Assembly: GCA_030765065.1 (NCBI GenBank)
Contig: CM060975.1
Location: 199,797,007 to 199,861,006 of the forward strand
Direction of reading: 5' to 3'
Length of the DNA stretch: 64,000 bases
Source of the DNA: Deroplatys truncata
Lineage: Eukaryota; Arthropoda; Insecta; Mantodea; Mantidae
Shown here one piece after another: positions 1-64,000 of this stretch (positions are counted from its first letter, which is position 1; every line of letters begins with the position of its first letter). The position numbers were made by a program, and so were the translations under genes. Below the pieces are notes generated by a model. That model did not search any database. It was not told the origin of the DNA and saw nothing but the letters and a program-made list of their open reading frames with translations.

Positions 1-860
1 TTGAAATTTTAAATGGGAGGATGGGTTGTTTAAGGTACCATTGGATAGTACTTTTAAAATGAAACAATCTTTCCCAAAATCTTTTTCTATCTTCTAATGT
101 TTACACAAATGAAAGACAAAGGTAAACATATTATTGACACCTGAGAAATGCTGTACGTACCGATGGTTATGATTGCGAACACTCACTCTAAATGTTCAAA
201 ATGATCACCACCCTGTGCTACACAACGTTGTGATCTACTCCTAACGTCATTGATGGCATGGAGAAATTCATCACTGCTAAGAGACGCATAGGCTGCTCGA
301 ATTCTTTTATTCATATCTTGTCTAGTTATAGGATTGGTATACAATGTCCTTAATTTTGCCCCATAAGGAGAAGTCGTTTGGTGTTAAGTCAGGAGACGTA
401 CTGGTCCTCCTCGTCCAATCCACCGTCCAGAAATCAACTGGTCAAGAACTTACCAAGCCTAAGGGAAAAGTGAGCCGGACAGCCATCCTGTTAAAGCCAC
501 ATCCGTAACCGTACAACCAAAGGAACACCATCAACCAAACGGTGCAAAACGTTGACGAGGAAGTCTATTGTTCATTTGTGAGTAAACATTACAAGATAGC
601 AAAAAAAAGGTTTGGGGTAAGAGTTGTTTCATTTTAAATGTACTATTTAATGTTATCTTAAACAACCCATGTTCCCATTTAAAATTTCAAAGTGACCAGT
701 AGTATCCCTACTTCCGGTTTGTTCCGGAAAACGGAAATACCGCCAATTGATTCCTTACATAGGTTTTGTTATCAACTTGTTTTTGCAAATACAAGAATCT
801 CGAAGTTTTAGAGAAAAACGGCTCATACGGGTGCTCTGGGACACCCTGTATACCACATTA
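1..860 (-). mobile_element. Tc1/mariner-like DNA transposon remnant with long inverted repeats
   Basis: Bases 1-110 and 582-690 are imperfect reverse complements (about 85-90% by eye). The right arm runs on to about 860, where it ends in GGACACCCTGTATA, a terminus common in insect IS630/Tc1-type elements. The matching left arm must continue outside the window. Between the arms lies a broken transposase C-terminus on the minus strand. The target duplication (expected TA) cannot be confirmed because the left end is missing. Confidence 0.7.
183..470 (-). pseudogene. IS630/Tc1-like transposase, C-terminal fragment
   Basis: Read on the minus strand, one frame gives GRWIGRGGP. A shifted frame gives SPDLTPNDFSLWGKIKDIVY, the usual block around the third catalytic acidic residue of DDE transposases of this superfamily. 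After in-frame stops, a further frame gives a tail ending GGDHFEHLE followed by a stop at 183-185, as in many insect members. At least two frameshifts and internal stops make it non-functional. The N-terminal half, with the helix-turn-helix and first catalytic Asp, is absent; the left and right arms simply flank this piece. The family call rests on motif order recalled from the superfamily, not on a search. Confidence 0.75.
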
Positions 861-1110
861 ATATTTTACCGTATACAAAAGCATGCTTTCCTTGATGACA
901 TAAGAAAATATGTTTGAGGAAGAAACGAGAGATCAATTTTCCGTATCGCAATGGGTGTTTCTTATGTCTTGTGTTTCTGGTATGTCATACAGAGACTCCT
1001 GGAGGCCACTGAAGACGTCGTAACAAACAACGTTTCTTCGGAAAGGGGGAGCTGTAAGAAGAAACTCAAACGTTAATCCATAAATATGCTCTAAGGATAG
1101 TCATATTTTT
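861..1110. other. Anonymous spacer
   Basis: Between the transposon end and the first H copy. No repeat or coding pattern recognised. Confidence 0.4.
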
Positions 1111-2880
1111 ACTTTCTCTACTACGTACAGTAAGTAGGGGAAGTATTGTATTCCACCCAAAAATTCGATACCGAGATTTCACCGGAAATATATGTTTTGA
1201 GACCCCCTGAATCCAAAAAAAGATTTCTGGAAACATGTCCGTGTGTGTCTGTGTGTCTGTGTGTGTGTCTGTCTGTGAACAACATAACTCAGAAACGAAC
1301 AGTTGTATAAAAACCAAACTTGGTATTTGGGTTCAGTATCATCCACGAATGCAACACAAAGGTTTTCAAGAAAATCCCCCCACACCAGATTACCCTTTAC
1401 ATGGAAGATTTTTCGAAAATTTTAATTTTCTCAAAAATGGCTATAACGATTTTGATTAAAATATATGTTTAAGACATGTTTATGACAAATAAAATGTATA
1501 TCTTGAATTTTCTGGGAATGTCTCCAAAAGTATTCTTCATTGTGAACGACTTTTGCATAACTGGTAAACCATAAGAGATAGACAAAATTTTACTACACAA
1601 ACAATGTAGATCGCGTTGAAATGCATAATTTATGTCATATATATATTTTTTGTTGAGTGAACCATTTTCGAGATATTGCTTGTTATTCCCTTATATTACT
1701 TTCTCTACTACGTATAGTAAGTAGGGGAAGTATTGCATTCCACCCAAAAATTCGATACCGAGATTTCACCGGAAATACATGTTTTGAGACCTCCTGAATC
1801 CAAAAAAAGCATTTTTGGAAACATGTCCGTGTGTGTGTGTGTGTGTCTCCGTGTGTGTGTGTGTCTGTGAACAGCATAACTCAAAAATGAACAGTCGGAT
1901 AAGCACCAAACTTGGTATTTAGGTTCAGTATCTTCCAGAGATGCGACACGAAGATTTTCAAGAAAATCCCCCCACCCCAGATTACCCTTTACATGGAGGA
2001 TTTTTCGAAAATTTTAATTTTCTCAAAAATGGTTCTAACGATTTTGATTAAAATATCATATGTTTAAGATAATGTCATGAGAAATGAAATCTATATCTCG
2101 AATTTTCTGGGAATGTCTCCAAAACGAGAGAACGACTTTTGCATAACTGGTAAACCATAAGAGATAGACAAAATTTTACTACACAAAAAATGCAGATCCC
2201 GTTAAAATACACAACTTATGTCATATACATTTCTTTTGTTGAGTGAACCGTTTTCGAGATATTGCTTGTTATTTCCTTAAATTTTCCAATACTTATACTT
2301 TTTCTCAAATTCGTTATTCATTTTTTTATGTCCTGGACATGCAAAGAGAATGGAATGCGCCACATAGCAACCAGCGTTAAAATATTTGACTATCGCTTAA
2401 AAGTTACGATATTTCCCTTGCATCTACAAGAAAATTACCAGTAAGATTGACATCTCGATATCTCGATTAACTTGAAGCATATGGAGAATAGGCGCTTGTA
2501 AACTTAGATTGTACAAGAGTAGAGAAAGTCATGTGAGTGTAACACATCAGATTTTTTTTCAATACTTATTTTCTCAAATGGGAATTCGTTATTCATTTTT
2601 TTTGTCTTGGATATGCAAAGAGTATTAATCTGTGGGAAAGGGAATGGTGCTGCACCTAGCAACCAGCTATTAAGAGATATGTATGTGCTTAAAGGCTACT
2701 GTATTTCCAAATTGCCCTTGTAAATATATTATCCCCTTACATCTACAGGAAAATTAGCAATAAGATAGACTCTGCCAATTTTTGTCTCGATTAACATGAA
2801 GTAGATGGAGTATAAGCGTTTGTAAAAATAGTTTGTACAAGAGTAGAGATAGTCATGTGAGTGTAACACATCATATTTTT
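1111..2880 (+). mobile_element. H element 1 (A subfamily, long form), split by H2
   Basis: The 5' part is 1111-1697 and the 3' part is 2557-2880. It starts ACTTTCTCTACTACG and has the GT/CT-rich tract at 1228-1277. It resumes at 2560 with the sequence that follows the same breakpoint in the uninterrupted copy at 29330. The 3' end has the sub-terminal motif (one mismatch, AGTAGAGATAGT) and the hairpin ATGTG/CACAT. It belongs to the roughly 940-bp form with about 90 extra bp in the 3' half. Confidence 0.85.
1698..2556 (+). mobile_element. H element 2 (A subfamily), complete, nested in H1
   Basis: About 859 bp, from ACTTTCTCTACT to the hairpin and CAGATTTTT. Its position inside H1 fixes both ends to within the T-runs that flank them. 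No target duplication is seen. The GT-rich tract is at 1828-1867. Short open frames within it are compositional and shared by decayed copies, so they are not genes. Confidence 0.9.
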
Positions 2881-2884
2881 TAAT

Positions 2885-4552
2885 TTTTAGAGTTCTTTCA
2901 ACTTGCTGAAAATATATGCAAAAATGTAGTTCATACCTCCACATTACTGTTTGTTTCCATTAATTTCCAGTTATTTAAATTGGTGAATTTGAACCTTTAG
3001 CATGAATCTAGTATTTTAAATTATTTCTACCTTGAACAATAAATACAGGGAATAAAAGTCATTAGGATCGATGTATTTGTACCGTTATTATCTTTATCAT
3101 ACCGCATAGTTTGATTTGCTTATACGTCTCGAGTCGTCACTGCTGTATACTATTGTGTGTGCCTGCAGCACTTCTTGACTAGCATTTCGAGCTTACCTAC
3201 CCTACTATTAAAGGTGAACCAGGCAGTCCTACTGTGAGGGTGTATGGTCTATATTGTCTTTGGAAAGTGGGTTTCGTTTTGTTACGTGGATATTCGGCGG
3301 ACTACTGCGTTAAAGATTTCTTCTCCGAGATGTTTTGCTACGGCGTCATGCAAGGAGAGCTATCTGTAGATGAGTGTGTACGACAGAGAAAGGGAGAGAG
3401 TGTGTGAGTGTTAAATAATTAACCTAAATTGCAATGGTGATTCACGTTCTGTTTTAAGGACACTGAAATGTCATTAAGAACCTAAAGAGCCTCACACATG
3501 ACACTAATTTAAATACTGGTTACACAATAATTACTGAATGAATGGTAACCAAATTTGGATTGATTATGCTTTAAGTGCTTGCTTCTGAAAATAATGATTA
3601 TAAAAACAATAAGTTAACGCTCGCTTAAAGTGGTGCAGAAGTGAATAAGTGATACCCTGTTTCGTAACTCAAAATTCGCAACTCATACTTTAGATGCACT
3701 TTCCACCTATGATTTTGTAGCTATGATCACCATCTTTTCTATAAATAATGTAAAATCTAATTTTATACCATGAAGAAATACTTTTCCAATATATGTTACC
3801 TGTTGAAAATAAAAAATCATTAAGTTTGTACAACATAAAAAGGCCACTATTTTTTTTTCATAAGTAGATTTTATTCTTACGTTTATATACAAGTCTTAAA
3901 AAAATATTCTGACATTTCCCAGAAATATGCAGTAAACATTTCATTTTTATATACACAATGGTCGTAGTAATACACCGCCATGTTAAAATTGGCAATTTCA
4001 ATGGCTAAATTGGTAAATAAGTCTAATGATATGTCATTTTACAGCTGAATATTTTGTTTGTATCACATAAAAAATGAGAAATAAAATTTTTGAAGTATCT
4101 CGATCTCCCATGTTCTTAATTCAGTATTGTATTTTAACTTTTTCCATCACGTCCCTATTACGTATACGTAGTACGTATTTTTGGCGAAAGTACCTGTTAA
4201 TGTAAATAGGGATTTTCAGAAATTCCATTTTAGCCGTTTAATCCGGGAAAACAATCGATGTTTAGTTCCATAGTTGTACATATTTCGTCAAAATATTTAA
4301 ATTATCCATTTTTGTGTACTGCAGTAGCACAGGAAATGATAATAGCTGAATTCAGATTTTAGCAAGAGAGTTTAATGCACGGATGAAGAATGAACTGGTG
4401 AAACCTTGGGAGTAAGCTCAGTGAGTGCAGCTCAACGAGAATTTCGTATTATAAGCCATTTTACTTGTCTTTACGTGGACCATTGATTGAAACTCGCTTA
4501 GAAGTATATTTTTGATTACTAAATATAAGAAAAGAGTTCGCAACATTTTAAC
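2885..4552. other. Unannotated AT-rich stretch
   Basis: About 1.7 kb with no convincing coding frame, terminal repeat or tRNA-like promoter. Nothing recognised. Confidence 0.4.
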
Positions 4553-4555
4553 AAA

Positions 4556-6208
4556 AAAATCTGATGTGATATATTCACATGACTTTCTCTACCCTCTAAC
4601 GTTTTTTAATGAGTGTAGAAACCATTCTTACTAAAACTTATTTTTATATCTACTGCGTTTTAATCCAAATAAACATTTTCAGTAATAGCTACGTTACACA
4701 TTTAGTTATAGATACAGAGAAAAGAATGGTAGTCAAATTTACTGGACGCTATATCTGTCCTTAAAATTCCATACTGTTTCCATGCAACCGCGAGAAATAA
4801 CTGAATGTTGAAAGGACTTTAAAGAATGACCAAGAAATGGACAATTCGAACCATTAATAACGGAATATCTCAGAAATGACTTATGCCACAAAAAACCTAT
4901 TTTAAATAAATGTCTATCGTTTAACGTTTACCATCTATACAAGATTATACAGAATTCCTGCCGAATGAAGAGGACTTCAAGACTATTCCCAGAAAAGTCA
5001 AGTTATACATTTATTTGGCATGCAAATATCTTTCATATACGGTATTTTAATCAAAATCGTTTTCGAAAAATGTACCATGTAAAGTTTGTTGGGTGTGGGG
5101 GATTTTCTTTAAAATCTTCATGTCGCATCCTTGGAAGATACTAAACGTAAATACCAAGTTTGGTACTTATCCGACGTTTTGTTTTAGAGTTATACTGTTC
5201 ACAGACACACACACACACACACACGGACCTTTTTCTAATTTTTACGTTCTCTACTACGTATAGTAATTAGGGGAAGAATTGTACTCCACCCAAAATTTCG
5301 ATACCGAGATTTCACCGGAAATACATGTTTTGAGACTCACTGAATCCAAAAAAAGCATTTTTGGAAACATGTCCGTGTGTGTCTGTGTGTCTGTGTGTCT
5401 GTGAACAGCATAACTCAAAAACGAAGAGTCAGATAAACACCACACTTGGTATTTAGGTTCAGTATCTTTCAGAGATGCGACACGAAGGTTTTCAAGAAAA
5501 TCCCCCCACCCAGACTACCCTTTACATAGAACATTTTTCGAAAATTTTAATTTTCTCAAAAACGACTCTAACGATTTTGATTAAAATATCATATGTTTAA
5601 GATATTGACATGACAAATAAAATGTATATCTCGAATTTTCTGGGAATGTCTCCAAAAGTATTCTTCATTATGAACGACTTTTTCATCACTGGTAAACCAT
5701 AAGAGATAGACAAAATTTTACTGCACGAAAAATGTAGATCGCGCTAAAATACACAATTTATGTCATATACATTTCTTTTGTTGAGTGAACCGTTTGCGAG
5801 ATATTGCTTGTTATTCCCTTAAATTTTCCAATACTTATACTTTTTCTCAAATTCGTTATTCATTTTTTTATGTCCTGGACATGCAAAGAGAATGGAATGC
5901 GCCACATAGCAACCAGCGTTAAAATATTTCACTATCGCTTAAAACCTACCATATTCCCCTTGCATCTACAAGAAAATTATCAATAAGATTGACATCTCGA
6001 TATCTCCATTAACATGAAGCATATGGAGATTAAGCGTTTTTTAAAAATAGTTTGTACAAGAGTAGAGAAAGTCATGTGAGTGTAACACATCAGATTTTTT
6101 TTATTGATTCAGTGAGCCTCAAAACATATATTTCCGGTGAAATCTCCACATCGAATTTTTGGGTAGAACACAATACTTCCCCTACTTAATATACCTAGTA
6201 GAGAAAGT
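4556..6208 (-). mobile_element. H element 3 (B subfamily), split by H4
   Basis: The 3' half (4556-5243) and 5' end (6100-6208) run on the minus strand. The hairpin stem ATGTG/CACAT is retained although its loop differs from subfamily A. The break falls in the A/T tract just downstream of the 5' block. The outer 5' terminus reads AGTAGAGAAAGT at 6197-6208. Confidence 0.85.
5244..6098 (+). mobile_element. H element 4 (A subfamily), complete, nested in H3
   Basis: Full-length copy of about 855 bp, starting ACGTTCTCTACTACG (one change from consensus) and ending with the intact hairpin and CAGATTTTT. It closely matches H2 throughout its 3' half, including a near-identical stretch around 5804-5986, which suggests both are recent. 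Confidence 0.9.
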
Positions 6209-6289
6209 AAAAAAAAAACTATTCTGTAACAAGTTCGCACTATCATAACCGTGGTTTTATTCAACAATGATTATTTACTTTGTCGCTTA

Positions 6290-6500
6290 TCTTGTTACCG
6301 AGGTTTCGCCGAAAATCACGTTTTGATATCTCTAATTAAACATATCAATTTTACAACAAAATCTGCGCGTGTGGGTGTGTCTATTAGCAGCATAATTTCA
6401 AAAATGAAATATCGGTTAAGTACCAAACTTGACATTCAAGTTCAGAGTCCTTCAAGGATGCGACACGAAGGTTTTAAATACCCACTTTTAACGCCCTTTA
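6290..6500 (+). mobile_element. H element fragment (5' region)
   Basis: Decayed 5' block: TTACCGAGGTTTCGCCG, a short GTGTGGGTGTGTC tract, then the conserved AGCATAATTTCAAAAATGAA and GATGCGACACGAAGGTTTT. The outer terminus is lost. Confidence 0.7.
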
Positions 6501-6520
6501 CATCTACGACTACGTTCTCT

Positions 6521-7135
6521 AATTAAGTACGTACTAAATATTTCTGATAGTTTATTTCTTATTTCTTATTTTTCTACTAGTTATCAATGTTTTTCAAAGA
6601 TTTGTCTTAGCGTTGCATAATGTTTTTAGAAACTCGTCACAGAGTTCCAGCACCAGTTCATCTAGGAAGCGTGTAACTGTTTCTGGAATTAACTTTTTTC
6701 TGTATTGAAAATGAGATGTGATAATCTCTTAGGGGCTATATTCGATACATGTAAGAAATCTTCTTGAAGGACATAAATAATGAGTTGTCTGTTTTGGCCA
6801 AACAGACCAAGTTTGGACATTTAAAATTGTTTCATTTCGGCTGCTCTGTGATAAAGATCTCGCTTCCGGACCACTAGTTTGAATCCCACTTCCCTGAAAC
6901 CAACAACACCAATAACCTAATTTCTTTCACCATGAAATCTTAGATACAGAAAAATTGCATTTTACAAATTGTAGGAACACTTTATGGACTGGTGGCGAAC
7001 TTCTATTAGGAGGGGACACTACACCAGAACGAGAATTTAATTGATTGCGAAAACTGTGCGGAAAGAAAGATTAAGTTGCATAGAATGGAATAAAAAATCA
7101 GTGAGCCAAGATATTCAGTAGCTTTTACTGTTTTG
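6521..7135. other. Unannotated stretch
   Basis: No recognisable element. A short TTATTTCTTATTTCTTATTT repeat lies near 6553-6575. Confidence 0.35.
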
Positions 7136-7139
7136 CAAA

Positions 7140-7808
7140 AAGATCCTAATTTAAAAACATCCAAAGATGCTAGAAGATTTTCAAGAAAATCCCTTCGTCC
7201 CAAGCTATCGTTTACATGAAACATTTTTGGAAATTTTTTTATAAAATTGCTGAATCGATTTTGATTAAACCACCATATATTAAAGATACTTGTATGACAA
7301 ATAAAATGTATATCTTGAATTTTCTGGGAATAGCCTGTGAAGTCCTCTTTGTTTAGAAAGAGTTTGTACAATCATATACAACCGGTAAACGTTAAACGAA
7401 AGACGAAAATGTGCTTCACAAAAAAATGCAGATATCTTTAAAACGCACAATTTATTTGTAAATAATTCTTATGGCATCAGAAATTTTCGAAATATCCGTT
7501 ATTAATGGTTCGATTTGTTCAATACTTTGTCATTCTTTTTAAGTCCCATGATTTTCAGTTATTTCTGGCGATTGCATGGAAAGAGTATAGAATTTTAAAT
7601 CCCGCGTGTAGCGTACAGTTCTTAAACATTTGACTATCATCGTTCTCTTTGTATCCTAACGAAATGTGTAATGTAATTATTTTTGAAAATGTTTATCTGG
7701 ATTAAAATGAAGTAAATAAAACAAAATTTCGTAATAACAATTCATATACCTATTAATAAGCGATAGAGGGTAAAGAAATTATGTGAATATGACACATCAA
7801 GATTTTTC
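7140..7808 (+). mobile_element. H element fragment (B subfamily, 3' two thirds)
   Basis: Begins in the internal GATTTTCAAGAAAATCCC block and runs to a degraded 3' end with GTGAATATGACACATCAAGA before a T-run. The open frame on the opposite strand is an accident of the repeat. Confidence 0.75.
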
Positions 7809-8421
7809 CCTTCCATAGCTCGTCACATATGACGTGTAAATTTACTCTAAATTCTTCTACTTTTTTTAACGATTACCCTCCTCTTTGTAGAGCTTATACC
7901 CCCAAGGACTTACAAGACAATGCCCTGGGTCGGTAGCCTATCGAAGAGCAAGAAAACTCTGGATTATAACACATCCAGGATGGATTATCAGCCCAATGCC
8001 TAGTATGATAGTGAAGAAGAAGGAAATGAAATATAGTGATAAAAGGGATGATAGGAAAATTCGCGGATCAAATTATCCAACCCATCATATAACTACCTAG
8101 TGACCGAGGAAAACCGCGAAAAAATCAAATTTACTCTACCTTGATTCCGATAAATATTTTGCCATTTTATATGTAACTCAGATCTTATTGTTTAGTTTGA
8201 AATTATTTATAAACTAAAGCATATAGTGAATAACTTAACATGGATCACTTTGCTATAATATACAATCTGCATATGTATGTGAATTTTTAGTGAGTCTAGA
8301 AAGTTGTGTGACTGCAATATGTCAATTTAAAAAATGCCAATAGAAATAAATTATTGCGCAGGCATACGTTGTTTCATTTATATGCCGCCTTTAACATCTA
8401 AGGTCATATCGGCTGCTTTAT
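7809..8421. other. Anonymous stretch with an H-like 3' end
   Basis: Mostly unrecognised. The segment 8270-8370 resembles 10020-10120, including the bases after the AGAAAGTTGTGTG motif (GCCAATA...AAA...TTGCGCAG). The two may be ends of another, older repeat that shares the H terminus. Confidence 0.35.
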
Positions 8422-9268
8422 ACTTTCTCTACCATGTCCCTAGTAGGTAGAGAAGGTATTGCATTCCACTAAAAAATTAGATATCGAGAATATTTCACCG
8501 GAAATACATATTGTGAGACCCCCTGAAACCAAATAAAGTGTTTTTAGAAAAAATGTCCATATGTGGCTGTATGTGCGTGCCTGTAAACAGCATAACTCAA
8601 AAACTAAAAGTCGGATAAATATCAAATTTGGTATTTAGGTTCAGTATCTTTCAAATATGCGACACAGATTTATAAAAATAATCCCCCCACCCCAAACTAC
8701 CCTTTACATGGAAAAATTTTTAATTTCTTTTATTTTCTAAAAAATGGTTCTAACGATTTTGATTAAAGTAACTAGATATTTACATGACAAATAAAATATA
8801 GGTATCTCATGAATTTTCTAGAAATAGTCCATGAAGTCCTCTTCATCCGGAAGGAATTTTGTATAATCTTGTATAATTCCTAATCGTTAAGCGATAGACG
8901 AAAACGTACTGCAGAAGTAATGTGGGTCTCTTTAAAACACACAGTTTATTTCAAATGATTTTTTGTGGCATAAGACATTTCTGAGATTTTGCTATTAAAG
9001 GTTCCAATTGTTCATTTCTTAAAGTCCTGATAACATCCAGTTTTTCTCACGATTGCATGGAAAAAGTATGGAATTTTAGGACCAGCAAATAACGTCCAGT
9101 TCTTACCCATTTGACTATCGCTGTTCGCTTTGTATCTATAATGAAATATGTAATGTAGGTATTTCTGCAAAGGTTTATTTGGATTAAAATGTAGTAGACA
9201 GAAAAATAAGCGTTAGTAAGAATTGGTTGTATACCCACTAATAAAGGAATGTATCACATTAGATTTTT
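8422..9268 (+). mobile_element. H element 7 (B subfamily), near-complete
   Basis: Starts ACTTTCTCTACCATG and ends at GTATCACATTAGATTTTT, about 847 bp. The sub-terminal 3' motif AGTAGAGAAAGT has been deleted, along with one hairpin arm. The remaining body aligns with the B copies at 42852 and 14484. Confidence 0.85.
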
Positions 9269-9384
9269 ACTTTGGAACAATTGCTCATCAGCAATGATAT
9301 TCAAGCTCTTAAACTTGTGTTAAGCTTTGGGTTGGTATTACTTCTGGTTATTGCATTAAATTCATACACACATTCACACTCTCA

Positions 9385-9505
9385 GACTCTAGGGAGAACG
9401 GGAGTATTCTTGGTTAAAGAAAAATTCCCATCCTCCAGCCAAGATACGAACCCGCAACCGCTGGATTTGGAGGTTATCATGCTAACCTCCAGACCACAGA
9501 GGCAG
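9385..9505 (-). mobile_element. tRNA-derived SINE fragment (S2-like)
   Basis: On the minus strand, GCGGTTGCGGGTTCGTATCT is a good RNA polymerase III B-box context. Upstream lies GAGGTTAGCATGATAACCTCC, and the tail reads GGATGGGAATTTTT. The + strand copy at 42477 has the same arrangement (GCTAACATGTTAGCTTCC, then TCGTGTTCAATTCCC). Confidence 0.65.
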
Positions 9506-9768
9506 TATGATAGTGAATAACTTAAGGTGGATGGAAGTATCACTCTTTTGAATGAATGATTAACATACAATGCATATACTGTAAGCTTGAGGAGAAAACG
9601 TTTGCGGGGTTTTCTGCTCTCCGGAAGAATGATGGGGAGGGGATAGTACCACGTGGTAGCTCACGATGATGTCATAAATAGATCTACTATCTACATTAAA
9701 ACATCGCGCAACGTTAGCATTCCAACGTGTTTCACTTGGAGCAGTTTCTAGTTATTAAGTTATTTACA

Positions 9769-9930
9769 ATGCCCAGTAAGAAAGAAAGAACTTTACACAG
9801 TTAAGCCCGAGAAATAGTTGCTAACGTTGTTAAAATCTATGACGAGGAAAATAAACAAAAGCAACTGGTCATTCAGTATTACTAGCAGAAGAATGTATGT
9901 TTTCTAAGAGGCCTTAACTCTTGTTGGTAT
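9769..9930 (+). pseudogene. IS630/Tc1-like transposase, N-terminal fragment
   Basis: Starts MPSKKERTLHS, a stop, then AREIVANVVKIYDEENKQ. This resembles the N-terminus of a common arthropod transposase family that begins with a basic stretch and a (R)TLxSxAREIVxNVxKxF motif ahead of the helix-turn-helix. The stop at codon 12 and the loss of everything after about 50 codons make it a relic. No catalytic core is nearby. Confidence 0.6.
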
Positions 9931-10029
9931 GTTGAAAGTAGAGCCGTAGTCTTTCACAGATAGCGCTAGAATTGTTGATGTCAACACATTCCTTACAGAC
10001 ACATTCTCGTCAGAGGAACACAGTACGTA

Positions 10030-10086
10030 TGTGGATTTGTAGTGGATAGAGAAAGTTGTGTGTTTGTAACATACAAGAGTTTTTTA
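10030..10086 (+). mobile_element. H-like 3' end fragment
   Basis: GGATAGAGAAAGTTGTGTG followed by GTAACATACAAGAGTTTTTT is a degenerate sub-terminal motif plus hairpin. Only the last 60 bp are present. Confidence 0.5.
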
Positions 10087-10385
10087 AAGCCAATATAAAG
10101 AAACTGTTGCGCAGACCTTGGATAGTTTAAATTACTGTTCTAGAACTAAGTTATGTTGTACACGTGTTGAATTTATCACTTTTAAGGATATCATGTATGA
10201 AAATGTTTAATTTTAAGTGAACTATATACCCAGTGGTCTAATAAGCGCACACACCCATTTCATTTCTTGATATCTAAAGCTCTTCTGAAAGAAATTCAAA
10301 TTAGAAACTATGGTAAATGCGCATCCTGAATAATGAGGAATGCTTAAAAACAGCTGAGAAGATGGACCTGGGCATCATCAGTATG

Positions 10386-10782
10386 TACAGTCGAGTGAAA
10401 AAAGTGTCGATTCCTTTGGTTACTTTTAGTGTTTTCCATTCTTGAATGTTGGCAGAATCTCTTCAACATTTGTGTTCCGCGTCTGCCTTAGGTGAGCTTT
10501 TCTCTAATTGGTTTTAGCTGAAGTCCGATATGCTAGTACTACCTTATGAAGAATGGTCAAACCTAGCTATGCGATGAGAGGGGTAGAGAAACGGTATTAT
10601 ATGTCTCCCAAAGACTGTCCATACCAGCCCTGAATGAGTCCGGCTCTTATTGGTTCGTCATTCAAGCATTAACCTCTGTAACCAAAAGAGGGATGGAAGG
10701 CTCGGCATAGGCGTGTTCATTATTGATTGCCAGTTTAAACCGTGGTTCCTCATATCGGCACGCTCTTTTGCACCCGAATGTA
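10386..10782 (-). mobile_element. Tc1/mariner-like MITE, copy 1
   Basis: 397 bp with terminal inverted repeats: it starts TACAGTCGAGTGAAAAAA and ends TTTTGCACCCGAATGTA. The interior matches 38909-39339 in reverse orientation, sharing for example AACCTCTGTAACC, the TTATTGGTTCGxCATTCAAGCATTAA core and TTCCATTCTTGAATGTTGGCAGAA. It has no coding capacity. Confidence 0.7.
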
Positions 10783-11652
10783 CCTACTCTAGGGAGCCGC
10801 TTTGCCTGCTCCGCTCCCGTTAGCGTCTGCCACAAGGAAATCTGAGCAGCAGGCCGGTTTGTAAACACAGTGGCGTTTCTTGTAACTGCCGGGAATATAT
10901 TTCTGATACAAATTGAATTATAGTGTTCTAATCATATTTTGTTATGGAAGTATATTGCGTATATGATACTATCATTATCATCATCATTAAATAATACAAT
11001 TAGCAATGTTCAATATGGCGAGATATGATTAATTTGTGCATTGCATCCTAGGAGGGATTATACCAGCAATGAATAATAAACTATTGAATAAAACATGACA
11101 AAATAAACAACTTGTGAGTCTGATCAGTATGAACAAATTCAGTAATAGCATATAATTACAGTATAAAATGTACTGGACTTACGTCCACGAACATTGTACA
11201 TTTTAGTTGTTTCATAAAGGTGATATTTCTTCCCCTTGGAATGCTTCATACCGATTCGCTTGACATGATGAATAATGGCACTGTGGATTATTACAAATTA
11301 AACACTATACACCATTATATTTTATGTAATAAAATATGTTTTCTCCCAAACAGGGTTGAACCTAGTTGGTGTTGTTGACATAGCTTTGACGTACTGTCCT
11401 TCTTGGTAAATGAAAACTACCCGATAGAACCGTCGCTGCGCTGAGGGAGGGTATGAATGATTTCAACATTTTCCTCTTTGCTCCTCTTTCAGTTGCTCCC
11501 ATCACGTTTATGTACTGAACAGGCAAGCTCCCAACCGTTCTGCTCAGTACTTGACGTTAGCGCTTTACCACGGATGCCATTTGGAGCTTTATAAATGACC
11601 GATATTAAGTCTACTTTATGAAAGTATGAAGTGTAGACGTAATAAAACAAAC
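10783..11652. other. Unannotated stretch
   Basis: No element recognised. It contains a moderately GC-rich segment at 10790-10870 and AT-rich sequence after that. Confidence 0.35.
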
Positions 11653-12160
11653 AAAAATCACACATGTTACATTCGCATGACTTTCTCTACCCTCAATCAT
11701 TTATTTTTATATAGTTTGTACAAAACAATCTTGCAAAAGCTTACTCTTTTATCTCCATTGAGTTAATTTGTGATAAACGTTTGCCTAAGTAATTTCATTA
11801 TGCATTTTGTTATAGGCACAAACCAAGCGAGATAGCAGCGCGGTAACGTTTAAGGTCCCGGTTTCGATTCTCGGTGGCTGCCCGCTCGTGCCCCCACTGG
11901 AGAAACGTCTCAGAAGGACTCTCCGTGGCTGCGTGGTCAAGTCTGGAACTAATAGGAAACTCTGCGTGTCTCTGTCGACTTACGCCGGCTTCGCACATGT
12001 CTCCTGCGGTTCCCTCAATGCATCCGTTCCTCCGAGGTATATGTGCAAAAGATCCATTGGGGTCGAGGGGCTACGATAATAAAATGTTTACAAGCGCGTT
12101 GCTATGTGCTGGCTTTGAAATTCTCTTTTCCTAGCATCGCGAGAAACAACGAATAGCGAC
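11653..12160 (-). mobile_element. H element fragment (B, 3' end), split by a SINE
   Basis: 11653-11818 carries the 3' hairpin region, the reversed sub-terminal motif and the following 120 bp. The match resumes at 12075-12160 with GCGCGTTGCTATGTGCTGG. The SINE at 11819-12074 lies between the two halves and replaces about 25 bp of the consensus. Confidence 0.7.
11819..12074 (+). mobile_element. tRNA-derived SINE (S1b)
   Basis: The B-box-like GGTCCCGGTTTCGATTCTCGG lies at 11850-11870. The 3' portion (GGAAACTCTGCGTGTCTCTG and on to TTCCTCCGAGGTATATGTGC) parallels the SINE at 17690. The middle is shorter than in that copy. Confidence 0.65.
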
Positions 12161-12171
12161 AGTATTTTAAT

Positions 12172-12973
12172 AAAAATATTATGTGTTGTACTCATGTGAA
12201 TTTCTTTACTCACTCTTATTAGCTATGTTACAAAAGGTAATACTTCTATCTCTTTATGCTAATATAGATAAATCTTAATTACTCATTTACACATTTCGTT
12301 GTAGATATAAGAATAATAGTTAAGCTAAAGCGATAGTAAATATTTTCAAAACCGGTCGCTATGTGATGCTTTGAAATATTGTTCTCTCTGCATGGACACG
12401 AAAACAGAAGAATTGCAATTTTTAGTTTAGAAAATAATAAACGTATTTGCAAATTCAAACCAATAATAAATGAAATGGCTAACACCACAAAAATAATTAT
12501 TTGCCAGAAAGTGTGTGCTTTAACTTATCTACATTTTCTGTGTACTAAGATTTTGTCTATCTCTTAAGGTTTCCAATAATACAAAAGTCATTCAGAGAAC
12601 TTCAAAGGCTATTCCCAGAAAATTCAAGACATAAATTTTATTTTTCGTGCAAATAGCTTAGACATATGGCATTTTATTCAAAATCGTTACAGACATGTTT
12701 GAGAAAATAAACATTTTCGAAAAGAAATTCCATGTAAAGAGTGGGGTAAGGAATATTTTTTTTATAATCTTCATGTCGCTCACTTACTTGAAATTTGCTA
12801 AATTTGAATACTACGTTTGGTATTTAACCCACCTTTCGTTTTTGAGTTATGTTATTTACACATGCACACACAGCTTTTTCTAAAAATAGCACACGGCTCT
12901 CTTTTTCCCAGGGGACCTCAAAACAAGCACTTTCGGTGAAATCTCTACCTACTAAATACATGATAGGGAAAGT
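12172..12973 (-). mobile_element. H element 10 (B-like), near-complete
   Basis: About 800 bp, diverged. The 3' end is TATGTGTTGTACTCATGTGAA, the CA tract has shrunk to CACATGCACACACA at 12860-12872, and the 5' terminus is a degenerate ATGATAGGGAAAGTA. Confidence 0.75.
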
Positions 12974-13565
12974 AAAATATAATGCTCGTAATCATTTGGC
13001 AAATTTGAACAATGCTTTTCTTTAAAACGTTTAAATATTTACTACAGCATTGTGTATTTTCATTGCGGTAATCATGAGAATCACACAGAACAGAGTAAAG
13101 TGTGTTGTGTGATGTTCCCTGGAGATTCGCCACGCTACATGTGTTAAGATCCAGGGAACAATATAACAAAAACACTCTTCTGCCCTTACATATGAGGTGT
13201 TAACTGTGGATAGACGGGCCCACGTATGTAGCGTTCGGGGAATTGTCCCCAGAGGGCAGTAATTAACCCTTTGGATAAATTCGGGACCCCTCTCCCTCAC
13301 ATGAAACAAAGGGTCGAAGCAGAATAACACTATAAACCCTTTCTCTGCTCCCTTAGCACTCTTTGCACTCAACTTGCCATGGTTAGAGGCGGCAACAAAG
13401 GTTTTGCTCGCTTGTCCACGAACGGCTGGTTATTTCTGGATGACTGCACAGCCCCTCTGCGACATACATCTCTTTCAGGGATAAAGGCGCCCTCACACGT
13501 ACAGGCACAGCAACTTCATGAGCTCTAAAACTGCTTAAGGGAAACTAAATGACAGAAATTGTCAG
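12974..13565. other. Unannotated stretch
   Basis: A 113-codon minus-strand frame lies at 13031-13372. I recognise no domain in it, and its composition matches its surroundings. It could belong to a solo LTR or an unknown repeat. Confidence 0.3.
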
Positions 13566-13567
13566 CA

Positions 13568-15282
13568 TTTTCTGGTGTGATACATTCACCTGACTTTCTC
13601 TACTCTCTATCATTTATTAGTGGGTATGCAAACTATTTTTACTAAAGCTTATTACTTTCTCTACTACGTATAGTAAGTAGCGAAAGTATTGTATTCCACC
13701 CAAGAATTCGATACCGAGAGTTCAACGGAAATACACGTTTTGAGACCCCCTGAATCCAAAAAAAGCATTTTTGGAAACATGTCCGTGTGTGTGTCTGTGA
13801 ACAGCATAATTCACAAACGAACAGTCGGATAAACACCAAACTTGGTATTTAGGTTCAGTATCTTCCAGAGATGCGACACGAAGGTTTTCAAGAAAATCCG
13901 CCCACCCCAGATTACCCTTTACATGAGACATTTTTCGAAAATTTTAATTTTCTCAAAAATAGCTCTTACGATTTTGATTAAAATGTCATATGTTTAAGAT
14001 ATTTTCATGACAAATGAAATGTATATCTCGAATTTTCTGGGAATGTCTCCAAAAGCATTCTTCATTGTGAACGACTTTTGCGTAACTGGTAAACCATAAG
14101 AGATAGACAAAATTTTACTACACAAAAAGTGTAGATCGCGTTAAAATACATAATTTATGTCATACACATTTTTGTTGAGTGAACCATTTTCGAGATATTG
14201 CTTGCTATTCCCTTTCCAATACTTATACTTTTTCTCAAATTTGTTATTCATTTTTTTTGTCCTGGTAATGCAAAGAAAATGGAATACTTCACATAGCAAC
14301 CAGCTCTTAAAATACTTGACTATAGCTTAAAGCCTACCAATTCCCCTTGCATCTACAAGAACATTAGTAATAATATTAACATCTTGATATCTTGATTAAC
14401 ATGAAGCATTTGGAGAATAAGCGTTTGTAAAAATAGTTTGTACAAGAGTAGAGAAAGTCATGTGAGTGTAACACATCAGATTTTTCTATCTAATATATTT
14501 TAATCCAAATAAATCTTTGCAGAAATAGCTACATTGTACATTTCGTTTCAGGTCAAAGGAAACAACGAACCGGACGCTATATACTGGCCTTAAAATTCTA
14601 TTGTTTCCGTGCAATCCCGAGAAACAACTGAATGTGAAAGGACTTAAGGAATGACCAAGTAATGAACAATTCGAACCTTTAATAAAGGATATCTCATAAA
14701 TGACTCAAGCCACAAAAAATTATTTTAAGTAAATTGTGTGTTTTAAAGAAATCTACATTTTCTGTGTGGCGCGTTTTGTCTGGCGCTTAACGTTTAGCAG
14801 TACAAGATTATGAAAAATTTCTTCCAACAGAAGGGACTTCAGGGCTATTCCCAGAAAATTCAAGATATAGATTTTATTTGTAATGTAAATATCTTTAATA
14901 TGTGGTAGTTTAATCAAAATCGTTAGCCATTTTTTAGAAAATCAGAATTTTCGGAAAATCTTCCATGTAAAGTGTAGTCTGAGATGGGAGAATTTTCTTT
15001 AAATCTTCGTGTCGCATGCTTGGAAGGCATTGAATCTAAATACCAAGTTTGGTATTTATTCGACTTTCGACTTTTGAGTTATGCTGTTCATAGACAGTCA
15101 GACAGATAGATACACGCATACACACACAGATATATACAGAGAAATACACAAGAGTCTTTTTCTAAAAAATGTTTCTTTTAATTCGGGAGGCCTCAAAACA
15201 TGTATTTCCGGTGAAATCTCAACATCGAATTTTTGGGTGGAATACAGTACTTCCCCTACTTGCTCTACATAGTAGAGAAAGT
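13568..15282 (-). mobile_element. H element 11 (B subfamily), split by H12
   Basis: 3' end at 13568-13653, body and 5' end at 14483-15282. Joining the flanks gives CTTATTTTTCTATCT, the same sequence found uninterrupted in the B copy at 59165. The CA-rich tract lies at 15102-15150 and is irregular. Confidence 0.9.
13654..14482 (+). mobile_element. H element 12 (A subfamily), complete, nested in H11
   Basis: About 829 bp with both termini: ACTTTCTCTACTACG at the left, and the hairpin plus CAGATT at the right. The right T-run is shared with the host, so the end is uncertain by up to 3 bp. It lacks the extra 3'-half segment seen in H1 and in the copy at 29330. Confidence 0.9.
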
Positions 15283-15379
15283 AAACATGGCAGATTTATT
15301 TTTTGTGCAGTCTTGTTAACTAGAATATCCTTTTGAATTTGATATTATATATTTAGGCGCAATGCATGTGTTTTAAATA

Positions 15380-16470
15380 TACAGTACTTTTCCCTCACAC
15401 AGCTGTCACCGCTCGGCGGTTCGCGCGCCGACCGCCGCAGCACGGACTCGCGCTGAAAGAGTTATAATATCCCCGCAACCGCTTCATTGTCATATAGTTA
15501 TAATTGCAATGACAATAAGCACTTAACATATCATAAGAGAGGTTAGAAATGTTATCCCTTATCCACGCATTTCTGGCATCTTGTCAGGAAGTTTGTATTC
15601 ACACTCGGGAGTTCAATATGAAAATTTAAGTGACTTTTTCGCCTGAAGTTATCTTTTAGTTCTTCTAATGTATGGAGATTTGTTTCATACACCTTCAATT
15701 TCAATTTTCCGCATAGATAAAAATCGCAAACAGTTAAATCAGGGGGTTGCGGGCTCCTAATCCTTTACTATTTACCCTATCTTCAAAAATTCCTGAATTA
15801 AATTTGACTCGTCAGCGATATGCGTGGTAGCAGAGTCTTGCTGGTAAAATCCAGGCTGGGCTGACATTTAATATCAGTCAGCTTTTCAAAAATGGTGAGA
15901 GTATTACATTCCTGTATCTCTGTGCATTTATTGTTTGTTCAAAAAATACAGATCCTATTATTCTGTACGCATTTGCTTCACACCAATTTTAATGCAAGGG
16001 AATCTTGATTGTAAAATCACGTTTCTCTGTGCTCCAATATCTGTTATTTTGCAACGAAATATAGCATATACGTGGAACCACTTTACGTGAGAGCAATTAT
16101 TCTATCATTTCACAAAATTTAATTACAGAAATTTTTCAGTCTCTGATGATCACTTCCACAATAAGGTATATGCAACAAACTCTAGCACTTTAAGAACTAA
16201 AAGAAATTCGCTCAATTTCTGATATTGAACTCTCGAGTGTGAATGAAAATTTCCTGAGAAGGTACCAGGAATGTGCGGATAGAGGAAGAGAACAATTTCT
16301 AACATATCTTATGACAAGGTGTGTGGTTATTATCATTGTAAATGTAACTGTAAGTGTGAGAACGTGAGGCAGTTGCGGGGATATTATAACTGTTTTGCCG
16401 GGAGTCATAGCTGCGGCGCCCGGCGCACGAGCAGCCGTGCTGTGGCCGCAGTGTGAAGGAAAAGCACTGT
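15380..16470. mobile_element. Fold-back Tc1/mariner-like transposon
   Basis: The left arm (about 15385-15610) and right arm (about 16195-16470) are reverse complements over more than 200 bp. Shared landmarks include ATACAGTxCTTTTCC at the outer edge, TATAATATCCCCGCAAC, and the C-terminal coding tail of a transposase. The outer 80 bp of each arm is strikingly GC-rich (for example CGGCGGTTCGCGCGCCG at 15413) in an otherwise AT-rich setting. Target duplications were not resolved. Confidence 0.75.
15555..16110 (-). pseudogene. IS630/Tc1-like transposase, C-terminal half
   Basis: On the minus strand, fragments appear in the expected order: RYRNVILSPFFEKLTDI-like residues near 15880-15930, then RSPQPPDLTVCDFYLCGKLK near 15690-15750 (third catalytic Asp context with FLWG changed to YLCG), then LHTLEELKDNF and a tail ending in a stop near 15557. 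Frames shift several times and stops interrupt the upstream third. The C-terminal tail is also encoded on the opposite strand in the other arm at 16203-16346 (SSVNENFLRRYQECADRG), so the inverted repeat includes coding sequence. Confidence 0.75.
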
Positions 16471-17689
16471 ATATTTAAAAATGGCACTTCAGTGTGAATT
16501 TTGCACCGCTTCACAGAAAAAAGAAATCATAGGCCCTAACTTTTGGAAGAGAGAGGTAAAGTTTAGTCCATATTTTAGGCGAAGTTTGCTCTAGAAGTTG
16601 GTATTACTCTGTACATTCCAGCCTCTGTATGCTTAAGCCAAGTGGTTTGTTTCTTTGCAAATATATGATAAGTCTGTTTTCTCCATTTTTGCTTTGAACA
16701 GCTTTTCCTGTGAATGACATTTTCTGGTATAAATGACTCGTTTTCTCAGAAACTATTGAAGATAGTTGAATTAAACTTCAGGATGATAGAAACAACCTCT
16801 GATTGTTGTTCTAGATCTATTTTGGTGTTATAGCACGATTGGTATTTAAAAATATAATTTCAGATACGTTTTAATCAAAATTTTGTATAATTACGGAATA
16901 TTCCTATCGTGCTTAATAACATATGCATTGTGTAAAAGTAGATGTATAAAAACTACATTAAAACTAAAGCTTTCAAGTCAACACATTATTTCCTTCAGAA
17001 GTTTAGAAAGTTGGTGTAAATACACGTGTATGAGTGATTCAAACACAATATATAGCGTGTAAAATAAGTAAAGAACTGTCACTAAAATTTCAGTTTACAA
17101 ATTCGATAATATGTAGCTAAATTTTGTGAAGTTGAGACCTTTACCAGAGTTTCCGGTAACTCTATCTTCCGCACAATTGTATACTTCCGTGTATATTTGC
17201 AGACACAGCTGGAATGGAAGCAACGATGTCTCACTTCTGCAACAATGACACAGCTGGTTGCCACACATAACAATCGCTCGCTTCACAGGCTTCATTTCCT
17301 CTTTTCCGGTCTCTAATAAACGTATGTTTTAAAATCTAAATCTTTGAATTTTTAAAAGAATAGCTACATCCTAATTTATAAGCAGCAAATAGATAATACT
17401 TTCACACGTCATTACTTTATTTTATTCTTAATTGGTTATCTTTATACCGCGGCATTAAATGCAATATGTTAACAGGTAAGCAAGAACAGCATTCATCAAC
17501 TACATACTGTAGGAACTAATGCTATACAATTGTATATAAAAGGAAAACGGTGTGAACAAACCAGCCGTTTTCTTCCTTATCGTCTCTTCAACGGAACATG
17601 GAATTTTATGGTGAGTCCATGTCTATGATCACATGTCAACGTAATGAGTAGTTGACTTAGTCGCCTTCCTGTACTACATATTTTATTTT
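16471..17689. other. Unannotated stretch
   Basis: No coding or repeat signature recognised. TATATAAAAGG at 17533 resembles a TATA box but has no transcription unit attached. Confidence 0.35.
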
Positions 17690-18220
17690 TATTTCGTTTA
17701 CTTTATGGTTGAACCTTGACGAGCAATACGGCAACACCGCGGTAACATGTGAGGCTCGCATTCGGGAGGTCCCGGGTACAATTCCCGTGGCTTTTTCGTG
17801 GTTTTCCTTGGTCGGTAAGCGATTCTGGGGTGATTTCTCTTCCACCATGATTTCCTTTCATACCGTTTCCTTCTCATCTTTCTGGTATGTTTCCAGATTT
17901 TGTGGTGTGAGGTGGTGCCGGATGCTTTCTCTAAGGCAAGAGTATACCCCATGAACACTAGAGAGCTGCTTGGGTTTAAGGATTGTTCATCGCTCTTTCT
18001 GGGCAGCTCCAGTTAGGAACCGGGTCTTCCAGCTAGGAACCGATAGGGACTTCTGCACGTCTCTGTGACCTGTCTACCAGGACATGTAGCTTCCTGTAGT
18101 TCCTTCGCTTCATCCCTTCCTCCTGGGGGGAGGTAGCCGCAATATATAGGTCGTTGTGCGCGAGGTTTCCCCCTCCGTTGTAGATTAGAATAGATTGGAT
18201 TGCATTCCGTGAGTTCACTA
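17690..18220 (+). mobile_element. tRNA-derived SINE (S1b), about 500 bp
   Basis: The tRNA-like head includes GGTCCCGGGTACAATTCCCG (B-box context) at 17770. A CT-rich middle with CACCATGATTTCCTTTC follows. The 3' region contains CATCCCTTCCTCCTGGGGGG and GTAGCCGCAATATATAGG. The copy at 30428 matches it from head to tail. An open frame across it is by chance. Confidence 0.75.
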
Positions 18221-18229
18221 GTAGCCATA

Positions 18230-18631
18230 AAGGCTTGTGAATATAGAATATGTCAAGGAAATGTACAAAAATTACATATAAACATGAATATTACATAAAA
18301 TACAGAACATTTAAAATAAAATAACGACATATTATATACAAAATGAAACAAATCAGGGGAAATTTTGTGCAAAATCGACTACCTCGCTACCGTTATAAAG
18401 CTAAAATTATATTTATAGACAAGAACACTTATTTTAGTTTTCCCTAGGCTTGTACCTTTTGTTGTTCTCATCATTTCTTCTATTTGATTTATAATGCATA
18501 GCATTTACTGTAAGTTCTCAATATACATACATTTAAATAGCTTCATTAATTCTAGAGCAGGCATCAAATTTAATTGGCAATTGTCATTAATATTTGCTAA
18601 TACTACTTACCGAGCTATATATGTATTATCA
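18230..18631. other. Unannotated AT-rich stretch
   Basis: Just downstream, in the minus sense, of the RT C-terminus; it may hold the 3' UTR of that LINE, but no tail is visible. Confidence 0.3.
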
Positions 18632-18980
18632 TCAGGATAAATTGTCATTCAAGTAATCTTGTACAGAATAATATGCTTTTGAGCATAGGTACACTTTAAC
18701 AGCAGTTTTAAAGACATTAAAATTGTCAACTTTTCCCTTAAGATCATTAGGGAGGGCATTAAATATTTTATGGTCTCATAATATACACCTTTCTGGAAGC
18801 AAGAAAGCTTTGCACTGGTATGATGGATGTTGCCCTTTTGTCTAGTGTTTACCTCATGAATTTCCATGGTTGTTATAAATCTGGTTCGATTGCATACAGG
18901 GAATTTTAAGCTTGAAAATATGTACATGCAAGGTAGGGTTATTATCTTCAGTCTTCTAAAAAGATGTTTGCAAGAGTGTC

Positions 18981-18990
18981 TGCTAAGGGT
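18981..18990. repeat. Target-site duplication, left copy
   Basis: TGCTAAGGGT (possibly 11 bp with a preceding C), repeated exactly at 20027-20036. It flanks the minus-strand retroelement. Confidence 0.8.
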
Positions 18991-20026
18991 TTTTTTTTCG
19001 AGTGGAGGAGAAAATGATTTAATCGCTTACCCCAGCCCCGATGGGAGTCGGGACTGAGAGTGTGGGACTCACCAATAGTCGGCATACCCACTAAAAACTC
19101 CTCCACCGGTGGAAAAAGGAAGAAGGTAAAAGTGGAATGGCGTGGCTTTTTGCGGTCCCGCATAGCACCCGCGTTAGTACGTGAAAGATGGATGTCTCCG
19201 CCCTATGGGCTGGAGCGGGATAGGTGGTTACTAGGTTGCAGCCATGAAACCTGACTGCAACACCTAGTGGAAAAATGGCGTGGGTTTAAGGAAGTGAATA
19301 GAAGTTAGGATCTAGGATGGTGCTGATGATGATGTTCCTGTTGCTGATTGAACTCCCTGCATTGCTGCAAGAAGCTCGCGACTCTGGCCGGGTCTGGCTT
19401 CGGCCGGTGACCGAGCGATGAAACCCGGATGGCTTCTGTGATGGCTGTGAGTCTGGAAGATGTGCTGTCGAACTGCCCAGCCAGAAAACCTGTTGGGCAG
19501 CTGATGATTCTTGAAGTTCCCGGATGAGTTCCTCCAGGGCTGTCAGCTTCGTCGTCATGTTCAGGAACTCCGCGTGGAGATCCTGAACGGCGTCGCGTAG
19601 GCCCTGGACTTCCTCGTTGAACTGCGAGGGTGAAGGTGCTGGTGTCGGCGTTGGTACTGGTGTCGGCGCTGGAGATCGTGTTGGAGGCGGTGGCTGTGGA
19701 GAAGTCACGATCTGCGGCGTAGGAGCAGACGGCGTCGGCGATGCCTTCCTGCGGGGATGCAGGGGGCAGAGCGCCTGGCCGGTAAAGTGGGATGACCCTC
19801 CACAGGTCGCACAGTAGCGGCGTCGGCGGCGAAGGTCGTGCTGGGTGCACGATGCGGTGGTGCAGGCTGCTCCACAGTAGTGGCACCTGGGTTGAGCTGC
19901 GCAGGTCGTCTCATTGTGCCCGTAGGCACAGCAGCGTCTGCAGGGAGCCTGGCGTTCCACTCGGCCTCGATGCGTAAGCACCGCCCTAACAAGGGCAGGC
20001 CCGCCCTCAAGGCAGCTTCGTAGTCC
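18991..20026 (-). mobile_element. Gag-only non-LTR retroelement, 5'-truncated
   Basis: The poly(A) end (T-run on this strand) is at 18991-18998 and the 5' truncation is at 20026. The element is bracketed by a 10-11 bp target duplication. It contains one gag-like frame followed directly by about 295 bp of non-coding 3' sequence and the tail, with no reverse transcriptase. Such a structure implies mobilisation by enzymes from another LINE. Confidence 0.75.
19286..20025 (-). CDS. Gag-like ORF1 protein with zinc knuckles, 5'-truncated
   Basis: The frame is open from the truncation point to the stop, about 246 codons, with no internal stop. Numbering from the valine/GTG at 19981 as residue 1, Cys14-Cys17-His22-Cys27 is a classical CX2CX4HX4C knuckle. 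Residues 33-45 form a cysteine-rich variant (C33, C36, C40, C45), and Cys57-Cys60-His65-Cys72 is a CX2CX4HX6C knuckle. A proline/threonine-rich stretch covers about residues 78-118, and a heptad-like segment (about 118-160, with VQGLRDAVQDL and LTALEELIRELQ) looks like a coiled coil. Zinc knuckles of this type bind RNA in LINE ORF1 and Gag proteins. Usually they sit near the C-terminus; here about 160 residues follow them. GC content is much higher than in the flanks. No start codon survives because of the 5' truncation, so it is not expected to be expressed as is. Confidence 0.7.
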
Positions 20027-20036
20027 TGCTAAGGGT
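20027..20036. repeat. Target-site duplication, right copy
   Basis: Matches TGCTAAGGGT at 18981-18990. Confidence 0.8.
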
Positions 20037-20244
20037 GCTGGAAATGATTCTTATATAACCTTTACTTATACCTATGGGTGAAACTTTGGGTCGTGGTGCT
20101 CTGAGTAGCGATCTCTCAATCTCTCTAGCGACTAAAGGAAACAATGAAAAATCCCCGGGCGGGGATTAAATGTCACCTTACAAATTCGAGCTATAAGATG
20201 TTATCGCCTGAGTCATCTTGCTTGGTAGTTATATCATAACGTTC

Positions 20245-20335
20245 CCTACAACCCAAAAATTCGATACCGAGATTTCACCGGAAATACATCTTTTGAGGCG
20301 CCCTGAATCCAAAACAAATCACTTTTAGAACAAGA
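20245..20335 (+). mobile_element. H element fragment (A, 5' block only)
   Basis: ACCCAAAAATTCGATACCGA followed by GATTTCACCGGAAATACATC and CCCTGAATCCAAAA. It breaks off at the A/T tract at the end of the 5' block. Confidence 0.8.
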
Positions 20336-20769
20336 TCCAACGCAGCCACAGTAACGACTACTGCTCCGGCAACTTACGTCACCTCAGCACCAGACAACAT
20401 CGACTGATGGGACACTACTTCCCAGCAAGACGTAGAGAAATTCCGGGTCCTATCCCTGTAATTCGATGACCTAATCAAAACGGCTCTTCCTACGCTTCGG
20501 AACTTTAAGTTGCAATATGCTAACCTACAGTGAGCCCCATACAGAAACATAGTCATGCTCGAAACGCTGGACCTCTGTTTCCCGGTTCCGGATTGTAATG
20601 ACTTCCAGGTTCGCCCAAAAGTCATTACAAGCTGCATTCTGGAACCCAAACGTAATAAGGGGACATTACCCCGGATACTTGAGTTTGTGCCCACCTAAGG
20701 AATTGTCATTCTGGTGGACTGCGAAACACACTGTTTGCAGGTACTAACTTTTCGCTGCCAAGTTACATT

Positions 20770-22980
20770 ACTCATCGGTCAGATCAAGTCGGCCGATCGG
20801 GAGGCGGTATTTTAATCCTCATAAAAATCATATCATTCATACAGCCTTCCTTCCCCGCCGCTGCAGCATGTGGTGGCCTGCGCCATTCGGTTTGCCATTT
20901 CCAGGCGACACACTGTTGAAAGTGGTGTATGACACTCCAGATCATCGCACTCTTCTGAACTACACCCTGTGGTTTGCATTGGAGGAGAGCTCAACGAGAA
21001 GCATGGACACTGGTATAACCGCACAACCAACCATAAAGGCCTCAAGCTCTGCCGCCTCATCAGCGGAGACTCCAGCCTAATCGCGCACGGATAGAGAGGG
21101 CCTGCGTTTCATTTGGCCCGCAGTCGGTCGGATGTCCTCGACATCATAATCACCAAAAACATTGCATTCCACCTAACCTCTCGGTAGTCAACGAGTTGGG
21201 CTCCAATCATCACCCCACTCCAACGTTGCAATGTAAGCGCTGGTCAGCCCAGACTGGATAAATCAGATAGCCATCCTAGAACTGAACTGGTCCGTTGAAC
21301 TGCGACCTCGCACGCTTCCTTTGATGCGCTGGAAGTAAGTAGCGGCGGTGGACTTCTCTCAACATAGCCTAAATGCAGTACGCGCACACACACACCGCAT
21401 CCTGTCTGACATCTCTAACCCGAGAACCATTCCCAATGAACTCCAGCAGCTGCTAAAGGCCAAGGCAACTGTCTGGAATCTATGGGTGCTTCCGCTATCC
21501 CAGGATAGGGGCAGTATACCAGCGGTTCAAAACCCTGACAAGGCACTGCTTGTGCGCATAGAAAGATTTTCTTAGGAAAACACCATGAAAAATGTGAACC
21601 TTCAGGAGAAGAAACCGTGGCGGATCATTAAATCTTTGGGGACGGATAAAACCAAATAAGCATCCATTATACGGCACTCGGGGGAGACTCTTTTTCGGGT
21701 CCCACGAGAAAGACAGGAGTTCGATGTCTATATGGAATTTCAATTCGAACCTCGGGACGATCCCAGAACGAAGACTTTACTGGCCTCATGGAGGCGACTG
21801 TGGGTTACCATGGGGATCTACAATGGTCCACGAGGAGATTCACCTCCCTACAGTCACTTGAGCTAAAGGCTTAACCCAAAGTAATCTTCTGGGCTTCACG
21901 GTGTCACAGTGCCCATGCTCCAGTACCTTGCCGGAAGGGCCGCCAACCACTTGACGCGGATTTACAGTGCCTACATCTAGATGTAGAGCCTATATCTCCG
22001 TCACTTTCCAAATTGCTGGAAGGAGGCGGGAATAGTATACATTTTAAAGCCCTACAAGGACCTGGTCCTCCCTTGCAGTTTCGCTCCTGACCGTTTCAAA
22101 GGTTTTTTAACGGTTGCAACCGGCCCGCTTTAATCCTCTTTTTGAGGAAAGGCATCTCTTCCCGGATCACCAGTACGGTTTTCGTCATAGACAATCCAGA
22201 ACCTGCAGTTACTGCAATTAGCCGAGAAGGCTGCTCTGGGTTTGCAGGAAAACTTCAAGAAGATCGCGATGCTGCCTGGACGGGGAAGGCCTTCGCCACT
22301 ACGTGGCACCAAGACCTTTTGTACAAACTCAAGGAGGCAGACATCTCTTCCGCATATCTCGCCCTGACAGTTTCCTTCGGGACCGCACATTCAGGATGAG
22401 AGTGGAAGGGAAGGTTTCAACAGGTTTGTCCCCGCTTCTCTTCACGGCTACATATTGGACTTCCCAACGGAATCCAATATGCGAGTGATGGCCTCAATGG
22501 CACAGAACAAGAATAACCGCTTCTGCTTTCCTCCACTACAACGACACCTGCGAGCCATTGGCAGGTGGAGTGAGAAGTGGAGGATGGTCATCAGCCCGGA
22601 GAAGACCTCTGCCCTTCTCCTGGCGAAGATTCGTCACTGGCGTCCTGAGCGGCCTCTGAGATTGCGGCAGGAGGAAAATCCCCTGACTACAGACCGTCCA
22701 GAAAAGGGCACTAAGGATGATCTATGATACCGGGTGTAGATTCTGTCACATCCTCCATACCTACTCCGTCTCGCATTCATTGTTGACATGGTGCGGGAGA
22801 GAAACCGCACTCTGTACGCGAAACTGACCACCCGTACCAACCAGCTGGTGCACACCCTGGGTCACTACGACCACAAGGCACCAAGAAGAAAGAAAACCTA
22901 CCGTCTGCTCAAGGACGCCTTGGCGGCTCTAGCCTATTGGCCTGCCACTCCCGTCCTTCTTAAGCCTCCACGTTAAGCTG
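20770..22980 (+). pseudogene. LINE ORF2: endonuclease and reverse transcriptase, broken
   Basis: Recognisable blocks in order: HRSDQVGRSGGGILILIK (20770-20825), the Rxx-GGG-I-I strand of APE-type LINE endonucleases; GGELNEKHGHWYNRTTNHKG (20980-21040), equivalent to the GDLNAKHxxW...N..G catalytic motif with Asp replaced by Glu; a DVLDI-like stretch near 21130 (altered to MSSTS); SQRVGLQSSPHS near 21200 in the SDHHP position; LQRHLRAIGRWSEKWRMVIS (22530-22590), the motif just after the catalytic YADD box; then a C-terminal TCRKALRMIYD-like helix region near 22690. The FADD/YADD box itself is not visible. Many frameshifts and stops are present. Confidence 0.7.
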
Positions 22981-23175
22981 CATTAGGCTTGGCACTGCTA
23001 GACGATTGATCGGTCAATATAACCGTCCACATGGTTAACGTGACTAACTACATCATAAACCTCAGTCCTATCCTGCCTTCCTACCAGACCCTGTTTAACT
23101 TGACAGTCACGCAAGCTGTCGACCAAGATAAGCAGCAGTGGGCATGTCGCCACTTGAATGGATGATAAATCAAGA

Positions 23176-23208
<33 letters not shown>
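23176..23208 (+). repeat. (AAT)n microsatellite, LINE tail
   Basis: About 11 triplets directly following the 3' region of the Jockey-type remnant. Confidence 0.85.
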
Positions 23209-23209
<1 letters not shown>

Positions 23210-23700
23210 GAATATTTGTACCTATACTATTATGTTATTTATACCTGAAGTTGTAAACATAATTTGTTGACACCTTGTATAATGGTCAATATGAAGGCAG
23301 TGTACGTTTACCGAATAAATATTAATCTAACAGTTTATGTTCTTTGTGTAATCCAATGTTATTAAACTGAAGCTTAATTGCATATACTGCAGTATTAAGA
23401 TATTATTCTTTTAGCTTCTATTTAGTTTAAATCGTATGAAATAGTTTTCTCACTATGCTGAACATTTACAAAATCTCCAGATTTTTATACTCAGCTTGGC
23501 GCATTTTTACATGCAGTTTACGGACTCCCACTGCACTGGTAAGAAATTGGCCACACTGCTTCACTCGCCTTCTAGCGAAGTAGCAAAGACTATTTCATCT
23601 TCATCGTTTTATTTTCCTCTTCCTCTTCGATCCTACTATCACATTGCAAATCTCGCAGCACGTTAACCTACCCCAGGATTAGGAATAGGATTCAACGCAG
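23210..23700. other. Unannotated stretch
   Basis: AT-rich with a short CTTCATCG...TTCCTCTTCC pyrimidine-rich segment near 23600. Nothing recognised. Confidence 0.35.
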
Positions 23701-23734
23701 TGGGGGACTTGGCACGTCGACCTACATAGATTTT

Positions 23735-24185
23735 GTGTACCTAGGGCCTAGACGGGGCGCCTCCCGGGAAAGAGGAATGAGGTGAGAGTAGACAGAGGGC
23801 CGCGTCCCTACCATTTAAGATTTAAACTCCCCGGATGGGCACTGGTCAACCGGCTCCCCTCCCCCTCGTAGGCTTACACATCCCCTGGTGGCCCGGAAGC
23901 CGGAGACCGTCCTCATTCCGAGGGACGAAGGTTTCCACAGAGCAGCCTTTTTCCATGCCATGCACACGCCGAGACCTCCCGCCGACACGCACAATCCTGA
24001 AAGAGACCAAGTGGATAAAAAATAAAGTGAAATGGAGCCACAGGAAATTCGGGGGACTTCCGCATTCGCCTAGCGACCCGGGGAAATCACCGAAAAATAC
24101 CCATGAATCAGGAAAGTCGGCTTTGGGAATCAACCCCACGACCACCTGAATGCGGGCCACAGACGTTACCTCCTGAGCCATTCCG
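23735..24185 (-). mobile_element. tRNA-derived SINE (S1a), partial
   Basis: The head is at the right end: on the minus strand, a GCTCAGGAGGTAACGTCTGTG A-box region, then CATTCAGGTGGTCGTGGGGTTGATTCCC as B-box context near 24130-24155 (partial). Body landmarks shared with 35050-35600 are CCTGAAAGAGACCAA, AAATTCGGGGG and CCCGGGGAAATCACCGAAAA. The distal part (23735-23990) is rearranged. Confidence 0.75.
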
Positions 24186-24479
24186 CTTGGTTCGACCTAT
24201 CCTGTGTCAGCTCCCCTTTATAATACACCTATTTAAATTTATAGAATTTTCTCTTTGAAGAACTAACGATAATAGAAAGTTCTACCATAGCCTCCTGTTT
24301 GCGATTCTGGAGTCGTCTGACAACGCACCACTCTGTTTCGAACACTTTCCCTCTACCTATCAAACTGAACTGTGGTTCTGACAATGCGCCAGCGCCTTTC
24401 TTCCTTTACGTTTTTACCTTATAAAACTAAATTGCCTGCACAACAATCCGTTGCCGGCCAAGTCCTGCCGCCCTCCTCT

Positions 24480-24765
24480 GAATCACAACAGGCGTCATGA
24501 GGGGATGTAGTTCTGGAGGGTGATGTGGTTAGCACCCCTGGTCCCTCCCGACCGTTATATGCAGCCTCCTTAACCTGGAGCCGCTACTCTTCAGTCAAGT
24601 AGCTCCTCAATTGCCCCCCCCCAGGAACCTAACAAGGCTGAGCATACCCCGGGCCAGGTCTCCCACCAGGAGAAAATCCCTACGCCGGTACCGGGAATCG
24701 AACCCGGGTCTCCCGTTTGATAAGCAGCTGCGCTACCATCGCGCTAAGGAGCATTTAATAATGGC
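24480..24765 (-). mobile_element. tRNA-derived SINE (S3)
   Basis: On the minus strand, GCGCGATGGTAGCGCAGCTGC (A-box region) is followed by CCCGGGTTCGATTCCCGGTA (B box) with a perfect 5-bp T-stem. The acceptor ends do not pair (5' CTCCTTA against 3' ACCGGCG), so this is a SINE head, not a tRNA gene. The body carries CCTTGTTAGGTTCCTGG and CAGGAGGGACCAGGGG-like segments toward 24490. Confidence 0.7.
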
Positions 24766-24769
24766 TGAA

Positions 24770-26165
24770 ACTTCTTTCCTTAACCACATTTGGTTAAGAA
24801 ATATTATATACAGGCTCAGAAGGATATACATACAAACATTTGCACCAACGACTTAGCATGATGTTTTGAAGAAATATATTCAATAGATTTCTGGAACTTC
24901 GAAAGATATCTGTGACTGTTGATGCCTTTCTTGTTCATGCCAAAAGGACTGTAAACAGCAGCAACTCTCTCCATAATAGATCCTGAAATGTGTGATCCAT
25001 TTATGAAATTAACTAGGACAAAGAAATAATGTGATTGGGATATTGTCTTGTATTTACCTTTTACGAAATGCCGAATATTTGTTGTGTTAATCTGTTAAAA
25101 TCTGAAGGTCATTGATGTATCTATTTTCGAAACATAATGTATACGCATCGAGTAACTTAGAGACTAAAGTATATATAATAGATCATTGGAGCGTTGAATG
25201 TTTACTCGAAATATATTAATCATAAAATGTTTACTGGTATTGTCAATTATCACACTTATGTAAAGCTAAATCTTTCATTCTTTTAATAAAGGGAGGGTAA
25301 ATTCCTCTAGATCAGCAAAAAGATTAACCTAAACTTATGAAGTGCTGATGCAAAGTTCGTTGTGTTATATATGTGCTAAAATTAACATTTTTTCATTTGA
25401 AAAATTGAAAGTTCACCTAAAAATATGCATAATGAAGAAGATAAAAACAACATATTTGATATTTTAATACTGAGGCAGCTCTTTAAATAACCTTAATATC
25501 GAATATAAATCAGTTGCAACATACACTAAAATTTTGTAAATAGAGCATCTCTTTGCTCCAGGTGAACAGTTACTGACTGCCTATTGCTCAGATACCCATT
25601 CACTTCACTTGGGCCATGGGGTTGCAAATCTGAGGTGTAAGGAATCTATTAGGCGAATGAATGTTTAAATACAATTTGTTCAACGTCTCCCTCATTATTC
25701 TGCAATGTCAAATCCCGTAACATAGAGAAGCCTAAAGAAGAGGTGGTGTCATGATTAGAAGAGCATGGCAGTAGTTGCGCGTCAGCCAGAGTTCAGTTCT
25801 CAGCAACTCGGAGATGGCATCAGGAGGTTCACCTGGAACAGAGAGATGTAGTGTGTGAATAAAGGCAAACACTCTGTATTCGACTAACAGCATCTAGCAT
25901 AGTGTAGTACTATCCTGGAAGTCATTTAGAAGGCTTGTGCGTTTCACTTAAAATGTTCGTATCTAAACGTAAATAGAAATAAATGAAAAGGACAGATTAA
26001 AATCTAAAACTAACAGAGCTTTAGATTAACATCTACATTCCCTGTGCAGCCTGTGTTGGCATAATGTCATTGTAACAGATTTTCATAAATGAAGCGTAAG
26101 TAAATAACATCAATAATAACTTATTTGGCATGGTTTTAAAAATAGTTGGAAGTATATGCAACGGA
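24770..26165. other. Unannotated stretch
   Basis: No recognised element. A patch at 25740-25880 with an AATAAA signal could be part of an LTR, but no partner repeat is seen. Confidence 0.3.
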
Positions 26166-26169
26166 AAAC

Positions 26170-26480
26170 TCCATGGGAAAAGTAATCTTAACCCACTATA
26201 TTACTCTGCACGAAAATGCATTTGAGAGTCCAAAATCGATAGTATTTATCCAAATCTTTGGTGTCTATCTGAGTTTTCGTTTTTCAGTTATGCTGCTCAC
26301 AAACATACACAAAGAAAGACCCCACACATACACACACTCTCTCCCTCAAACACACACACACACACACACACAAACACACGGACCTTTTTTTCTAAACAAG
26401 CCTCCTTTGGATTCAAGGGGCCTTAAAACAGGCATTTCCGCTGAAATTTTGGATGGAATGTAATTCTTCCTCTACTTACT
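26170..26480 (-). mobile_element. H element fragment (B, 5' third)
   Basis: Contains a long CA tract (26332-26381), then the GATTCAAGGGGCCT block and the GAATGTAATTCTTCCTCTAC terminus. It is cut at 26480-26484 by, or next to, the MITE that follows. Confidence 0.75.
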
Positions 26481-26483
26481 AGG

Positions 26484-26945
26484 TACAATTTAGCGCATGG
26501 AATCGTACCAATATAATGCACAATGGTTTATGTTGGCAATGAAATTCTAAACCGCCTCAGCCAGGTACAGTCCCCACTCCTTATCTGGTTCTAACATTCC
26601 ACTTATTGTTTGTTCCCCCTTTCCCTTCGCTCCTGAGCCTGAAACCGACCTGTGTTCATAGGTTAATGTTTGAGTGCCAGACTTTTGACATCAAACTAAT
26701 ACGAGACGGACTTATCCAAAGGCTGATGAGGACCGTCGTTGCGAAGAATATCTTCCACATACTCAGATGAAATGTTTCCGTACTCCTCCCCTTTCGCTGC
26801 TCACCTAGACCTGACCGTTCATAGGCTAATGCGTGTGTGACGGACTTGAATTCAAACCAATAAGAGAGGCTTGCCCAGGGCTTGTCGAACACAGATAATT
26901 ATGAGTTTCTGCCAACATTAAGTGAAAAACTTGCACTCGACTGTG
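26484..26945 (+). mobile_element. Tc1/mariner-like MITE, copy 3 (diverged)
   Basis: It shares GGTTTATGTTGGCAATGAA, the TTCATAGGTTAATG core and TTCTGCCAACATTAAGTG with the other two copies. The right end is ACTCGACTGTGTG, close to the consensus ACTCGATTGTA. The left end is degenerate (TACAATTTAGCGCA). Confidence 0.6.
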
Positions 26946-27700
26946 TGTGATTGTGAAAGTAAAAATAGGTGAAATATATTATCTCATCCTTTAGTGCCTA
27001 CAGTATGAGTTTATACAGCTCAGGTACCAACATATACTTGACGTTTAAGTGCAAGGTTTTCTGGCATGACCATATGAACACGCCTTAATGTTAAACAGTG
27101 AACGCAACGTTTCAGGGGAATCCTAGAGGCTGTTTCAATTCCTGACCACCTATATGTAACACTCATCTGCCTTCAATTCTGGGCAGAGCAGTCTAACTGT
27201 GTGATTGTTGTCTGTTTGTAAGTGCTTTCCGTCCGTTCTCAAAGGCAGCCGTAAAAACAGTTTTAAACCAAGTGTTCAGGGGAGTGTAATGAAACCTAAA
27301 TGTTATTTAAAACAACCCCTGGTTTCAGCCAAGCTGTGTGGCGAAGATTTTTTCCCGTTGTATCACATCTCTTGTTCCATGTTTTTCTTGTTGTTAGAGA
27401 CTGCTTTGTTTTTCTAAGCTATGCATTGTCGCACTGCAGCACCTACCAAAACACTATCTCTGCTGAACGGGACTTTGGTAAAGCAGTAAAGGATGGTGCT
27501 TCAATGCCCGCCTAACTGGTATGGGGTATCGTAACTGCCGAAGGGCCTCAGTTTGAATCTCGAATGGGATAAGATTTTCTTCGGAGTTTTCATTGATATA
27601 CATGGTAAATGTTGAGTAATTCTCGGCTAATGGGATTTTATGCCTAATATATAATATGTTAAATTCCTTTGAGAAGCTGAGAATAGCTAGATACGTATTT
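26946..27700. other. Mostly unannotated; possible SINE scrap at 27495-27580
   Basis: GGCCTCAGTTTGAATCTCG at 27544 resembles a B box, with CCTAACTGGTATGGGGTATCG upstream. No body match was found, so this is weak. Confidence 0.3.
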
Positions 27701-27707
27701 TAAAACC

Positions 27708-27760
27708 TGGTGTGTTGCATTCACATGGATTTCTCTACTCACTATTCTACAATTTTAAGA
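27708..27760 (-). mobile_element. H element fragment (3' end)
   Basis: CCTGGTGTGTTGCATTCACATGGATTTCTCTACT: reversed hairpin (ATGTG arm eroded) and sub-terminal motif. Confidence 0.65.
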
Positions 27761-27784
27761 TATAGGTTATATAAGCTATACAAC

Positions 27785-28225
27785 GGAGGCGAACGCCGCG
27801 CGCACTACAACCTACAGGGGATCTATTGCGGCTACAACCCTCAAGAGGAAGGAAAGAAGTGAAGGAACCACAGAAGAACTCAAGAGAAGTGATAAAAAAG
27901 TACCCATCCCAGCATTCCTTGTCGTCCTCGTGGCGTAGTGGTTACCACTAGTAGGGATGAGGCGAAGGGAGACACCGGGCAGCCGCAATCAGGAGTGGCG
28001 ACACAGCAATGCTGGGTCCATACAATTTCCTTATTGAGACGTCCCGGCAGCCGGACAGGAGACCACGTCCCATACAGGATCCGACCCCAGGGATCGGTTC
28101 TTATTACGCAGCAACCAGCCGAAGGCCGAGGGACGGTGCCACAGCGCACCGAAACACTCCAGCATTTGCCTGACGACCCGGGAAACCCCAAAACCGTCTG
28201 AGCCATCTCGGTCGGTGCAGTATGA
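27785..28225 (-). mobile_element. S1 SINE pieces (S1b 3' part, then S1a part)
   Basis: 27785-27880 matches the reverse complement of the 3' portion of the SINE at 17690 (GCGGCTAC...GAGGAAGG...GAAGTGAAGGAACC). 27950-28225 matches S1a in minus orientation, ending with a head-like AAACCGTCTGAGCCATCTCGG. A similar block occurs at 51905-52115. Confidence 0.6.
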
Positions 28226-28231
28226 AGGAAA

Positions 28232-28430
28232 AGCACTTGATAGAAAAATCTTTTGTAATAATAGTTTATACATGAGCGGGTAGAGAAAGTAATGTGAAAG
28301 CGACACATTAGATTTTTTCTAAGAAATTTGTTTTATTTAGGGGCCTCAAAATATGTAATTTCTGTGAAAGTTCAATATAAAATTTGTGGATAGAATGCAT
28401 TATTTCCGCTAGCTAATAAAGGTAAGTGCT
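28232..28430. mobile_element. H 3' end (+) abutting an H 5' end (-)
   Basis: 28240-28315 is a plus-strand 3' end with hairpin AATGTG/CACATT. 28316-28430 is a minus-strand 5' block (GGGGCCTCAAAATATG and on to TTATTTCCGCTAGC). This fits one H copy inserted in the A/T tract of another and then truncated. The same junction recurs at 53082-53265. Confidence 0.65.
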
Positions 28431-28559
28431 AGAGTAAATAAGAAAACGTATCGCTAATATTTCCAAACGGCTAATGCTACGAAAACGTTATTCGGGTATG
28501 TTTTTATCAATTTTTCTTTAATAAGTTCTGATTACGTTATGGTGAGAGTCATCCCACGG

Positions 28560-28712
28560 TTCTAGCGGTACCATGCTAGCCTCTAGTTCCCGAGGTCGCG
28601 GGTTCAAACCCGGCGGAGGGTGTTGTGTTTCTTCGGCCGTAAAAATCCTTAACAAGGCTTCCTTCGGAAAGTAAGTAAAGCCGGTGGTCCCGTGTCTAGA
28701 TTTACTTTAATT
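28560..28712 (+). mobile_element. tRNA-derived SINE (S2), truncated
   Basis: Head GGTTCTAGCGGTACCATGC, B box GGTCGCGGGTTCAAACCCGG. The body has CCTTAACAAGGCTTCCTTCGG and AAGCCGGTGGTCCCGTGTC. It stops where the copies at 53365 and 55408 continue for another 110 bp. Confidence 0.8.
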
Positions 28713-29329
28713 GTTACTATATGTTGTTGAAAGTTATTCCAGTTTTCATGTCATACGCTATCCTTCCATTTTTTTTAACCATTTGGCGCTGTATTAGACA
28801 ATGACATTGAAATCATCCGATTTCCTAGACAAAACGCACCTTTCTATGTAATTATTATTTATCAATCCTTTTAGAAATAAAGCTCATATGCGTACCCAAG
28901 CAAGATCTCTCTTCCAAATTAACCACAAATATCAATGCACTTCTCCAGTTCACCGTTTCTTTTCACTGACATAAATTCTAAAGAACCTTTGTCATCAAAA
29001 CTAGCTCAGATCTCTTACTTCTCTATGTCTTCCACCCTCTGTCTCACTTCTGGCCAGAGTACACTACAATTGTTTTCACCTCATAGCAATGTAGGCAATT
29101 TCGACCTATAGTTAAATATATTCAATATCCTTATTTGTTAATTGAAACCAAAACAGGGTATTTAATGATAAAATTGAATTTTATATTCCAATTAAGAAAA
29201 TCTGATGATCGACTGAAAGCTGTTAACTCATTATTCAAGCGGTTTAACTCCATTTACATCTTTTACTCAATTTATATAGTTGAAAACAAAACATGGCATT
29301 TTCATTGTAAAAATAAAGTTTTCATTTTT
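28713..29329. other. Unannotated stretch
   Basis: AT-rich, no element recognised. Confidence 0.35.
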
Positions 29330-30272
29330 ACTTTCTCTACTACGTATAGTAAGTAGGGGAAATATTGTATTCCACCCAAAAATTTGATACCGAGATTTCG
29401 CCGAAAATATATGTTTTGAGACCCCCTGAATCCAAAAAAAGCATTTTTGGAAACATGTCCGTGTGTGTGTCTGTGAACAGCATAACTCATGAACGAACAG
29501 TCGGATAAACACCAAACTCGGTTTTTAGGTTCTGTATCTTCCAGAGATGCGACACGAAGGTTTTCAAGAAAATCCCCCCAGATTGCCCTTTACCTGGAAC
29601 ATTTTTCGAAAATTTTAATTTTCTCAAAAATGGCTCTAACGATTTTGATTAAAATATCATATGTTTAAGATATTTTCATGACAAATAAAATGTATATCTT
29701 GAATTTTCTGGGAATCTCTCCAAAAGTATTCTTCATTGTGAACGACTTTTGCATAACTGGTAAACCATAAGAGATAGACAAAATTTTACTAAACAAAAAA
29801 TGTAGATCGCGTTTAAATACACATTTTATGTCATATACATTTTTTTGTTGAGTGAACCATTTTCGAGATATTGCTTGTTACTCACTTAAATTTTTCAATA
29901 CTTATTTTTTCAAATGGGAATTCGTTATTCATTTTTTTGTCTTGGATATGCAAAGAATATTAATCCGTGGCAAAGAGAATGGTGCTGCAAATAGCAACCA
30001 ACTATTAAGAGATATGTCGATGCTTAAAGGCTACTGTATTTCTATATTGCCCTTGCAAATACAAAACAAGGGGAACATAGTAGGGCTTAAGTGATAGTCA
30101 AATATTTTTAGAACGGTCGCTATGTGTAAAATGTAATTCTCTTTGCATGTCAAAAGATCGTTTCTGCAAATGTTTATCTCGATTAATTTGAAATAGATTG
30201 AGAATAAGGGTTTGTAAAAATAGTTGTACAAGAGTAGAGAAAGTCATCTGAGTGTAACAAATCAGATTTTTA
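29330..30272 (+). mobile_element. H element 18 (A subfamily, long form), complete
   Basis: About 943 bp and uninterrupted, so it serves as the reference for the long form and shows the unbroken site used by H2. GTGTGTGTCTGTG lies at 29461-29474. The 3' hairpin is intact on one side (CATCTGAG...AACAAAT), with a mutated stem. Confidence 0.9.
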
Positions 30273-30427
30273 TATATATATTCAAAGATTATTTGTTATC
30301 TCTATAACAACTTCAGCGTTATACTCTAATATAAGGCATTTGAATAAATAATAAACATAATTAAAATTAAGGCAATAAAATTACTAAATAGGATTTTAAA
30401 TCATTCGTTTGAAATCATTGATTAAAC

Positions 30428-30900
30428 CGAGAGGGAAGGCTCAGGGAGTGACGTCTGTGGCCCGTATTCGGTTCGATTCCCGGCCACCGTCCACCATGGG
30501 TTTTTCATGCTTTCCCTGGGATTGAAAGACGAATGCTGGGGTGTTTTTTTTCTACCACGGTTTCCTTTCCGTCATTTCCCTTTCATTCTGTTTCCTTATC
30601 ATCCTTCAAGTGTGCTTCTAGGTCTCGTGGCGTGTGGCAGTGCCGGACAGATGGCGCGGATGCATGCTCACTGGAAAGAATAATCCCCATGGACACCAGA
30701 GGGCTGCTCGACTAGTGGGTCGTTCATCGCCAACTCAGGCGGCTCCGTAGGTGACATACAGGTATGCGTGCTTGCAAATGTTAGGGATTTCCGCGCGGCT
30801 CTGTACCCTGCGGCCTATAGCCACCTGTGTGATTCCTTCACTCCGTCCCTTCCTCCTCGGGAGTGCTAGGCACAATAGATCTCTGTAGGTCGCGATTCTG
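30428..30900 (+). mobile_element. tRNA-derived SINE (S1b)
   Basis: Head GGCTCAGGGAGTGACGTCTG, B box CGGTTCGATTCCCGGCCACC. The middle has GAATGCTGGGGTGTTTTTTT, and the 3' region has CCGTCCCTTCCTCCTCGGGA. It matches 17690-18220 along its length. Confidence 0.75.
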
Positions 30901-30997
30901 AGCAACTATAACCTATATCATTGACTGAAACCTCCTAGCTTCATCACAATTAATATTGTGACGAGCTAAGAAAATATGTGCTCCATATTCTCAATAT

Positions 30998-31050
30998 AAA
31001 TAATAATAATAATAATAATAATAATAATTATTATTGTTATTATTATTTTA
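30998..31050. repeat. (AAT)n followed by (ATT)n, inverted microsatellite
   Basis: About ten AAT units run directly into interrupted ATT units. This could be two LINE-type triplet tails meeting tail to tail. Confidence 0.7.
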
Positions 31051-31639
31051 AAGTATTCAAAATCCTCGCATTATTTCGCACTATAAAGTTTAGCGAATGT
31101 TTTGCTATGTGAATATTGCATCTTTTGGGGAAACAGTACAGTACTTCTGCAGCATATAAGCCCACAGCTTCCTGTTATGCTGTCGTAATAGTGTCATGTA
31201 AAAACCCTTTGGGTTAACCTTTCCGTTAGTAAATCCTGTAGCAACTCTAAAAATTCTGCAACAGCTTGATGGCGCAAAATAATGTCTAAATATTTCGAGA
31301 ACGGACTGGAAGTCAAGACGGTATAAACCATGAGGGCGACTTATCCGGAATGTGCCAGTTTTTGAACCGTCAGGCTGAACCCACATCGCCGGTCGTAGTC
31401 CAGACCGGACATTGTGCTACTACAACTCCTCGGCTTAGCCCCGCCACAAGACCAAAAAATTCTTTGGGTACTGGAAGCACTCTGGCTCCAAATGCATATA
31501 TTCCCACATTTCATGGTAGTGTTCCCAGAGGGCGACGAGTGATTCAGTACCTAGTCGGCTAAAACAGATATTGGACGGATTATTATAATAATGTACAACC
31601 CTCAGATTTTTCAACTCGTCTCTAGGCATCCTTAAGGAA
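31051..31639. other. Unannotated stretch, possibly a minus-strand retroelement end
   Basis: If the (ATT)n at its left is a tail, the stretch would read on the minus strand. The frames there (for example at 31105-31386) show no domain I recognise. Confidence 0.3.
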
Positions 31640-31679
31640 TATAACATTACTCTGCCTAATATGTTCCCTTGTTTCATAG

Positions 31680-33440
31680 ATTCAGATTATATACCATGGA
31701 AACTCACAAATCCCTGTATTGATACATCACTGGCTAGACAAAGAAAACCTTCAACAAATAGTTTTCTTATAAACTTCTGTTTAACTAATTCTGTGCACTT
31801 TATTCAGCACACACACAAATCTTCACTGATGGATCAAGACTTCATGGTTACAATGGAAGTGCACCAGTATTCCCTGAATACACCATACAATATAGTCTTC
31901 TCAACTAACCTTCTGCCTATTCTTGTGAATTTTTCGCAATTCAACTCTCATTGGAACATATACTTAAAAAATCTGATGTGTTACACTCACATGACTTTCC
32001 CGACTCTTGTACAAACTATTTTTACAAACGCTCTCCATCTACTTCATGTTAATCGAGATAAACATTTGCAGACTCTATCTTATTGCTAATTTTCTTGTAG
32101 ATGTAAGGGGAATATATATATTTACAAGGGCAATATAGAAATACAGTAGCCTTTAAGCATAGACATATCTCTTTATAGCTGGTTGCTAGGTGCAGCACCA
32201 TTCTCTTTGCCACAGATTAATACTCTTTGCATATACAAGACAAAAAAATGAATAACGAATTCCCATTTGAGAAAATAAGTATTGAAAAATTTAAGGGAAT
32301 AACAAGCAATATCTCGAAAATGGTTCACTCAACAACAAAAATGTATATGACATAAATTGTGTATTTTAACGCGATTTACATTTTGTGTGTAGTAAAATTT
32401 TGTCGATCTCTTATGGTTTACCAGTTATGCAAAAGTCGTCCACAATGAAGAATACTTTTGGAGGCATTCCCAGATAATTCAAGATATACATTTTATTTGT
32501 CATGAAAATATCTTAAACATATGATATTTTAATCAAAAATCGTTAGAGCAATTTTAGAGAAAATAAAATTTTCGAAAAAGTTCCATGTAAAGGGTAATCT
32601 AGGGTGGGGAGATTTTCTTCAAAATCCTTCGTGTCGCATCTCTGGAAGATACTGAACCTAATTACCAAGTTTGGTGTTTATCCGACTGTTCGTTTCTGAG
32701 TGATGCTGTTCACAGACACACACACACAGACGGACATGTTTCCAAAAATGCTCTTTTTTGGATTCAGAGGGTCTCAAAACATGTATTTCCGGTGAAATCT
32801 CGGTATCGAATTTTTGGGTGGAATACAATACTTCCCCTACTTACTATACGTAGTAGAGAAAGTAAAAAGATAACCTACATACTTACATAATATTCTGCGA
32901 CTCGTTGAGTGCTTTAACGTCCCTCCAACAATTATTAACCTCCCAAAAATTGTTAAAGAAATTCAGAAACTGTACAACCAAATATTAATCTCATGTAAAT
33001 CAGTATCGTTCGCCTGGACTGCGTCTCACGTCAAAATTTTGGGAAATGAATCAGCTGATCAGGCAGCCAAAGAAGCCACCAAACATCCCCTCAGGAGATC
33101 AAGATCCCACACACGGACTTCATCAGCTTCATCGCAAAGACTTGCATTAATCAATAGAGACAAACATGTAAAGCCACATCTAAAAGCAAGTTACACGATG
33201 TCTACATTTCCGAGTCCAAACTTCAACACTACCATTTCAACCGCAAAGACCAAGTTGTGTTAACTCGACTACGTATTGGGTGTACTTCTATAATGCACAA
33301 ACACCTCTTCAACCTTGACCTTCCTCCTGTGTGCGACCTCTGCGATCCAACCTCACAGTTCATCATCTCGTTACAGCCTACCGTCGCTGTGTACAACACA
33401 GAGAAAGATGTGACATCCACAACAGCCTATCAGACGTCGT
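31680..33440 (+). pseudogene. LINE ORF2: RNase H domain and C-terminus, broken
   Basis: Linker YIPWKLTNPCIDTSL, then a frameshift and QIFTDGSRLHGYNGSAPVFP (31819-31880), with the first RNase H Asp in TDGS. Next comes CEFFAIQLSLEHILK just before the H insertion, with the Glu position in CEFFAI. After the insertion, YIIFCDSLSALTSLQQLL (32890-32945) holds the second Asp in the DS motif. Another frameshift leads to VSFAWTASHVKILGNESADQ (33005-33065), with the His/Asp region. The tail has LTRLRIG and PPVCDLCD. An RNase H domain is characteristic of the I clade and its relatives and is absent from most Jockey elements. Frameshifts and stops rule out function. Confidence 0.8.
31967..32863 (-). mobile_element. 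H element 19 (A subfamily, long form), complete
   Basis: About 897 bp. AAAATCTGATGTGTTACACT at the left is the 3' hairpin end and CTACGTAGTAGAGAAAGT-type sequence at the right is the 5' end (reversed). The CA tract is short (32715-32728). It sits within LINE coding sequence. Confidence 0.9.
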
Positions 33441-33605
33441 AAATGCAGCACAACAAAGAACTTAACTTTATGAAAACACACCTATATAGGGAATTTAATC
33501 TTGTATGTACTATTACTGTTTAAAATATTGTATTTTCATTGTAATCATATCTGTATTCTAAAGTAGCCGTGATATGAGTTTAAAGCTGAAGCGACAATAA
33601 AGAAT

Positions 33606-33640
33606 ATAATAATAATAACAATAATAATAATAATAATAAT
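33606..33640 (+). repeat. (AAT)n microsatellite, LINE tail
   Basis: Triplet run with one AAC interruption, directly after the I-clade 3' UTR. Confidence 0.8.
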
Positions 33641-33643
33641 GCT

Positions 33644-35049
33644 TAGTAAATGTGTCCTATTTGAGAACAAACGGTATGCATTTTAGTTTTACATTATGGT
33701 GCCATTAAGAATACTTTTTCATAGAGAAACTGTGAAAAACTGGGTTTTATTTAATTACATAGTTAAACATTTATTACATCTAAGTAATGAGTTATTGCTG
33801 AAATAGCTATATATCCATATATGAATAATCTAGAATTGTGCAGTAAAACATGACGCCACTACATGCACGAGAAGGTAAACAGATACATGCACCTCCTCCT
33901 TGCTATGCATACCTGTGAAGGTCAGTAAAATGCCCCCCAAAGCTGCGGGAACAGCATAAATAGAAGCCAGTGTACCTCTTGCCTGTGTCTAAGCTCTAGA
34001 AGCTGAGCTGAGCTCAGCAGAAAAAATTTCGATTACAGTGTTTCCTTCCTTTTATGGATTAAATTTGAATCTTCGGCAAAGGCTTGAGGCATAGAAACTA
34101 ATTGATACCCGTTTTGGGTTTCTCAACAAGTTGGATACGCTTTCTAATGAGGAGATAATTGCAGCAACTTAAAACTTATGGGAAAAGAAGTTATTGAGTT
34201 CAGGGCTTATTTTCCAGAGTTTCAAAAAGATTATGGGGAAAATAAAAAGGTCATTAGTAAGGAAAGGTGGCTCCTCCTAGGAAAAAAAAGAAGTCAACGA
34301 TTGCTTTCGTAATATCGAGGTCGCTCTAACGAGGTCGCCCTAACAATTTGCCTGTCACTTATAGTCGCAAACAGGAATGGAGAAAGATCATTTTAAAAAT
34401 TGAAGCTGATCAAAATAAGCTTCGAACCTCCATGTTAAAACACAGGCGTTTTGGCTGTGCTCAGCATTTCAAGACAATTAAATTATAAATATATTATTGT
34501 TAGCATGATTAGTATGAAGTGCAAACCAATTAGCCACCGGGATTACTTGACACTTTTATTTTAAATATGATTGTTTGGAAAAATATTGCTTTGGAATTAA
34601 ATACAAGTAAAATGTGCTTTTTTGTTACATTCCTTTGTTATCTTGCATTTGCTTAACATGTTTACTTAAAATAAATTCATTATTTTTGAAATTTGAATAC
34701 AGATTTTTTGCATATGTCGGAATACAGACACGAATCTGAATGTGCTCTTTTCACACTATAGTGGGTTGTTCATAAATCGCGTTGAATACCTTAGCGATTT
34801 TCAGTTCCTTTCATTTTAATCTTATGAAATATTAATTTTTAGATACTGTAAAGTAACATTTCTACAATTTAGTAGTAAACTTTCAATGTTCTTTTATGAT
34901 TTTTAGTTAGAAAATGGCTCTAAAATGCGATTTTGTAAGTTAATTTTAAAATAAATCCACTCTCAAACCCTCGGTAGGTTCCAAATCACAGGTTTAGCCT
35001 ATGGATATACAGATCCTAAATATGGCCCTGCTTTGAGTACCTTATCTTA
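33644..35049. other. Unannotated stretch
   Basis: A short plus-strand frame around 34176-34300 reads MGKEVIEFRAYFPEFQKDYG and continues to a stop near 34310. I do not recognise it. CATAAATAG at 33955 resembles a TATA box in a moderately GC-richer patch. Confidence 0.3.
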
Positions 35050-35600
35050 TCGTCTGTCATGGAGGGGACTCGGCATCTATCCAGAGTGGATATTGTACCT
35101 ACGCTCCACGAGGGGGCGTCCCCGCGAGGAAGGATGAGGCGAGAGGAAGCACCGGGTGACCGGATCCAGGAACGACAGTACAGCAATTACAGGATCCCTA
35201 AGTTTCTAGATATAGACACCCCGGCAGATGGAAAGGCAGACCGGGGCTCCACCCCACACAATGGGGTCCAACACTCCTCAAGGAGGTTCGGATACCCCGG
35301 CAGCCGCCCAAAGCCGAGGGACGGAGAGGGTTACAAAGAGCTTTCTTTTCCCGTGCTACGCTGCACCATTGGCGACACTTCCGACCCTGAAAGAGACCAA
35401 CGGATAAAGAATGAATGAAATGATGAAGGGAACGAAATGGAAGGACAGAAAATTCGGGGGCTGAAAGAAACCATTCCAGCTTTCGCGTAACCCGGGAAAA
35501 CCACCGAAAAAAACCATGGGTCAGAGTAGATGGTCGCCAGGGATCGAACCCGGGTCCTCCCAAATGCGCTCCATCCTACTTGGTGCTTTGAGTACCCACA
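35050..35600 (-). mobile_element. tRNA-derived SINE (S1a), full length, about 550 bp
   Basis: The head is at the right: on the minus strand, GGATGGAGCGCATTTGGGAG precedes the B box CCCGGGTTCGATCCCTGG. The body runs through GGTTTTCCCGGGTTACGCG, CGAATTTTCTGTCCTTCC and GGTCTCTTTCAGGGTC, and the 3' end is GACAGACGATAAGATAAGG. It is the best reference copy for the family; the copy at 55004 matches it end to end apart from an inserted SINE. Open frames on both strands are incidental. Confidence 0.8.
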
Positions 35601-36839
35601 TTACCAACTAGTAAATGCTATTTGTTTTTATTTATTACTGATTCAACCTTTCCTTTAGTACTTACTCTTAGGGATTTCAACACTACAATCAGTTTCTAAA
35701 TAATTCCTGTTTTGGAATTTTGGAGGCAGGTAATTGTCACAGGTTTGGCTCAAGAACGGTTGATTGGGTGAAAGAGTTGTGTGAATGAAATACCTACTTT
35801 AAGATATTATTTTTCTAGTGCAAAATTTGAAGCTAATATAACACAATTCTTTCATATACTCAATATTACTCTCCCACTCTCTCTCATGGCCCTAATGAGT
35901 GTTGTTTAATGTGTATATTTGATACATAACGTATAATTCATGAAGAAAGTTTAAACAAATAAAACTGTAACTTCAAACTTTTATCCATTCGGTAGAGGAA
36001 TATTGTAAATCAGAGTTTACAGCCGTGTTATTTCTAGAAAGTACTATATTTTTCTTTAAAACTTTTCAGTTCTTTATTGAAATATCATGAAATAGTTTAG
36101 TTAATTTAATAAAATCTGATGTAAGTTTCAGCACATGACTAAATGAGTTAATTTTCCAATAAAAGAATGCGAATGCTGTTAAATAGCATTGGAAGATTTG
36201 GCTAAAAAAATACCAAACAGTTTGATGTGCAAAGAACGCACAGTAAAAACACTAGGATGCTTTCCCAAGCAGTTAATTAGTCGTAGATGGCGATCCCATC
36301 GTAAGACATATGATGATAAATTGGCTAGGTTCACCAGGTCTTGCAATTATTGCTTCTGCCAGAACCCTACAGACTGAGTTAGATGAATTACAGCAATTCG
36401 ATAAGCAAAGGGTTAGAATTATCTATTATTTATTCCATCTATAGGTTTCGTTCCATGAGCCTTTAGGAGAGAATATTTTCCGTTCTGAAAACATCAATTA
36501 CTTTCATCATTCCTTACACCAGTTGATTAAAAAATTATTTTTCGCCTCATAATTAATTATGAACCAAGGAAATTAGCATACATGTGCGTATTTATGTCAG
36601 TAAACTTTTAAAATGTTCATAAATACATTCAAGTAGCTAAATTCAGTGAATCAACCACCGTAATTTCCTACACGTTCTTGCCTGCAAACCCAACCTCCTT
36701 TACTCAGGATGCATGCGAAAATGAGGTGAATGTTTGACTGCATGGGAATTTAGAAAGTCCAGGATAGATGGAAAGGTAGAATATGAATTAAACGTAAAAC
36801 TGTTTAAAGAGTTTTCAGATTATCATTTATATATAACGT
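35601..36839. other. Unannotated AT-rich stretch
   Basis: At 36113-36145, AAAATCTGATGTAAG and CAGCACATGACT may be a scrap of an H 3' end. Nothing else recognised. Confidence 0.3.
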
Positions 36840-37022
36840 ATATCCCGAAAATGACTGAAACCAAAATATGTATATTGGAAATAAATTGTGTTTTTAAGAG
36901 ATCTATATTTATGTGTAGTGCGTTTTCGTCTATCGCTTAACGTTTACCAATATCTTCCAAAAATGCGATACGAAGATTTTCAACAAAATCCCCCACCGAA
37001 ACTAGCCTTTACATGGAACATT
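36840..37022. mobile_element. Two H fragments (- then +)
   Basis: 36870-36950 matches the minus-strand B interior (AGATCTATATTTATGTGTAG, CGTTTTCGTCTATCGCTTAACG). 36951-37022 matches the plus-strand interior (GCGATACGAAGATTTTCAAC, CTTTACATGGAACATTT). The strand switch implies an internal deletion or inversion. Confidence 0.6.
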
Positions 37023-37028
37023 TAGCCT

Positions 37029-37270
37029 TAAGATAGGAATGAATTTTTTCCCTTTTATTTAATGCACACCAGATCTATCTCGCATGACGCGACTGATGGT
37101 TGCGTCACATGAATAGGTTTAAATGTCCTCACTCTGCGGTAGCCTAGCTCATGGGCTTACTGCATTTCAGTCTAATGCAATTTAGAATGGCGTACCGTGG
37201 AAATAACATTGAATGAAACTATCTGTTGATACCGTTTATATGCATTAATTTTTACGTGCGTTTATTGCGT
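37029..37270 (+). repeat. 242-bp direct repeat, copy 1
   Basis: Begins TAAGATAGGAATGAA and ends GCGTTTATTGCGT. By eye it differs from copy 2 at about seven positions, so about 97% identical. It has no coding frame, and its ends are not TG...CA as in typical LTRs. Confidence 0.85.
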
Positions 37271-37539
37271 AACAACTCGACCACGCTAGCTTTTAACATT
37301 TTAAACGTGTATTTGAGAAATGGGCATGTACAGAAACGACAGGAAGAAATCAACACGTCTGCCCTAGACAAACCGCTTTTGTTACCGTTTTTAGGGTACT
37401 TCATGACACCATGACTTCATTACCTCATTTTATTGGGTGATAGTGTCACCTTGTAGGTGCTATCATGTCTTGTGCTGTGTATTCGTAATTATGCCTAATA
37501 ATAATATGCTCAATTATTGGATTGAATAAGTAACTTTAA

Positions 37540-37625
37540 TATTTTAATCAAAATGGTATTTTAATCAAAATTGTTAAAGCCATTTTTTAGAAAATAAAAA
37601 AATTTCTAAAAAGGCTAACGATAAC
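37540..37625 (-). mobile_element. H element fragment (interior)
   Basis: ATTTTAATCAAAATTGTTAAAGCCATTTTTTAGAAAATAAAA is the B interior in reverse, preceded by a short local duplication of ATTTTAATCAAAATGGT. Confidence 0.6.
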
Positions 37626-37906
37626 ACTAACATCTGTTTCCCAAGCCAAAGGCTCGATATGATCGTAGAGATTAAAGGGTACTACATAAATGAAACAATA
37701 AAACACAAATTTATATTGAATGTTGCATTCCAGCCTTTATAAATTATTAAAATTCCTTTCGCAGAGTAAATTGCTGGAAATTATGAAACTTTTATCAAAT
37801 ACAAGTAAAGGGAATTCTCATCTGATTAGGTCTGAACAAACCCATGTGAAAACATTAAGACAGAATTCTATCTAGCCATAAGATACCAGGAAGATGCTTC
37901 AAGGAA

Positions 37907-38148
37907 TAAGATAGGAATGAAGTTTTTTCCCTTTTATTTAATGCACACCAGATCTATCTACATGACGCGACTGATGGTTGCGTCACATAAATAGGTTTAA
38001 ATGTCCTCACTCTGCGGTAGCCTAGCTCATGGGCTTACTGAATTTCAGTCTAATGCAATTTAGAATGGCGTACCGTGGAAATAACATTGAATGAAACTAT
38101 CTGTTGATACCGTTTATATGCGTTAATTTTTGCGTGCGTTTATTGCGT
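37907..38148 (+). repeat. 242-bp direct repeat, copy 2
   Basis: Same length as copy 1; the spacer between the two is 636 bp. Differences include CGCATGACG/ACATGACG and single substitutions. Confidence 0.85.
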
Positions 38149-38369
38149 TAAGTCTTGCTCGTACGGATCGCATGTAGACCGTCACTTTCAATTAATACAG
38201 AAATCCGTAGTGTTATTATTCCTAAGAAATCCACAATTTAAAGATTGTTAGAAGAGTTTAAAGTAGTAAAGTTGTAACCCAGGAAAAATTAGGCGAGATA
38301 GGGGCTTAATTGGAAAGAATTATAAGAAAATCGTTACTTCGCTTTACAACATTACCTGTTTTTGATAAC

Positions 38370-38560
38370 AGAATAATTGACTGGTCTTTTCGCTCCCCAG
38401 GTCTAAATTCATGTGATTATCATCTATGGGGAATGCTTGCGTTTTACAATATTTGAGCTACAGAAATTCTTCGGCCGCTCAGCGATCTATTCAAGAAATG
38501 CCAGATATGTTTAGATACAGAGGAGCATCTTGCATAATGAAAGGTAAGCGGGACATACTC
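38370..38560 (+). pseudogene. IS630/Tc1-like transposase fragment (third catalytic block)
   Basis: The frame at 38384 reads WSFRSPGLNSCDYHLWGML, equivalent to the WPxRSPDLxxCDYFLWGxLK block around the third acidic residue. A shifted frame downstream may continue the C-terminal helix region. Stops are frequent. Nothing of the first two catalytic blocks is visible upstream. Confidence 0.6.
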
Positions 38561-38908
38561 ATGATATTATTTCACATCCTTAGCATTATCTAGGGCAGAA
38601 ACGACAGGCAGGTTCGCCGCTGCTGGAGGAATGGATTCGTATGGCAATGCCGTTGAAACGGCGAGCTGTTGGAAGCGTCATTGAAGAGAAAACCGGCATA
38701 GTGTTTTAAGTCTATAGTACTTGTTTGATATCATTTCTCACTCAACAATAACACTGTCAGAGAGATTAAATAATAAGGCGGTATTCTTCTTGATTTTACG
38801 AGCGTGAACAAATGTTTATACTACGAGGATTTTTCATAGTTTTGTTATTTCTACGGAAGTTATGACAGTGATAAAAAATAGTATATTGTAATACAAGTGT
38901 GGTGAGTA

Positions 38909-39339
38909 TGCACAGTTGGGTGCAAAAATACATGCCGATATGAGGAACTGCGGTTTAAGTTGGCAATCAATAATTAACACGACTTTGTCGCGCCTTCCAT
39001 CCCTCATCCGGTTACAGAGGTTAATGCTTGAATGCCGAACCAATAAGAGCCGGACTCTAAGGGGCTAGTATGGACACTCTTTGGGAGGCATATTGTTTCA
39101 ACCATTCAGGTGATATATACGGATTCTCCACCCCTTTCATCGCCCAGCTAGGCCTGACCTTTCTTCATAGGGTAATTCTAGCGTATCGAACTTCAGCTAA
39201 AACCAATTAGAGGATAGCTCACCTAAGGCAGGCGCGGAACACAAATGATGAGGGGCTTCTGCCAACATTCAAGAATGGAAAACTCTAAATGTAACAAAAA
39301 CCATCTGCACGTTTTATTGTTTTTTTTCACTCGATTGTA
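38909..39339 (+). mobile_element. Tc1/mariner-like MITE, copy 2
   Basis: 431 bp with terminal inverted repeats TGCACAGTTGGGTGCAAAAA and TTTTTTCACTCGATTGTA (15 of 20 positions complementary). It is the reverse of copy 1. The open frames inside it are incidental. Confidence 0.7.
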
Positions 39340-40020
39340 CATGTTCGCAGAACGAGGAAGAACTTTTAAAATAAAATGTGTACTGCACACTATTTTTACG
39401 ACGATAATGAATAATAGAAATATTTACAGAAAATAAAATAATTATATCAGCTGTTCAAAAGCAGTATCAAGGCCGCTTCGCGTTAATCTCTACGAACTGG
39501 TGATCAATTAGTCACGCCTGGTAGTGTTGACCAAGCCAGTCAACAACTGAAGGTGACATGGTTGCTGGGGTCTAAAGAGTTACTTTTAAATGCTGCATGA
39601 ATTAAATCGCAATAAATGTTAACAAATTAAGGGAAATAAGACGGTAAGATTTAAATGGTAAAATTTAACTATTAAATATGATTAAATTGCATGTCTGCAA
39701 CAATAAATATACATATCACTGGTTGGAGAATTAAATATATTTTACTAACATATGCGATAAAAATGCATGAATATTAACATCCCATAACATGAGCGGAAAG
39801 TGGATAAAAAGACTATCGTCGAAAAACACTAAAAATACAAATGCTATAAACAGGACAAGTGTTGTCCAGCATGTGGTAACCATATGAAACTAAGGGTTCA
39901 TTTGGTACGGCCAGTTAGAATCCGTACATTTATCAAAGCTGTATTGGATTTGTTAACCAAACGAAGAACAGAGACGCAAAAGAAAGCACGAGTTTTATTT
40001 TTCTAACCACTCTTCGGGAA
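39340..40020. other. Unannotated AT-rich stretch
   Basis: No element or coding signal recognised. Confidence 0.35.
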
Positions 40021-40148
40021 GCATAAAGAATAGCTCGTCCTTTTTGCAAAAGGATTTACTTGCGTGCAGCAGCAAGAGGTTTGGTATCTTCTCCAAGCTG
40101 TAGAGGGGAGAGCGGGAGGGCGGCCAGGGCACATTTTCAAGTCAAATT

Positions 40149-40349
40149 AACCCCAGCTTTTGAGGTTTCTCAAACCGTTTGAAGTTTGCAATGCAGTCGA
40201 TTATAGCTTTGTGCAAGGGAGATTCCTTGCTCTTGCTGCGTAAGTCAAAGCATAGCCCAGAGCCACAATCATTTACATGAAGACAAGATCTACAGCTGGC
40301 CCACAGTGCTGTAGCTTTCTCTCCAACTTCACCCTTTGCAAGAAATATA
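40149..40349 (-). other. Unidentified cysteine-rich open segment
   Basis: On the minus strand, about 67 codons run without a stop to a TGA near 40146. Residues include ALWASCRSCLHVNDCGSGLC and KESPLHKAIIDCIANFKRFE. The C-X2-C...C...C spacing could be a small zinc-binding region. GC content is higher than in the flanks. Upstream, TTTCTTGCAAAG could act as a splice acceptor, so this may be an exon or a transposon relic. I do not recognise the family. Confidence 0.35.
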
Positions 40350-40641
40350 TGTATGTATATCAGCGAGCCACTGTTTTCTTTTGGGACCTCCTACGCTGTC
40401 TTTGGAAATATTTCCACTGCGTTCTTTACACAATGTTGTTTGGTCGCTAGGAACTATCGCTTTCACTCTCGCTATGTGAAATTTGATAAAAATGTGCAAA
40501 TGTTCAATTTGTTTAATTGTTGCATTATTATTATATTCATACCTTATACTTCGATCCTACGTAATTGTTTTAATACAAACAATTTAAAGCTACAAATAAT
40601 TGATAGGTAAAGCAACGCATTTAACATTAAATTCCATTTTT

Positions 40642-42025
40642 ACTTTTCTACTACGTATAGTAAGTAGGGGAAGAATTTTAATCTCACCCGAAAATTTGGT
40701 ATCGAGGTTTCATCGGAAATATGTATTTTGAGCTCCCCTGAGTAAACTTTTTTTTTTTACTTTCTCTATTACGCATAATAAGTAAGGGAGGTATTGTATT
40801 CTACCCAAAAATTCTTTATCGCGATTTCAACGGAAATACATGTTTTGAGGCCCCCTGAATCCAAAATCTGTCTGTGTGTCTTTGAACAGCATAACCCAAA
40901 ATCTAAAAGTCGGATCAACACCAAACTTGGTATTTAAGTTTAGTACCTTCCTAAGATGTGACACAAGATTTTCAAGAAAATTCCCCCACCGCAGACTACC
41001 CTTTACATGAAAGATTTTTCGAAAATGTTTATTTTTTTAAAAATAGCTCTAATGATTTGGATTAAAACATCATATATTAAAAATATTTACCTGACAAATA
41101 AAACTTTTATCTTGAATTTTCTGGGAATAGCCTGTTAAATCCACTTATTTGGAAGGAATTTTGTATAATCTTGTATAACTGGTAAACGTTAAGCGACAGA
41201 CAAAAACGTACTACAAAAAAAAATGCAGACCTCCTTAAAATACACACAATTTATTTAAAACAATTGTTTGTGGTTTAAATCGTTTCTGAGATATCCGTTA
41301 TTAAAAGCTCCAATTGCTCACTTCTTGGTCATTCTCTTAAAGTCCTTTTCAAATTCAATGTTTTCTCGCGCTTGCGTGGAAACAGTATGGAAGTTTAAGG
41401 CTAGTATATAGCGCCCAGGTCTTAAACATTTGACTGTCGCTGTTTCCTTTGTATCTATAACGAAATGTGTAATATAGCTATTTCTGAAAAGGTTTATTTG
41501 GATTAAAATGTAGTCGATAGAAAAGTTAGCTTGCATATTAATAATTTGTATACCCACTAAGAAACGATAGAAAAAGTCGATTTTTAGAAAAAAAAATCCC
41601 TTGTTTTTGTGTGTGTATCTCTCTATATATGTGTGTATGTGTGTGTTTGTGAATAGCATAATTCAAAAACGAAAAATCGGATAAATAATAAATTTGGCAT
41701 TTAAGCACCTTCCAAAAATGTTAAAGAAAATCCCCTACCCCAAATACCCTTTACATGGAATGCTTTTCTAAATTTTCGATTTTCTCAAAAATGCTTTAAC
41801 GGATTTGATTAAAATACTCTGTATTCAAAATATTAAATGACCAATAAAATTTATGTTTGAATTTTCTGGGAATAGCCTGTGAAGTTCTCTTTATTCGAAA
41901 GGAATTTCGTAGGATCTTGTGTAACTAGTAAATGTTAAGCGATAGACGAAAACGCACTATACAAGAAATGTGATCTGTTTAAAACACGCAATTTACGTTT
42001 AATAACTTTCTTGTGTCATAAGCCA
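40642..42025 (+). mobile_element. H element 22, split by H23
   Basis: 5' block at 40642-40752, then the remainder from 41586 to about 42025, with a GT-rich tract at 41605-41650. The 3' third and hairpin are missing. Confidence 0.8.
40759..41585 (+). mobile_element. H element 23 (B subfamily), near-complete, nested in H22
   Basis: Starts ACTTTCTCTATTACGCATAA. The 3' end has lost the hairpin: ATAGAAAAAGTC is followed directly by GATTTTT. The insertion point is the A/T tract closing the 5' block of the host copy. Confidence 0.85.
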
Positions 42026-42027
42026 TT

Positions 42028-42476
42028 AGCTGTACTGTAAGCCATAACTAACCGTTTGTCTGAGTTGCAGTTTGGATTGATGTCAGAGCGCTTATCATAT
42101 CATATTGTGAAGTAGTAAGTACATTATTCTTACGAAATTTCGGGGATAAAACTGCAAAATTCTTGAGTAAACTTGTAAAAAATGCAGAAGTAAAGGCCGC
42201 ATTTAATTTGATTTTACTTAAAACAGCTTTAAGAAATGTATATTACCTCCAGTGTGATTGAAGACTAATTTGCCAATGCCATATTTTCTATATCATTGTG
42301 TTAACGGAAATAGAATGTGTTATTTAGACAGTGTTTATTTAAGGCACATTGTCAACCCCTGTTTATAAAAGCATCACAGCAACAAAACGAACATTACAAA
42401 CTCATATGGCTTCGTAATTAACTGCTTTTTCAATCTATAAATTTCATTTTCTTTCGGAATAACAATAATAAGTATC
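42028..42476. other. Unannotated stretch
   Basis: No element recognised. Confidence 0.35.
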
Positions 42477-42645
42477 ACTACTGCTAGTCTGATGGCTAAC
42501 ATGTTAGCTTCCAAATCCATAGGTCTCGTGTTCAATTCCCGCCTGGAGGATGACAATTTGCCTTTAGCCAGGATTATTCCCGGTCCTTCCTAAAGTCTTC
42601 AAGTATGAGTGAGAGTGTAACTGAGTGTGTGAACTTAATGTTTAA
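42477..42645 (+). mobile_element. tRNA-derived SINE (S2-like)
   Basis: ACTAGTCTGATGGCTAACATG head, B box GGTCTCGTGTTCAATTCCCG, then GGAGGATGACAATTTGCC and a TGAGAGTGTAACTGAGTGTG tail. Same subfamily as the minus-strand fragment at 9385. Confidence 0.7.
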
Positions 42646-42851
42646 CAAGAAAAACCAATATAATAGTTTCGTCAGATATTGTTTACCAAATATTGTATCT
42701 TTTGAGAATGCTGAGAACTGTATGATGTTACTTTAAACACCTCCAATAACCTTTATTTCTCCTGAGGAGAAATTAGTTGATAAAAACCTACCGATTATGC
42801 TAGCTGCCGTATTTTTACATGTTTCTCTCAAATTCATCTATGTGTGCTTAT

Positions 42852-43692
42852 AAAAATCTGGTGAGATGCATTCACATGACTTTCTCTAACCTATGTCGTT
42901 TATTGTGGGTATAGAAATTATTCTTAGTCAAGCTTATATTTCTATCCACTGCATTTTAATCCAAATAATACCAGAAATAGTTGCATTACACATTCGTTAT
43001 AGATACAAAGAGAGCAGCGACAGTCAAGGGTTTAAGAACAGGGCGCTGTATGGTGGCCTTAAAATTCCATACTTTTCCCATGCAATCGCGAGAAAGGGCT
43101 TTACGAGAATGTCCAAGAAATGAGCAACTCGAACCTTTAATAACGGATATCTCAGCAACGGCTTATACTACAAAAAACAATTTATTTAAAATAAATTGTG
43201 TTTTAAAGAGATCTACATTTTTTGTGTAGTACGTTTTCGTCTATCGCATAACGATCATACAAAATTCTTTCCGAATGAAGAGATCTTCATGGGCCATTCC
43301 CCGAAAATTCACGCTATATACCTTATTTGTCATGTAAATATCTTTCGTATATGGTACTTTAATAAAAATCGTTACAGGCATTTTTTAGAAAATCAAAAAT
43401 TTCAAAAAAATTTCCAGGTAAAGGGTAGTTTGAGATCGGGAATTTTGTTGAAAATCTTCGTATCGCATCTTTGTATGATATTGGACTTAAATACCAAGTT
43501 TGGTATTTATCCGACTTTTCGTTTTCGAGTTATGGTGTTTATAGACACACACACACACACACACACACACACAAGGAAAAATGCTTTATTTGGATTCAGA
43601 GAGCCTCAAAATATGTATTTCCGGCGAAATCTCGTTATGGATTTTTTGGGTGGAATGCAATACTTCTTTTGCTTAGTTTAAGTAGTAGGGGA
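42852..43692 (-). mobile_element. H element 24 (B subfamily), complete
   Basis: About 840 bp, uninterrupted. 3' end AAAAATCTGGTGAGATGC, CA tract 43544-43573 (about 15 repeats, the longest pure one here), 5' block ending in a degenerate AAGTAGTAGGGGAAG. A 161-codon frame through it is fortuitous, since decayed family copies do not keep it. Confidence 0.9.
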
Positions 43693-44620
43693 AGAAAAAG
43701 ACTCTCAATTTCAAAGAGACAGTGTTATTTCAGAAAATGAATGATCCTTTCACATAAGGCTGTGGATAATCCTTGGATTACATAGATGCGATTAACTAGG
43801 AGTGGTTGACACAGCCTGTATATTAACCTATATTTTTGAGATGAATAATTAAACATCAACTACATCAGTGTTACATTTCACGTAACGCGCATGGAAAATG
43901 GATGAATCTTTCCATTCTCTTGATTCCCTGCAGAAGTTACTTTGCCGAAGGAAAGAGAGTGAGATGTTCCTGAGAAGAATCGATGTTGGTCCAGATGCTG
44001 GGTCATCCATCCTCGGCCCGCTGACAAGGGATTACCTTCATGGTCTCCGTGCAACAGTCCCGCAAGTCACACATTGCTCCCTGTTGGTCCCTTGCGGAGG
44101 TACATTCAACTTTCTGTGCTCTGATTTTTCGTCTAGCCATAAAGCAAATTTGTGACAGTACAAATAAAATTATCATGCAATAGGTATTTCGGCCAGATAA
44201 AATCAGCAATCGGAGAATTAAAAAAGGAAAGAAAGAAGGAAAACGTTAATTTCATCTTTCTCTCCTTGATATGCACGTTTAAAGCGTGCACATTTTCTGT
44301 TTGTAAGTTAAACAGCTTATACATTATGATACTTTTTAAACAAAAATTTCAAAGGTTTCACAAAAATCGCTCTCATGATAAATTTTCAATTTTTGCTATG
44401 AAACTTAATGTATTTCATTCGTGATTATGTAACTAAAGAAACGACGATTTTTCTCAATGTTAAGCGAGTGCCAATCAAAAGAAGTTGTTATTGTGCATCC
44501 TGTGATTGTTCAAAACGAACTATGTAATACAAAGTCTCGCCAACTGTTAGGAGAGAGGTATTATTTTATTTTTGAGTGCTCGAAAATTAAAACCTGCAGG
44601 AATTTACTCGGCTAAAGGAA
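43693..44620. other. Mostly unannotated; one anonymous ORF at 43898-44155
   Basis: The 85-codon plus-strand frame begins MDESFHSLDSLQKLL and has normal-looking composition and higher GC than its flanks. I see no domain. It might be an exon or transposon relic. Confidence 0.25.
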
Positions 44621-44624
44621 GCGT

Positions 44625-44870
44625 ACAGTCGTAAAGTAATGAACCAAATAAATATGAGAAAATGGTGTGAAATGTACAAAAATGGACGGGTAATATGACG
44701 AAACTCTACCCGAACATCTGTCACTCATCACAGATGATTTGTTAAATAAGAGAACAATAAAATCTTACAAGACAGACGCCAAACTCTAGGCGAATTACAG
44801 ATTTCCTTCCCAAGCATTCCTCGTTGTTTGGTTGGTGAAATTGTGTCCGAACATCTTGGCTTAATGGTCT
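44625..44870 (+). pseudogene. Mariner-type transposase, N-terminal helix-turn-helix fragment
   Basis: RKVMNQINMRKWCEMYKNGR, then a disrupted region with LSLITDDLLNK, then RRQTLGELQISFPSIPRCLV and GEIVSEHLG in another frame. This order (WCxMxxxGR, PSxITDDLLxK, RRxTxxELxxxFPxIxRxxxxEIVxExLG) matches the DNA-binding region of mariner-like and SETMAR-related transposases. At least two frameshifts. The catalytic domain is absent. Confidence 0.65.
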
Positions 44871-46479
44871 GGTGGCAGCCGATTACAACATGGGAATTCT
44901 AAAGCTCGTGGGCAGATAAGGCAAATATTAAACAACAAAGGTAATTATGTGGAGAAACAAAGTAAGTTGAAGTTTTGTGACATGCGTTTTTTAAATAAAA
45001 CATGTATGTATATTTTATTTATTAAAATAAATAAACGGTCGACACTTCCTGGATAAATGTGATAATATTTTGCGCTTTATTTTTTAACACCCTCAACTTA
45101 TTTTAATTGTGTGCACATATTTAAGCTTATCAGTTCAGGGAAAAATCATATGTATCTTAGAACAAATATTATATTGTAGGTTTCAATGGCATGTCCTGGG
45201 GAGGGACGTGCCTGTAAAGTTGCACGGTAATGATTTAAAAACTGAGTTTAGGTGTTGTCAGAAGTCTAAAAATGTATAACGGAGAAGAGTCAGTTTAAAA
45301 CTGGAATTGATTCATGGTACACTGGTCTTTAAATCGTTTCCAACATATGACAAAAGCAACTTCATCAAAATGTTTTCAATCATAGTAAATTATGGGTAGA
45401 AAAGATAAAAATTGATGTCCTGATCGTTTTCTGCTATTTTTCACCAATAGGTTTCCAAAGGCTATTTCAATTTTTTAATTACAGGGTAAATCAAAGGTCT
45501 TATGTCATTTTCCTGAAATCACTAATGAATGAATGGAATTGGAAACCATGCTAACCATACAAGAAAGAATAGCAGTCGTTTCGGCTTGTACTGGTGCTAT
45601 TACCTTTAACCCATTTACGGCGCCTAGCACTAGTACTGCCTACGCATTTCTTCCAATATCGTAAGTTGGATCGTTTTACCAATTCGAAAGTACTTTAGAT
45701 TAATTACAAGTTTCATTCATTTAAAATATCTAAAATTATAACTCTACTTCAATGAAGTGCAGCGCTCAAAGTTATTGCGTGCTGGGTCTTTGTATATTAT
45801 TTTCTTTTCGTTACGTGAAAACGTGCACATTAACACCTAATGAAACAGTGGTCGACTCAGCATATAATAAGGAAAGAAGCAAGGTTAAATACGCAAAGAA
45901 AAGTTATAATTCTTGTAGTTGTATAAATGTATTAAATTCTGAAAACACTCTTTGAATACAGTTGCAATTTACAAATTAAATCTGTTTGAAAAGTCTTTTT
46001 TTTTCCCTTCTTGCACATTGTATAATTAATTTAAATTAAGTCTGTGTTAAATTCAATCGAAAATAACTCGCTCGGATCCTAACGCTTCACTGTTTGCACA
46101 TGCAATCTGATGTAGAAATTTTGAAGTTACTCACAAATGTATCGAAAGGAATCTTGACTCGGCCGAAAAAGCGTGTCTTTGTGCCGCTACCCCTTGCGTT
46201 GAGCTAAAGCTGTTGATGCGATCGTTGGTAAATCCTCAACTGGGTTGGTCTCCTCTTCGTACTCGGTACCTAGGCAACCCGTAGGGGAGACAACCAGTGA
46301 CTTGACGTCATCCACTTGAACGCCACCTGGACGGGGGTAGGAGAGAATCCGCCATCTACTGTTTTCAAAAGACGTATCTTTCAAGAGTCTTGGTGGATCC
46401 TTTACACTGGTTGCGTCGCAGAGCTTGGCAGGCGCAACTCATATCCAATGAAAATGATGATGAGAATCCTATGTAGCCA
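44871..46479. other. Unannotated stretch
   Basis: AT-rich to 46080. The GC-richer segment 46180-46450 has short frames on both strands but no domain I recognise. Confidence 0.3.
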
Positions 46480-47575
46480 TCACAGGTAGGAAGTAAATGT
46501 GGAACTTAAATGACGAGACCGGAATGGCGCAAGCTCGACTGTATGGAATGAACTATATACAGGTCCAGCAAGATTTCTATAGAAAATTCTGGAAACCAGG
46601 TTCTCAGACAAGCTATCAGAGATCTGATGAACAAGTTCAAACACTAGCACTGTTGTGGAGAGGCATTCGGGAAGATCAGCTACATCATAAGCAGTATAAG
46701 CCATACGAGAAACCTTTTACACGGAGCTCCAACTCATCTACCAGGAGACTGAGAACGGAACTTGATGTGTAAACCACTGTATGGCTGAAGAAACGCCCTA
46801 TCACATTCAGATAATGCACAAGATTGAATCTAAGCCTTTGCAGCTCGACAAACTATATGTACTGACTCAGTTGTTAGAACAATTTGAAAATGAAGACCCG
46901 ATAGACAATGTGCTATTCAGTGATGAAGCAGCATTTCATACTAATGGACATGCGAACAGGCATAACTGTAGGATTTTAGCAGATGAACAACCAAACGTAG
47001 TTTCAAGAGTGGCAAAGGGTCTCCCCGGAGGTATAAATGTCTGGATGGGGTTTACGAAAACAAAAATGTATGGGCTTTTTATGTTTTCGGAGTGAACAGT
47101 TACAGGAAATAACTACTTTGACATGCTAGAACAATTCTTGGAACCGCAGCTGGAATAGAATGGGATAAAAGACGCCGCTGTTTTCCAGCAAGATGGTACA
47201 CCACCCCATTTTGTAGTGATTATTAGACACTACTACCTGAATCGAGTCTTCCTCAATAGGTGCATGGGTCGTGGAACACAAAGTATTTGGGTGGCCTGTT
47301 CTCCTGCCCTGACACACTTGGACGTTTTTTGCCTGGCATTTCATTAAGTCTAAGGTGTACAAAACGCGGATCGACAGTCTACGGCAATTATGACAGCAAT
47401 TTTCCGCAGCAGCAGGTGAGATCTCATCCGCTATGTTGGATGCTGTGTTCTGGTCTACGCAAGACAGATGGAGCCTATGCATAGACTTGGAGGGAAATCA
47501 CAGTGAAATGTACTTCTGCAGAGTACCTTGCAGATGTGCTGAAACTTTTGGAATTAAACGCATCTTTTGATAAAA
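46480..47575 (+). pseudogene. IS630/Tc1-like transposase, nearly full length but broken
   Basis: The N-terminal region includes YIQVQQDFYRKFWKPGSQTS, continuing to SSTRRLRTELDV (helix-turn-helix region). A frameshift follows, then a second frame at 46781-47095 with TPYHIQIMHKIE, NVLFSDEAAFHTNGHANRHN (first catalytic Asp in FSDE) and GGINVWMGFTK. After a stop at 47095, further frames give AAVFQQDGTPPHFVVIIRHY (second catalytic Asp in QQD) and CMGRGTQSIWVACSPALTHL (third Asp, with SPDLTPLD degraded to SPALTHLD). Length and block order agree with a family of about 340 residues common in insects. Multiple frameshifts and stops are present, but it is the best-preserved transposase in the window. 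Terminal inverted repeats were not found. Confidence 0.8.
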
Positions 47576-47804
47576 TATCAAGAGAATATTTATTCTGTAA
47601 TTGCCAACATTTCATTCAGTTTAACTTGATCAAGGTGTTGTTTATTTCATTTACCTACTTAATTGTCTATATTTATACATATAAAAGCGTAACAACATAT
47701 GGTCTAACAATTTTCACTTTGTATAAATACCTACATATGTTAATACGCATAATGGACCACAATGAAGACAAAAAAAGCATTTTAAATATTCTGTTTCCTT
47801 ATTT
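47576..47804. other. AT-rich flank of transposase
   Basis: No feature recognised. Confidence 0.3.
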
Positions 47805-48334
47805 ATGCCACAAAAAAACTTATTTGAAGTAAATTGTGTGTTTTAAACATATCTGCATTTCTTGTGTAGTGCGTTTTCGTCTATTGCTTAGCGTTCAGTA
47901 GTTGTACAAGATTATACAAATTTCTTTCAATTGAAGTGAACTTCACAGGTTATTCCAAGAAAATTCAAGATATACATTTATTTTCCAAGTAAATTCCTCT
48001 AATATGTGCTATTTTAATAAAAATCTTTAGAGCCATTTGTTAGAAAACCAAAAACTTCCAAAAATCTTCCATGTAAATGGTATATTGGAGTGGAGGAATT
48101 TTCTTGAAAATTTTCGTAACGTATTCTTGGAAGGTACTAAATCTAAAAACTAAGTTTGATGCTTATCCGAGTTTTCGTTTTTTAGTTATACTAAAAACAC
48201 ACACGCTCACGCGGAACTTTTTCTGAAACTGCTTGTTTTTTGATTCAGGGGGCCTCAAAATATGCATTTCCCGTGAAATATGGACATGGAATTTTTGGGA
48301 GGAATAGTAGAAGAGTATATGTAGTAGAGAAAGT
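47805..48334 (-). mobile_element. H element 25 (B subfamily), 5' two thirds
   Basis: Begins in the interior at AAACTTATTTGAAGTAAATTG and runs to GTAGTAGAGAAAGTAAG at the 5' terminus. The 3' hairpin end is absent. Confidence 0.8.
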
Positions 48335-48349
48335 AAGAAGAAAATGACT

Positions 48350-48823
48350 GCCCATCTGAGAAAAGCATAAGTATTTGAAAATTCAAAACAATAACAAGAA
48401 ATAGTTCGAAAATGGTTAACTCCACGGAGAAAGAAATAATTTAAATTGTGTACTTTAACGAGATCCACATTTTTTGTGTAGTATGATTGTATCTATCTCT
48501 TACAATTTGCTAGTTATGCAAAAGTCATTCAGGGTGAAGAAGACTTCAGAGAAATCGTTAAAGGAATTTTTGAGAAAATAAAAATTTTCAAAAAATGTTC
48601 CACGTAAAGGGTAGTCTAGGGTGGGGTTTTTCTTTAAAATATTCGTATCGCATCCTTGGAAGATGCTGAACATAAATACTAAGTTTGGTATTAACCGCTT
48701 TTCGCTTTTTAATTACGTTATTCACTCACACGCATACAACATATATTTCCGGTGAAATCTCGACGTGGGATTTTTGGGTCCAATACAATACTTCCCCTAC
48801 ATACTATATATAATGGAGAGAGT
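48350..48823 (-). mobile_element. H element 26 (A-like), 5' part
   Basis: Interior from GAGAAAAGCATAAGTATTTG to a degraded 5' end, ATAATGGAGAGAGTA. The CA tract is reduced to CACTCACACGCATAC. Confidence 0.75.
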
Positions 48824-49166
48824 AAAAAAGGCTTAATATAGGAGAAAGAGGCAGCTTTATCATGAATGTGACACCCGCTTTGCCAATCTAGCCACTGCAG
48901 TGACTGTGATATTAAATACAAAGTGTTAATAAACGTGTTATAATGAATGCGAGTTGGAGGGATTGGTATGCGGTGGGCATCAATTTGGAAGTCCCGCTCT
49001 TCATTTAGTGTCATTAGTCTGTATCGGATAATGCAGCACAACCCCTCGGTTATTGCCCTATAACATAGCTGCTGCGTGCGTCATACTCGTCTACATTCAT
49101 ACCGCATCATATCGGGCTTCGAACTTTAACTAAACCATTCCTTTACAGGAAGACAAGAGAAAGCTT
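48824..49166. other. Unannotated stretch
   Basis: No element recognised. Confidence 0.3.
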
Positions 49167-49935
49167 TTTTAGGGGAAGTATTGCATTCCAACCAAAAATT
49201 CTATATCAAGATTTCACCGGAATTGTATGCTTTGAGGTGCCCTAAATTCAAATAAGGCATTTTTGGAAACATGTCCGTGTGTATTTCCGTCTATCAGGAT
49301 GTGAACAGTATAACTCAAAAATGAAAAGTCGGATAAACACCAAACTTGGTACTTGAGTTTACTATCTTCCAAGGATACGACACGAAGATTTTCAAGAAAA
49401 ACCCCCACCCCAGACTACCCTTTATATGGAACAATTTTTAAAAAAATGTTATTTTCTCAAAAATGCCTCTAAGGATTTTCATTAAAATATCATACGTTTA
49501 AGATATTTTCATGGTAAATGAAATGTATATCTTGAATTTTCTGGTAATGTCCCCAAAAGCCCTCTTCATTCTGAATGACCTACGTATAACTGGTAAACCG
49601 TAAAAGATAGGCAAAATGTTACTACACAAAAATGTTGATCTCGTTAAAACACACAACTTATGTCGTATATTCTTTTTTTTATTAAGTGAACCATTTCTGA
49701 GATATTCCTTGTTATTTGTTTGAGTTTCGAATACTTATACTTTTTCTCAAATAGGAATTCGTTATTCGTTGTTTTTATGTTCTAGACATGCAAAGAGAAT
49801 GGAATGCTCCACCTAGCAACCAGCTCTTAAAATATTTGACTATCGCTTAAAGCCTACCATATTTCCCTTGCACCTACAAGAAAATTAGCAATAAGATGGT
49901 TTCTGCAAATGTTTATCGCGATTAACATGAACTAT
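49167..49935 (+). mobile_element. H element 27 (A-like), both ends lost
   Basis: Starts within the 5' block (AGGGGAAGTATTGCATTCCA) and stops at GCGATTAACATGAACTATGT, about 60 bp short of the 3' terminus. Confidence 0.8.
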
Positions 49936-50259
49936 GTGCTACAGAAGAAAAATATGATAAATATTCTCTACCGATTTTAAATTCACACATCCGTTACGTA
50001 TTATACTGTTCATTCCATATAACTTCAACTTTATGGTCACTTTACCTTAATAATGACAAAAATCTTTGCCTAGAAATTATTTCAAACTCCAATCTAAGTT
50101 ACATTATTCTTCTTTGATTACATGCAATACAGTCAGGCCCTTTTTGAGGGGCGGGCGGGGGGGGGGTCACGAGCTCATATTAAAATCAAATCTGATGTAT
50201 GTAATTGTATTTTGCGAAATACTAGAGTAAATTGGCCCACGCTTAATATTCTTTGAGGA
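49936..50259. other. Unannotated stretch with a G-rich run
   Basis: GGGGCGGGCGGGGGGGGGG at 50149-50167 is the only homopolymer G run of note. ATCAAATCTGATGTATG at 50187 may be an H 3' scrap. Confidence 0.35.
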
Positions 50260-50263
50260 AGCA

Positions 50264-50828
50264 CGGTTCCATTTGCATGGCTATATTTCGCTGCAAAATA
50301 ACATGTATTGGAGTACAGAGAAACCCGATTTTACACAACAGATTCCCTTGCATGACGCGAAAATTGTTGTGCAAAAATGTATACAGAATAATAGGATCCA
50401 TATTTTTTAACAAAGAATAAATGCAGTAACAGGAATGTCATACTCAATCATTTTTAATAGATAACCAACGTTTAATGTCATTCTGGATATTTCTAAAAAA
50501 ATCTGTACTCCCTCACATACAGCTGATGAGTCATTAAATTTAATTAAGGAAAATTTTAAAGCTAGGATAATTAGTAAAGAATTGTGGCTCTCGTGATCCC
50601 TTGATTTAACTGTATATGCCCTGTATCTATGGCAGAACTTGAAAAGTAGATGTGAGTAACAAGCTCCATACATAGGAAGAAATAAAAGAAAACAGCAGGC
50701 GAGAAATTCATTCAGTTTCAGATACTGAACTTTCCAGTGTGAATGAAAACCTCCGGATAAGATACCAGAAATATGCGGATAGACAAGGATAACATTTCCA
50801 GCACCTCTCATGATGTATGTGCTTATTA
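50264..50828 (+). pseudogene. IS630/Tc1-like transposase, C-terminal half
   Basis: This is the plus-strand counterpart of the relic at 15555-16110. Traces include IIGSIFF-like residues near 50392, RIISKELWLSRDPLI near 50562-50605 (equivalent to the WPARSPDL region) and SVSDTELSSVNENLRIRYQK near 50715-50775, continuing to a stop near 50791. Numerous stops and shifts occur. The WWxL/CDFFLWG block is eroded to LYMPCIYGR. The C-terminal tail ends just before the CACTA-type insertion. Confidence 0.65.
50826..50828. repeat. 3-bp target duplication TTA, left
   Basis: TTA directly before CACTAG; repeated at 51763-51765. The paralogous arm at 16335 shows the single-copy site GGTTATTATCATTG. Confidence 0.75.
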
Positions 50829-51762
50829 CACTAGTCTGCATGATATCGGATGACTGAAAACTAATAAGTGATTCTGACTCGCTTTGTAATGCTGATTTCA
50901 GAGCTGCGTTTAGCTTTTTTCTATAACGTACAGTTTTTTCACAATTTCACTTCAAAAATGTAGAGATATAAAGATATTGCTTCCGCCACTACACATAAAA
51001 TTGGGCTTGATGAAGCAATTTGTAAGAGCTCTACCACAGGATGAACCTTGCTTCAAGTACCTATCCAAGATATTTTCCTTAATTACACTAGACAAATCAA
51101 AGTCTGGAATTTTTGTTGAACCTCAAACAAAGAAATTGATGAAGGATGAAGATTTTGAGAAGACAATGAATGAGAGAGAAATAGAAGCATGGACCGCCTT
51201 CCGAGTTACTGAAAACGTTTAGGCAATATCAAAGATTCCAATTACAAGGCCATTGTCGAAACAATGTTGCAAAGTTTCAAGAAGAGGGGTTGTAACATGA
51301 GTGTAAAGGTGCATTTTCTGCATTCACATATCGACTACTTTGCAGAAAATCTGGGACATTATAGTGAAGAGCAGGGTTAACGTTTTCACCAAGATATTAA
51401 GGAAATAGACAGGAGGTACCAGGGGAGATGGAATGAAACTATGATGGCCGAATACTGTTGGATGTTGAGGAGGGACAGTCACCTTCAAGGATCTGCAAGG
51501 GAGTCAAAGAAGAGAAAGTTTGAAAGTATGAGAGTATTCTTAAAAGCTTTCTTGAATGAAAACATACTTTGTGTGAAATGGTATTTGAATACTTTTCTAC
51601 GCTCATTAGTAAAATTTTCAAAGCAGTACTTCTTATTTTGTGTAAAAACATGACGTGATAGAAAAAAATGGAAGCTATTTCTGGAATCAGCATAAAAACT
51701 TGATTCAAGAACACCTACTTTTAAGAAATCATCTGACAAAAATTTTGACATGCAGACTAGTG
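50829..51762 (+). mobile_element. CACTA-type (CMC) DNA transposon, 934 bp, internally deleted
   Basis: Perfect 14-bp terminal inverted repeats CACTAGTCTGCATG / CATGCAGACTAGTG, a 3-bp TTA target duplication, and termini starting CACTA, together diagnostic of the CACTA/EnSpm/CMC group. It carries one broken ORF of a conserved but unnamed arthropod family. No transposase core is visible. Confidence 0.8.
50965..51530 (+). pseudogene. Conserved ORF of unknown function inside the CACTA-type element
   Basis: The first frame (50977-51222) begins LPPLHIKLGLMKQFVRAL and continues through PQTKKLMKDEDFEKTMN and EIEAWTAF. A frameshift then gives RLGNIKDSNYKAIVETMLQS, GCNMSVKVHFLHSHIDYF, AENLGHYSEEQG, a stop, then RFHQDIKEIDRRYQGRWNET and MMAEYCWMLRRDS, closing near a basic SKKRKFES tail. 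I recall the same block order in uncharacterised proteins repeated many times in insect, crustacean and cnidarian genomes, which suggests a transposon protein. I know of no assigned biochemical role. One frameshift and at least two stops disable this copy. Confidence 0.7.
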
Positions 51763-51765
51763 TTA
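51763..51765. repeat. 3-bp target duplication TTA, right
   Basis: Partner of 50826-50828. Confidence 0.75.
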
Positions 51766-51904
51766 TCATTGTAACTGTAATTGTAACTATGAGAACGCCA
51801 AGCGGCTGTGGAAATATTATAACTGTTTCGGCGTGGATCCGAGCTGCAGCGGACGGCGCGCGAGCAGCTGTGGCCTGCATTATGAAGCGGAGGGAATTCG
51901 TCAC

Positions 51905-52115
51905 CGATCGATATATGGGGATATTGTACCGACGCCCCCGAAGGGACGCCGAGAGAGAGGAAAGAGGTGAAAGGAGACATCGGGCAGCCGGAACCAGGAG
52001 TGACGGCACAGTAATGATAGCGTCCCACGTCCTACACACATTGACCGTTCTACACAGGATTCAACCCCCCAGGGGGCGGTCCTTATACCCGACAGCCAGT
52101 CGAAGGCCGAGGAAA
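51905..52115 (-). mobile_element. S1a SINE fragment
   Basis: Shares GGATATTGTACC, GAGGAAAGAGGTGAAAGGAG, CATCGGGCAGCCGGAACCAG and GAAGGCCGAGG with 35060-35340 and 27950-28130. Confidence 0.65.
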
Positions 52116-52283
52116 AGCACTAGATAGAAGAAGCTTTTGTAAAAATATAGGGTTGTCACATACGTTCGTTCGCTTTTCACTTACGTTTAAATCACTATGA
52201 ACGCCTGGGAACACACCTCACCCGCAGCATAGCTACGGCAGCGTAGTTAACGAACTTTCTGTTTACAAACTTTAAACACAGGC

Positions 52284-52375
52284 CGCCCCTCGTAGCCGTG
52301 GTCGCTGGAGTGGTCGCTTCGGCGCTCCGCCAAGCTGAGGGTCGCGGGTTCGAGTCCCGCCACGGTCATGGGTGT
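52284..52375 (+). mobile_element. tRNA-like SINE head (S5)
   Basis: GTAGCCGTGGTCGCTGGAGT, then the B box GTCGCGGGTTCGAGTCCCGC. The acceptor-like ends GCCGTGG and CCACGGT pair (one G-T), but a proper anticodon stem cannot be formed, so this is a tRNA-derived sequence rather than a functional tRNA gene. It ends in TGGGTGTTTGTGTGTATGTG. Confidence 0.55.
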
Positions 52376-52539
52376 TTGTGTGTATGTGTGTTGCGGAAAT
52401 AAGCGGTATGAAAACAGTAAAACACAGTAGCATAAACTGGGTACAACAAGGGAACTTTAAAAAAATCACAAGGTCGTTCAAAAGATAAATAACTACGGCA
52501 GTTAGATTTTGTAAACAAACTATTTATTTCCTGCAGTAT

Positions 52540-52897
52540 ACACATTATTTTCGACAATATATTGCCAAGTTCCTGGCTACAGTAGCACGAGCTAAATTGA
52601 GCTCCAATGCCAATACCCGAGTTGTAATTCGTGGATTGTTGAATATCGTTTCATGAATTCTTTCCATGTCCCTAACCATTGGCCGTCCAGACCGAGGTTT
52701 GTTTTTGGAGAGATATTTCCAGCTCGAAATCGACTAAACCACTTTTGACATGTTCGCTTCGTTACTGCATCTTCCCCGTAGACAGCACAATTTTTTTGCC
52801 GGCATTGTAAGGCGGTTTTACCCTTACGATAGTAAAACAGCATAAGATGACGGAAAGGTTCCTTTTTGCTTCCCATAGTTTGTAAACACAAGTTCAC
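52540..52897 (-). pseudogene. Mariner transposase, N-terminal domain
   Basis: On the minus strand: MGSKKEPFRHLMLFYYRKGK, ALQCRQKNCAVYGEDAVTKR, TCQKWFSRFRAGN. This is the first helix-turn-helix and linker of mariner transposases (HTH_48 type). After a frameshift comes RIHETIFNNPRITTRVLALE and LNLARATVARNL, the second helix-turn-helix. The frame stops there; the DDD catalytic domain has been deleted. The start is at a good position relative to the right terminal repeat (about 180 bp of untranslated leader). Confidence 0.8.
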
Positions 52898-53081
52898 GGC
52901 GTTCTATCCAACGTCAATCACAAATACACACTGACATATTCAATAGTGAGTCTGGTTGTTGTTCCCTAAGTCGTAGGGGTGGTTAGGCAACTAGGATAAC
53001 TTGAGTGTACAGAGGATTCAGCGTTTTCAGGCGCTATAGATGGAACTTGCGAGCAAAGCAAACTTATGAGACAACCCAATA

Positions 53082-53265
53082 GTTTATAAAAGAGCGGGTA
53101 GAGAAAGTAATGTGAAAGTAGCAGATTAGATTTTTTTCTAAAACGTTTAATTTTATTCAGGAAACCTCAAAATATGTATTTATGTTAAAGTTCGATATCG
53201 AATTTGTGGATGGAACGTATTATTTCCTCTAACTAATACAAGTAAGTGCTGAGAAAATAAGAAAA
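53082..53265. mobile_element. H 3' end (+) abutting an H 5' end (-)
   Basis: Same composite junction as 28232-28430: a GGGTAGAGAAAGTAATGTG end followed by a reversed 5' block reaching TTATTTCCTCTAACTAATAC. It was interrupted on its left by the mariner. Confidence 0.65.
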
Positions 53266-53364
53266 AGTATCGCTAATATTTACAAACTGCTAATGCTACG
53301 AAAATATTCGGCACAAATTGTGTATTTATATAAACTTTCTTTAACTTCTGATGTATACTTGAGA

Positions 53365-53630
53365 ATCGTCGTGCCGATCTAGCGGTAGCATGTACCTCTA
53401 GTTCCCAAGGTCGCGGATTCAAACCCGGCGGAGGGCGATGGAACTTTTCGGGCGTAAATATCCTAAGCATGGCTTCCTTCGGAAGGAAAGAAAGCCGATG
53501 GTCCCATGTCGCAGATTTACGGCCTGATAAAGAGGTCTCTGAACAAAATTTCCGGTCTTTCACCCCCAATATAGAATGGGACGTTAAGAACCACATCAGT
53601 TAAAGAGCTCCATAAATAAAAATCAATTTA
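53365..53630 (+). mobile_element. tRNA-derived SINE (S2), full length
   Basis: Head GTGCCGATCTAGCGGTAGC, B box GGTCGCGGATTCAAACCCGG. The body has CGGGCGTAAATATCC, CCGGTCTTTCACCCCCAATA and GAATGGGACGTTAAGAACC. The tail AGTTAAAGAGCTCCATAAAT runs into AT-rich sequence. Confidence 0.8.
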
Positions 53631-53739
53631 ATTTAATTGCTTATGGTGAGAAGCTACTTATAGAAAACTCAAGCTACACAATTTATTATGCCAAATCTAA
53701 TGACGAAACGTAACAGCAATTTTTGTTTGAATGAAATCT

Positions 53740-54715
53740 CTTCAAGAGACACATTGTCTACTCGTGGATTTGGAGAAAGCATTTGATGTGGTAAACAGAG
53801 AAGTCCTATGGAATATCCTAGAAAATGAAGATCACCTACTTAGATCATAGAAACTGTTAAGAGTTTATATTATAAACAAATAAGTTTTTTTAAATAAACC
53901 AAGGGGTTCCGCAAGGGGTTGCACTATCACCTGTATTATTTAATTTATATATTCACGATATTCTGAGAGAATTGCAGAAACTTTTAATGATGAATGAATA
54001 GTAATAATTAATAAAAATAGGATAGATATTTTATTATTTGCAGACGGTGTTGTTGTTATGGCAAAATCTGAAAGCAACTTGCAAGTATTGGCGTATAAGT
54101 TCCAATTGACAGCCAATAGATATGTTTGTAAAAATATCAACAAGAAAATCAAAGGTAACTATGTTTAGAGGAAAACATGCTGTAAGATCCAAAATTGCGC
54201 TAGAAGGTAGAATAATAGAACAGATATCACATTTTCAGTACTTGGGGTGTGATATAATTATGGAGAAGATGAAGTTATAGAAAATAAAATAAAGTTCCAG
54301 GCAATATGTGGAATCCTAGGCCGAAACACCTATAAAGACACAAGGTTGAATTATATAAAGAAATGGCCTCCCCCTTGTTATTATATAGAAGCGAAAACTG
54401 AAAAATTGAATCGAAATATGAAAGTAAAATACAGCAACTGAGTGCTTTTTTATGTAATATTAAAGGATAAGATAATAAATGAAACATTAAGAGAAGAATT
54501 AAGTGTTTATAAGATTGGAGATAAAATTAAAGCGCTTAAAAGAAAGTGCATCTAATGAGAATGAACAATGAAAGAGTACCAAAACGAGCCTTCCTATATA
54601 ATCCGAGACTAAGAAAGATGTTGGCCGATCTCGAAGCAGATGTATTCCACATATAATTTCGCCGGAACGGGCTGCATAGCCTAAACCCAGAGGAAGAAGA
54701 AGACAAGCAATGGTT
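53740..54715 (+). pseudogene. LINE reverse transcriptase remnant (RTE-like, clade uncertain)
   Basis: In order: LLVDLEKAFDVVNREVLWNI (53755-53815), the first catalytic palm block with Asp in LEKAFD; NQGVPQGVALSPVLFNLYIH (53900-53960), the GVxQGxxLSPxLFNLYI block; ILLFADGVVVMAKSESNLQV (54030-54090), the FADD box with the second Asp changed to Gly; HFQYLGCD (54233-54256). Later traces of KKRVPKRAFLYNPRLRKM-like thumb sequence lie near 54575. The active-site change, stops and frameshifts make it non-functional. The endonuclease and tail are not visible. Confidence 0.75.
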
Positions 54716-55003
54716 ATACGGATACTAATTTTGAGTGCTCAAGATCCGTATCCATATTAATCTTCCCAGGTTTCTTAGGTTGATTCCTCTGAAAGCAACT
54801 ATAAGTGCAGTTAACAACGAGGTCCGGTTCCGGTTTAAAAGTGGCGGAAGTTAAAAATTTGGAGAAACAAAGAATGAAATTTTCTAAAATGAATTTATTT
54901 GGCTTTCGAAATGAATAAATAACATGGGATATTTCAAAAGAAAGTAGAATGGATTAAAGTTTAGAATATCAAAACTAAGAATGGTGTGTTAAAACTAAGA
55001 AAA

Positions 55004-55815
55004 AGTATCAGCGGGATTGCTCAGTCGGCAATGTCTGTAGCCCGCATTTGGAAGGTCCCAAATATCGATCCCCGGCGACCGCCCAATCTAGCCCATGTGT
55101 GTTTTCGGTTTTTTTTCAAATCGTCAGGCGAATGCTGGAGTGGTCTCCTTCAGCACCCGATTTTCCTGTCCCTCCATTTCGTTCAATTCTTCATTTAATT
55201 CATCCTTCATCCCGTTGGTCTCCTTCAGGATCAGAAGTGTCGGCGTTAGTGTTTCGGTGCAGCGTGGAAGGGGAAAAGGATGCTGATTCTCTCTCCGTCG
55301 CTGCCGGGTATTCGAATTATCTTGAGGGACGTTTGACCCCTCTGTGTGGGGTCACCCGTTTTGGCTGTCCGTCTTCCGGGGTGTCTATACCTGGAAAGTC
55401 TTTCTCCGTGGTCTAGGGGTAACATGCTACCCTCTGATTCCGCAGGTCGGGGGTTCAAATCCCGCGGAGGGTGATGGATTCTTCGGGTGTAAAAGTCTCT
55501 AACATGGCTTTCTTCGGAAGGGAAGAAAAGCCGGTGGTCCCGTGTCGTAGATTTACGGCGAGGACCTTGAGCAAACTTTTCGGTCTTTCACGCCCAATAT
55601 AGAATGGGTCGCTAAGGACCATAGTAGTTAAAGGGCATCTATAATATATAATATATGTAAGTATATGGAAAATTAGGTACCTATCATTGCTGTACTGTCG
55701 CTCCTGGATCCGGCCGCCCAGTATCTCCTCTCGCTCATGCTTCCTCCCAGGGAGGTCGCCTGTGGGTTGTGGGCACAATATCCACTCTAGATCGGTGCCT
55801 AGTCCCCTTCGTCAC
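55004..55815 (+). mobile_element. tRNA-derived SINE (S1a), full length, split by an S2 SINE
   Basis: The head GGATTGCTCAGTCGGCAATG (A box) and CCAAATATCGATCCCCGGCG (B box) are followed by the CT-rich middle and, from 55250, the segments that mirror 35380-35210. The match pauses at 55400 and resumes at 55660-55815, ending AGAAGATAAGATTAAC like the other full copy. Confidence 0.8.
55408..55645 (+). mobile_element. tRNA-derived SINE (S2), nested in S1a
   Basis: CTCCGTGGTCTAGGGGTAAC head and B box GGTCGGGGGTTCAAATCCCG. The body parallels 53365-53630 closely, ending AGTTAAAGGGCATCTATAAT with a short (AT)-rich tail. Confidence 0.85.
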
Positions 55816-56994
55816 AGAAGATAAGATTAACAAAAGTAAAAATAAGAGTCAATACTTGAGGTGATATAATTATAATTATCGATAATTATCCATGGTAAAA
55901 AGTGAAACTTCTACAAAGTGAAAATATTTTTAATGAAGTAATAACCCATTTAAGACAAATGAAACAAAATACATTGTTAACAATGAAAAGAGAGAATATG
56001 TCCTTCGAAGAATAAAACTTGGATTTATGTATAAGAAGATAGAATGGTAAAATAAATGAAGAAAATAAGATAATTTAAGTGTAGTATGCTGTATAATTGA
56101 ATAAAAGAATCATTTTGTGTTCAATAATAAAATATTGTTGAGTTAAGACGATAAAGAGATCCTGCTGAACTCAAGGCTCTCCAACAGTAGTTACTTTAAT
56201 TATTCAGCTAATTTGATGAACTGGGTCCTCCGTACCTAAACGTCGAGCACTGGTAGGCTTATTTAAGAAGCCCTACTTTTTGTTTCTTAGTTTCACAGAG
56301 CTGCTTCCGATAGTTTTCGAATGTTCTAACGGCCAATAGTCAAGATCTCCTAGAATCGCTATGTCGAACTCACAACAAGTTACACTGATGGCCAGTAGAT
56401 GGCAACAAATCTCAGTACACCACATTTTATAGCGGCTTTAGGTCTCCGCTTTTCTAACTTCTAGAGAATACATAACAAAAGTGTATCCTGTAACTTAATT
56501 AACAGCATATCAAACTGCAATAGATTTGAGTTTGTACAACACTGGCATGGTACTAACCTATCGTAGTGTTTGTTTAGGAAATATCCACCTAAATAACGAA
56601 TTCCGATCACAATTTCCAACCATACACCGACAATAAACACGTAATAAGCATGTTATATATAGTAACAAAAAAAATACTTTCTTAAACGAAGTTTGAAAGC
56701 AAATTTCCCATACTTCCGGCTGTTGTGTCGGTATATAACAGTCTAGTCGACTATTGCCCAGAAAGTGAAGACAGGTTACTGCGTTCAGGGAAAAGAGAAA
56801 TAGTAAAACAGAACAAAACACAAGGGAACTGAAGAATACGAGGAAGATTGCTCAGGTCTACTCCGATGAGAATGTCGCTATAATTCGGTATAAAAATCTA
56901 TGATATTAAGTTACTTTAAATAGGGCTGTACTGGAATAATTTAACTTTCAGCTGAGAAAAGCGCAACAAACACGGAAGACATAAAAAGAATATA
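55816..56994. other. Unannotated stretch
   Basis: AT-rich. A moderately GC-richer patch at 56220-56460 shows no recognised element. Confidence 0.3.
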
Positions 56995-57826
56995 AAAAAT
57001 CTGATGTGTTACACTCGCATGACTTTCTCTATTCTTGTACAAACTATTTTTACAAACGCTTATTCTCCATATGCTTCATGTGAATCGAGATACCGAGATG
57101 TTAATCTTATTGGTAATTTTCTTGTAGATGCAAGGGGAATTGGTAGGCCTTAAGCGATAGTCAAATATTTTAAGAGCTGGTTGCTATGTGGAGTATTCCA
57201 TTCTCTATGCATTACCAGGACAAAAAAATTATAACCAATTTCCATTTGAGAAAAAGTATAAGTATTGGAAGATTTAAGGGAATAACAAGCAATATCTCGA
57301 AAATGGTTCACTCAACAAAAACAGGATATGAAATAACTTGTATATTTTAACGCGATCTACATTTTTTGTTTAGTAAAATTATGTCTATCTCATGGTTTAC
57401 CAGTTATGCAGAGGTCGTTCACAATGACGAATACTTTTGGAGACATTCCCAGAAAATTCGAATTATACATTTCATTTGTCATGAAAATATCTTAAACATA
57501 TGATATTTTAATCAAAATCGTTAGAGCCATTTTTTTTTATAAAATAACTTTCGAAAAACCTTCCATGTAAGGATAGATTTTGTGAGGTATTTTCTTAAAA
57601 ATCTTCGTGCCGTATCTTTGGAAGATACTGAATCTGAATACCATGTTTAGTATTTATCCGATTTGTCGTTTTTGAGTTGCTGTTCATAGACACACACGTT
57701 TTTCTAAAAATGTTGTATTTTTATTCAGGGGGCCTCAAAACATGTATTTTCGGTGAAATCTCGGTATCAAATTTTTGGGTGGAATGCAATACCTTCTCCA
57801 CCTACTAGCTACGTGGTAGAGAAAGT
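56995..57826 (-). mobile_element. H element 28 (A subfamily), complete
   Basis: About 830 bp, AAAATCTGATGTGTTACACTC (hairpin end) to CTACGTGGTAGAGAAAGTA. The CA tract has collapsed to ACACACAC at 57688. Confidence 0.9.
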
Positions 57827-58454
57827 AAAACGATAGATTAATTGTATTCTATTAGTTAAGAAGTTACGAAGTGAAAGGTGGACAGTGCCAGTGCAGCTCA
57901 GTTGTGAGTTGTGATTCGAAAGATCAGTTGTGTTGTGTTCCGAGTGTGTGCCAAAATTCACTCAAATGTAACGCTTGTGCTACACTTAGTGCCTGTGTAA
58001 TAAATGAAGTGTGTTTCGCAGTAATGCTATTCTTTCTTGTTAAATAGTGAAATGGAAATCAAATACCAGTTATCGAACATTGCAGCGTTTAATAGTTCTC
58101 GCTGCAAGGTAAAAGATCAAATTTTTATTTGCTCAAGGCTGGAGTTTTCCAACTGGTTATGGTCACGGTTATCAGGAAACGGAGGAGAATTTCGGCATTT
58201 AAAAGCACACGAAGACTTATTGCGCTTCTGGAAACGCGGAGGAGGGGTTTATGTGAAGGACACAGAAGTGGCCAGATCCGGGGCAGTAGGCTCAGACGCA
58301 GGCGGGGTTCCTAATGTCTCTAGATAATACATCCTGACACCGGTGGGTCTCCATAGGTCTATCTCCCGACTGAGGTCTCTCTGGCGGCCCGTCACACATC
58401 GGACCGCAACAGAACAGTTTCTCAAAGGAAGCTCCACCGCCAAATCCACTCGCT
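57827..58454. other. Unannotated stretch with one anonymous ORF
   Basis: A 96-codon plus-strand frame (58037-58327) has a GTGAAGTTGTG-rich leader and AATAAATG at 57998. Its residues show no domain I know. It could be a piece of an LTR element, but no second LTR is seen. Confidence 0.25.
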
Positions 58455-58575
58455 GTATCCTTCTACCCTGAAACGTGATAAGAAAATGAAATAACATGAA
58501 ATGGGGGACAGTAAAATTCGGGGATTATAAAATATATACCAACATTCGCCTTTCATGCAGGGAAAACCGAGAAAA
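58455..58575 (-). mobile_element. S1a SINE fragment, decayed
   Basis: ACCCTGAAACGTGATAAG, AAAATTCGGGG and GGGAAAACCGAGAAAAGCC align with 35390-35515. Confidence 0.5.
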
Positions 58576-58977
58576 GCCAAGTTTGGCTCAATAGGAGCAC
58601 ACCAATGTACACATTACCACAGACACGTTACATGCACCGTCTCTCTCGGTTCGCAACTGGTTAAAAGGACAAAGGAGTTTATCGCATCGTTTCTCAGAGT
58701 GTATTCCGCAAACAGGGATACAGATACCCTGTGCTGAGATTCAACCATTAGCCTATGCTAATAACAGCATCTATCAGCAGTAAAATGAAGACTGATTAGA
58801 AGGGCGCGCAGTTAGCATCGAGCGACCCAGGCCCCGTATATTAGAGTGAAGAGGAAATGCGCGAGCGAACAGCAATCAAGCCACACATCGGCAAAGGAAT
58901 ATCTTAGGTTTCAGCCTTATGGTTAGTATTTATGATGAATTCAAGACTAGAACTGTGGATTTGTTTGTTTTCTTTTT

Positions 58978-60535
58978 ACTTTCCTATTGTATACCTATAG
59001 TGAGTAGAGGAAATATTGTATTCCACCCAAAATTTGGGTATCGAGATTTCACTGAAAATACACATTTCGAGATTTCCTAGATAAAAAAATTGATGTGACA
59101 CATTCACATGACTTTCTCTACCCTCGATCGTTTATTAGTGTGTATACAAATTATTCTTACTAAAGCTTATTTTTCTATCTACTACATTTTAATCTTTTGC
59201 ACAATAGCTACATTATACATTTCCTTGTAGATACAAAGGGAATAGCGACAGTTAAATGTTTAAGAACTGGACGCTATACGCTGGCATTAAAATTCCAACT
59301 GTTTGCATGACATGGCGAGAAATAATTGAAAATCGATAGGACTTTAAAAGAATGTCTAAGTATTGAACAATTCGAACCATTAATAAAGAATATCTCGGAA
59401 ATGGCTGACGCCAGAAAAAAACTTGATTTAAATAAATAGAGATCTACATCTTTTGTGTAGTACGTTTTCATCTATCGCTTAACGTTTACCAGTTATACAA
59501 GATTATATAAGTTCATTCCGAACGAAGTGGACTTCACAGGCTATTCCCAGAAAATTTAAGATATACATTTTATTTGTAATTCTAGTATAAATATGTTTAA
59601 TATGTAGTATTTTAATCAAAACCGTTAACCATTTTTTTAGAAAATAAAAAATGTTGAAAAATGTTTCATGTTTAAGAGTAATTTGGCGTAGGGGATTTTC
59701 TTGAAAATCTTCGTGTCACATCTTTGGAAGTACTGAACCTAAATACTTTTTAATTATACTGTTACACACACACACACACAGACAAGCTCATGTACGGACC
59801 GTTTTCTAAAAATTTTGTTTTCGGATTCAGGGGTCTCAAATTCAGGTAAAATTTCGGTGTCGTATTTTTGGATGGAATGCAATACCTACCTTCTTTGCCT
59901 ACTATGTACGTGACAGAAAAAGTAAAAAAGCATTTTTATGATTTATGTTGTGTCCGAGAATAGCATAACTGAAAAATATTTTAAAGATTTTTAATTCTTA
60001 TTTAAGTATCTTCTAAAGATGCGACAACAAGATTTTGAAGAAAAGTATCCTTAACATAGCAGATTTGTCGAAATTCTTTTATTTTCCCAAAAATGGAACT
60101 AACGACTTTGATAAAAATACAATATGTTTAAGATATTTGAATGACAAATAAAATATATATCTTGAATATTTTGATAATATCTCGTGAAGTCCCTTTCATT
60201 CAGAATGACTTTTATAACTAGTAAACCGTAAGAGATAGGCAAAAAGTTACTACACAAAAAATCAAGATCTCGTTAAAGCACACGATTATATCAGATAAAG
60301 TGCTGTGTGACGTTAACCATTTCTGAGACATTCATTATAATTGGTTTGAGTTTTCAGATACTTATAACTTTCTCAATTCAATTTACCTGCTGTATTCTAC
60401 AACAATATGTGTAAATATGTAACGAAAGTTTACCTAGATTAACAAGAAGTGGACAGAATAGTAAGTTTTGTAAGAACAGATGTTTAAAAATTAAGTAGAG
60501 AAAGTCATGTGAGTCAAACACATACGATTTTTTTT
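58978..60535 (+). mobile_element. H element 29, split by H30
   Basis: 5' block at 58978-59082 (ACTTTCCTATTGTATACCTA). The rest, from 59924 to 60535, ends in AGTAGAGAAAGTCATGTGAG and a hairpin arm CACAT before a T-run. A diverged, older copy; it has lost the GT tract. Confidence 0.8.
59084..59923 (-). mobile_element. H element 30 (B subfamily), complete, nested in H29
   Basis: About 840 bp. AAATTGATGTGACACATTCACATG at the left is the hairpin end and GTGACAGAAAAAGTA at the right is the 5' end. The CA tract is at 59766-59781. Confidence 0.85.
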
Positions 60536-62545
60536 TCATAGGAAACAAACCTAGTTGATCCATGATGGTATACCACTAAGATTTGAAGTTATATTTTCTT
60601 CCTTTACAGTCGCATTGAAGCAGAATACCTTTTGGGATTTCACTGTTCTTATCAACAAATTGAGTCTTCCTGAAGTGACTCCAAAATATGTAAATGTTCC
60701 TTGAACTGACAAAATTCAACATTTTATCCAACTACTTTTGTAGGACTTGCTCTCTTGAAAGCCAGAGGAGTTTGGTTACTTCCCCAGTTAGTTTAACGGA
60801 CACTGGCACTACATTTTCTGAATTTTTTAATTCTAGAGCTATTTATTTAAAAATTGGTACACTTAATATGAATAAATTAAGAAATTACTATGGAACAGCC
60901 CAAAGGTCTAGCTCAGTTTCTCAGATAATACAATTAAAAATTTTAATTTGCTAAAAAATGCAATGCCTTGCGCATTCGAGTCATTTTCAGTTACAGGAGC
61001 GCTCATTTCAGCTCCCAAAAATTAAAAAACAAAGCAAATGAACTTTAAAAATAACAGGCGGCAAATCTGGTTCTACTTCGAAGAAGCTCCCCTCCGAATT
61101 TTTGTGACCTTAGCTGTCTCTTTCCTGGAATACCCAGAAGGAAACCTCTTCTTTTTTTCTTTTTACAATGCTACCAAAAAGCGCTATAGTCAAAGCACAT
61201 AATTTTAAAGCTGTTTTTGGTGCGACAACTTCCAAGAATTCAAATTTCTTCTCAGTTCTCCTTGTCTAGTTCGCATTTTTTTCTCGACTAATTTTCTAGC
61301 AGACAGAGAGTCTACAGAGGTTTTGGATGATACCTTCATATGAGTACGACTTGGTTTTCGTTTTAGTGCTTATTTTTCGTGATATCAGGTTATTTGCTTC
61401 TTTTTTCTTGATAGTTTCCTTAAGTGCCTTCTTCGATTAATTTTTCCTGTTTTCTTTGGTATACCATGTCTATTAAGTGATTGTGTAAAGTAAAAATCTC
61501 TTAAGAAATTAAAATTAAATTTATCTTAATGTAGTTTCTTATAATTTTAATTGAAATAAAGATTAATCAGGATTATGGATTTTGTTATAACAAATCACAC
61601 TATCAGAAGATAAACAAATCATCACCTCCGTTCCCATCTTTCTTAGGACGGAGATGAGACCTGCAGGATTTTTTTTTTTTTTTGGCTTTTTCCTTTGGCA
61701 ACACTGTTCAGCTTGGTTATGTCATTGCTTTCCCACCAAATATTGAGGTTAGGAAAAAATGCTTCAAGTTCATATTAGGTTTTCTTACCAAGAGGCAATC
61801 TAAGACGGGATTGATAATGTAGGATAAATAGAACACCAAGAAATGTTAAAAGGTTGCAGAACATCTGTAATTGTTAATGAAATCAAAGCTTATACACGAG
61901 TTTACCTTCCTGATAGTCTTCAGTCGCAGACTTCAAGCTACACTCTACTGGTGGCAAGAGAAATAAATATTTCTTGTTACGGAGATGAGAAAAAAACATG
62001 CATTCCTTCTCTGTTGCAGGACAGAGACAGAAATGTATTGTTAATATAGAACATTAGACTCCATATATTTCTACTCATGATAGGCTTTTCGAAACAGGAA
62101 TGATTAAAACAAAATACAGATCAAAAGCGCTTAACTGTTGTTAGCCGGAGTGAAACCAAGGGACGGAGCGTGAGATTTACTCATATTTTGAGTGCATAAA
62201 AGTTAGTGAGATAAACAAAAATAAGTTTTCATTGGATGATAAGGTAAAGAAGTGTTTATAGTTTATTTTAACCTGGGTGAGAATTAACGGGAGGAAGGGG
62301 GGATTTCCTGGCTCATAAAATTGTTTCCCTGGCTCACGACTGCATTATTGATTCCTTGCCCCCTCTTATGCTTTTGGAATGAGATTTGTTACTGGAATTA
62401 ATTGACCTAGCAGTTGTCGAAACTAAGAAGCTCGGAACTTTAAAGTACTTACAGCAATGTAAGTCGCCATTGGGGTAAGTCATCTCAATACAATTTGAGA
62501 TTTCCTTGTGGTTAACCGAGGAAAATGCGAATCAGAGTTTAATTC
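60536..62545. other. Unannotated stretch
   Basis: No recognised element. A T(16) run at 61669-61685 could mark a minus-strand retroposon tail, but no matching duplication was found. The frame at 61843-62049 shows no domain. Confidence 0.3.
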
Positions 62546-62552
62546 GTACCGG

Positions 62553-62640
62553 TATGTTGCCATGGTAGCTCAGTGGTTAGAGTAACTGGACGGAAACCGG
62601 GAGATCCAGGGTTCAAATCCCGGTGATAGCATTGAAATTT
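62553..62640 (+). mobile_element. tRNA-derived SINE head (S4)
   Basis: CATGGTAGCTCAGTGGTTAG (A-box region) and ATCCAGGGTTCAAATCCCGG (B box). The acceptor ends TGCCATG/ATAGCA pair only partly, and position 33 of the anticodon loop is C rather than T, so a working tRNA is unlikely. It is followed by TTTTTCAATCGTCTGATTC. Confidence 0.6.
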
Positions 62641-62689
62641 TTCAATCGTCTGATTCTTCCTTACCAACCTTGGCCGACACACGGTTTGT

Positions 62690-63457
62690 GTGGGAGAACA
62701 ATTTATTCCAATTATCTCTGTATTTGCAATCACAGAACGCTGATGCAATATCTGTTTCCTCTGAAATAAGTGTACTTATTGCCTCCTTAACTGCAATGAA
62801 GGAAACTGAAGTAATTTATCTTAAAGCAGCAAATATTGAATACTCAGACACTGCCAAATACCTGGGTCAAGACATAAAAGAACCATACATGAAAAGCAGA
62901 GACAATTTCAACAGCTTCAGACGACAGTTTTTACAAGGTTCAATTGACAATTTGAGTGCAAGATCAGTTTTTTAAAGACTGCAAAGTATTAAACCACGAT
63001 CGTCTAAAAGTTGCAGTGAGCTTGCTTTGTTTGCTGATGACAAGCCTAAAGCTCTTTATGATTCATTAAAAATCCGTGATAAAGATGATGAAGATTCTGT
63101 TGTTTCAAAGCAATTATGGAATTTCGTTTGTACAAGGAAATAAAAAATTAGAATTTTTTGGGAGATTCATTGAAGCAGTTACTTAACAGAACAAAAGTGG
63201 TGCCTGTGTCTTCAGCAGACTGCCAAAGAGGATTTACTTTAATGAGATATACGCTCACAAAGCTAAGGAACAGAATGCTTATTGTGACACTATCATCATT
63301 AATGTTTATATCAGTAAATGGACCTGCTTTAGAGGAATTTCCAGCCCAGCGGTTTGCAACTGATTGGATAAAAGAGGACCAACACAGTGCTACGGATATA
63401 CCTCATCGACAGGATAAGTGCAGGACATCCTCTCACGTAAGGAATCTCTTTCTTTAA
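62690..63457 (+). pseudogene. hAT-family transposase, C-terminal part
   Basis: The first frame reads FQLSLYLQSQNADAISVSSE and FNSFRRQFLQGSIDNL, resembling the region before the dimerisation domain of KIAA1586/ZBED-like hAT proteins. A stop follows at 62974. The final frame reads VVPVSSADCQRGFTLMRYTL, MLIVTLSSLMFISVNGP, then WIKEDQHSATD, the hAT C-terminal dimerisation domain with its usual CERGFS-like core (here CQRGFT). A frameshift and stops separate the two. The N-terminal zinc finger and catalytic residues are not in the window. No terminal repeats or 8-bp duplication were found. Confidence 0.75.
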
Positions 63458-63459
63458 GG

Positions 63460-64000
63460 TGCAATATGGGTAGCTTTCTTTATTTTATTTTGTTTTTCTT
63501 TGATTATTTAAATTTTTTGTTTAAATTTCCTATGTAAGCAAATGCCCACTGAAATCTAAATATTTTGTCTAATTAATGAATGAATGAATTAATTAATTAT
63601 ATTGTTTTTCACACAATATAACAAAATTAATGAAGAAAAGTTACTTTTTTAATGTCTGTGTAAAAATATTGGCAAATTGTTTCCCCTCTCAGCAAGAAGC
63701 TTGATTTGCACCCTGATTATAATTATAACATAAATGCTGCTATAAGAAAAACAGGGAAGGGAAACTCTGGAACACATTTTCTAACATTTTCTAATACCTT
63801 TGTACAGTGAAAATAAATGCAAGTATTTGATTAAAGTTGATATTATTAGTTTTAGAGAAATAAATTTTTGTTTTTATGAAGTTGTTGGTGTTAAAATTTT
63901 CTTTACTTTTCAGTATAAGTTAATTTTTTTGTAAGCCAATGAATAAAGCAATCCCTAAATGCATGATTGAATCCTTAGATAGCATAATTTAGGTTATGTA
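63460..64000. other. AT-rich flank
   Basis: Simple AATGAATG/AATTAATT repeats near 63575-63600 and nothing else recognised. Confidence 0.4.

Follow-up and report, generated by a model that had tools for sequence, protein, structure and literature searches.

A CMC-like DNA transposon derivative in Deroplatys truncata and the probable remnant of its own transposase

The closest described systems include the CMC/CMCT clade of DDE transposons, which in the available part of PMC12730594 comprises EnSpm/CACTA, Mirage, Chapaev, Transib, Plavaka, ESTA and Lanisha and is characterized by CA..TG ends, target site duplications (TSDs) of 2–5 bp, and C(2)C and H(3-4)H motifs between the second Asp and the last Glu. 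In the accessible portion of PMC6004678, invariable CAC/GTG ends are a mark of CACTA/CMC elements, there with a 2-bp TSD. Chapaev and Mirage are associated with the domains DUF1280 (PF06918) and DUF1258 (PF06869), respectively, in the extract of PMC3985635. Animal TRC elements, for example SmTRC1, were placed in the CACTA superfamily by their authors and, according to the extract of PMC1636069, have CCC ends, 2-bp direct repeats and Transposase_21, with sizes of ∼5.2 kb in Tribolium and ∼9.2 kb in Aedes. The RAG1 residues D708, C727, C730, H937, H942 and E962 are listed in the extract of PMC4914335, and the ends of the piggyBac element Kenshin are given as CACTAGA in that of PMC4298943.

We analyzed a stretch of 64,000 nucleotides from the mantid Deroplatys truncata (hereafter the window) and within it a 934-bp element at positions 50829–51762. 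The features of the element and of its empty site, in window coordinates, are as follows.

50826..50828, no strand: 5′ copy of the duplicated target site, TTA (the arm at 16325–16340 is empty and has TTA once)
50829..50842, plus strand: 5′ terminal inverted repeat, CACTAGTCTGCATG (2,361 exact genome copies)
50829..50946, plus strand: 5′ non-coding end, equivalent to full-length positions 1–115 (blastn against the full-length copy in L061)
50947..50958, plus strand: breakpoint at which 1.3 kb of internal sequence is missing; full-length position 115 is followed, after ∼12 bases, by 1412–1414
50914..51222, plus strand: probable transposase remnant, piece 1, with the LPPLHIKLGLM block and the first conserved His (stop at 51220–51222)
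51213..51377, plus strand: probable transposase remnant, piece 2, with H(4)H (HFLHSH), the SEEQG block and the proposed catalytic Glu
51381..51653, plus strand: probable transposase remnant, piece 3, RFHQDI...YQGRWN...C-terminal end, continuing into 3′ non-coding sequence
51525..51529, plus strand: second deletion, ∼70 bp in comparison with a full-length copy (1981 joined to 2052)
51749..51762, minus strand: 3′ terminal inverted repeat
51763..51765, no strand: 3′ target site duplication, TTA
16325..16340, plus strand: paralogous empty site (blastn of both flanks)

The outermost 14 bases at either side of the element are perfect inverted repeats, followed inward by a weak inverted match (73% over 56 bases, element positions 61–116 and 810–865), and TTA stands on both sides. 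The 14-mer occurs twice within the window, both times exactly; in shuffled windows, occurrences with at most two mismatches averaged 0.22, and two were found in 5 of 100 shuffles. A repeat with inverted arms is present at 15421–16458 and again at 50265–51887; one copy is the target into which the element inserted, and the other supplies two empty sites. The paralogous arm at 16325–16340, located with both flanks, reads GGTTATTATCATTG and has a single TTA and no element; the opposite arm (15480–15560, minus strand) is likewise empty and has TTATTG there, one base different. The initial annotation had described the 934-bp unit with perfect 14-bp CACTA repeats, a TTA duplication and an empty site near 16335, and all of these were seen; for the family as a whole, the repeat is 13 bp and the TSD either TTA or TAA.

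Elsewhere in the window, a repeat that is very abundant and frequently arranged as inverted pairs occurs, for example, at 1102–2557, 5103–6211, 13645–15285, 29321–32866, 40632–43698, 47812–49681 and 57104–60376, and GC is 0.47–0.49 at 18–24 kb. A 254-codon open frame at 19286–20050 on the minus strand resembles the gag of a retroelement, having motifs similar to Cys/His knuckles and a stretch rich in Pro, Ser and Thr. Translation resembling that of the abundant repeat (RVASLEDTEPKYQVW...) was also seen inside the CACTA copies L005/L016, L023 and L058, and probably L010 and L062; some insertions of the repeat are therefore younger than those copies.

Across the 4.29-Gb host assembly, to which all genome counts refer, the 14-mer occurs exactly 2,361 times (1187+1174), against three (1+2) for the reversed control, and the repeat is not unique to this locus; uniqueness was what the initial annotation had named as refuting its reading. 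TTA or TAA precedes 2,019 of these occurrences, and the target is therefore TWA. We sampled the first 49 consecutive listed places of the repeat end on one contig, pairing 5′ and 3′ ends by alignment and not by TSD match. TWA preceded the 5′ end in 43 of the 49 places, and a 3′ end could be aligned in 45. The flanking triples of the latter were identical in 29 cases (28 TWA and one CTT) and not identical in 16; permuted triples gave a mean of 15.7 and a maximum of 25 identical pairs in 2,000 permutations. At the 3′ end, 39 of the 45 copies read ...GCATT and none had a terminal G, which puts the family repeat at 13 bp and makes the fourteenth matching base particular to the window copy. The same length follows from the 20-mer of the other end, CACTAGTCTGCATTTTCAAA, which occurs 1043+1074 times in the genome (control 0). 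Full-length relatives have CACTAGTCTGCAT ends, mostly in TWA.

The sampled elements fall into size classes. Seven of the 49 were full length, six of them with both ends and measuring 2232–2309 bp; 38 have one internal deletion of 1.3 kb in common with the window copy; and the remaining four include a 203-bp miniature. The deletion junction (115 joined to ∼1414) is alike in the 38 copies and the window copy, small indels aside, and one deletion product has therefore been amplified. The distance to the majority sequence of the derivatives averaged 0.033 (n = 34, window copy included), the largest, 0.0545, being that of the window copy itself, which is missing an additional ∼70 bp near the end of the open reading frame (ORF) and retains both ends and the C-terminal third of the ORF. 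In its termini and TSD the element matches a longer coding element, its internal coding region is deleted and its junction recurs in other copies, which is the pattern of a non-autonomous deletion derivative. No fully intact copy was found among those read. The miniature (L027) is a MITE-sized derivative joining full-length 115 to ∼2214, with TTA on both sides. Another deletion derivative, L044, has a different junction (281 joined to 1425), and internal deletion therefore arose more than once.

The initial annotation had treated the protein as an orphan and proposed a search for longer copies. Such copies, of 2.2–2.3 kb and with matching ends, were found, and they hold a single ORF of ∼560 codons, probably a transposase, that includes the orphan block. 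The frame is open for 534 codons in L059, and the majority frame of 17 full-length copies has 566 codons; the window ORF corresponds to the C-terminal third of this ORF, starting shortly before H381 and running to the end. No separate CMC transposase was seen in the full-length copies translated (forward frames, and both strands for L018). Rather than orphan cargo, the ORF most likely represents the transposase of the element.

The majority protein has three Cys-x2-Cys pairs close to its N terminus (CYIC, CRYC and CYFC), and the order of motifs in the protein is D, D, C(2)C, H, H(4)H, E, corresponding in L059 numbering to D259, D313, C332/C335, H381, H489/H494 and E507/E508. The two Asp are 54 residues apart, the second Asp and the first Cys 19, and the His and Glu 13–14. 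Among 5,000 shuffled proteins, the loose motif order appeared in 165 and the exact spacing in 16; judged from residue order and spacing, the match is suggestive, short of proof.

Profile searches did not link the protein to a described family. For the 534-aa protein, Pfam gave nothing at E ≤ 10 (most matches above ∼0.1 are removed by the HMMER filters), NCBIfam gave no match, and a PDB profile search gave no meaningful match. The Pfam near-matches (Protoglobin, Cpf1_PI-like, DUF4508 and WHD_MCM8) were all below the cut-off and were treated as chance, as were the PDB near-matches BPa0997 (window piece) and Scarecrow-like 3 (profile). Genome profile searches with PF02992, PF12940 and PF06918 gave no matches, but their control matched nowhere either, so they do not speak to presence or absence. 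Viral contigs, searched by protein, by alignment and with motif patterns, and genome contigs outside the host gave no relatives; one scan in each case was weak, as it used peptide patterns outside the catalytic blocks. The pattern matches L001–L004 look unrelated once translated. Phages and plasmids likewise gave no relatives, the only plasmid matches being two Cupriavidus records at E = 7. In the literature, the motif words of the protein matched no paper and, among the matches listed for the end sequences, none was about transposons; the family may already be in Repbase or Dfam.

We also read 14 copies chosen by protein from 150 scored (9,610 first-look candidates). The choice was not random, four being picked for long open frames and ten others lying on the plus strand, and mostly the 5′ end only was covered. 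A 5′ terminus was present in 11 of the 14 (one reads TACTAG), preceded by TWA in 9 of the 11. L060 retains the 3′ terminus with TTA and L062 a part of it, while L066, covered on its 5′ side, begins inside the element. In total, 13 of the 14 keep a terminus, whole or partial, and the link drawn in the initial annotation therefore survived its other proposed refutation, ORF copies lying without CACTA termini.

A search pattern for EQGERFHQD, written with degenerate codons and departing from the window copy in two of them, matched at 88 places (control 0), of which six loci were read. Four of these (L073–L076) form one family, with DNA 83–87% alike over the main matches and a protein 30–54% identical to that of the first family in 11 aligned segments of at least 100 columns, several with stops or gaps. 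The first His is readable in all four copies, and the first Asp (L074 and L075), the second Asp (L073 and L074), the C(2)C (L074 and L076) and the H(4)H (L073 and L074) in two each, with F or L replacing the middle His of HFLHSH; the remaining motif positions show a deletion, a shift or a change. The Glu block is not independent, because the search pattern contained it.

This second family has CACAGGTC ends (CACAGG..CCTGTG), exact at four of five 3′ ends and with one change at the fifth. Two measured copies are 2295 and 2254 bp long, and TTA follows the 3′ end in five of five cases and precedes the 5′ end in two of two. Of three copies covered on either flank, two showed both ends and one (L081/L082) neither, and the 5′ end combined with TWA had 111 genome matches (control 0). 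Because a second family of the protein ends in this way, the letters CACTA are not diagnostic, contrary to the weight first placed on them. The ends differ while the protein, size and target are the same, and the rule of the lineage is therefore CAC...GTG ends with TWA. A further variant, represented by three copies (L085–L090), gave no boundaries. Two more diverged relatives of the transposase keep some motif residues; L077 (193–1905) is missing the first Asp together with the second His of the pair, and L078 the first His. In L077, CTAGTG followed by TTA forms a 3′ end ∼405 bases downstream of the Glu block. The 5′ flank of L077, however, reads ATA, and we therefore class it no further than as a probable third family.

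The window ORF had been described as decayed but conserved. The decay stands, as the frame changes near 51205–51222 and TAA interrupts it at 51378–51380 (SEEQG*RFHQDI), but the likeness among copies is that of shared descent and not of selection. In the derivatives, singleton changes were spread over the three codon positions as 119/108/131 (P = 0.33) and shared changes as 37/42/35 (P = 0.71), and 102 of 472 were synonymous, with a neutral expectation of 0.218. The full-length copies had singletons at 222/202/241 (P = 0.18) and shared changes at 50/29/36 (P = 0.051), the excess being at position 1 and not 3, and 193 of 780 changes were synonymous, with an expectation of 0.231. Family copies decay like dead sequence, and the window remnant is a passenger, not a working gene.

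Transib elements make a TSD of 5 bp, piggyBac targets TTAA, and PIF/Harbinger elements have a TWA consensus and a two-gene layout with a DDE domain and a second Myb-like ORF. Compared with these and with the CMC/CMCT clade as far as it is characterized in the sources above, the element has the clade's type of termini (CACTAG..CTAGTG, and CACAGG..CCTGTG in the second family, all within CAC...GTG), a TSD within its 2–5 bp range (3-bp TWA, with an empty site) and D-D-E with C(2)C (C332/C335) and H(4)H (H489/H494), each readable in two of four second-family copies, and a third conserved His. It differs in having no Pfam match, a compact 2.3-kb single gene and a preference for TWA. The Pfam search of the protein gave neither Transposase_21 (PF02992), expected of EnSpm/CACTA proper, nor the DUF1280 (PF06918) of Chapaev; it gave no match for the DUF1258 (PF06869) of Mirage either, a model whose presence in the Pfam copy used is unconfirmed. 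With RAG1, as far as its residues are given in PMC4914335, the protein shares the spacing of 19 from the second Asp to the Cys (D708–C727), the C(2)C and an H(4)H (H937/H942) before the Glu, whereas the distance between the two Asp is 54 rather than 108 and that from His to Glu 13–14 rather than 20. Unlike in RAG1/Transib, the TSD is 3-bp TWA, and there is no RAG1 Pfam match. An animal TRC element was rejected, the CCC ends, 2-bp repeats, Transposase_21 and large size in the extract on those elements all being absent here. The first six bases, CACTAG, are those given for Kenshin, but piggyBac was rejected on the 3-bp TWA, an empty site of TTAT and not TTAA, and the absence of a piggyBac Pfam domain.

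Seen from the window copy alone, the protein has the appearance of a captured fragment in a CACTA-type element moved by an unseen CMC transposase. The longest elements read, however, hold the whole protein and no other long frame, and the 5′ end and the whole or partial termini recur in the protein-picked copies (11 and 13 of 14); a second family with different ends and like size and TSD is explained simply by an element-borne transposase, and we regard capture as quite unlikely. The TWA before 2,019 of 2,361 ends agrees with membership in PIF/Harbinger, the CACTA ends then being coincidental, and canonical Harbinger transposons make 3-bp TSDs in the available part of PMC12730594. Against this, the lack of a Pfam match means that the Harbinger DDE domain was not seen, the element has one ORF and no second Myb-like gene was seen, and a C(2)C and an H(4)H between the second Asp and the Glu are the CMCT layout; despite its 3-bp TWA, PIF/Harbinger was set aside as very improbable.

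In a different role for the remnant, the C-terminal fragment of the 1-kb derivatives would be made as a protein that, in a KP-like manner, inhibits or aids transposition, accounting for the spread of the derivative. The majority frame of the derivatives is indeed open for 207 codons and retains the H...H(4)H...E part, but their substitutions are even over codon positions, with the synonymous share set out above against its neutral expectation, and such a function appears very improbable.

We conclude that the window element is, with high probability, a non-autonomous internal-deletion derivative of a CMC-like cut-and-paste DNA transposon and that its ORF is the remnant of the transposon's own DDE transposase. 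The full ORF would encode a DDE transposase with an RNase H-like core of D259, D313, C332/C335, H381, H489/H494 and E507 or E508, residues that appear to be laid out as in the RAG1/Transib and CMC superfamilies. Its N-terminal Cys-rich region probably binds zinc and may recognize the element ends, and the enzyme would cut at the CAC...GTG ends and join them to TWA with a 3-bp stagger. Because neither the two catalytic Asp nor the C(2)C pair is left in the 1-kb derivatives, these would be mobilized in trans by the full-length transposase.

The link of the protein to CMC/CACTA, drawn in the initial annotation from the termini, is strengthened by the CMCT motif set, the ends and the TSD. As there is no Pfam, NCBIfam or PDB match, kinship with CMC rests on these and not on sequence or fold and, at the level of sequence motifs, falls short of proven. 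We therefore call the element CMC-like and provisionally file it under none of EnSpm, Mirage, Chapaev or Transib.

A protein without a model in the searched family libraries gains an identity, with termini, a target site and proposed catalytic residues, and a compact relative becomes available for comparing the active-site layout of RAG1/CMC and the TWA target preference. Tentatively, the protein could represent a CMCT-type DDE transposase lineage of its own, one that has no model so far and stands beside Plavaka, ESTA or Lanisha. Its members would be compact elements of 2.3 kb with a single gene, CAC...GTG ends and TWA as the target, a reading that we consider somewhat less likely than not. 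Many uncharacterised multi-copy animal proteins presumably have the LPPLHIKLGLM and SEEQGERFHQDI blocks. If the lineage is real, these proteins would be its transposases, and they would shift from "uncharacterised gene" to "transposase."
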